From contig CALMRD010000342.1 in assembly GCA_937871625.1 (NCBI GenBank), positions 1 through 35,443 on the forward strand: a stretch of DNA of 35,443 nucleotides, written 5' to 3'. The stretch's first letter is position 1; every line of letters begins with the position of its first letter. Source of the stretch: an uncultured Bacteroidales bacterium (GTDB taxonomy: Bacteria > Bacteroidota > Bacteroidia > Bacteroidales > VadinHA17). The notes below the pieces were generated by a model that saw only the letters and a list, made by a program, of their open reading frames with translations, was not told where the DNA came from and did not search any database. The translations under genes were made by a program, and so were the position numbers. This document shows, piece by piece, positions 1 to 35,443 of the stretch.

Positions 1-9
1 AACGGCAGG

Positions 10-2403
10 TCAGTAACAATAATTAAAGTCGGACTCAGCAGAGGCTCCTAACCCGGCAACAGCCTTTTTTGCTGCCTCAAGATGCAGGAACGGCACATGC
101 TCGTAAAATGCCTTTTCCCGTCGCAGGTCCCAGCTTTCCTGCAGCACCTGAAGGGCTTCATCATATTTCCCCATTTTGTATAATCCCCATCCTTTGGTAT
201 GCAAAAAGGAAAAATGTCCGGGACTTGCTTTAAGGGCCTCAGTGACCAGTTTCATGCCTTCATCCGTGTTTCTTTCGTTGTCGAGAAGGAAGTAAGCCAG
301 GTTGTCGATCCGTTCAGGATTACCGGGTTCCAGTGACAGGGCCTCCCGGTAATACTCCTCGGCCCTGTCAGGCATGGCTGATTCATTGAAGCCAAAAGCG
401 CGCAGTGTGGCAATGGTCGCTTCGGAAAGGGGTATGTTTCTTTAGAGAGAAGCAAGTTTGTCCCAATACCTGAGTGCTTTAATGGTGTCACCCATCAACC
501 CATACAGGATTCCCTGCCATCCGGCCAGTTCAATGTCATCAGGAAAATATTGTTCTGCCTTTTTGTAGACTTTTTCCGCCTTCTTATACTGACCGTTTTT
601 TTGATAAGCCTTCCCCAGGTAAATATAATTCAGAGCCCAGTCCGGGATGATATTCCATTTGTCATATATCTGCAACGCTTTCTCATATTCAATAATGGCC
701 TTTTCATATTGCTGCAATAAGAGGTAGCAGTTGCCAAGGTTAAAATAAGTGCCTGTCATCTGGTCATCAAGCTGGATAAGCTGCTTCAGGTACTTGATTT
801 GATCGTGTGGAGTTTCAAAACGACATGCATACACCCAGTTTGCATGTATTTTTTGTTGAACAGACATCCGGTCTGTTTTTTCACATGCTCTGAGGCACCA
901 TTTTTTTGCCTGCTCCAACAGGTAAAGCTTATCGTAGATTGTTGAAAACCAGAATTCAAGCTCGTACTGGTTACTGTAGGCCAGTGATGTCATGATGATG
1001 GGCAGATAGAAGTTTGAGTCAATATCTATCGCCTTTGAAAACCAGTTAATGGCTGAAAGGAAGTCCGATTTATAGAACTCGTTTCTTCCATGAACAAAAT
1101 ACCTGTATGCTTCAGGTGACCAGGTTGACAGGAGAGATGTATTAAGGAGAGGAGTGTTCATCTGCAGTTCAGACAGAATGAGAAAATCTTTCACCTGTGC
1201 TGACAATGAGTCGATCAGAAAAAAAATATTCTCCTCCCGGCAGGGGCCCTCTATCTGAAAAGACCTGTACACCTCCTCTGTTTCCGGGTCAATGATCTGA
1301 GCATAAAGACGGCTGACCGGCCCTGCCTTTTTTATGCTTCCCAGGATCAGGACATCTGCCTCAAGCTTCTGTGAGATAGAGCTGCCTACCGTGGGAGTGA
1401 TGGAGGCATAGTTAACAATCCCCTGACCTCTGACGAGGCTTTTTATCGATTCGGCCTGCCTGACCTTCAGCTCTTCCGTGTTGGAGAGTGAGGATATCAG
1501 GATATCCTGTATCCCTTCCTGCCACATATTCCATACTGTGTCACCGGTAAGGTTCTGAAACGGCATCACGGCCACGGCAATTCTTTCGCCTGACGACCTG
1601 AGACTCGCCAGCTTGTCGCGGTTGAATATTTTTGGCAAAGCAAAAATAGCTGCAATGGCCAGGAGAACAATTAATGCTGTTCCATAGTATATTTTTCTCT
1701 TCTCTGATAAGAGCATTATACCCTTGTCCGGTTTTATGGGTCCAGTGTGACCTTCCTTTGGCAATTCTCCTTTCTGAGAGCTTTCACCTGATAATGGGGC
1801 CGAAACACTCTTTAATCCTGCAACGATCTCTTTTATAGCAATGGCCACTTTGTTAATCTGGTTGCGGTACCTTGTATTGTTAATGTTACTCTTTTCGTCA
1901 TCTTCGGAGATTAAAGGTCTGTTTACTCCGGGTTCCTTATATATGAACTCAATACCGCGAAGGACTCCTCCCAGAACCGCCTCACAAAGCTTCTCATCGT
2001 CGGGGTCCAGGTCGTGGATTCTTACAGGCAGCACCCTGCTTGCCACATTGCCGTTGGGAAGCTTTACTTTCAAGCCGAACTGATCCTTTGATGCCTGTTC
2101 CACAAATGCTTTGAACTCATGTTCCCATGCATAGGAGTTCGGATCACAATAGGTGCGGGAGATGATCGGGATAAATATCAAGCATTTCAGTTTCTCCTTC
2201 AGGGATTCATCTACATCATGGGTCTCAAGCAGACCGTCATGCGGATTGATGTCGAAATAGACGCTGATCTCTTCCTTGAAGGTGGATTCAAGTTCAGTCC
2301 TGAGAGCCTCAACGAACTCACTCACCCATCTGTCGCCCTTATTGTCTTTCTGACGATAGCTGATGAATATGTCGTAATTATATCCTTCGATAATACCTGA
2401 CAT
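10..2403 (-). pseudogene. TIR-like domain / TM / TolB-like / TPR protein, interrupted by an in-frame TAA (442-444)
   Basis: ORF 442..2403 (YNYDIFISYRQKDN..., TM 'IYYGTALIVLLAIAAIFAL', IAVAVMPFQNLTGD, TPRs) ends at CTC TAA AGA. The 121-aa TPR ORF 10..375 is in the same frame: 22 sense codons (RNIPLSEATIATLRAFGFNESA) join the stop to its ATG. Read-through would give about 797 aa, close to paralogs of 811 and 819 aa. Confidence 0.75.
2022..2388. repeat. 367-bp segment identical to 7963..8329 (TIR-encoding)
   Basis: Base-by-base comparison at offset 5941: from 'ttacaggcagcaccctgcttgcc' through 'gtcgtaattatatccttc' with no mismatch. Flanks diverge at once on both sides. Confidence 0.9.
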
Positions 2404-2426
2404 CAGGGTGTTATTTTGTTCATTAT

Positions 2427-2458
2427 CAAAATTAAACCCTTAAAGGGCTAAATGCAAA
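2427..2458 (-). promoter_or_regulatory. Bacteroidota-type promoter (TTTG-N20-TAATTTTG) for the first TIR gene
   Basis: On the minus strand, TTTG (2455-2458), 20 nt, then TAATTTTG (2427-2434), just upstream of the ATG at 2403. Same layout as at 8369-8400. Confidence 0.6.
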
Positions 2459-2659
2459 ATTTTCTTTTACCCCGTTGAACATGGTCAACCTGTCAGACCA
2501 TTAAGTCCTTAAAATCAGCCGAACTTGGATTTGAGGCCGTGCTTGATTTTGCAATTGCTTTAATACAATAAACTGTTGTATCGAAAGCAATTTATTTTTT
2601 ATTGGTTTCCTAATACGTGAAACGCCGCACGTGAAAAGCGAATATTGCTGCCACAATAC

Positions 2660-4042
2660 CTAAAGGGTTAAAAAATAGCCAGAATCATCTGTTCTCAGTT
2701 CGGCGTAATTCAGCTCAAGGACAATACCCTCATATTTCAGTGTTAGTTTCTTTTCCTCCAGGTTCACATCCGGAGTTTCCGGTATTCCGTTTAAAATCAA
2801 TTTTACCAGCCGGTACGAATCATCAAAACCGGTAATGCAGGGATGGTTGAATATCCTTATGTTTCCTTTCTGGTTTGCGGCTGAGAATATCACCCTGTGA
2901 AAGACAGTCCTTTCAGGAAGTATCTCTATTTCCAGTGGCTCGAATATCCTGATATTCAATGGATCTGATATTGAATTAATTTCAATTTTGTATCCAGACA
3001 GGTTTTTATAACTCTCTATTTCCTCTGCTTTTTTAATCTGCCATTCATCGAAATCCTTCTCCGAATCAAGTCTTAGCTGTCTGATATCACTTTCGCTAAA
3101 GTGTTGCTTTATAAGGGACGGGTCTATAAGGACAGATTGAAGGATGTCTTCAAGAGAAAGAGTATCATTACTTTCCAGATACGTTTTCCACTCCGGGTTC
3201 AACCTGTCAAGGATCATGGCTATCCATCTGCCCTCCCAGTAACCAAGGTCCCTGACCCCGGCCGGAGCAATTCCGTTGGTCATATTGGAGGCATTCAGCG
3301 GATCAACTCCACGGGCGATTCGTTCAATATAGTCTGACAATCCTTCGGTATGCTGCAGATCCTTTTCATAATTTCCGTATTGCACCGGAAGCCTGTTCAG
3401 CCTCTCCTTCCTGCAGTCAAGTGCAGCCAGAGCCCATCCTGCCAACTCCTCTTTGCGTTCGGACATGACAGCTCTTTTGAATGCCTCCTTTTCAGTTCTT
3501 CTGAGGAATAATGCCTCTTTTGTTTCCTCAGGATAGAAGAGGAGCACTCCGTCGTTCTGCCTCCAGCCGGGGTGTTTTGTTCTCTGGAAGACATGGAATT
3601 GTTCATGCACAATAATACCGGCCATGTCCCTGGGTGTATACCTCTCATTGGTTCTCCGCGAATAGTTGCACAGAACACTGGTCGCAGTCCAGGCTTCTCC
3701 GTAGCGGACAACTGAATTACCCCTTACAAGGGGGTACTGGCCATCATAAACATAGGCTCCGGCATAATCATCGGCCGGTTTGAAACCTTCAGGTGGCTGG
3801 TCTGCAAAGAAGAGCCAGGTATTGATACTGTCACAGATGGCGACGGGTATCTGTTCAGGATCAAAGCCGGGCCAGAGGTCATTTTCGGCAATCAGGGCAT
3901 GTTCTTTCATTACCGCCCTGATGTCAGTCACCGGCTTAACAGCAACGTGTTGTGCATCAGTAGCATAGGCAAAGCTGCAAAGTACAGTCAAAGCAATTGT
4001 GCCTATTCCAGCACGGTGAGATTTCATTGAGAAAGTGATCAT
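2660..4042 (-). CDS. Secreted putative zinc metalloprotease (gluzincin-like HExxH...E)
   Basis: N-terminal hydrophobic signal (AGIGTIALTVLCSFAYATDA). 'IIVHEQFHVFQ' = HExxH, with downstream 'TEGLSDYIERIA' as a candidate third Glu ligand. Confidence 0.55.
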   Translation of the reverse strand: MITFSMKSHRAGIGTIALTVLCSFAYATDAQHVAVKPVTDIRAVMKEHALIAENDLWPGFDPEQIPVAICDSINTWLFFADQPPEGFKPADDYAGAYVYDGQYPLVRGNSVVRYGEAWTATSVLCNYSRRTNERYTPRDMAGIIVHEQFHVFQRTKHPGWRQNDGVLLFYPEETKEALFLRRTEKEAFKRAVMSERKEELAGWALAALDCRKERLNRLPVQYGNYEKDLQHTEGLSDYIERIARGVDPLNASNMTNGIAPAGVRDLGYWEGRWIAMILDRLNPEWKTYLESNDTLSLEDILQSVLIDPSLIKQHFSESDIRQLRLDSEKDFDEWQIKKAEEIESYKNLSGYKIEINSISDPLNIRIFEPLEIEILPERTVFHRVIFSAANQKGNIRIFNHPCITGFDDSYRLVKLILNGIPETPDVNLEEKKLTLKYEGIVLELNYAELRTDDSGYFLTL

Positions 4043-4130
4043 TTTGATAATTCGGATTTAATTGGTCAACAGAGTCTGTGGCTGCATTAAAACTTCGGAG
4101 ATAGTTCTTCAAGTTCAGCAAATCCTGTTT

Positions 4131-6269
4131 CTATATTTTCACTTTCCCCATGATTTCGAGAAATGCAGGATCGGACCTCAGGTTCCGGTAAGATACTGTA
4201 TCCACATTCATCAATAACAGAAAAAACTCCTCCCTCTCTTCATATCCCCTCCTGAGATAATCCAGTGCTTCCCTGTTCAGGCCCACCTCTGCCATCAAAG
4301 TTCCTATCATACTCTGAGGTACAAATCCTGTCCTGTCCCTTTCTATCAATGTATCAAGCAACCTTCTGGTTTCATCCCGGGCACCTGATCTGCTGTATGC
4401 AACCCCGAGATGGGTGATCGCCAGTGGTGAGAAGCCTGAAAGTGTCTTCTCCAGCTCTTCAATCGACTTTGTGTACTCTCCCTCAAAAAGGTAAATTGCT
4501 CCCAGGTAATAGTGACAAACAGGGAGTTTTTCTGCCAGCTTCTCAAGGTGGGTTATGGCAGCTTCCCTTTGTCCTGCCTTATAAAGGTGGACAGCATATA
4601 AGCCATCTCTTGAAGAGTATGCCGGATCGAGGGCTAAGGCACGCTGGTCCCATTCAACTGCCTCTGCAAATTTTCCCTTGAAGAACGACATTTCAGCAAG
4701 GTACTTATAGACTTCGGGATTATTGGGTGCCAGTTCGAGAGCACGATTATAGTTACGCGCAGCACTCTCAATATCAAAGTAATATAACAAGTCTGCAACG
4801 CCAATACAGGCATAGGCATCAGGCAGCATGCTATCAAGTTCCAGGGCTTTATGCGCCAGTTTCACTGCCGGAGGGTAGGCCTCCGCCGGCCTCAGATTGG
4901 CATAAAACGCCAAAGTTCCGTAACAGGTTGCCAATCCGGTGTACGCCCTGGCAAATCCCGGGTCAGCTTCAATTGCTTTCTCAAACAGGGTCTTTGCTTT
5001 CCATAATGCTTCCGGAGTGCGCTGTCCGCGCAGATGCACTCCCAGGAGATAGTAATCGTAAGCTTCCAGGTTTTCAGAAGGAATTTTCTCAATCAGGTTT
5101 TTTTCTTCAGGTTTGATTACAGCTTTCAGCTCCTTTGCAACAGCCTGGGCCACCTCACTCTGAATGGCAAAAATATCAGAGATGTCTCTGTCATAAACTT
5201 CTGACCATAAATGTGCATCACTCCCGGCATCAATCAGCTGCACAGTTATCCGCACATTATTGCCCATCTTCCTGACACTGCCCTCCAGTATGGCTGACAC
5301 ATTCAACTCACGGGCTATTTCCTTTAATGACAGGGTTGTGTTTTTATAACTCATTGATGTTGTGCGGGAAATTACCTTCAGATCACCAATCTTAAAGAGG
5401 CGATCAATTATCTCATCAACCATGCCATCGGTGAAATATTCCTGCTCCGGGTCGTTGCTCAGATTGGCAAACGGAAGTACAGCGATAGATTTGTCAATTG
5501 CAGATGATATTCCCTTGGAGCTCCTGATCAGCGGGAGAAGGATCAGCAGAACGACAATCAGCGCAGATACCATTATGGCCGCAGTAACAGCTATTTTCCT
5601 CCACGGCATTTTCTTCTTTTCAGGTTTAATGCCATTGATTATTGTATCAACGGTTTGAGATTTTACACCCGGATTCTTAATCCCCTCCACAATCGCTTTA
5701 ACAGCATTGGCAACTTTATTGATCTGATTCCTGTACTTTGTCCTGTTCAGGTTTTTGTTTTCGTCATCATTCGGCGTAAGCGGCCTGTTGACTCCCGGCT
5801 CCTTATAGATGAATTCGACGCCCCGCAGCACTCCGCCTAAAACTGTTTCACATTCTTTTATATCTGAAGGGTCAAGATCATAAATGGTGACCGGCAGCAC
5901 CCTGCTTGCCACATTGCCGTCAGGCAACTTAATTTTCAATCCGAACTGATCGTGAGATGCCTGTTCCACAAACGCCTTGAACTCATGTTCCCAGGCGAAG
6001 GATTTCGGGTCGCAATAGGTACGGGAGATGATCGGGATAAATATCAGGCATTTGAGCTTTTCCTTTAAGGACTCATCCACATCGTGTGTTGCGAGCAGAC
6101 CGTCGCGAGGATTTATGTCAAAATAGACACTGATTTCTTCTTTAAAAGTAGCTTCGAGCTCCTTCTTCAGGTTTTCAACAAACTCCGTTACCCAGCCGTC
6201 ATACCTGTTGTCTTTCTGGCGATAGCTGATGAAGATGTCGTATTCATATCCGGGGATGAGGCTGGGCAT
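4131..6269 (-). CDS. TIR-like domain / TM / TolB-like (SIAVLPFANLSNDPEQEYFTDG) / TPR protein
   Basis: YEYDIFISYRQKDNRYDGW...SRTYCDPKSFAWEHEFKAF; TM 'IAVTAAIMVSALIVVLLILLPLI'; TolB-like module; repeated TPR helices. Confidence 0.85.
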   Translation of the reverse strand: MPSLIPGYEYDIFISYRQKDNRYDGWVTEFVENLKKELEATFKEEISVYFDINPRDGLLATHDVDESLKEKLKCLIFIPIISRTYCDPKSFAWEHEFKAFVEQASHDQFGLKIKLPDGNVASRVLPVTIYDLDPSDIKECETVLGGVLRGVEFIYKEPGVNRPLTPNDDENKNLNRTKYRNQINKVANAVKAIVEGIKNPGVKSQTVDTIINGIKPEKKKMPWRKIAVTAAIMVSALIVVLLILLPLIRSSKGISSAIDKSIAVLPFANLSNDPEQEYFTDGMVDEIIDRLFKIGDLKVISRTTSMSYKNTTLSLKEIARELNVSAILEGSVRKMGNNVRITVQLIDAGSDAHLWSEVYDRDISDIFAIQSEVAQAVAKELKAVIKPEEKNLIEKIPSENLEAYDYYLLGVHLRGQRTPEALWKAKTLFEKAIEADPGFARAYTGLATCYGTLAFYANLRPAEAYPPAVKLAHKALELDSMLPDAYACIGVADLLYYFDIESAARNYNRALELAPNNPEVYKYLAEMSFFKGKFAEAVEWDQRALALDPAYSSRDGLYAVHLYKAGQREAAITHLEKLAEKLPVCHYYLGAIYLFEGEYTKSIEELEKTLSGFSPLAITHLGVAYSRSGARDETRRLLDTLIERDRTGFVPQSMIGTLMAEVGLNREALDYLRRGYEEREEFFLLLMNVDTVSYRNLRSDPAFLEIMGKVKI

Positions 6270-6304
6270 ATTTCAGAGTTCAGGTTCCATATTTAAGGTT
6301 AAAG

Positions 6305-8371
6305 TTAATACTCCAATCCCAGTTTTCTCAGCAAAGCTATAAAGCGTGGTTCCGCCCGGAGGGATTTAAATGCAGGTTCTACATTCAGGTAGATATAATC
6401 GGTATCAAATTCGTTTACACTGGCTTCGATATAGTCCAATGCTTTCCCCTTATTCCCTCTCAGGGCATATAGAATCGAAATTATTCTTTTGGATAAAGGC
6501 GAGCTGGAAAGTGCATGAAATTCAAGCTCCAGATTAATAATAAAGTCAAGAAAACCATCTATGCCTGATATGTCATAAACCTCCTTCGCTCTATTTTTAT
6601 AAGCAACCAACGACTGATTATCATCTAAAATCTTTTGATATTCATCAATTGCCTCTGTAATGAGACCTTTCATGAAATAGCTTAAGAATGTATAGAAGCC
6701 CACCACGCTTACCGGAAATTCAGGGTCTAACTCTACTGCCTTTTTGCATTGAAAAATAGCTTTATCATAGGATTCAGCAAAATAGTACATAAGCCCACAT
6801 GCTCCGTTCTTTATTGCGGATAAGGGATCAAGCTTTACAGCCTGATTCATATGTTCGGAAGCTGCGTCAAATTTCCCGAACACAGTAAGAAAGAGTCCAT
6901 ACCATTGATGGGCCGAAGCATAATTTGGATTTAATGACAGAGCAGTTTGATAATATCCTTCCGCCTTTTTATAATTGCGTTCAAAGATCTCAGTAATGTC
7001 TGCCAGGGTTGCATAAGCCTCAGCAATATTACTATCAATCGACAGACTTTTCTCTGCATATTCCCGCGCTTTTTTAAAGGATATCTCAGGCTGCATGTAA
7101 TTCCAGTCTGCACAGACCATATAAGCATCAGCCAGTCCGGCATAAGCCAGGGCATACTTATCATCTGATTCAAGGGCCTTCAGGAAGTATTCAATGCTGG
7201 CCAGCAAACCCTCCCTGGTTCTTTTATTCCAGTAGTAGCGGCCAAGCATGTAGAGATCATATGCCCTGATACTTGATGTCTGCTTCCTTTCTTCCGGGTA
7301 TAATTTTACTTTCAGGGCTTCAGTGATTGAACGTGAAACCTTTTCCTGTATCTCAAAAATATTCTCTAGGTTCTCATTATATTTTTCAGCCCAGATATGG
7401 TAATCATAGGCAGCATCTATCAGCTGGGCTGTTATACGGAGGTTATTTCCGGCCTTACGGACGCTGCCTTCAAGCACATACCTGACTTTGACTTTCTCTG
7501 CAATTTCTTTAACTGTGAATTTTGTGCCTTTGAAAGTCATCGCTGAACTCCTTGAGATTACGAGGAGCTCATGAATATGAGACAGGTCTGTAATAATTTC
7601 CTCGGTGAGTCCGTCACTAAAGTATTCCTGTTCCGTATCGGAACTCATATTCTCAAAAGGAAGTACTAAAATAGATTTCTCATTCGCAGTAGGATTGTCG
7701 CTGGTCCGGAGGTCTTTTCTCAGCAAATTCCTTTTCTGAGCCGGTTCATTTTTCAATCCGGCCAAAATTTCATTTATGGCATTGGCGACTTTATTTATCT
7801 GGTTTCTGTATTTTGTCTTGTTCTGGTTCCTCCTATCATCATCATCAGGTTTTAGTGGCCTGTTGACGCCAAGCTCCCCGTAAACAAAATCAACACCTCT
7901 CAGACCTCCATCCAGCACTGATTCACATAAACTGATATCTGCTGTGCTCAGATCATAAATTATTACAGGCAGCACCCTGCTTGCCACATTGCCGTTGGGA
8001 AGCTTTACTTTCAAGCCGAACTGATCCTTTGATGCCTGTTCCACAAATGCTTTGAACTCATGTTCCCATGCATAGGAGTTCGGATCACAATAGGTGCGGG
8101 AGATGATCGGGATAAATATCAAGCATTTCAGTTTCTCCTTCAGGGATTCATCTACATCATGGGTCTCAAGCAGACCGTCATGCGGATTGATGTCGAAATA
8201 GACGCTGATCTCTTCCTTGAAGGTGGATTCAAGTTCAGTCCTGAGAGCCTCAACGAACTCACTCACCCATCTGTCGCCCTTATTGTCTTTCTGACGATAG
8301 CTGATGAATATGTCGTAATTATATCCTTCAATTATGCTTGACAACGGAGCACGGATTTGGTTCATTATCAA
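6305..8371 (-). CDS. TIR-like domain / TolB-like / TPR protein without an evident TM helix
   Basis: YNYDIFISYRQKDNKGDRW...; SILVLPFENMSSDTEQEYFSDGLTEEI; TPRs. The ORF-track start at 8371 is TTG and overlaps the predicted -7 box. Real start is more likely ATG 8365 or a codon slightly downstream. Confidence 0.85.
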   Translation of the reverse strand: MIMNQIRAPLSSIIEGYNYDIFISYRQKDNKGDRWVSEFVEALRTELESTFKEEISVYFDINPHDGLLETHDVDESLKEKLKCLIFIPIISRTYCDPNSYAWEHEFKAFVEQASKDQFGLKVKLPNGNVASRVLPVIIYDLSTADISLCESVLDGGLRGVDFVYGELGVNRPLKPDDDDRRNQNKTKYRNQINKVANAINEILAGLKNEPAQKRNLLRKDLRTSDNPTANEKSILVLPFENMSSDTEQEYFSDGLTEEIITDLSHIHELLVISRSSAMTFKGTKFTVKEIAEKVKVRYVLEGSVRKAGNNLRITAQLIDAAYDYHIWAEKYNENLENIFEIQEKVSRSITEALKVKLYPEERKQTSSIRAYDLYMLGRYYWNKRTREGLLASIEYFLKALESDDKYALAYAGLADAYMVCADWNYMQPEISFKKAREYAEKSLSIDSNIAEAYATLADITEIFERNYKKAEGYYQTALSLNPNYASAHQWYGLFLTVFGKFDAASEHMNQAVKLDPLSAIKNGACGLMYYFAESYDKAIFQCKKAVELDPEFPVSVVGFYTFLSYFMKGLITEAIDEYQKILDDNQSLVAYKNRAKEVYDISGIDGFLDFIINLELEFHALSSSPLSKRIISILYALRGNKGKALDYIEASVNEFDTDYIYLNVEPAFKSLRAEPRFIALLRKLGLEY
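7963..8329. repeat. 367-bp segment identical to 2022..2388 (TIR-encoding)
   Basis: Partner copy of 2022..2388, same orientation. Confidence 0.9.
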
Positions 8372-8400
8372 ATTTAAACCAATAGCAAGCTAAAAGCAAA
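8369..8400 (-). promoter_or_regulatory. Bacteroidota-type promoter (TTTG-N20-TAAATTTG)
   Basis: On the minus strand, TTTG (8397-8400), 20 nt, TAAATTTG (8369-8376). Exact match to TTTG/TAnnTTTG. Confidence 0.65.
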
Positions 8401-8604
8401 ACTTTCTTCTAATGGTGGAAAAGGATGATCCCGCTCAGATTCGATTCGTTATTGTAAAGGCCGTTGTACTTTTCATCCATGAAAGAATAGTCAAAGGTGA
8501 TATTTCTGTTCTTCTTTTTGCAGCATGTGAAAAGTGAATGTTGCAGCCAGGATGCCTACAGGGTTATTCAATAGTCTGGAGGAACCGAGGGCTGAAATGG
8601 TTCA

Positions 8605-9750
8605 TTACAAAGTCAATAACCATTCTCTGAACACCGGATTGGCAAACCTGTATTCGTTTTCAGATTTATAAACCAACGCTTTTTTTTGCAAGGCTTTAAG
8701 TGCCTCAGTCAGTGAAGAACTTACAGGCAGGTCAAACATAGTTCGGACTTTGTCTGAAAAAATGCCGGAGCCTCCATTCTTTGCCAATGCCAGCAGGGTT
8801 GAACGTTGTGTTGTGGTCAACTGATCATATATGTCCTGGAAGATATCTATCTGTGAATACATCACCCTGTTCAACCAGCTATCCCTGAAATCTTCTTTGT
8901 CCTGGTCAATTCCGCTTCGTATTAAGTCAAAAACCACGGAAGCAAAAAATTGAGTATAATGTGGCTGACACTCCGATACTTCAAGGATACTTTCAACCGT
9001 ATGTTTTCTTATCTCCAGGCCATAATCATTGAACTTTTCTTTAATGAAACCCGATAGTTCTGTTTTATTGATCACGGACAATTTCATCCTGGTTGCAAAC
9101 TCGAAAAAAGGTGACTGTGCAGAAGCAAAAATATCTTCCATCATAGATTGTTTGCTCCCAAGAAATATGTACGAAACGTCACGATGTCTCTGGAACGAGG
9201 AACGCATCCAGTTCAACAGGAACGGGTCAATTCTTGAAATCTCCTGGAACTCATCAAAGGCAATGCATATCCGCTTTTTCCTTTGTTGGGAGATACTATT
9301 GGGAACGTCGAGTATTGTTTCAATATCTCGCTGCTGTTCTATCTTGTTTATATTAAGGGAAAATCCGGGATTTCCGAATTGATCAAATGATACCCCCGGA
9401 GAAAGATGCCTGAAACTATCCGACAATTTATTTGTCAGACTTTTTATTTCATCTCTCCAGTTAAATAGTTCCCTGGCAAGTATATCTGAGTATTTCCTGC
9501 TAAAATCATCCAGGGATTTAATGTTGTAGAGATCAACATAAATGCAGATAGCTGATGTCGTTTCACGGAATACCTTATCAACAAGTGATGTTTTGCCAAA
9601 TCGCCTTGGCGAAAACAGCCACGTAGAGTATCCGTTTTCAATTTGTTGCTTCAGAAACGATATCTCCTTTATTCTGTTGCAGAATGCTGTGTCATCGATA
9701 ACAACACCGAACTGGAAAGGATTGCCGTCTAATTCATTCTTTGATTTCAT
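8605..9750 (-). CDS. AAA/archaeal-type ATPase with C-terminal winged-helix-like region
   Basis: P-loop-like 'SPRRFGKTSL', Walker B-like 'ICIAFDEFQEI', C-terminal 'LTEALKALQKKALVYKSENEYRFANPVFREWL'. Confidence 0.8.
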   Translation of the reverse strand: MKSKNELDGNPFQFGVVIDDTAFCNRIKEISFLKQQIENGYSTWLFSPRRFGKTSLVDKVFRETTSAICIYVDLYNIKSLDDFSRKYSDILARELFNWRDEIKSLTNKLSDSFRHLSPGVSFDQFGNPGFSLNINKIEQQRDIETILDVPNSISQQRKKRICIAFDEFQEISRIDPFLLNWMRSSFQRHRDVSYIFLGSKQSMMEDIFASAQSPFFEFATRMKLSVINKTELSGFIKEKFNDYGLEIRKHTVESILEVSECQPHYTQFFASVVFDLIRSGIDQDKEDFRDSWLNRVMYSQIDIFQDIYDQLTTTQRSTLLALAKNGGSGIFSDKVRTMFDLPVSSSLTEALKALQKKALVYKSENEYRFANPVFREWLLTL

Positions 9751-9779
9751 AGTGACATAGCTTACTGGGCAATTAAACG

Positions 9780-9812
9780 TTTCGTATAATTACGACACGT
9801 AAATATACGAAA
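9780..9812. promoter_or_regulatory. 33-bp near-perfect inverted repeat upstream of the ATPase gene
   Basis: tttcgtataattacg-aca-cgtaaatatacgaaa: 15-bp arms with one mismatch, 3-bp spacer, 29 bp upstream of the start at 9750. Confidence 0.75.
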
Positions 9813-10312
9813 TAAATATTATGACAGCATTTTTTTTGTAAGAATATTTATGCCGATAGGATTTACCACTTCATGCTGGCTTAACTGATCATTTTAAGAT
9901 GGTCGCAACTGCCGGCCAGCCTGAGTTCTGCTTTGTAATCCCGCATTTCGGTCAATCGACTAACATGCAAATAATCAATATTATAGCGAAGCCTTACGGT
10001 TGTTAACGCAAAATTAACGTAAAAAAAATGCAACAACAGGGTCAGTTACCGGTCTTTATCTGGAAAACGGTCATGGACAGGGCCGGTTTTCGGGTACAGT
10101 AAAAAGCATCTTGTAACTGTTTTTTCTAGCCATGAATTTGACGGGATGGACAGATCTCCCAAATTCTGCAATCAGTCCTTTTTTTGAATTAGTGTTAATC
10201 TTAATGCCATGGAAAGATTACATCTTCTCTTTACTGCTGTTTACGGTTTATGGCTTACAGCTTCGGCGTAGCGTTTATATTTTTTTAAAAAACTAACCTA
10301 AATGTAAAGCTT

Positions 10313-13300
10313 ATGAAAAAATTGCTTTTGTATTTGGTCTTTTTTGTGCTGGGGGCTTCTGCCCTGATAGCGCAGACGAGGGTAATTACGGGGAGAGTTA
10401 CTTCATCCACTGAAGGTGAGGGGACACTTCCTGCAGTTACCGTTATTGTAAAAGGTACTGCGATCGGCACCTCAACAGATGCTGATGGAAGGTATTCCCT
10501 GTCTGTTCCCGCAGATGCGACAACGTTGGTGTTCTCCTTCATCGGCATGAAGCCGCAGGAGGTAGCCATTGAGGGGCGTACTGTCATTAATGTTATCATG
10601 GAACCGGAGACAGTGGGCCTTGATGAGGTTGTGGTGACGGCTCTCGGTATCACCCGGGAGAAGAAATCGTTGGGCTATGCCACCCAGGAGGTCAAGGGTG
10701 ATATAATCTCCAACGTCAAGACATCCAACTTTGTGAACAACCTCTCAGGCAAAATCTCCGGAGTACAGATTCAAAGGAACCAGAATATGGGAGGTTCTAC
10801 CAACGTTATTGTCCGGGGTAGCAAATCACTGGTAAACAGTAACCAGGTTCTTTATGTTGTCGACGGGGTACCTATCAACAATCAAATTGGAAAATACACT
10901 GATGTTGGAGTTACCTCAGGCCAGGCCGCCACGGTTGCCGGTTATGACTACGGTAATGCGGCATCAGATATAGATCCTGAGAATATTGAATCAATCAATA
11001 TCCTTAAAGGAGCAGCAGCCACAGCCCTTTATGGCTCCCGTGCCTCGGCCGGTGTTATCATGATAACCACCAAAAAAGGGGCAATACTAAAAGAAGGAGA
11101 GAAGGCGCCTATAGGAATTTCACTTAGTTCCGGCTTCACTTTCAGTAAAATCGACAAATCAACTTTCCCTGTCTATCAGGATCAGTACGGTGCCGGCTAT
11201 GGTTACGGAGACCCACCTGATTTTGGTTTGAGAACGACATCAGGAAGCCTTACTACAAGTGATCCGGTCAATGACCCTCTGGTCAGATGGGTGCAGACAA
11301 CCGAAGACGCATCTTTCGGTCCCAGATTTGACGGCCAGCCTGTGTGGGGCTGGTATTCGGTTGACCCCGAATCACCATGGTATAAGCAATCAAAACCATG
11401 GGAGTTTTCAAAGAACGGCCCTATCACCTTCTTTGAAACGCCGTATACTTATACCAATACTGTTGCTATTGAAAAAGCTACCGATTTCAGTACCATGAGG
11501 CTCTCCTATACCAATTACAACGCCACAGGTTTGCAGCCAAACAGCTCCTTAAAAAGAAATAACCTGACGCTGACCGGGACCTGGAATGTCAATAAAAGGC
11601 TCACGGTTTCGGCTATAGGTAATTACATTTTACTTAAGGGTAAGGGCCGTAATACGACAGGTTATAATGGTAATATTGTAACCAACTTCCGTCAGTGGCA
11701 GCAGACCAACCTGGATTTCAAGGATCTTAAGACGGCTTATGAACTTACCGAGAGAAACTTAACCTGGAATTATAATTCCTCATTGACGTATCCTATTTAT
11801 TCCAATAACCCTTATTGGGATGCATACCAGAACTACGAGACTGATTCAAGAACCCGCTTTATCGGTAATGCCTCCGTCAATTATAAAGTTTTCGATTGGC
11901 TGAATATCTATGGACGAATAGCTGCAGATACATATTATGAAATGCAGGAAGAAAGGAGAGCAGTAGGTAGTGTCTCCATGCGTTTCGGACTTGCAAACGT
12001 GCCGGCCAGGGTCACATCCGGATATCTCCGCAGGGATAATACTTTCAGCGAATACAACGTGGATTTGATGATGAAATTCAATAAGAAAATTGGTGAGTCT
12101 CTGAGCATCAACGGAATACTGGGATTTAACGAACGAAGAACCAATAATGTATTCTTCTCCAACGCTACCAATGGCGGATTGCTCATTCCCGGAATATATT
12201 CACTGCAAAACAGTTTGCAGGCATTACCGTTGCCCCTGGAAGCTAACCAGATTGTTGGCGTAAGAAGCGAATATATAAGCCTGTCATTAGGATATAAAGA
12301 CTTCCTGTTCGTGGATGGAACATACCGTAATGATTATGCTTCTACTCTGCCTGTCAGTAATAATAAGTACCAGTATCCTTCTGTCACCGGAGCATTTCTG
12401 TTTTCCAATATTGTCAATGCGAAGTGGTTGTCAATGGGTAAACTTCGCTTGAATTATGCTCAGGTCGGTAATCTTGCCGGATTTGATCTGCTTTATGATG
12501 TTTACCTGGCAAACAGTCCGATGAATGGTGCCAATACGCAGCTTGCTGCCATTAAAAGGAATCCGAATCTGAAAAACGAACGCACAAACAGCATTGAAGG
12601 AGGCCTCGAAATGGCATTCTTTAATGCGCGCGTCGGTTTCGACCTGGCCCTTTATCAAACCAATTCAAAGGATCAGATTATCCCTGTTACCGTCAGCCAG
12701 ACTACAGGCTTTCAAAGCTTAATGCTCAATACCGGTGAAATTCAAAATAAAGGAATTGAGTTTACTGTAAGTGCCACACCGATAAGAACCGGATCATTCA
12801 GCTGGGATATGACCCTGAACTGGTCAAAGAATAAGAACGAGGTAATAGCCTTATATCCGGGAATTACAAATCTTCGCCTGAACTCGGTTAATTTACAGGG
12901 CGGCGTCACTGTGAATGCCGAAGTCGGCAGGCCTTATGGAACAATTAAGGGGAAAGATTATACCTATGATGCCAATGGGAATAAAATTATCGATGCTGAG
13001 ACCGGTACGCCTGTAATAACAAGCTCGGCCGCCATTTCTATCGGGAACTTTACCCCCGACTGGACCGGAGGTATTAATAACTCATTCAGCTATAAAAATA
13101 TGGCACTGAGCTTCCTTGTTGATGTGCAAAAAGGTGGTGATATTTTCTCACTCGATATGTATTATGGCCTGTCCAGCGGCTTGTACCCTGAGACTGCTTT
13201 TACAAATGACCTGGGTAATCCTGTTAGGGATCCGATCGTCTGGGTTGATGAGGATAATCATAGTCTGGGTTATGCCTCCACAAGTGGCGGATACATCATT

Positions 13301-13657
13301 GAGGGTGTAAATGTTATTGACGGAGTAAGCGTACCCAATAAAACCCGCGTTGATGCTACCAATGCCGACGGGTTTGGTATAGGTCTTCTGCCCCATTCAG
13401 CATTTGTTTATGACGCCAGTTATGTTAAACTGAGAGAAATTGTCTTCACGTATAACGTTCCATCCAAATTGCTGAGCAAGACATTTATCAAAGGAGTATC
13501 AGTGAGTGCAATTGCTTCGAATCCCTGGATAATACATAAGAATTTACCTTACGCCGATCCCGAATCAGGGATGACAGCAGGTAATATCCAGGGCTACACA
13601 ACCGGATCACTCCCGACTACGCGTGATTTCAGTTTCAATTTAAAACTTAACTTTTAA
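10313..13657 (+). CDS. SusC/RagA-family TonB-dependent outer membrane receptor
   Basis: Signal peptide, carboxypeptidase-like N-terminal domain (ITGRVTSS...GTSTDADGRYSL), plug domain (LDEVVVTALGI, VLYVVDGVPINN, SINILKGAAATALYGSRASAGVIMITTKKG), C-terminal barrel. Confidence 0.95.
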   Translation: MKKLLLYLVFFVLGASALIAQTRVITGRVTSSTEGEGTLPAVTVIVKGTAIGTSTDADGRYSLSVPADATTLVFSFIGMKPQEVAIEGRTVINVIMEPETVGLDEVVVTALGITREKKSLGYATQEVKGDIISNVKTSNFVNNLSGKISGVQIQRNQNMGGSTNVIVRGSKSLVNSNQVLYVVDGVPINNQIGKYTDVGVTSGQAATVAGYDYGNAASDIDPENIESINILKGAAATALYGSRASAGVIMITTKKGAILKEGEKAPIGISLSSGFTFSKIDKSTFPVYQDQYGAGYGYGDPPDFGLRTTSGSLTTSDPVNDPLVRWVQTTEDASFGPRFDGQPVWGWYSVDPESPWYKQSKPWEFSKNGPITFFETPYTYTNTVAIEKATDFSTMRLSYTNYNATGLQPNSSLKRNNLTLTGTWNVNKRLTVSAIGNYILLKGKGRNTTGYNGNIVTNFRQWQQTNLDFKDLKTAYELTERNLTWNYNSSLTYPIYSNNPYWDAYQNYETDSRTRFIGNASVNYKVFDWLNIYGRIAADTYYEMQEERRAVGSVSMRFGLANVPARVTSGYLRRDNTFSEYNVDLMMKFNKKIGESLSINGILGFNERRTNNVFFSNATNGGLLIPGIYSLQNSLQALPLPLEANQIVGVRSEYISLSLGYKDFLFVDGTYRNDYASTLPVSNNKYQYPSVTGAFLFSNIVNAKWLSMGKLRLNYAQVGNLAGFDLLYDVYLANSPMNGANTQLAAIKRNPNLKNERTNSIEGGLEMAFFNARVGFDLALYQTNSKDQIIPVTVSQTTGFQSLMLNTGEIQNKGIEFTVSATPIRTGSFSWDMTLNWSKNKNEVIALYPGITNLRLNSVNLQGGVTVNAEVGRPYGTIKGKDYTYDANGNKIIDAETGTPVITSSAAISIGNFTPDWTGGINNSFSYKNMALSFLVDVQKGGDIFSLDMYYGLSSGLYPETAFTNDLGNPVRDPIVWVDEDNHSLGYASTSGGYIIEGVNVIDGVSVPNKTRVDATNADGFGIGLLPHSAFVYDASYVKLREIVFTYNVPSKLLSKTFIKGVSVSAIASNPWIIHKNLPYADPESGMTAGNIQGYTTGSLPTTRDFSFNLKLNF

Positions 13658-13668
13658 TTGAAAATACC

Positions 13669-15168
13669 ATGAAAAAGATATTGATATGCATTTCAGTTAT
13701 CCTGGCGCTTTCCGCCTGCACCAAACTGGAAGATTTGAATCAAAACGTAAAGGATTTTACAACCGTATCGGGAGAATCACTTTACAATGGAGCTACAAGG
13801 CAATTTATGATCCAGTTGTCCACAGAGAGTGTTAACCTCAATCTTACACTGATGTGGATGCAGCACTTTGCCAATACTACTTATCCTGATGAAAGCAGGT
13901 ACGACATGACTACGCGAAATGTACCTGTTAACACCTCGAACGCGATGTACAGGCTTGTGCTTTCGAATTATAAGGAAGCTGCAAGGGTACTGGAGACTCA
14001 ACCCCTGGCAGGCATTTCACAGGCACAGCGTGATAACCAATTGGCTATCATAGAAATAATGTCAGTTTTTGCCTGGAGTTATATCATTGAGAATTTTGGA
14101 GATATGCCATACTCTGAGGCACTCGATTTCAGTTACCCGTCTCCTGCCTATGATGACGCTCTTACTGTTTACAAGGATCTCATTAGCCGTCTTGACGCAG
14201 CAAAGGCACAACTTGACCTCACCGTGGGTGGTATGCCGGAAGGTTATGACAATATCTGCGGGAGCTCACCGGCAGGAACTGTCATGTGGGATAAATTTGC
14301 CAACACATTAAAGCTCAGGATGGGCCTGATGCTCTATGATGTTGATGCCGGATATTCCAAAACCGTTGTGGAGGCAGCCGCTCCGAACGTTTTTGATGCA
14401 GGTGATGTCATGACGATGACATGGCTGGCAGAAGCACCCAATGAGAATCAGCAGTTTCTTGACTTTGTGCAGTCCGGCCGTGATGACTATGTTGTAACTT
14501 CCAATATAATAGATGCAATGCAGCCATCTACCCCAAGGCCTGACACAAGTATATTGATTGTCACGGTCACTGATCCGCGCCTTAAATTCTATGCCATCCC
14601 TGTTGTTGGCAGTAATCCTCCTGTTTACCTTGGTGGTGCTCAGGGTCAGGCCAATGGATATCCGTCATTCTCCCATGTGCACCCGATGCACCTTGAGGCA
14701 GACAGACCATGGATAATAAGTGACTACACTGAAGCTGAATTCCTCCTGGCTGAAGCAGTGGAAAGGGGGTTCAGCGTTGGGGGCACTGCTGAAACACATT
14801 ATAACAATGCAGTAGAATCGTCTATCCTCTACTGGGGCGGAACACCTGCAGAAGCAGATGCATACCTGGCTCAGCCTTCGGTGGCTTATGCAACAGCATT
14901 CCCAAGCTGGAAACAGAAAATCGGAACCCAGGCATGGCTGGCCTACTGGCTCCGCGGGAATACTCTCTGGAATTCCTACAGGAGGCTGGATTATCCACGG
15001 CTGTTTGCTCCGCCAAACTATAAACAGAATATCAACAAGGTACCTGTCAGGCTGTTTTATCCTATTGCCGAGCAGACCCTTAACCCCGAAAATTACGAAG
15101 CTGCTTCGACGGCAATTGGTGGTGATTCACCATTGACCAGGCTGTTCTTCGACAAAGAAATGTACTAA
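13669..15168 (+). CDS. SusD/RagB-family outer membrane lipoprotein
   Basis: Lipoprotein signal (ILALSAC), directly downstream of susC-like gene, SusD-like C-terminus (RRLDYPRLFAPPNYKQNINKVPVRLFYPIAEQTLNPENYEAA). Confidence 0.92.
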   Translation: MKKILICISVILALSACTKLEDLNQNVKDFTTVSGESLYNGATRQFMIQLSTESVNLNLTLMWMQHFANTTYPDESRYDMTTRNVPVNTSNAMYRLVLSNYKEAARVLETQPLAGISQAQRDNQLAIIEIMSVFAWSYIIENFGDMPYSEALDFSYPSPAYDDALTVYKDLISRLDAAKAQLDLTVGGMPEGYDNICGSSPAGTVMWDKFANTLKLRMGLMLYDVDAGYSKTVVEAAAPNVFDAGDVMTMTWLAEAPNENQQFLDFVQSGRDDYVVTSNIIDAMQPSTPRPDTSILIVTVTDPRLKFYAIPVVGSNPPVYLGGAQGQANGYPSFSHVHPMHLEADRPWIISDYTEAEFLLAEAVERGFSVGGTAETHYNNAVESSILYWGGTPAEADAYLAQPSVAYATAFPSWKQKIGTQAWLAYWLRGNTLWNSYRRLDYPRLFAPPNYKQNINKVPVRLFYPIAEQTLNPENYEAASTAIGGDSPLTRLFFDKEMY

Positions 15169-15180
15169 TTTTAGAATCAG

Positions 15181-15215
15181 GCCGTCTCAGTGTTATCACT
15201 GAGACGGCTCTTTTC
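15181..15215 (+). terminator. Intrinsic terminator after the SusC/SusD pair
   Basis: GCCGTCTCAGTG-TTAT-CACTGAGACGGC (perfect 12-bp stem) followed by TCTTTTC. Confidence 0.9.
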
Positions 15216-15333
15216 TATATCATATTACATTCGGTGAGTCAACCTCCTTTCATGTTGTAGTTGAGGTTGGAGAATTAATTCCACACTTAACCTTTCAATT
15301 TATTTAGTTTCTGAATGCGAAAAAAACAAGGAA

Positions 15334-16044
15334 ATGAGACAAGCTGCATTGTTATTAGGTTTTTTGATTATCGCCTCCGGTTTTTCAGAGGCTTACTCGC
15401 AGAGTAACTGCAAGGTTCTGAAGCCCGGGATTGACAGTATATATACCGGAGGCTGTAAACAGGGTCTGGCTGACGGCCAGGGAGTGGCCTCCGGGATCGA
15501 TAATTACACCGGTGAGTTTAAAAAAGGTCTGCCTAACGGTATCGGAACTTATACCTGGAATACCGGTGAAAAATATGAGGGCGAATGGAAAAAAGGTCTG
15601 AGAAATGGTACCGGTACATTTACCAGTAAGCACGATGGCCGTGACTCAATTGTTACAGGCATCTGGGAAAGTGATAAGTATATCGGAGAAGAGAGTATTC
15701 CTCCATTTGTTATCCAATACCGGAGCGGTATATCAAGGGTTTCCTGTTTGAGGACGGGAGATCAGCCCCTTCGTGTATACTATAAATTCACCAGGGGAGG
15801 CGGCACCTCGGAGTATACCAGCCCGATAAGTGATCTCCTTCTCCAGGGGAGCTCAGGCAGCGAAAGCGGTTCAAGCAATAATTTCGGATTCGACACTGTC
15901 ACCTTCCCATTTGAAGGAAAAATAAAATTCTCTGCACCAAGTGCATTTAGTTCACAGGGTTCACAATCTGCCGTAACCCTCAACTATGAACTGAATCTGG
16001 TCATTAATCAGCCCGGGGCCTGGATGGTTACGATATTCTATTGA
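15334..16044 (+). CDS. Secreted MORN-repeat protein
   Basis: Signal peptide, then YTGEFKKGLPNGIGTYTWNTGEKYEGEWKKGLRNGTGTFTSK repeats. Confidence 0.8.
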   Translation: MRQAALLLGFLIIASGFSEAYSQSNCKVLKPGIDSIYTGGCKQGLADGQGVASGIDNYTGEFKKGLPNGIGTYTWNTGEKYEGEWKKGLRNGTGTFTSKHDGRDSIVTGIWESDKYIGEESIPPFVIQYRSGISRVSCLRTGDQPLRVYYKFTRGGGTSEYTSPISDLLLQGSSGSESGSSNNFGFDTVTFPFEGKIKFSAPSAFSSQGSQSAVTLNYELNLVINQPGAWMVTIFY

Positions 16045-16185
16045 TTCAATATCTTCTGCTCCGGAAACCCTGGCCGTGAGAATCTCACCAGGCCCGGACC
16101 TGCTTTTATTGCTGCCCAATCTGTTCTCTGAGAAAGAGCTTATATCAGCAGTAAAGAACCTCCGGTTTTATGATTTTAAATAAAT

Positions 16186-16220
16186 AGGCTGTCCTGGTGA
16201 TTAGGGCAGCCTCTTTTTTT
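16186..16220 (+). terminator. Intrinsic terminator after the MORN gene
   Basis: AGGCTGTCC-tggtgatta-GGGCAGCCT (one G-U pair) followed by CTTTTTTT. Confidence 0.85.
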
Positions 16221-16362
16221 GACAGGATATAAGGTGAAAATTCTCTTCAGCACACAACCGGGCAGTGGCCTTTACTTTTATGTGACTATGTAAAATCGAA
16301 CGATATTATGTAAGTTTGAGATCACCTTAAATCTCAGGTTCACGATACTGCAAAAAGTAACT

Positions 16363-17130
16363 ATGATCAATTCCCTGACTCCGGAAATGTCGTGGCAGCA
16401 AAATGATATATATTCGGTACTGCCAGTCCTGCTGACCTTTGCCTTTTTTACTCTTTACTGGTTTATCTCCCAGTCAGACAGAATAAGGCGGGAATTTTAC
16501 GACAACAATGATCCTGACGAGGCAACTGTTTATCATATCTCCTTTAACAGGATTGCAGGATTTGTGCTGATGGGGATATTCCCTCTCCTGATATGCCTGA
16601 TATTGCTCCCAGGCTATACCATTGCGGATTTCGGACTAAAATTACTCCCGGATAATTTTGCATTTACTGCCATCGCCGTTATTCTGCTCTCGCTGATAAT
16701 GATTCCGATTGTATCGGGCAGTGCAAGGAGACCCCAGATCCAGGATGCTCATCCACAGATACGGGCGAGGATCTGGACGCGTAAAACGGCAGTTATTGAT
16801 GCATTGACATGGGCACTCTACCTCCTTGGTTATGAGACGTTATTCCGGGGGGTTCTTCTGTTTCCCCTTGCAGAGTCTATTGGTGTCTGGGCGGCAATTG
16901 CCATAAACATTGCGTTGTATTCAGCCGCGCACATTCCGCATGGAAAGGCCGAAACTGTCGCTGCCGTTCCGTTCGGTTTCGTTCTCTGCATCCTGACCCT
17001 TTATTCAGGGACGATCTGGATTGCTTTCCTTGCTCATCTTGTGAATGCCCTGACGGTCAGCTTTTCTGCAATGAAGTATAATCCTGAAATGAGATACATC
17101 GGTACCTGGAGAAAGGCGGCCAACCTTTGA
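16363..17130 (+). CDS. CPBP-family (Rce1-like) intramembrane protein
   Basis: Multiple TM segments; 'YETLFRGVLLFPL', 'YSAAHIPHG', 'IAFLAHLVNAL' match the three CPBP motif regions. Confidence 0.7.
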   Translation: MINSLTPEMSWQQNDIYSVLPVLLTFAFFTLYWFISQSDRIRREFYDNNDPDEATVYHISFNRIAGFVLMGIFPLLICLILLPGYTIADFGLKLLPDNFAFTAIAVILLSLIMIPIVSGSARRPQIQDAHPQIRARIWTRKTAVIDALTWALYLLGYETLFRGVLLFPLAESIGVWAAIAINIALYSAAHIPHGKAETVAAVPFGFVLCILTLYSGTIWIAFLAHLVNALTVSFSAMKYNPEMRYIGTWRKAANL

Positions 17131-17200
17131 TGGAAAGGTTATCGTCATCAGGCCCGGGAAGTTTGGGGTAATCAGCGGTCAGCGGTGGCAGGCCCTCAAT

Positions 17201-18775
17201 TCAGGACAGTGCCTCTGCCCTGAGGCTTTTCAGAGTTTCGTTAAATGACCTGCAAAGGAGCTGATGATTCTCCTCAATATCTGCTTTGCTCTTCATCTTA
17301 TGTTTCTGTCCGTCTCTCAGATAGTCTCCCGATTCGTAATAGTCAAAGAATCCGGTCATGGTTTCAGCCAGGAAAAGATTGCTCTGAGCGACTGTATCCC
17401 TGTATCTTGTCCGGCACTCCTCCCTGGTAATGGTTGAATTACCAAAGTAGTCGGAGACTGCCAGCCAATTCCTCACCCATTTTGCGAGGTTAACAACTCC
17501 CTGCGAACCCCACAGCCACTCTGCAAGGCATTCTGTAACAGCTGACCAGCAGGCATCAAGTGATTCACTTCTGAGGTTATAATCGAGATACCCCGGTCTG
17601 CCCTTGAGTCTGCCCTGTTCTCTCAGCTCTCTCACAAGTTTAGTGCTGAAGTATGGCATCAGTTTAAGAAATGTTATTGGTGCAGTGCCATTGCTGCAAA
17701 CCTTCTCAAGGAATTTCAGATTTTCCCTGAGTGATTTGAAGCTTGTTTCAGGCTGGAACATCATCATGCCGTAATCATAACCGATATCAAGTCTATTAAG
17801 TGTCTCAACAGCAGCGGTGCCTGTCGTTGCTCTCATCCTTTTGTTGAGACGTGTCAGTCCTTCGTCAGTTCCGTCCTCCAGCCCCAGGAAGACCAGAAAG
17901 AGGCCATGCTTTTTCATCAACAGGAAAGTATCCGGGTCTACCTCATCAGGTCTGCAGTTAATCTTCCACATCACCTTGTTGTGTAGGCCAATACGTTCCA
18001 GCTCACTGCAAAATGATTTAATCCAGCTATTTCCGTCTGCACATTTCACCGGGAAGTCGTCATCCTGAAACAGAAACACGGTACATCTCTTTTCCGTGTA
18101 AAGCTGATGCATCTCGCGTATAACCATTTCAGGACTCCTGATACGTTTTACCGGGCCGCCTGCCTGCCGGTAGAACTCCCCCGTATTGCAGAATGAGCAG
18201 TCATATACGCATCCCCTGCCTGAAATGATAGTTGTGAACTTCCTTCCCGGTGCATACTCTCCGGGAGGCTTCCTGACAGGAAAAGGGAAGCTGTCAAGAT
18301 CCTTTTCGAGCTTCCTGAGAGGTGTCGTGACAATATGACCGTCTTCCCGGAATGCTATGTTTCTGACTCTTTTCCAATCGTTGTGAGCCAGGAGACATTT
18401 AACCAGTTCAAGGAAGGTATACTCGCCTTCAAACCGGACTATGGAATCCAGTTCCGGTATCAGCCGGAAAAGTTTATCCGGATGCAGACTGGCATAATAT
18501 CCGCCGGCAGTAAAGTGACAATTGATACCGCCTTTCCTCAGGTACCTGGCAAGATGAGCAAACTCTTCGATGAAAACCTCAAATATCACCGAGAATCCGA
18601 CAGCAACAGGATCATGTCTTCTGATGCAGGCCAGGATCTCCTCATTATCATACCTGAGATCAACCATCCTCGATTCCATGCCTGCCGTGTTCAGTACAGA
18701 CCTGAGGTATCCCACCCCCAGATTTTCTTCTTCTCCGAAGGCAACCAGAAAGACGGGATGTGCAGAGATTCTCAA
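17201..18775 (-). CDS. B12-binding-domain radical SAM protein
   Basis: Rossmann-like N-terminus (NLGVGYLRSVLNTAG...FTAGGYYASLHPDKLFRLIPELDSIVRFEGEYTF), then CxxxCxxC 'RGCVYDCSFCNTGEF'. Start codon is TTG, overlapping the upstream ORF stop (TTGA). Confidence 0.85.
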   Translation of the reverse strand: MRISAHPVFLVAFGEEENLGVGYLRSVLNTAGMESRMVDLRYDNEEILACIRRHDPVAVGFSVIFEVFIEEFAHLARYLRKGGINCHFTAGGYYASLHPDKLFRLIPELDSIVRFEGEYTFLELVKCLLAHNDWKRVRNIAFREDGHIVTTPLRKLEKDLDSFPFPVRKPPGEYAPGRKFTTIISGRGCVYDCSFCNTGEFYRQAGGPVKRIRSPEMVIREMHQLYTEKRCTVFLFQDDDFPVKCADGNSWIKSFCSELERIGLHNKVMWKINCRPDEVDPDTFLLMKKHGLFLVFLGLEDGTDEGLTRLNKRMRATTGTAAVETLNRLDIGYDYGMMMFQPETSFKSLRENLKFLEKVCSNGTAPITFLKLMPYFSTKLVRELREQGRLKGRPGYLDYNLRSESLDACWSAVTECLAEWLWGSQGVVNLAKWVRNWLAVSDYFGNSTITREECRTRYRDTVAQSNLFLAETMTGFFDYYESGDYLRDGQKHKMKSKADIEENHQLLCRSFNETLKSLRAEALS

Positions 18776-18987
18776 CCTTTGCTTTCCAGGTTCTCGATTT
18801 CCGCTATTACTCCCTCAATGAGTTTTATCTCCTCCAGGGCGCAGTTTCTAAAGTAATTAAGATTCAGGATAGCAATGGCTTTTTGCTGGGCGGCAGTGAG
18901 TTCACATTTTGTCAGGAACTGCAGCGGATTCATCAGGAATGGTCTGGGGAAGGGACTCATAAACTCCATTTCATCGCCGTTTTTCAT
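18772..18987 (-). CDS. Small 71-aa protein translationally coupled to the radical SAM gene (possible precursor or accessory peptide)
   Basis: MKNGDEMEFMSPFPRPFLMNPLQFLTKCELTAAQQKAIAILNLNYFRNCALEEIKLIEGVIAEIENLESKG; ATG start; stop overlaps the radical SAM start by 4 nt; begins 34 nt after the upstream TIR gene. Confidence 0.6.
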   Translation of the reverse strand: MKNGDEMEFMSPFPRPFLMNPLQFLTKCELTAAQQKAIAILNLNYFRNCALEEIKLIEGVIAEIENLESKG

Positions 18988-19021
18988 GATTTCAGTTTTT
19001 AGTTTGACACTAACGTTATTA

Positions 19022-21481
19022 TTATAATGAATTGCTCAATTTTTTGGTCATTATCTTAAACTCGGGTGTTTCTGTCATGCTTTTCCATGTGGGATCAACT
19101 TTCATGAGATTCATTGAGAACCACGAAGGATTGGTCAGCAGATATTCCACCTGTCGGATCGCATTGGGATAATCAGCGGTCATGGCATAGATCTTGGCCA
19201 GGTTGATGATCAAGTCATTTTTTACCAGGTTGTCATCACTGGCAAGCTGCACTGCGGTTTTGCCGGCTATGACTGCATCGGTTGCATTTCCCAGGCCTGC
19301 ATAGGTCAGGCCGCAGCAGCTGTATGAATACCAGTCGTCAGGATTTGACATTATCATCATCTTATAGACACGGAGGGCAGAGTCATAGTAAGACCTTGTC
19401 ATCTGTTCATTGTTGAGGAGGCTGTATGCCGTTGCTGTTGTGAGGTATCTCAGCCCGGGATACTCATAGTCACCATCTGTTGACGACAGTACTTCATTCA
19501 GGGCATTATTATAACTACCCTCGTAGATATTCAGAAGGATCTTATAATATTTCTGTCTCTCACCTGTTCTTCTAATGACAGTATCGAGCACTTCTCTGGC
19601 CTTCACAGTATTTCCGTCCTTCAGAATGAATGCTTCCATCATGTTGGTATATGGTCCGGACCAGTCAGGCATTACCTCCGTCGCCTTCCGAAAGAAGGCT
19701 ATGGCTGTGTCATAGCTGTGCATATAGGCAAAGGAGCTGCCTATGTTGATAAGTACCAAGGCGTCCTGTGGTTCTTCTTCGATAACCTCTCTTACCAGCT
19801 CCTGTGATCTGTTCCAGTCACCCATTTTACGGTATACCATAGCCATGTAGAACAGGGGATGGTAATTTGCCGGGTCCATCTCCCCGGCCATTCTGAACTG
19901 GGAGAGGGCTTCATGATAGTCTTCGATGCAGTAATAGTTATAGAATCCGAGTGCCACCCGGGCATCCGGCAGGTCGTTCTCCAGCTCCAAAGCTCTTTCA
20001 GCATCAGCCTTGCATTTGTCGACATGTGACGGATCCAGCTGTCCGGTATAGTAACCCCATGATCTTGCAATGGCACGCCTGGCATAAGCCAGGGCAAATT
20101 CAGGGTCCTCGTCTATTGCCCTGTCATACATTTCGATTGCGGCGGCAAAGCTGATAGAGTCAACAAACTTATTTCCTGCCAGCAGATAGTATAAGGCATT
20201 ATCAGACAGAACATTGGCTTTCAGGTAGTCTTTGTATGCGCCCGCGCTTCCGGTAGGATTCTTCTCAATTCGTGCCTTTTCTTCAGGTGTGAGTACTGTC
20301 TCAAGTATTGCAGCAGTTTTAATGGCAATGTCTGTCTGCATCCCGTGAAGTGCATCCCATGTCCCTTCAAAGACATCACTCCACAGTTGTTCATCCATCC
20401 TCACACTGATGAGTTTGACAGTGATCCTTACAATCTCATTGAAGATCTGATAGCTGCCCTCAATAATGTAGTTGGTTCTGAGTTCCTGCCCAATATCCGG
20501 TATTGATTTGGTGGCTGCCCGATATTTCATAACAGAGGTTCTTGGCCTGACAACAAGGTCATTGATTTTGCACAGCTGCGAGATGACCTCTTCAGTCAGC
20601 GCATCTCCCAGCCACAGATTATTTTCATCAGCACCTATACTTTCGAAGGGCAGGACGGCAATGGATTTTTCTTCCAGTTTACCTGCTGCTGACATATTGC
20701 CGATGAATTTGGACAGGGCGAACAACAAGGCAGCTGATGCCACAATTATCATGAAGGTGATAAGAGCACGGCGCGAGGCAACCGATCTTATAGTGGTCGG
20801 TTTCTCCTGAAGCCTGGCTACTGTTTCAGGTTCTTCCCATGGCTCTCTCCGTCCATGTTTTTCTTTATGTGGCGGAGGATTCTCTGACTGCAGGGCGGAG
20901 ACTATCTCCCTGATGGCATTGGCCGTTTTGTTTATCTGGTTGCGGTATCTTGTGCCGTACTGGTTTTTGTGTTCATCATCAACCGGGGTCAGGGGCCTGT
21001 TGACCCCGGGTTCCCTGTAGATGAAATCAATAGCCCGGAGTACCCCTCCGATCTCGTTTTCTATCAATTCCCTGTCTTCACTGTCGAGCTCATGTATCCT
21101 GACAGGCAGTATCCTGCTTGCCACGTTACCGCTGTGGAGGGTAACCTTCAGTCCGAGCCTGTCGGCCGAGGCCTGCCTTATATAAGCCCTGAACTCATGT
21201 TCCCAGGCGAATGATCTGGGGTCACAGTAAGTACGCGAGATGACCGGAATGAAGATCAGACATTTGAGTTTTTGCTTCAGGGATTCATCGACATCATGGG
21301 TGTCAAGCAGTCCGTCATGCGGATTGAGGTCGAAGTAGACGCTTATCTCTTCTTTGAAGGTTGCTTCAAGTTCAGCCCTGAGATGATCAACGAATTCAGT
21401 AACCCAGCCGTCATACCTGTTGTCATTCTGACGGTAGCTGATGAAGATGTCATACTCATATCCCGCTATGAGAGAAGCCAT
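19022..21481 (-). CDS. TIR-like domain / TM / TolB-like / TPR protein
   Basis: YEYDIFISYRQNDNRYDGW...SRTYCDPRSFAWEHEFRAY; TM 'ALITFMIIVASAALLFAL'; SIAVLPFESIGADENNLWLGDALTEEVI; TPRs. Confidence 0.85.
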   Translation of the reverse strand: MASLIAGYEYDIFISYRQNDNRYDGWVTEFVDHLRAELEATFKEEISVYFDLNPHDGLLDTHDVDESLKQKLKCLIFIPVISRTYCDPRSFAWEHEFRAYIRQASADRLGLKVTLHSGNVASRILPVRIHELDSEDRELIENEIGGVLRAIDFIYREPGVNRPLTPVDDEHKNQYGTRYRNQINKTANAIREIVSALQSENPPPHKEKHGRREPWEEPETVARLQEKPTTIRSVASRRALITFMIIVASAALLFALSKFIGNMSAAGKLEEKSIAVLPFESIGADENNLWLGDALTEEVISQLCKINDLVVRPRTSVMKYRAATKSIPDIGQELRTNYIIEGSYQIFNEIVRITVKLISVRMDEQLWSDVFEGTWDALHGMQTDIAIKTAAILETVLTPEEKARIEKNPTGSAGAYKDYLKANVLSDNALYYLLAGNKFVDSISFAAAIEMYDRAIDEDPEFALAYARRAIARSWGYYTGQLDPSHVDKCKADAERALELENDLPDARVALGFYNYYCIEDYHEALSQFRMAGEMDPANYHPLFYMAMVYRKMGDWNRSQELVREVIEEEPQDALVLINIGSSFAYMHSYDTAIAFFRKATEVMPDWSGPYTNMMEAFILKDGNTVKAREVLDTVIRRTGERQKYYKILLNIYEGSYNNALNEVLSSTDGDYEYPGLRYLTTATAYSLLNNEQMTRSYYDSALRVYKMMIMSNPDDWYSYSCCGLTYAGLGNATDAVIAGKTAVQLASDDNLVKNDLIINLAKIYAMTADYPNAIRQVEYLLTNPSWFSMNLMKVDPTWKSMTETPEFKIMTKKLSNSL

Positions 21482-21498
21482 GTTATTGGTTCAATTCT

Positions 21499-21530
21499 AT
21501 AAAGTTAAGAAAGAGTGAGAGGCAAGTCAA
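21499..21530 (-). promoter_or_regulatory. Leader block conserved between the two block-2 TIR genes (possible promoter)
   Basis: ataaagttaagaaagagtgagaggcaagtcaa, 27/32 identical to 24082..24113 and at the same 17-nt distance from ATG. On the minus strand it holds a TAACTTTA box with TTG 20 nt upstream. Confidence 0.4.
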
Positions 21531-21628
21531 GAATATTTCAATCGAAGCCGGTTGATCAATAAGAAAACTATGCCGCAAGCGTCACGTGACAAAAATATTT
21601 TTATCCAGTTTATGACTGCCTGGTCAGG

Positions 21629-24064
21629 TCAATGCCTATTGAAGTATTCATCAAGCAGAGCCTGGAAGCGGATGTCAAACTGCAGTGCTGACAGGTCAGG
21701 ACTGGCTTTCAGCATGTAGAGATCCCTGTACCCGTTTTTAAGGGCTAGTTCAATATTTTCAAGGGCTCCGGGGATATTACCCTGTATGCAGAAAACCCTT
21801 GCAAAGGAATAGTATTGTGAAGAATCCAGGTCTTTAGCTTTCTGAAGCATCTGCCGGGAGATGTCCATCTCGCCCATACGTGCCGTAACAGCAGCCAATG
21901 AAGTGTAGGTACCATAATAGTCAGGAAATGCCTTAGTCCATTTTCTCTCTGCTATTTCTCTGAACTTCTGAAAATTACTCTGGGCTTCCGGCTGATTACC
22001 CATTGCCTCATTATTTACCCCAAGATCATAGTATGCAGGTGCCTCTCCGGGATACCTGGTGATGATTTCTCCGAGCACGGCCATCGCTTCTGAATAATTA
22101 TCCAGTCGCAGGTAAGCATAAGCGAGCCTGTATTGATTCATTACAATATCAGGATTGAGCCCGAAAGCTTTCTGGAAATACCCAATAGCCGTAGCAATAC
22201 TATCGCGGCAAAACCATGCAGATCCCATGTAAATGTACCCCCAGGGATTTTCAGGATTATCGGAAATCATTTTTTCTGCCCAGACAATCAAAGAATCGAT
22301 TTTTCCCAGGTACTCTTCATATATCCATAAAATTGCCGCATATGACAGTGCCTGATCAGGATTAATACTGACCGCCTTCTTGTATTCTTTCAATGCAAGT
22401 TCGTAATGGCCGGACTGCTGATGATACCAGCCAAGGTTATTATGGACGGTCGGATCATCCGGATACAATCTCTTCAGAATATCCATATTGGCAATGGCCT
22501 TATCATTATCATTTTCCACATGCTCAGCATAAAACGCCGTGATGCTGTACTTTTCCCTGTCAGTAAGGTTTTCAGCATTTTCCAGCGCCTCACTGAGAAG
22601 TTCCTTACCTTTCGGATCATTGAACTTCTCGAGCAGTATGTTCCCCAGTGATGCTTTTGCCGCAGTAAAACCCGTATCAATATTGAGTGCATTCTCATAA
22701 TATTTCCTGGCGTTTTTAAAATCGGCAAATAGGTGACTCTCTATCGCCAGGGAATATTGTTGCAGGGCTTTCAGGGAAGAGGTGGTAACCTTCGCCAGAG
22801 GCTTATCCTGTAAGGATATTTGATACCTTGATTCACCAAGGTCCCGGCGGATCTTCCTGCTCAGCTTGTCAATTGCGGGCAGTATCTCATCCTGTGTCCT
22901 GGCATACAGCACCTCAGACTTCAAAAGGTCTCCGGTCTCTGTGTCAATGATCCTTGCCGTGATGGCATATTGGTTTCCGGCCTCGCTTATGCCGGGCACT
23001 ATCAACAGGCCTATCCCTTCCCTGACAGAAATTTCCCTTCCCGTTATCTCATCAACAGATATTTGATCTTTCATCTCCATTCTTGCCAGGGTCTCAATCA
23101 TTCTTGATCTCGTGAAGACATTGAGATAACGTGACTGCCCTGCACTGAGTGAGAATGCAGTATAAAGCGATTTGTCGAAAACCGGATTATCAGTAAGGTT
23201 TTCAAAATCAGTGATCAGAATCCAGTCGCGTTTGGAGAATGGCAATGTGCTTCCGCCGGTGAAGAGATAGATGGCAATAAGTGCCAGTACTATTAATGAG
23301 GAACCGGATGTAAGAGCCAGCTTCTTATTCCCATGAGAGGGGGGGGTGTCTTTGCGCAGGCTATCTGTTGAGGCATCTGGCGGTGTAGCCGGATCGGGAT
23401 CGCCTTTTCCGGAAATGTCGGGTGTGGCGATTTCAGTTTCCTGATCTTCTGTACCGGACACCGATGCACTTATCAGGCCGGAAATCACTTCATCAATTGC
23501 GTTTGCTGCCTTGTTGATCTGGTTGCGATAGCTTATTTTGTGCAAATTCTTTTCCTCTGAGTCCCTGGGTGTAAGAGGACGATTTACGCCAGGTTCGGAA
23601 TAGATAAACTCAATGGGCCTGAGAAACCCTCCCAGAACATTTTCAACAAGAGACCTGTCCTCGGCTTTCAGTTCATGAATCTGAACAGGCAGCACTCTCA
23701 TGGCAACATTGCCTCCCGGAAGTTTCACCCTGAGTCCGAACCGGTCATTGTTGGCCTGCTCCATAAATGCCCTGAACTCATGCTCCCAGGCGAATGAATT
23801 CGGATCACAGTAGGTGCGGGAGATGACAGGAATGAAGATCAGGCATTTGAGTTTTTCCTTAAGGGTAGCATCAACATCATGTGTCTCAAGTAATCCATCA
23901 TGAGGACTGATGTCGAAATAGACGCTGATCTCCTCTTTGAATGTAGCCTCCAGCTCGCTCTTCAGATGTTCGACAAACTCCGTCACCCAGCCGTCATACT
24001 TATTGTCTTTCTGGCGGTAGCTGATGAAGATGTCGTAGTTGTATCCGGGGATCAGGCTGGCCAT
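21629..24064 (-). CDS. TIR-like domain / TM / divergent TolB-like / TPR protein
   Basis: YNYDIFISYRQKDNKYDGW...SRTYCDPNSFAWEHEFRAF; TM 'SLIVLALIAIYLFTGG'; DWILITDFENLTDNPVF...; TPRs. Confidence 0.85.
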   Translation of the reverse strand: MASLIPGYNYDIFISYRQKDNKYDGWVTEFVEHLKSELEATFKEEISVYFDISPHDGLLETHDVDATLKEKLKCLIFIPVISRTYCDPNSFAWEHEFRAFMEQANNDRFGLRVKLPGGNVAMRVLPVQIHELKAEDRSLVENVLGGFLRPIEFIYSEPGVNRPLTPRDSEEKNLHKISYRNQINKAANAIDEVISGLISASVSGTEDQETEIATPDISGKGDPDPATPPDASTDSLRKDTPPSHGNKKLALTSGSSLIVLALIAIYLFTGGSTLPFSKRDWILITDFENLTDNPVFDKSLYTAFSLSAGQSRYLNVFTRSRMIETLARMEMKDQISVDEITGREISVREGIGLLIVPGISEAGNQYAITARIIDTETGDLLKSEVLYARTQDEILPAIDKLSRKIRRDLGESRYQISLQDKPLAKVTTSSLKALQQYSLAIESHLFADFKNARKYYENALNIDTGFTAAKASLGNILLEKFNDPKGKELLSEALENAENLTDREKYSITAFYAEHVENDNDKAIANMDILKRLYPDDPTVHNNLGWYHQQSGHYELALKEYKKAVSINPDQALSYAAILWIYEEYLGKIDSLIVWAEKMISDNPENPWGYIYMGSAWFCRDSIATAIGYFQKAFGLNPDIVMNQYRLAYAYLRLDNYSEAMAVLGEIITRYPGEAPAYYDLGVNNEAMGNQPEAQSNFQKFREIAERKWTKAFPDYYGTYTSLAAVTARMGEMDISRQMLQKAKDLDSSQYYSFARVFCIQGNIPGALENIELALKNGYRDLYMLKASPDLSALQFDIRFQALLDEYFNRH

Positions 24065-24081
24065 GCTGTCAATTCATTTTG

Positions 24082-24113
24082 ATAAAGTTACGAAACAGAC
24101 AGAGGCAAATCAA
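24082..24113 (-). promoter_or_regulatory. Leader block conserved with 21499..21530 (possible promoter)
   Basis: ataaagttacgaaacagacagaggcaaatcaa, 17 nt upstream of the ATG at 24064. Confidence 0.4.
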
Positions 24114-24183
24114 ATAAATTATAGTCTGAGGGTTATCTCCGGTTTTCGACGGATTGAGGAGAGTCGCCGTCCTTTGCATACTC

Positions 24184-26013
24184 TCAGATCCTGATTCCTA
24201 TGATGGTAATGTCGTCAGTCTGGTCTTCATCTTTCTCCTCACGCCATCGGTCAAATTCTTCATAAAGAATGTCACCCTGCTCAGGCATGGGATATTTATT
24301 GATCTTCAACAGCAGATCACGGAGTCTTTTCCAGCTATACCGCCGGTGACTGCCGCCCCCGAACTGGTCGGCAAACCCGTCAGAACATATATAGAGTGCG
24401 TCATGCGTGTTCAGGCAAAGAGTTTTTGTTGAAAAGCTGTAAGTGCCATTTTTGAAGTGATCTTCCGAAACAGTGCCTGAAAGATTGCCGGAGATCTTTC
24501 CGTCGGAAACATGAAAAATGGCATTACCTGCACCCGAATATGTCAGTTTCCCGGTGTTGGTATCAAGATTACACAGGATGATTGTCATGTCGTCTGACAC
24601 GGCAAGTTCTGCGGTATCCTTCCGCAGGAATCTGCGGATGCCTGAATAGAGATGGCTGAGGGCTTCAGCAGGGTCGGTTATCCTAAGGATATTTACTGTC
24701 TGATCAAGTATTCCATATCCAATTGTGCTTATAAGTGCAGCCGGGATGCCATGTCCGGTACAGTCGGCGAGGCCAAAAATCACATGACCATCATGTCTGC
24801 TGAAGAAGTAGAAATCGCCACTAACAATATCCTTGGGTTCAAAGAGCAGGAAGCTTTCAGGGAAGCACTCCCTGATTGACAGATTGTCAGGAAGGAACGC
24901 TTCCTGTATGTGCCTTGCGTAGTTGTAGCTGCCCTCCACCTCACTCAGAGAAAGCCTGATCTTCTCGTCAATTGAGGTGAGTTTTTCACTGATCAGCGGG
25001 GAGTTTTCAGCCAGCAGGTTAATACCGGCACTAAGTTCATTTGTGCCTGAAAGAAGCTTATAGATGCTGCTCTGGGGTTTGATGGCATACGACAGCTTGC
25101 TGATCCGGTCAGGTGAGACAGGGTAGGCTTCATATCTGATATCCCGGAGTATGGCAGGTGTCAGTCGCACCAGCTCACGGTCCTTTTCTTTCTCGTCTTC
25201 ACTGAGCTCTGCATAAGGCACCAGGCTGGGGTGTATCTTCTTTCGTTCGTCCCTTTTTATCCCGGTCTTCCATCCGTTAAGCCTTTTCTCCCAGCTCCAC
25301 CTCAGATGCTCGACCCTTGCCATTGTCTCAATCTCCTGATCATTAAGATGGAGAGCCCGTGGTTTGTAGCCCTTCCTGACCGGTCTTATCCTGTAACCTA
25401 TGGCCAGTAATCTCGTTGGTATATGAAAGGCATTGTCAATGTTTGACCGGAGGATCTCATCCGGCAGATCATCAAACTCAGTCATGCCTGGGAGGATGGT
25501 GCCGGATGTGCCGGCCCCCTGTTTCTTTATCTCGCGAAGGTAACTTGCATGAACAGCCCTGGCGATTTTCATTAAAAGGGATTTGTTCACACCTGCAATC
25601 TCTTCCTGCCTGATGATCTCGTATCCGGCTTTTTTAAGACTGGCAGGGATCAGATAGTTCAGTTCGCGGAAAAATTGCCTTCTGTCAGCGGTATGAGACC
25701 CACCGGGCAGGCTGTCAAGATCCATCTCAACAAGAGTGGTTATCTCCTCCTCAGTGATTATGCATGTCCGGCAGAAGTCCCGGTACAGCCTGAGATGCAA
25801 TCCCAAAGCCTGGAGTTTTTGAGGTATCCCTGCCGCATAGTTAATCCAGAACTGCCTATCTGCTTTCCATGGATCTGCAAGTTTCCTGTGCTGAGCGGCG
25901 GCGGCCTGTATTATGTTAGTCCTTCTGCAATCATTAAGAAGACTCTGCGCAACACTTTTGGCCTGAAACTTTATAAAATCTGCCTGATCGGTAAATCCGT
26001 CTTCAGGTTTCAT
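24184..26013 (-). CDS. RyR-domain + SpoIIE/PP2C-type serine phosphatase (SiaA/RsbU-like output)
   Basis: RyR signature 'MARVEHLRWSWEKRLNGWKTGIKRDERKKIHPSLVPYAELSEDEKEKDRELVRLTPAIL'; SpoIIE signature 'PKDIVSGDFYFFSR...GLADCTGHGIPAALIS...ICSDGFADQFGG...QTDDITIIGIRI'. ATG overlaps the SiaC-like stop (ATGA). Confidence 0.85.
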   Translation of the reverse strand: MKPEDGFTDQADFIKFQAKSVAQSLLNDCRRTNIIQAAAAQHRKLADPWKADRQFWINYAAGIPQKLQALGLHLRLYRDFCRTCIITEEEITTLVEMDLDSLPGGSHTADRRQFFRELNYLIPASLKKAGYEIIRQEEIAGVNKSLLMKIARAVHASYLREIKKQGAGTSGTILPGMTEFDDLPDEILRSNIDNAFHIPTRLLAIGYRIRPVRKGYKPRALHLNDQEIETMARVEHLRWSWEKRLNGWKTGIKRDERKKIHPSLVPYAELSEDEKEKDRELVRLTPAILRDIRYEAYPVSPDRISKLSYAIKPQSSIYKLLSGTNELSAGINLLAENSPLISEKLTSIDEKIRLSLSEVEGSYNYARHIQEAFLPDNLSIRECFPESFLLFEPKDIVSGDFYFFSRHDGHVIFGLADCTGHGIPAALISTIGYGILDQTVNILRITDPAEALSHLYSGIRRFLRKDTAELAVSDDMTIILCNLDTNTGKLTYSGAGNAIFHVSDGKISGNLSGTVSEDHFKNGTYSFSTKTLCLNTHDALYICSDGFADQFGGGSHRRYSWKRLRDLLLKINKYPMPEQGDILYEEFDRWREEKDEDQTDDITIIGIRI

Positions 26014-26420
26014 TGCATCTCTGATTCAATGAATTCGAAAGGCAGGTCAACAATCTGTGCCATTTCCCTGCCGGCTTCAAGCATGTCATCATCATCCTTT
26101 ACGTAATACCATCTGGCGGAAGCCTTAATATTTTGGGCATGCAACCTTGCCAGTATCTTGCAGATATCAAGTATGCACTTTGCTGATCCGGAATTGAAAT
26201 AATTGAAATTAAAATTGATCATAACTGGCTTGCTGTTGTCATCCGACCTCAGCAGAGACTCACTGAAATCGTTCAGCCAATCAAGTATCGGGTAGTAAAA
26301 CTCCCTTACATCCTGTGGCCTGGACTCACCCTCAATCTCCAGAAAATGCTCCTCGTGGTCAAGGATGACCCTGGGTGTAAAGACTGTGGGGCTTATGATC
26401 AGCTTTTCCATGGGGGTCAT
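26010..26420 (-). CDS. SiaC-like (DUF1987) regulatory phosphoprotein
   Basis: PTVFTPRVILDHEEHFLEIEGESRPQDVREFYYPILDWLNDF...INFNFNYFNSGSAKCILDICKIL matches the SiaC/DUF1987 pattern as I know it; coupled to the phosphatase gene. Confidence 0.8.
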   Translation of the reverse strand: MTPMEKLIISPTVFTPRVILDHEEHFLEIEGESRPQDVREFYYPILDWLNDFSESLLRSDDNSKPVMINFNFNYFNSGSAKCILDICKILARLHAQNIKASARWYYVKDDDDMLEAGREMAQIVDLPFEFIESEMQ

Positions 26421-26533
26421 CCGGCATGTATGCGGAGAAAGGACATGCAGTTATCTTCAGACTTGTTTAAAGGAGCGATAATCTGAAAATATTTCTCCGG
26501 ATACATTTTAATTACTAACTTGAAATTCTTAAA

Positions 26534-26541
26534 CAAAGATA
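26534..26541 (-). promoter_or_regulatory. Candidate -7 box (TATCTTTG) for the siaC-like operon
   Basis: CAAAGATA on the plus strand = TATCTTTG on minus (TAnnTTTG) in the divergent intergenic region. No clear -33 partner seen. Confidence 0.35.
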
Positions 26542-26611
26542 ACATTCTGATTTAATTTTAGAAGTCAGAGTTTTAAAAGAGCATTTGCTGCCAACATAAA
26601 CTCCCCGAAGA

Positions 26612-29600
26612 ATGAGCGAGCCCATTCTGAAAGCACTGATCCGTTTATTTGCCCTGATAAGTGATATTCACCCTGACCGGGAGATATCGAGCAGGGGACG
26701 GGATGTGGTGAGGCTGTTCCTGTCAAAGCACCTTAACAATGAGCAGGTGGCAAAATATCTGACAATGTTTGATGAATATCTCAGGCTATACTATCCTGAC
26801 GTTATTTCGAAAGACAGCATCAGGGACAGGAAGCGGACCTCGCTGACAGCAATGAGGATCCTTGCCATCTGTGAGAAGATTAATGAGGAGCTCGAGCAGA
26901 AGCAGAAGATATATGTGCTGGCACAGCTGATGGACTTTATCTCTTTCAGTGCCGAGATCACCGGGAAGGAGATGGAGTTTCTTGAGACAGTGGCTACGGC
27001 ATTTAATATTCACCAGACTGAATACAATGATATTCTGGGCTTCATCCTCGAACCCCACCAGGTCAGCATCAGAGATGAGAGGCTGCTGATCATCGACAGC
27101 CGGGAAGCATCTGACAGGCAGAAGATTAAGCACCTTTGCAATGAGAACCTCAAGGGCCGACTGCTTTTCCTGAATGTTGCAAGCACCAATACCCTTCTGA
27201 TGAAGTTTAATGGCAGGGAGGATCTTGTGCTGAACGGGCAGAATATTTTTCCGGAACAGACTTATGTGTTTGACCACGGGTCAACAATCAGGGGTGCCTC
27301 TCTGAATGCTATTTACTATAACGATGTTGCAGAGGTCTTTACAGGGGCGGAGTTCAAGCTCAGGGTTGCCCTCGATGCCACGGATATCAGCTTACGGTTC
27401 AGAAACAGTGAAAACGGTGTACAAAATCTGACTATCCACGAGGAATCGGGGAAGCTGGTTGGGATAATGGGAGGGAGCGGCGTCGGGAAATCGACCCTGT
27501 TGAATCTCCTTAGCGGAATTTTCATGCCGGAGACGGGGAACGTGCTTATCAACGGGTATGATATTCATACATCCGAAGGTAAGGATCACCTGAAAGGGGT
27601 AATAGGGTTTGTGCCCCAGGATGATCTTCTTTATGAGGAACTGACCGTCTTCCAGAACCTCTGGTACAATGCCCGCATGTGTCTCAACAATTACGGCGAG
27701 TCTGCGATCAGGGAGGAGGTTGAAAGCATACTGAAGGATCTTGACCTTTATGAGATAAAAGATCTGAAAGTGGGCAGTCCTGTCAACAAGATAATCAGCG
27801 GGGGCCAGAGAAAAAGACTGAATATTGCCCTTGAGCTTATCAGGGAACCGACCATACTTTTTGTCGATGAACCCACTTCAGGGCTTTCATCGGTTGATGC
27901 GGATACGGTAATGACCATGCTCAAGGAACAGACCTACAAGGGGAAGCTGGTTATTACAACGATACATCAGCCGGGATCGGATATCTACAAGATGTTTGAC
28001 CGTATAATGATCCTTGACAGGGGTGGCTATTTGATTTTCTATGGCAATCCCAACGAAACTGTAACCTGGTTCAAGACCCACACTAACCTGGCCAATGCTC
28101 TTGAAGATCAATGCATCAACTGTGGCAATGTGGATACCGACCAGCTGCTTCGTATCATTGAATCCAAAGTGGTCAACGAGCATGGCAGGCCCACTCATCT
28201 GAGAAGAGTCTCACCAGCAGAATGGGCCGACCTGTACGAGGCAGAGAAAGGCAGCAAACAGCGCGGAAAAACAATAACCCGTGACCCGTTGCCTGAAAAT
28301 AAATATTCTATTCCCGGGCTGGCAAAACAGTCGGCAATCTTTTTTATGAGAGATCTCTTATCCAGGATTGCTGACAGGCAATATATGATTGTCACACTGC
28401 TTGGAGCGCCTCTTCTGGCAGTCCTGCTTGCCTTTTTTACCAGGGATGTATCGGGGCAGGCCTATAGCTTAAGTGAGAACGAAAACCTGCCGGCATATAT
28501 GTTCATGTGTGTTGTTACGGCGTTTTTCATGGGACTGATCCTGAGTGCCGAGGAGATCGTTAAAGACCGTAAGATCCTTAAGCGGGAGTCTTTTCTTAAG
28601 CTCAGCTGGTTCAGCTATATCAATTCCAAGGTAATGATGATGTTCATTATCTCTTCGTTACAGACGATAGCTTTCGTGCTGGCCGGGAACCTTATTCTTG
28701 GGATTAACGGGATGACTCTCACATACTGGATTGTACTGTTCAGTTCCTCCTGTCTTGCCAATCTGATAGGCCTGAACATCTCATCTGCATTCAACTCGGT
28801 AGCCACGATCTACATTCTCATACCCTTTATAATCATACCGCAGCTTCTGTTCAGCGGCGTCCTGGTCAAGTTCGACAATCTCCACAGGAGGGAGGGCACT
28901 GTCAATGAATATGTGCCTGTTCTTGGTGATCTGATGCCTGCCCGCTGGGCATACGAAGCTCTTGCCGTGGAGCAGTATAAAAGCAACAGGTTTGAAGAGA
29001 AGTTTTTCATGTATGATATGGAGATCAGCCAGAACAACTGGTATGCATCATTTCTGACAGAGGCTCTCCGGAGAGATCTTTGGGTGTGCCGCAATTATTA
29101 TGACAGTTCTGAGTACAGGGACGTTGTTACGGACAACTTTGGGAAAATCACACGGTACATTCAGAAATTGTCTGTTCTTGCCGGTTTTGATCCTCCCCCC
29201 AATGAGCTTATCAGATCACTGAACAGTGACGGGTTTGATCCTTCTGTAGCTGAGATGATGGAACATTTGCTTGACAGCCTGGCAGACAGATTTAAAACTG
29301 TCAGGAACATCAACATGGCTAAAAAAGACTCAGTTACCGCAGTACTGATAGCAAAAATGGGCAAGAGCGCATTCCTGGAGCTTAAAGAAAATTATACCAA
29401 CAAGAGGCTCCGGGAGATACTCCTTGATGAGTACAATACGACCAAGAGTATTGAAACCAGGGGGAAGATCATTCAGAAGTATGAGCCTGTTTACATGAAG
29501 CCTGTATCCGGGAACGGCCGTGCGCATTTTTATGCACCGTACAAGAAGATAGGGAACATATTGGTTGACACCTTCCTCTTCAACATCATTGTACTCTGGC

Positions 29601-29695
29601 TTGTCTCCCTGGTACTTTACCTTGCCCTCTACCTGAAGGTTTTAAAGAAGATTACCGGCTCCGGGTTCGCTATCAGGAATGTCAGGAGGCGGTAG
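26612..29695 (+). CDS. TerB-like N-terminus fused to ABC ATPase and ABC-2/ABCG-type membrane domain
   Basis: N-terminal 'LIRLFALISDIHPDREISSRGRDVVRLFL...'; Walker A GGSGVGKST, signature ISGGQRKRLNIALEL, Walker B ILFVDEPTSGLS; C-terminal TM region. Confidence 0.85.
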   Translation: MSEPILKALIRLFALISDIHPDREISSRGRDVVRLFLSKHLNNEQVAKYLTMFDEYLRLYYPDVISKDSIRDRKRTSLTAMRILAICEKINEELEQKQKIYVLAQLMDFISFSAEITGKEMEFLETVATAFNIHQTEYNDILGFILEPHQVSIRDERLLIIDSREASDRQKIKHLCNENLKGRLLFLNVASTNTLLMKFNGREDLVLNGQNIFPEQTYVFDHGSTIRGASLNAIYYNDVAEVFTGAEFKLRVALDATDISLRFRNSENGVQNLTIHEESGKLVGIMGGSGVGKSTLLNLLSGIFMPETGNVLINGYDIHTSEGKDHLKGVIGFVPQDDLLYEELTVFQNLWYNARMCLNNYGESAIREEVESILKDLDLYEIKDLKVGSPVNKIISGGQRKRLNIALELIREPTILFVDEPTSGLSSVDADTVMTMLKEQTYKGKLVITTIHQPGSDIYKMFDRIMILDRGGYLIFYGNPNETVTWFKTHTNLANALEDQCINCGNVDTDQLLRIIESKVVNEHGRPTHLRRVSPAEWADLYEAEKGSKQRGKTITRDPLPENKYSIPGLAKQSAIFFMRDLLSRIADRQYMIVTLLGAPLLAVLLAFFTRDVSGQAYSLSENENLPAYMFMCVVTAFFMGLILSAEEIVKDRKILKRESFLKLSWFSYINSKVMMMFIISSLQTIAFVLAGNLILGINGMTLTYWIVLFSSSCLANLIGLNISSAFNSVATIYILIPFIIIPQLLFSGVLVKFDNLHRREGTVNEYVPVLGDLMPARWAYEALAVEQYKSNRFEEKFFMYDMEISQNNWYASFLTEALRRDLWVCRNYYDSSEYRDVVTDNFGKITRYIQKLSVLAGFDPPPNELIRSLNSDGFDPSVAEMMEHLLDSLADRFKTVRNINMAKKDSVTAVLIAKMGKSAFLELKENYTNKRLREILLDEYNTTKSIETRGKIIQKYEPVYMKPVSGNGRAHFYAPYKKIGNILVDTFLFNIIVLWLVSLVLYLALYLKVLKKITGSGFAIRNVRRR

Positions 29696-29861
29696 CCGGG
29701 ATCCGGCGACAGCTAACTCCCCTGAGGGTGATGTGGATCGCCTGATCACCTTTCAGCGGGCAGAAACGCTTGTCCCAATTTCCACCCTGTGGTTCTGTAT
29801 AGCCTCCCTGGCCCTACCTGTTAAAAGTCTTTATTAAAAATTTGTACATGGCCAGCCAAAT

Positions 29862-29879
29862 TTTATAAAGTCTTTATGA
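29862..29879 (+). promoter_or_regulatory. Direct repeat TTTATAA-AGTC-TTTATGA (11-bp period) upstream of the sensor kinase; candidate OmpR/KdpE-family operator
   Basis: 15/18 identical to 32323..32340 upstream of trkH; a further TTTATTA half-site at 29830-29836. Confidence 0.55.
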
Positions 29880-29897
29880 AAGCATTGTCAAATTTGT

Positions 29898-31496
29898 TTG
29901 GTTATCAGGCGGCCAGTTGCGTCCAATAATAAAAGCATAAATTTGGTATCGCTTAAGAATAAAAAAATGAAAGGCACCTTGCTATTATTGCGTCTGCCAT
30001 TATTTACAAAAATCTACCAGTATTTCCTGGTTGTCATAATAATTGGGCTGACAACCTTGATTCTCAGTCCGCTTTCAAACCCGCAGAGTTATCATATTGT
30101 TTCATTCATTCTTCTGTTCGTTGTTGCCATGCTTGCGGTCTTTATGGGGATAGGGCCCGTTCTGCTGGCTTCAACTATAAGTGCCATTTCCTGGAACTAT
30201 TTTTTCATTCCGCCTTATCACACTTTTCATATTGAGAAGACCGAAGACAGGCTGATGTTTATCTCCTTCTTTATCATTGCGCTTCTGAACGGCATCCTTA
30301 CCAACAGGATACGCAGGCAGGAGAGGCTGGTCAGAGACCGGGAGAATCAAACCAATGCCCTGTTTCAGCTTACTGAGGAGCTTTCAAAAGCCAGCGGGAT
30401 TGACAGCGTTCTTGAAGTAGCACGCAATGATTTCAGGAAACATTTCAATGCCGAATGCTGGTTCATAATTCAGGATGGCAACAACAAACTTGATTTTGCG
30501 TCACCTGGCAAGGGCATAAATGAAACACCTGACATAGATAAACAGATAGTTGAAATGGTCTTCCGGGACTCGGTCAAAGCGGGCAGATATACAGACTCTT
30601 CAGAAGAAGCCGACCTGACCTATCATCCGCTTACGGGAACCCGTCTAAATCCCGGAGTCATCGCCATCAGCATCGACAGGCCGGCATATATTAACAGGGG
30701 AGCATTCTGGGACACTTATTTTACACAGATTTCCAACGCTCTTGAACGTGAGTTTCTCGCTGAACTGGCAGTGAAAGCGAGGATACTGGATGAGTCGGAC
30801 AAGCTGTATAAGACCTTGTTCAATCTCATCTCTCATGAATTCAGGATCCCGATCGCTGCGATAATGGGGGCATCCGACACATTGATGATTTCAGAGACCT
30901 CCCTCAAAAGCCGGAAAGAGTTATACAGTGAGATATTCAAGGCATCAGCGAGGCTCAATCATCTGATCGAGAATCTTCTGAATATGTCACGTCTTGAGAG
31001 CGGTAAAATTGCATTGCACCCCGACTGGTACGATGTTAATGATCTTGTAAACAAGGTTTGTCAGAATCTCAAACAGGATCTGGATCAGTTTAATTTCAAA
31101 ACGATCATACCTGAAGATATGCCCCTGGTCTGGATCGATTTCGGTCTTATGGAGCATGTCCTGTATAACCTTTTACTTAACTCGTGCCAGCACTCTCCCG
31201 CTTCGGGTGATATTGAGCTGGAGGCAGAGTACGTTAACGGAGAGTTTATTCTGAAGGTGACTGATAGCGGTCCCGGTTTTCCTCCGCGTCTCCTGCCCAA
31301 TGTTTTTGATAAATTTTTCAGAGTGGACGGATCCAGGGCAGGAGGCCTGGGTCTGGGTCTGTCGATAGTAAAAGGGCTGGTTGAGGCTCATAACGGTAAT
31401 GTAAGGGTAGAGAACAACCCGGGCGGAGGCGCCGGATTTACTGTCTCAATACCTTCCGGGGTACCTGATATGCATGAATTAACACAAGCAGAATGA
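29898..31496 (+). CDS. KdpD-like sensor histidine kinase (DUF4118 TM region, GAF-like, HisKA, HATPase), lacking the KdpD N-terminal domain
   Basis: Four-TM region '...FFIPPYHTFHIEKTEDRLMFISFFIIALLNGILTNRIRRQ'; H-box 'LISHEFRIPIAAIMG'; 'DSGPGFPPRLLPNVFDKFFR', 'GGLGLGLSIVKGLVEAHNG'. Start may be ATG 29967. Confidence 0.85.
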   Translation: MVIRRPVASNNKSINLVSLKNKKMKGTLLLLRLPLFTKIYQYFLVVIIIGLTTLILSPLSNPQSYHIVSFILLFVVAMLAVFMGIGPVLLASTISAISWNYFFIPPYHTFHIEKTEDRLMFISFFIIALLNGILTNRIRRQERLVRDRENQTNALFQLTEELSKASGIDSVLEVARNDFRKHFNAECWFIIQDGNNKLDFASPGKGINETPDIDKQIVEMVFRDSVKAGRYTDSSEEADLTYHPLTGTRLNPGVIAISIDRPAYINRGAFWDTYFTQISNALEREFLAELAVKARILDESDKLYKTLFNLISHEFRIPIAAIMGASDTLMISETSLKSRKELYSEIFKASARLNHLIENLLNMSRLESGKIALHPDWYDVNDLVNKVCQNLKQDLDQFNFKTIIPEDMPLVWIDFGLMEHVLYNLLLNSCQHSPASGDIELEAEYVNGEFILKVTDSGPGFPPRLLPNVFDKFFRVDGSRAGGLGLGLSIVKGLVEAHNGNVRVENNPGGGAGFTVSIPSGVPDMHELTQAE

Positions 31497-32176
31497 ATGA
31501 GAAAAAAAACATACTGATCATTGATGATGAGGTCCAGATCCGCAGATTGCTGGAGATTTCACTGTCGGCATACGAATTCAATACATTTTTTGCTGAGACC
31601 GGACAGCAGGGACTGGTGGCAGCTGCAACCCACCATCCTGCGTTGGTAATTCTGGACCTGGGTCTCCCGGATACTGATGGCCTGCAACTGCTACTCAGGT
31701 TACGGGAATGGTTTACCAAACCTGTTATTGTCCTTTCAGTTCGCAGTTCGGAGGAAGATATTGTGGCAGCATTGGATAATGGTGCAAATGACTACCTGAC
31801 CAAACCTTTCAGGAGCGGTGAATTGATCGCCAGAATCCGTGCAGCAATCAGATCGAATGAGGAGAGAAAGGATAGTCCAATGATGGAATTCGGGTCACTC
31901 ACTATTGATATGATCAGTCATGTGGTACGCAAGGACGGCGAGATAATCAGGCTTACGACAACAGAATTCGCCTTGCTGGCTCTCCTGGCCGGAAACAGCG
32001 GCCGTGTGCTTACTCATCAGTTCATCCTTAAAGAGATATGGGGTTATGGCTACCGGGAACAGACACAATATCTGCGCGTTTTTATTGCCCAGCTCAGAAA
32101 GAAGATCGAGGACAATCCTTCAAAACCTGTACTGCTTGTTACTGAGTCGGGCATAGGATACAGGTTTGGTAATTAG
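31493..32176 (+). CDS. KdpE-like OmpR/PhoB-family response regulator
   Basis: Receiver 'ILIIDDEVQIRRLL...VILDLGLPDTDG...YLTKPF' and winged-helix 'RLTTTEFALLALLAGNSGRVLTHQFILKEIWG...YRFGN'. ATGA overlap with the kinase. Confidence 0.92.
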   Translation: MNEKKNILIIDDEVQIRRLLEISLSAYEFNTFFAETGQQGLVAAATHHPALVILDLGLPDTDGLQLLLRLREWFTKPVIVLSVRSSEEDIVAALDNGANDYLTKPFRSGELIARIRAAIRSNEERKDSPMMEFGSLTIDMISHVVRKDGEIIRLTTTEFALLALLAGNSGRVLTHQFILKEIWGYGYREQTQYLRVFIAQLRKKIEDNPSKPVLLVTESGIGYRFGN

Positions 32177-32322
32177 CACAATTACACTGATTGTATTCCA
32201 GCCGATGCCGGCATTCAGTGCCCGGGACTAGCCTGATTCTGTTCTACGGCTTAACTAATTTGTCATCCCACGGGTACCGTCATTCTGTGCCCGTGGCTGA
32301 TCCGCCCCTGTCCTGTCACATC

Positions 32323-32340
32323 TTTACAAAATCTTTATAA
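32323..32340 (+). promoter_or_regulatory. Direct repeat TTTACAA-AATC-TTTATAA (11-bp period) upstream of trkH; candidate operator
   Basis: Same architecture as 29862..29879. Confidence 0.55.
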
Positions 32341-32388
32341 CCCCGGGGCAATTCTTTACTTAATGCTTACGGTTCCTGGCTCAATTTT

Positions 32389-33858
32389 GTGCAGGAAATT
32401 CATTTTGCACTGATGAGATTGATAAATCCATTGACAATCCTCAGGATTCTGAGTACCATTCTGCTGATTGAGACTGGGTTCTTCCTGCTCTGCCTTCCGG
32501 TAACCTTCATTTACAGAGAGCCACTGCAGCCGTTTCTCATATCCCCGGCAATCAGTGGAGTGTTGTATCTGTTTCTCCGTTTTATCGGCAGAAAGGCTGA
32601 CCCAAGGGTGGTAAGCAACAGAGATTCATTTCTAATCGTGATTATCGCGTGGATCTCATTTTCACTTTTGGGTTCGCTGCCCTATCTGATCAGCGGTAGC
32701 ATACCATCATTTGTTGATGCCCTCTTCGAATCAACGTCAGGATTCACGACGACAGGCTCTTCAATCCTGCAGGATGTTGAAGCGCTTCCATATTCAATTC
32801 TTTTCTGGAGAAGCCTTACGCACTGGATCGGGGGAATTGGAATAATAGTATTGGTCATACTCGTACTTCCGTCTCTTAAAATTGCCGGATACCATCTCTT
32901 CAGCCTGGAATCTTCGCTTAAGGAAAAAATCCACCCGAGAACCAGGGGGGTAGTATACCGGGTTCTCTATATTTATGTTGGTCTCACTGTTATTGAGATA
33001 CTTTTTCTGGTACTCGGAGGCATGAATCTATTTGACAGTGTCTGCCATGCCTTCGGAACAGTTGCTACGGGAGGCTTCTCACCAAAAAATACCAGCCTGG
33101 CAGAGTACTCGTCATATATTCAATATGTTGTTGCTGTTTTTATGTTTTTATCAGCAACAAGCTATGTGGTATTTTATTATGCTTTGAAGGGGAGTTTCAA
33201 GAAGGTTTTTAAAAATGATGAATTCTGGGCCTATCTCTTTATTGTTACTGCGAGTGTGGTCTTTGTCACTCTCACCTTATATTTTAAAACGGAACGTAAC
33301 TTTGAGCTCTCTTTCCGGCATGCATTCTTCCAGGTTGTCTCCCAGATAACATGTACAGGATATGCAACATCAGATTACACGGCGTTTCCATCAATCGGGA
33401 TGTTTTTTATGTTCCTGATCATGTTTTCCGGGGGGTCAACAGGATCAACCACCGGAGGAATAAAGATTGCACGGCATCTGGTATCCATGAAGAATCTCAG
33501 GAACACATTTATCAGGATCCAGCATCCCAATGCAGTCATCCCCATCAGGCTGAACGGGAGGATTGTCCCGGAGGGGTATGCAAACCAGATGACGGTCTTT
33601 ATTCTGCTCTATCTTTTCATTTTTGTAACCGGTAATATAATCATGCAACTGACGGGCATCTCCATTTTAGAGGCCTCCGGAGCCTGCGCATCGTGTATGG
33701 CAGGCATCGGCCCCGGGTTGGGAGCCTCAGGAAATATGGGCAATTATGCTCATTTCAATGACGCTGCCAAGATCACCATGATGCTCCTGATGCTGATTGG
33801 TCGTCTTGAGCTATTCACCTTCCTGACCATCTTCACCCGTACATTCAGGAGAAACTGA
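32389..33858 (+). CDS. trkH: TrkH-family potassium uptake transporter subunit
   Basis: Selectivity-filter-like repeats 'STSGFTTTGSS', 'GTVATGGFSPKN', 'SQITCTGYATSD', 'GIGPGLGASGNMGNY'; multiple TM segments. ORF start is GTG; ATG at 32413 is an alternative. Confidence 0.9.
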   Translation: MQEIHFALMRLINPLTILRILSTILLIETGFFLLCLPVTFIYREPLQPFLISPAISGVLYLFLRFIGRKADPRVVSNRDSFLIVIIAWISFSLLGSLPYLISGSIPSFVDALFESTSGFTTTGSSILQDVEALPYSILFWRSLTHWIGGIGIIVLVILVLPSLKIAGYHLFSLESSLKEKIHPRTRGVVYRVLYIYVGLTVIEILFLVLGGMNLFDSVCHAFGTVATGGFSPKNTSLAEYSSYIQYVVAVFMFLSATSYVVFYYALKGSFKKVFKNDEFWAYLFIVTASVVFVTLTLYFKTERNFELSFRHAFFQVVSQITCTGYATSDYTAFPSIGMFFMFLIMFSGGSTGSTTGGIKIARHLVSMKNLRNTFIRIQHPNAVIPIRLNGRIVPEGYANQMTVFILLYLFIFVTGNIIMQLTGISILEASGACASCMAGIGPGLGASGNMGNYAHFNDAAKITMMLLMLIGRLELFTFLTIFTRTFRRN

Positions 33859-33918
33859 CAATATCACCTTTAGGGATAGACATACGCTGGTGAATATTAG
33901 AACCGGCAACAGAAAGAT

Positions 33919-33946
33919 CAGCCCGCTGCAGAGATGCAGCGGGCTG
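33919..33946. terminator. Hairpin between convergent trkH and peptidase genes (probable terminator)
   Basis: CAGCCCGCTGCA-GAGA-TGCAGCGGGCTG, perfect 12-bp stem with GAGA loop; followed by AAAAAT, so the U-tract is weak. Confidence 0.65.
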
Positions 33947-33991
33947 AAAAATATGCGTGATCTGGTTCTGTTACTGTTCCGTAACCGGCAG

Positions 33992-35443
33992 CTATCTGAG
34001 TTTCTTTATACCCATATTCCACAGGGTGAAGCTGTAGAGGTCGGAGGTCACCTCAATGCGCTTGTTTACCGGGGTGCCGGCGCCGTGACCTGCGCTTGTC
34101 TCGATACGGATGAGCACCGGGTTTAACCCTGCCTGCTTCGCCTGCAGATGGGAGGCAAACTTGAATGAGTGTGCCGGTACCACCCTGTCGTCGTGGTCGG
34201 AGGTCGTCACCAGCGTTGACGGGTAGGCGGTGCCTTCCACAACGTTGTGCACGGGGGAGTATTTCAGCAGGTAGCTGAACATCTCGGGACTCTCGTCGGC
34301 GGTGCCGTAGTCATAAGCCCATCCTGCTCCGGCAGTGAACCTGTGATACCTGAGCATGTCAAGCACACCGACAGCCGGGAGGGCTACCATGAAGAGGTCA
34401 GGCCTCTGTGTCATGACCGCCCCGACGAGCAGTCCGCCGTTGGAGCCGCCCTGCACGGCAAGATGCTCTGATGATGTGTAGCCGTTTTCAATGAGATATT
34501 CTGCAGCAGCTATGAAATCGTCAAACACGTTCTGCTTGTTCATCTTTGTTCCGGCCAGGTGCCATTCCTCACCGTACTCACCTCCGCCGCGGATGTTCGG
34601 CACTGCATATATACCACCCATCTCCAGCCAGCAGGCCACTGAGACCGAAAAGCCCGGAGTCTCACTTATTCCGAAACCGCCATAGCCATACAGGAGAGTT
34701 GGGTTCTTTCCGTTGAGCACGGCATCCTTGCCATGGGTAATGATCATGGGTACCCGGGTGCCGTCCTTCGAGGTGTAGAATACCTGTTCCGAGACATAAT
34801 CTTCACTCCTGAAAAGAACCGCCGGCTTCTTGTATTCCGCAGTCTCTCCGGTCTGAGGATCGAGCTTATAGATCGTAGAAGGATTGGTATAGTTGCTGAA
34901 CGAGAAATAGATGTCCCTGTCTTCCTTCCTGCCGTAGAATCCATCGGCTGAACCTATACCCGGCAGTTCAATCTCCCTTACCAGCGCGCCGCTCATGTCA
35001 TATTGTTTCACGTCTGATATGGCATCCTTCAGGTAATGAGCAAAAAGGTAACCGGCGCCTGTTGAAGGCTGGAGAACGTTCTCTGTTTCCGGAATGACAT
35101 CGATCCAGTTCTCAGGCCCGGGTTTCGAGGCATCAGCGGTGACTACCCTTCCGTTGGGAGCATTCATGTTTGTGTAGATGAAAAGCCTGGAACCGTCACT
35201 TTCAATAACCTGACTTTCGCTGTCGAAATCAGGCACTATCACGGTGAAGTCACGCTGGTTACGCTTCAGATCCTTGATATATAGTTCATTACCAGTTGTG
35301 GATATCTGTGCGGTCACCACCAGGTAACTCTGGTCGTCGGTTACATAGCCACGAACATACCTTCTTTTGGTGTCGCCTCCGAAGATGATCTGGTCTTCAG
35401 ACTGTGGGGTACCCACCTTATGATAAAAAAGCCTGTGGTGATC
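33992..35443 (-). CDS. Prolyl oligopeptidase (S9A-like), N-terminus cut by the window edge
   Basis: TLLYGYGGFGISETP, NIRGGGEYGEEWH, catalytic Ser 'VQGGSNGGLL', 'TSDHDDRVVPAHSFK', 'ETSAGHGAG'. Frame is still open at 35416. Confidence 0.92.
   Translation of the reverse strand, partial: DHHRLFYHKVGTPQSEDQIIFGGDTKRRYVRGYVTDDQSYLVVTAQISTTGNELYIKDLKRNQRDFTVIVPDFDSESQVIESDGSRLFIYTNMNAPNGRVVTADASKPGPENWIDVIPETENVLQPSTGAGYLFAHYLKDAISDVKQYDMSGALVREIELPGIGSADGFYGRKEDRDIYFSFSNYTNPSTIYKLDPQTGETAEYKKPAVLFRSEDYVSEQVFYTSKDGTRVPMIITHGKDAVLNGKNPTLLYGYGGFGISETPGFSVSVACWLEMGGIYAVPNIRGGGEYGEEWHLAGTKMNKQNVFDDFIAAAEYLIENGYTSSEHLAVQGGSNGGLLVGAVMTQRPDLFMVALPAVGVLDMLRYHRFTAGAGWAYDYGTADESPEMFSYLLKYSPVHNVVEGTAYPSTLVTTSDHDDRVVPAHSFKFASHLQAKQAGLNPVLIRIETSAGHGAGTPVNKRIEVTSDLYSFTLWNMGIKKLR

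What the first reader, a model, noticed from the sequence alone, without database searches (positions are those of the whole stretch)
17201..26420. Candidate undescribed system: SiaC-like + RyR-SpoIIE phosphatase + two TIR-TM-TolB-TPR proteins + small ORF + B12 radical SAM
Seen: six minus-strand ORFs in a run, with 4-nt overlaps at SiaC/phosphatase and small ORF/radical SAM, a 34-nt gap from TIR to small ORF, and gaps of about 120-150 nt elsewhere. Known: TIR domains in bacteria often process NAD+; SpoIIE phosphatases dephosphorylate SiaC/anti-anti-sigma-type partners; prokaryotic RyR domains have been proposed as nucleotide-ligand sensors in conflict systems (from memory, not looked up). Inference: a TIR-derived nucleotide could be sensed by RyR, switch the phosphatase and change the SiaC phospho-state, with the radical SAM and peptide as a further output.
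Basis: partly seen in the sequence, partly recalled or inferred. Interest (0 to 1): 0.85.

Follow-up and report, generated by a model that had tools for sequence, protein, structure and literature searches.

The report
TIR–RyR–phosphatase–SiaC signalling cassette
In uncultured Bacteroidales bacteria, a conserved but undescribed set of six neighbouring genes appears to link two immune-type (TIR) receptor proteins, through a nucleotide-sensing RyR domain built into a protein phosphatase, to a phosphorylation switch, a transporter and a probable modified peptide.

Summary
In detail: six minus-strand genes (17201-26420) with the stated overlaps and gaps. They are a real unit. A scan of about 85,000 species genomes for the TIR domain returned seven other Bacteroidales MAGs with all six genes in the same order (55-91% protein identity outside the 71-aa ORF, varying flanks), plus about eight partial or rearranged loci. 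RyR-SpoIIE and SiaC are the commonest non-TIR neighbours of this TIR family. All 14 genomes checked hold exactly one RyR gene, the one beside a TIR gene. A divergent ABC transporter (26612-29695) also belongs.

The RyR region models as a tandem RyR repeat. It keeps all four residues (H236, W239, H261, D278) that bind cyclic ADP-ribose in phage RyDEP, the 2026 precedent for RyR domains reading TIR products. The SiaC phosphosite is Ser. The SiaB kinase is fused to SiaC in some relatives and encoded elsewhere here. The 71-aa ORF is a real gene under purifying selection. A TolB-TPR/small-ORF/radical-SAM trio also occurs without TIR, so it is a separable submodule.

Best explanation: an envelope-sensing TIR makes an ADPR-type signal; RyR reads it and switches the phosphatase acting on SiaC. 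Every biochemical step is inferred. A defence role is unproven.

The parts
26010..26420 (-). SiaC-family phosphoprotein (136 aa); Ser at the position of P. aeruginosa SiaC phosphosite T68
   Evidence: PF09345 2e-31; aligns with PDB 6k4f; Ser in all ten cassette SiaC sequences
24184..26013 (-). RyR-SpoIIE phosphatase (609 aa), soluble; tandem RyR-like repeats plus PP2C/SpoIIE domain
   Evidence: PF02026 7e-15, PF07228 2e-18; metal-site motifs SGDFY 398, TGHG 419, SDGF 544, DDIT 600, no TM
25084..25584 (-). second (intact) RyR repeat, residues about 144-310, with ligand residues H236, W239, H261, D278
   Evidence: alignment with phage RyDEP; AlphaFold2 model and match to human RyR3 Repeat12
24187..24792 (-). 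SpoIIE/PP2C catalytic domain, residues 408-608
   Evidence: PF07228; NCBIfam SiaA model 6e-47, below its cut-off
21629..24064 (-). TIR-TM-sensor-TPR protein, TIR2 (811 aa)
23495..24064 (-). TIR domain of TIR2, with invariant W93 and E96
   Evidence: AlphaFold2 pLDDT 82.6; best PDB matches RUN1 TIR NADase, also SARM1 and AbTir; invariant in 33 sequences
19022..21481 (-). TIR-TM-sensor-TPR protein, TIR1 (819 aa)
   Evidence: TIR 76% identical to that of TIR2; TM 239-257
18772..18987 (-). 71-aa small protein, partner or substrate of the radical SAM enzyme
   Evidence: 71 aa in all eight loci; dN/dS 0.10-0.34 where it can be computed; 4-nt overlap with radical SAM in 7 of 8
17201..18775 (-). B12-binding radical SAM enzyme (524 aa), CVYDCSFC at residue 189
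   Evidence: PF02310 1.5e-15, PF04055 2.4e-12; CxxxCxxC
26612..29695 (+). divergent ABCG-type transporter (1027 aa), conserved partner
   Evidence: PF00005, PF01061; beside the cassette in L111, L112, L113, L115, L117, L133, L135, L162, L182; a paralogue lies beside SiaB-SiaC at G000:C128
442..2403 (-). further TIR-TPR paralogue (653 aa)
4131..6269 (-). further TIR-TPR paralogue (712 aa)
6305..8371 (-). further TIR-TPR paralogue without TM (688 aa; true start perhaps nearer 8341)

Best explanation
The cassette is a signalling unit that couples TIR-type NAD+ chemistry to a SiaC phospho-switch. TIR1 and TIR2 are membrane proteins: a cytoplasmic TIR, one TM segment, and a probably periplasmic sensor/TPR part. 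On an envelope cue the TIR domains turn NAD+ into an ADP-ribose-type nucleotide. The tandem RyR region of the SpoIIE phosphatase binds it and changes phosphatase activity. That sets the phosphorylation of SiaC at its Ser, opposed by a SiaB-family kinase encoded elsewhere in this genome and fused to SiaC in relatives. SiaC then acts on a partner, most likely the divergent ABC transporter. The small protein and B12 radical SAM enzyme form a linked peptide-modification branch driven by the same receptors. Shown: gene order and conservation, domain identity, ligand residues, intact metal and [4Fe-4S] motifs, purifying selection on the small ORF. Inferred: every enzymatic, binding and regulatory step, the topology, and the identity of the output.
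For: Six genes in the same order in the window and seven other genomes, with flanks that vary. RyR-SpoIIE (14 loci) and SiaC are the commonest non-TIR neighbour families of this TIR set. In 14 of 14 genomes the only RyR gene is the one beside TIR, against RyR in 37 of 393 and this TIR in 7 of 393 sampled genomes of the order. H/W/H/D ligand residues kept in 12 of 12 full-length RyR-SpoIIE proteins. N-terminal region folds like RyR3 Repeat12. Phage RyR proteins bind 2'cADPR and 3'cADPR, the TIR products (PMC13232231). TIR fold closest to NAD+-cleaving TIRs. Complete PP2C motifs. SiaB-SiaC fusion next to RyR-SpoIIE in L162 and L117 and, by position and ORF length, in G791. SiaB family genes in the own genome. 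In P. aeruginosa SiaA (PP2C) and SiaB set SiaC T68 (PMC7647112). A second, unrelated-to-TIR RyR protein (TrkA_N-RyR) also sits directly beside two TIR-TPR genes in G241. SiaC and RyR-SpoIIE divergence tracks closely (rho 0.92).
Against: No biochemistry. The TIR catalytic Glu was not superposed residue by residue on a known enzyme. The loci were collected through the TIR gene, so the share of RyR-SpoIIE genes without a TIR neighbour is known only from sampled genomes. RyR domains may bind other adenine nucleotides (RyR3 binds ATP/ADP). The TrkA_N-RyR protein beside TIR in G241 lacks the second ligand His. No kinase in the window cassette. No promoter or RNA data. The Pfam TIR score is below cut-off.
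Confidence: 0.55

Rival explanations
1. The RyR region is a brake rather than a sensor: it hydrolyses or sequesters the TIR product, as phage RyDEP does, and the phosphatase domain responds to something else.
For: All four RyDEP residues, including the catalytic pair H75/D117, are conserved as H236/D278; DyoEdafos RyDEP is a glycosidase and two homologues are sponges (PMC13232231).
Against: Fusion to a complete PP2C phosphatase in every full-length orthologue (Pfam on three) points to ligand control of the fused enzyme; the other phage homologues tested bound without cleaving, so the residues alone do not mean catalysis.
Confidence: 0.15
2. The TIR domains are scaffolds without NADase activity; the receptors signal by protein contact, and RyR reads an ordinary metabolite such as ATP or ADP-ribose, so the unit is an envelope or metabolic stress pathway.
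For: RyR3 Repeat12 binds adenine nucleotides (PDB titles); the same type of sensor/TPR protein occurs with other N-termini and with the small ORF and radical SAM but no TIR (L216); flanks are housekeeping genes, not defence genes.
Against: RyR and this TIR family co-occur at two unlike loci (RyR-SpoIIE and TrkA_N-RyR); W93 and E96 are invariant in 33 TIR sequences; best fold matches are NAD+-cleaving TIRs.
Confidence: 0.15
3. Two or three adjacent but functionally separate modules: SiaC/RyR-SpoIIE/ABC; TIR-TPR pair; sensor-TPR/small ORF/radical SAM.
For: SiaB-SiaC beside an ABC paralogue without TIR at G000:C128, and the small ORF/radical SAM trio without TIR in G124; divergence correlations group SiaC-RyR 0.92, TIR2-TIR1 0.95, small ORF-rSAM 0.84; most of the 76 TIR loci lack the other genes.
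Against: The same six-gene order with near-constant short spacing in eight genomes with differing flanks; cross-module correlations are also high (RyR-TIR1 0.92, TIR1-rSAM 0.89); RyR-SpoIIE was found only beside TIR-TPR genes.
Confidence: 0.15

Closest known systems
Thoeris (TIR ThsB plus nucleotide-gated effector ThsA and later types)
   Same: TIR protein encoded beside a protein carrying a domain able to bind TIR-made cADPR isomers.
   Different: Sensor is RyR, not SLOG/Macro; output is a protein phosphatase and SiaC; TIRs are membrane receptor-like proteins; no known Thoeris effector; no PADLOC hit; no evidence of phage defence.
SiaABCD of Pseudomonas aeruginosa (PMC7647112, PMC8457831)
   Same: PP2C/SpoIIE phosphatase next to a SiaC-family phosphoprotein; SiaB-family kinase available, fused to SiaC in some relatives.
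   Different: Phosphatase is soluble with RyR input instead of the SiaA N-terminal part; no diguanylate cyclase SiaD; phosphosite Ser not Thr; an ABC transporter as constant partner.
Phage RyDEP RyR-domain proteins (PMC13232231, 2026)
   Same: PF02026 fold and the four ligand residues H75/W78/H100/D117.
   Different: Cellular protein fused to a phosphatase and encoded with the TIR itself, so probably a receiver, not an evasion enzyme; activity untested.
VMAP/FtsH ternary conflict systems with FxSxx peptide processing (PMC7159879)
   Same: TIR and TPR proteins next to a small protein and a radical SAM enzyme.
   Different: Radical SAM there is SPASM-type with a metallopeptidase, here B12-binding without peptidase; no vWA, MoxR or AP-ATPase in the cassette.
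TIGR04510 putative peptide modification system cyclase
   Same: TIR2 residues 249-567 match at 2e-68; as I recall, the family sits beside a putative modified peptide.
   Different: Score 231 is below the family cut-off 400; N-terminus is TIR, not a cyclase; the genomic association is from memory, not checked here.

Membership tests
Thoeris | TIR-domain gene | tested here: met
   Pfam below cut-off but AlphaFold2 fold matches RUN1, SARM1, AbTir
Thoeris | adjacent effector with SLOG, Macro or other known Thoeris sensor/effector domain | tested here: not met
   no such domain in any of the six proteins
Thoeris | TIR makes a cADPR-type signal on phage infection | not testable with these tools
   needs assay; RyR ligand residues suggest a related ligand
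SiaABCD | SiaC-family phosphoprotein | tested here: met
   PF09345 above cut-off; below the P. aeruginosa equivalog cut-off, 60.7 vs 150
SiaABCD | SiaA-type membrane phosphatase | tested here: not met
   PP2C half matches the SiaA model (6e-47, 160.5 bits vs cut-off 700); no TM, RyR region instead
SiaABCD | SiaB kinase in the operon | tested here: not met
   absent from the window; present elsewhere in G000 (C14, C128) and fused to SiaC in L162 and L117
SiaABCD | SiaD diguanylate cyclase | tested here: not met
   no GGDEF domain among the scanned proteins
RyR domain (PF02026), RyDEP-type ligand site | H75, W78, H100, D117 | tested here: met
   H236, W239, H261, D278; 12 of 12 full-length orthologues
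RyR domain (PF02026), RyDEP-type ligand site | binds or cleaves 2'/3'cADPR | not testable with these tools
   assay needed
Radical SAM peptide (RiPP) system | radical SAM enzyme with CxxxCxxC | tested here: met
   CVYDCSFC at residue 189, B12-binding domain
Radical SAM peptide (RiPP) system | precursor peptide with leader and core | tested here: inconclusive
   71-aa conserved coding gene with overlap to the enzyme, but conservation spans the whole length and no family matches

The most novel reading that the evidence does not exclude
A new kind of bacterial signal pathway: transmembrane TIR receptors make an NAD+-derived nucleotide that is read by a RyR domain controlling a protein phosphatase, so a TIR second messenger is converted into a protein phosphorylation switch (SiaB/SiaC), with transporter and modified-peptide outputs. 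It would be a cellular, non-phage role for the prokaryotic RyR domain as a receptor for TIR signals.
Probability: 0.45. Interest if true: 0.92.

Novelty: new variant of a known kind. Interest (0 to 1): 0.8.

Why it matters
TIR signals are known to act directly on gated effectors; none is known to act through a protein phosphatase and phospho-switch. RyR domains have just been shown to bind TIR products, but only as phage countermeasures and by analogy with animal ryanodine receptors. A conserved bacterial operon holding both TIR and RyR makes the question of what cellular RyR domains sense, and how cADPR and RyR became linked, directly testable with two purified proteins.

Tried and rejected
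(1) Chance neighbourhood: rejected, same order in eight genomes with differing flanks. (2) TIR-TPR as an abundant family that would land near anything: rejected, only 7 of 393 genomes of the order have it, and in this genome the five complete copies all lie in this contig, a sixth fragment being at a contig edge. (3) Known defence system: PADLOC gave nothing relevant for the six proteins (one weak PDC-M51A match to the radical SAM) nor for ten further proteins, nine of them flanking other cassettes. (4) Canonical SiaABCD: rejected for lack of SiaA N-terminus and SiaD. (5) Small ORF as spurious: rejected by dN/dS and constant length. (6) Paper searches for RyR with SpoIIE, TIR with SpoIIE, or TolB/TPR with TIR in Bacteroidetes gave no description of this system. 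(7) Full-length RyR-SpoIIE as a search query returned only SpoIIE domains. (8) Four viral-contig scans failed, so presence on phages was not tested; the one plasmid hit (Hymenobacter) has a 53% TIR but no cassette genes annotated beside it. (9) Sequence search of the PDB with the TIR profile was uninformative; only the fold search identified it.
Full report
OBSERVATION. The window is contig C342 of a 3.48 Mb Bacteroidales-like MAG, G000. The six ORFs are present as described, with junctions of -4, 119, 147, 34 and -4 nt. Pfam gives SiaC; RyR plus SpoIIE on one protein; TPRs; and B12-binding plus Radical_SAM. TIR is below the Pfam cut-off, but an AlphaFold2 model (33-sequence alignment, pLDDT 82.6) matches the RUN1 TIR NADase first, then other TIRs including SARM1 and AbTir, with modest TM-scores of 0.4-0.6. 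W93 and E96 are invariant. TIR1 and TIR2 each have one TM segment. No minus-strand terminator-like site lies in a gap.

RARITY. This TIR subfamily is in 7 of 393 sampled genomes of the order and RyR in 37 of 393. In G000 five complete TIR-TPR genes are all in this window, with one fragment at the edge of contig C11, and there is one RyR gene. The four sampled genomes of the same family have neither.

CONSERVATION. A scan of genome contigs with the TIR alignment gave 76 loci, nearly all from Bacteroidales or Bacteroidetes MAGs, with a few records labelled as other taxa that are short contigs and could be mis-binned. Apart from TIR itself, the commonest neighbour families are RyR-SpoIIE (14 loci), SiaC (13), the ABC transporter (10), the radical SAM (9) and the 71-aa ORF (7), not counting the window. 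A few members of the SiaC, ABC and radical SAM clusters are more distant relatives. SiaC, RyR-SpoIIE, TIR2, TIR1, 71-aa ORF and radical SAM stand in that order in L111, L112, L113, L114, L115, L135 and L182. Protein identities among the eight loci are 55-91% outside the small ORF, which ranges from 27 to 90%. In L135 an extra TIR-TPR gene is inserted after RyR-SpoIIE. The right flank differs: CPBP protease (window, L135), a sorting-tail protein and M29 peptidase (L111, L112, L115), and M49 peptidase and others (L113, L114). Partial or rearranged loci are L116, L117, L120, L133, L150, L162, L180 and L221. In 14 of 14 genomes checked, the only RyR gene is the RyR-SpoIIE one, and it lies beside a TIR gene. 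In G796 that locus was not the one through which the genome was found, so it is an unbiased case. In G241 another kind of RyR protein (TrkA_N-RyR) is directly followed by two TIR-TPR genes, a second, differently built RyR/TIR pairing.

RyR DOMAIN. A 2026 preprint shows that phage RyR-domain proteins (RyDEP) bind, and in one case cleave, the TIR products 2'cADPR and 3'cADPR through H75, W78, H100 and D117 (PMC13232231). I took RyDEP (gp78) from the DyoEdafos record and aligned it: all 12 full-length RyR-SpoIIE proteins keep H/W/H/D at those positions; in the window they are H236, W239, H261 and D278. The model of residues 1-345 shows two similar helical units, the first lacking the ligand residues, and its best PDB matches are human RyR3 Repeat12 and a B. 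thetaiotaomicron/human RyR chimera (E about 1e-5, TM-score by target 0.5-0.6).

PHOSPHO-SWITCH. The PP2C motifs are complete. In P. aeruginosa the SiaA phosphatase and SiaB kinase set SiaC T68 (PMC7647112); that position is Ser in all cassette SiaC proteins. The window has no kinase, but SiaB-family genes are in all 13 genomes searched, at C14 and C128 in G000, and SiaB is fused to SiaC next to RyR-SpoIIE in L162 and L117, probably also in G791 by position. At C128 a SiaB-SiaC pair stands next to a paralogue of the ABC transporter without TIR or RyR. I take this as a hint that the transporter is a SiaC target; it is an inference.

SMALL ORF AND RADICAL SAM. The ORF is 71 aa in all eight loci and is under purifying selection (dN/dS 0.10-0.34 where synonymous sites are not saturated), with the 4-nt overlap in 7 of 8. 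Its divergence tracks the radical SAM enzyme best (rho 0.84). In G124, which lacks this TIR family and RyR, a 47% identical radical SAM enzyme follows a 72-aa ORF and a TPR protein related to the C-terminal part of TIR1 but with a different N-terminus. Sequence homology between the 72-aa and 71-aa ORFs was not shown. So sensor-TPR, small protein and radical SAM form a submodule that has been joined to TIR. TIR2 also resembles TIGR04510, a putative peptide modification system protein. TIR and TPR proteins next to peptide and radical SAM genes are described in actinobacterial conflict systems (PMC7159879), with different enzymes.

MECHANISM AND ODDS. Conserved functional unit: about 0.95. Phosphatase acts on SiaC: about 0.85. 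RyR senses an ADPR-type product of the TIRs: about 0.6-0.65. Whole chain as stated: 0.55. Defence rather than other stress signalling: undecided; flanks are not defence genes.

LIMITS. The loci were gathered through the TIR gene. Viral scans failed. The literature searched is open-access only. No catalytic residue superposition, expression data or biochemistry is available. All genomes are MAGs, so contig ends cut many loci. The small ORF's dN/dS rests on few unsaturated pairs.

Noticed in passing
window 442-8371: Three further TIR-TPR paralogues with an unassigned 460-aa ORF (2660-4042) between them; one paralogue (6305-8371) has no TM segment and may be cytosolic.
   Followed up: partly
window 2427-2458 and 8369-8400, minus strand: The only two matches to a Bacteroidales-type promoter pattern (TTTG, 17-23 nt, TANNTTTG) lie just upstream of or at the start of two TIR-TPR paralogues; 0.8 expected, 18 of 100 shuffles reach two, so weak.
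   Followed up: no
L216:6164-10062 (G124:C36): Sensor-TPR protein, 72-aa ORF and B12 radical SAM without TIR or RyR: possible stand-alone peptide modification module.
   Followed up: partly
L219:7745-11889 (G000:C128): SiaB kinase, SiaC and an ABCG transporter paralogous to the one in the window, without phosphatase, TIR or RyR at the locus.
   Followed up: partly
L123, L130, L137, L150, L162, L180, L186: A 356-376-aa protein of unknown family, often with a DUF4956 membrane protein, recurs beside TIR-TPR genes (7 and 5 loci).
   Followed up: no
L129, L131, L169, L176: Arrays of five to seven TIR-TPR genes in a row, suggesting expansion and diversification of the receptors.
   Followed up: no
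window 17201-18987 against L135:13365-15151: The small ORF (42%) and radical SAM (66%) differ far more from L135 than SiaC (88%) and RyR-SpoIIE (83%) do: faster divergence or replacement of the peptide end.
   Followed up: no
L122, L144, L160, L166: Short contigs labelled as archaea, Dojkabacteria or Clostridia carry the same TIR at 74-77% identity; could be mis-binned Bacteroidales DNA.
   Followed up: no

Follow-up and report, generated by a model that had tools for sequence, protein, structure and literature searches.

The window analysed here, a stretch of 35,443 nucleotides from an uncultured Bacteroidales bacterium, carries a gene in which a RyR domain is fused to a SpoIIE/PP2C phosphatase (RyR-PP2C). 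This gene, its domains and its neighbours are listed in Table 1. The original prediction, made from the letters of the DNA, had proposed this fusion and had placed RyR where partner-switch phosphatases carry their sensors. Both points were confirmed by Pfam, NCBIfam, Foldseek and the homologues, and the coordinates stood, while the location on the minus strand, the neighbouring SiaC partner and the link to TIR genes had gone unnoticed. Profile searches gave strong matches to both families: RyR (PF02026) at residues 228-284 with 55.5 bits (cut-off 27.4, E 7.1e-15) and SpoIIE (PF07228) at residues 408-608 with 67.5 bits (cut-off 25, E 1.9e-18). The closest sequence relatives of known structure were the SiaA PP2C domain (6k4e) and the repeat domains of ryanodine receptors. 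In a profile search the protein carried the sole RyR domain of its 3.48-Mb genome.

Exact-peptide seeding over 84,980 species genomes returned only 8 homologues, all from Bacteroidales MAGs, with 83-51% identity and 610-648 aa; seven were full length and one was truncated by a contig end. Since the same protein is encoded in 8 further MAGs, the fusion is neither a chance event nor a mis-assembly. No RyR-phosphatase (RyR-SpoIIE) fusion was seen outside this family in the genome draws searched, and no description of one was found in the literature, a bioRxiv survey of TIR systems (10.64898/2025.12.03.692087) being beyond the reach of the search. The architecture is not widespread and, judging from these genome sequences, is rare.

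Table 1. Genes and domains at the RyR-PP2C locus, in window coordinates.
Feature	Position	Strand	Details
RyR-PP2C phosphatase gene	24184..26013	minus	609 aa, ATG start; 8 homologues
RyR-like unit 1, degenerate	25762..25992	minus	residues 8-84; hhalign vs unit 3 E 1.4e-6; helix-helix-strand in AlphaFold model
RyR-like unit 2, degenerate and shortened	25591..25764	minus	residues 84-141; hhalign vs unit 4 E 4.7e-5
RyR-like unit 3, degenerate, contains KIARAVHASYLREIKKQ	25360..25593	minus	residues 141-218; hhalign vs unit 4 E 5.7e-6, end-to-end alignment
Canonical RyR unit 4	25099..25362	minus	residues 218-305; PF02026 E 7.1e-15; H236, W239, H261, D278
SiaA-like SpoIIE/PP2C domain	24187..24984	minus	residues 344-609; acidic residues D400, D417, D545, D600/D601
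SiaC family phosphoprotein, presumed substrate	26010..26420	minus	Pfam SiaC E 2.2e-31; Ser at T68 phosphosite
Divergent ABC transporter, 1027 aa	26612..29695	plus	adjoins SiaC; possible output
TIR-TM-TPR protein TIR5, presumed signal maker	21629..24064	minus	TIR_2 match across homologues; hhalign 96% to canonical TIRs
Second TIR-TM-TPR protein TIR4	19022..21481	minus	TIR_2 match among homologues
B12-binding radical SAM protein	17201..18775	minus	syntenic in 4 homologue loci

The approximately 180 residues ahead of RyR had been described as free of any obvious domain, apart from a possible degenerate second copy at KIARAVHASYLREIKKQ. Profile comparison and the AlphaFold model assign this region to RyR-like units 1-3. 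The suspected second copy is real and corresponds to unit 3, and two further degenerate units precede it. In hhalign with sub-alignment profiles in local mode, the unit pairs 1/3, 3/4 and 2/4 scored 35.6, 33.7 and 27.8; among 155 control tile pairs with a tile from the phosphatase half, the highest score was 20.3. Between residues 8 and 305, the AlphaFold prediction of RyR-PP2C (mean pLDDT 69, built from a nine-sequence alignment) shows four successive copies of the pattern helix / helix-helix / short strand. Moreover, the human RyR3 Repeat12 tandem was matched by Foldseek over ~190 columns with an E value of 7e-5. The N-terminus is accordingly modelled as four tandem RyR-like units, of which the last alone is canonical. 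Animal ryanodine receptors also carry tandem RyR repeats, four in all (Repeat12 and Repeat34), whereas RyR-PP2C lacks the channel, the SPRY domains and the other receptor parts, and three of its units are degenerate. A Ca2+ role for RyR-PP2C was also considered and is unsupported, the channel and SPRY domains being absent from the protein.

In unit 4, residues H236, W239, H261 and D278 were invariant in nine homologous RyR-PP2C proteins, down to ~50% identity. They form the motif H-x2-W-x21-H-x16-D, and its offsets of +3/+25/+42 are identical to those of the ADP-ribose-binding residues H75, W78, H100 and D117 of the phage RyR enzyme RyDEP (PMC13232231). In RyDEP, itself a PF02026 protein, these four are the ligand/catalytic residues. 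In units 1-3 the motif is lost. Work from 2026 showed that cADPR isomers made by TIR proteins are bound or cleaved by RyR proteins of phages (PMC13232231). The majority of the tested RyDEP relatives bind 2'cADPR/3'cADPR without cleavage, which is compatible with a receptor role of the RyR module; only the DyoEdafos protein among them cleaved the signals despite high sequence conservation (PMC13232231), so RyDEP-type residues do not predict catalysis. In contrast to the phage protein, RyR-PP2C is chromosomal, fused to a phosphatase, built of four tandem units, and encoded alongside TIR genes instead of in opposition to them.

The acidic residues of the phosphatase domain lie in the PP2C metal-binding motifs (GDFY, ADCTGHG, DG, TDD) and are invariant in the homologues, and the model of this domain superposes on SiaA-PP2C (6k4e) with a Z score of 20.9 (VIA). 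The best NCBIfam family was the SiaA equivalog NF038263 at 160.5 bits, below its 700-bit cut-off, with profile positions 396-657 alone aligned to residues 344-609. RyR-PP2C may work like SiaA, but it is not SiaA. The SiaC gene lies upstream and overlaps the RyR-PP2C gene by 4 bp, which suggests SiaA/SiaC-type partner switching as the output, and it adjoins RyR-PP2C in 7/7 testable homologue loci. In Pseudomonas aeruginosa, SiaC is dephosphorylated at T68 by SiaA (PMC7647112). All RyR-linked SiaC proteins, from the window and its orthologues, have Ser at the position aligned to T68, which could still be phosphorylated, and Thr is kept in two SiaC paralogues elsewhere in the same genome. Three SiaB-family kinases above the cut-off were found elsewhere in the genome and none at the window locus. 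At the most distant RyR-PP2C homologue with a complete locus (L037), a SiaB-family kinase and SiaC share one ORF (8838-9746) beside the RyR-PP2C phosphatase, and this locus thus holds a complete SiaABC set.

The SiaA/SiaB/SiaC/SiaD pathway of P. aeruginosa, a threonine-phosphorylation pathway (PMC7647112), has in common with the window a SiaA-like PP2C domain and an adjacent SiaC-family phosphoprotein, and with L037 a SiaB-family kinase, there fused to SiaC. The window differs from it in the four-unit RyR N-terminus, in having no SiaD or SiaB at the locus, and in the Ser replacing T68. In each of the 7 homologue loci that extend far enough, the ABC transporter lies next to SiaC, and a paralogous SiaB-SiaC-ABC locus lies on contig C128 of the same genome. 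These two observations make the transporter a candidate output of the switch.

Downstream of RyR-PP2C lie TIR5 and TIR4, whose TM segments were assigned by eye. Taken singly, their TIR domains scored below the Pfam threshold, TIR5 reaching 17.8 bits for TIR_2 vs a cut-off of 28. All 15 sampled TIR-TPR homologues matched TIR_2, with no other family recurring, and the putative catalytic Glu was conserved in every one of them. hhalign matched TIR5 at 96% to seven TIR-like N-termini from other RyR loci and placed E96 on their invariant Glu. TIR structures were among the top Foldseek/VIA rows for the TIR5 model (pLDDT 59), where receiver and other flavodoxin-like folds scored similarly, and comparison of the TIR alignment with PDB sequences by HMM yielded chance hits only. 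We classify these regions, from their sequences, as putative, divergent TIR domains. Three more TIR-TM-TPR paralogues lie on the minus strand of the window (442-2403, 4131-6269 and 6305-8371), so that every full-length copy detected in the genome, five in total with TIR4 and TIR5, lies in the window; one extra fragment is located on contig C11. Residues 249-567 of TIR5, in its C-terminal part, resemble NCBIfam TIGR04510 (putative peptide modification system cyclase), and the TIR domain lies N-terminal to the shared region.

The order SiaC - RyR/PP2C - TIR(s) was kept in 6/8 Bacteroidales homologue loci, with the radical SAM gene next in four of these. Because these loci are orthologues of one another, the synteny that they share does not count as independent evidence. 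The two exceptions were L038, with no TIR downstream of RyR-PP2C, and L037, where the adjoining TPR gene is truncated by the contig end. The TIR type of the window was found in 7/393 genomes of the order, compared to 5/6 of the RyR-PP2C genomes checked; in genomes G545 and G638 it is present and RyR is absent.

The linkage of TIR and RyR extends beyond the phosphatase family. RyR was found in 27/395 genomes of the phylum Bacteroidota. The TIR_2 search was run over these RyR-bearing genomes, and linkage was assessed outside genus g60 and outside G096, where RyR sits at a contig end. A TIR gene was adjacent to the RyR gene in G002 and G034 and overlapped it in G013, which belongs to the same genus as G034. 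In G216, whose genome has no other TIR, it lay 5 bp from the RyR gene, and in G089 the distance was at most 6.5 kb. The Fisher combined P for this proximity was ~8e-10 over five loci/genera including the window, counted with one genome per genus (G034 omitted) and without G632, G416 and G538, which had been examined owing to other leads. The latter gave three further loci with a TIR next to or near TrkA_N-RyR.

At every one of these TIR-linked loci except the window, the RyR partner was TrkA_N, as assigned by Pfam for G002, G013, G216, G089 and G632 and by eye plus similarity for the others. The TrkA_N-RyR proteins beside TIR genes (G002, G013, G216, G089, G632, G416 and G538) have the same degenerate-plus-canonical RyR tandem as the window, with a unit of the unit 3 type preceding the canonical RyR, and the same TIR neighbours. 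Their output differs: PP2C is replaced by a TrkA_N/RCK protein whose N-terminus has hydrophobic segments and which is probably an ion channel. In G632, the TIR-TPR family of the window is paired with a TrkA_N-RyR gene 67 bp upstream instead of RyR-PP2C, which indicates that the TIR travels with RyR and not with the phosphatase. A general linkage of RyR to TIR was considered and rejected, as the AAA plus tandem RyR proteins of genus g60 were not linked to TIR. No description of a host TIR-RyR pairing was found in the literature; the bioRxiv survey mentioned above, which the RyDEP paper cites, and a nucleotide-centric-systems paper may overlap with it, above all for the TrkA_N-RyR pairs.

Several other RyR loci were recorded in passing. 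On an Arcobacter plasmid (L098, 5754-9477), genes for TrkA_N, RyR and DUF4062 proteins stand in a row, and DUF4062 has been reported to be a TIR-like NADase (PMC13174449). On a Priestia plasmid (L101, 2590-10799), a RyR protein is encoded beside a nucleotide cyclase and an effector of the Pycsar type, and a TIR gene follows ~1.4 kb beyond. Locus L118 (3739-11546) encodes two RyR proteins, one of them of the TrkA_N-RyR type, in a cluster with a TIR-like gene and a 215-aa protein judged SLOG-like by eye. In genus g60, with genomes of 2.2-3.3 Mb, an ATPase-like tandem-RyR protein is followed by a P-type cation ATPase assigned by eye (L003, 1-1728), with no TIR link.

In our preferred reading, to which we give an even chance, RyR-PP2C is a SiaA-type partner-switch phosphatase with a four-unit RyR sensor, switched by an ADP-ribose-type nucleotide made by TIR proteins and acting on SiaC. 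The membrane-anchored TIR-TPR proteins would consume NAD+ and form this nucleotide when their TPR region receives a trigger. Binding of the nucleotide to the RyR module, in the pocket of H236, W239, H261 and D278, would raise or lower the activity of the fused PP2C domain. The PP2C domain would then dephosphorylate the co-encoded SiaC, which in turn could engage a partner, perhaps the neighbouring ABC transporter. Like phage RyDEP, the RyR domain may in addition break down its ligand by hydrolysis, and in that case the signal would be self-terminating. This is the most economical reading, and each alternative is weaker on linkage or on pocket conservation.

In the most serious competing explanation, the RyR module responds to a common adenine nucleotide (ATP, ADP, ADPR or NAD+) and so reads energy or NAD status; there would be no TIR messenger, and the TIR-TPR proteins would be scaffolds or a separate system. 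Human RyR3 R12 was crystallised with ADP and AMP-PCP (chains 9l9b and 9ls7; PMC12627627), and the genome of the most distant homologue (L037, genome G786) encodes RyR-PP2C with no detectable TIR, an adjoining TPR gene being truncated there by the contig end. However, it would not explain why TIR and RyR are linked in several genera and with two types of output, and the conservation of the catalytic TIR Glu in 15/15 proteins also speaks against it; we regard it as unlikely, though well worth keeping in view. It is less probable again that the module is a signal-degrading glycosidase, a host RyDEP that clears TIR-made cADPR isomers and merely reports its occupancy to PP2C. The equivalents H236 and D278 of the RyDEP catalytic dyad H75/D117 are invariant, but the lone cleavage by the DyoEdafos protein among conserved relatives and the loss of the motif from three of the four units count against such an enzyme.

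A scaffold on which the phosphatase docks or dimerises, through protein-protein contacts and with no small molecule, would fit the missing pocket residues in 3/4 units, the position of animal RyR repeats at the channel periphery and the dimeric SiaA PP2C domain (PMC7647112); it would hardly fit the unit 4 pocket residues, invariant down to ~50% identity, and we think it quite improbable. That TIR and RyR-PP2C are independent and merely reside together in variable defence-like islands is the least credible alternative: plasmid RyR genes do sit among mobile and defence genes, but the pairs in G013, G216, G002 and G632 overlap or lie 0-70 bp apart and the gene order is conserved in Bacteroidales.

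On the preferred reading of a TIR product received by RyR, the locus resembles Thoeris (ThsB TIR plus a nucleotide-sensing effector), in which a TIR gene likewise adjoins a protein with a domain from an ADP-ribose-nucleotide-binding family. The window differs in its sensor, which is RyR and not SLOG or Macro, and in its predicted output, a partner-switch phosphatase in place of a NADase, caspase or membrane effector. Among known anti-phage systems, PADLOC gave only ABC, TPR and ATPase cross-hits at the locus and no informative match, with nothing for the phosphatase, SiaC or TIR4, a TPR hit only for TIR5, and no Thoeris model.

More tentatively, and with somewhat less confidence than for the locus itself, we propose that bacterial RyR domains are general receptors for TIR-made ADP-ribose messengers, plugged either into probable ion channels (TrkA_N-RyR) or into a Ser/Thr partner-switch phosphatase. 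If true, this would give a function to many bacterial 'RyR domain-containing proteins' and would tie TIR nucleotide signalling to SiaA/SiaC-type phospho-switches and ion channels. The RyR-PP2C locus would be a host pathway that turns a Thoeris-type nucleotide into protein dephosphorylation, and host RyR domains as the matching receptors would explain why phages carry RyR proteins. It would also place a cADPR-type messenger upstream of a RyR domain in bacteria, an arrangement long debated for animal ryanodine receptors. RyR-PP2C would also offer a small system for asking whether a RyR repeat tandem is a cADPR-isomer receptor, as has been asked of those receptors.

Two further gene sets were observed on the plus strand of the window. 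A DUF4118 sensor kinase, a response regulator and a TrkH-like transporter follow one another at 29898-33858 and look like a set for the regulation of potassium uptake, and a SusC/SusD-like pair, recognised by eye, lies at 10313-15168.
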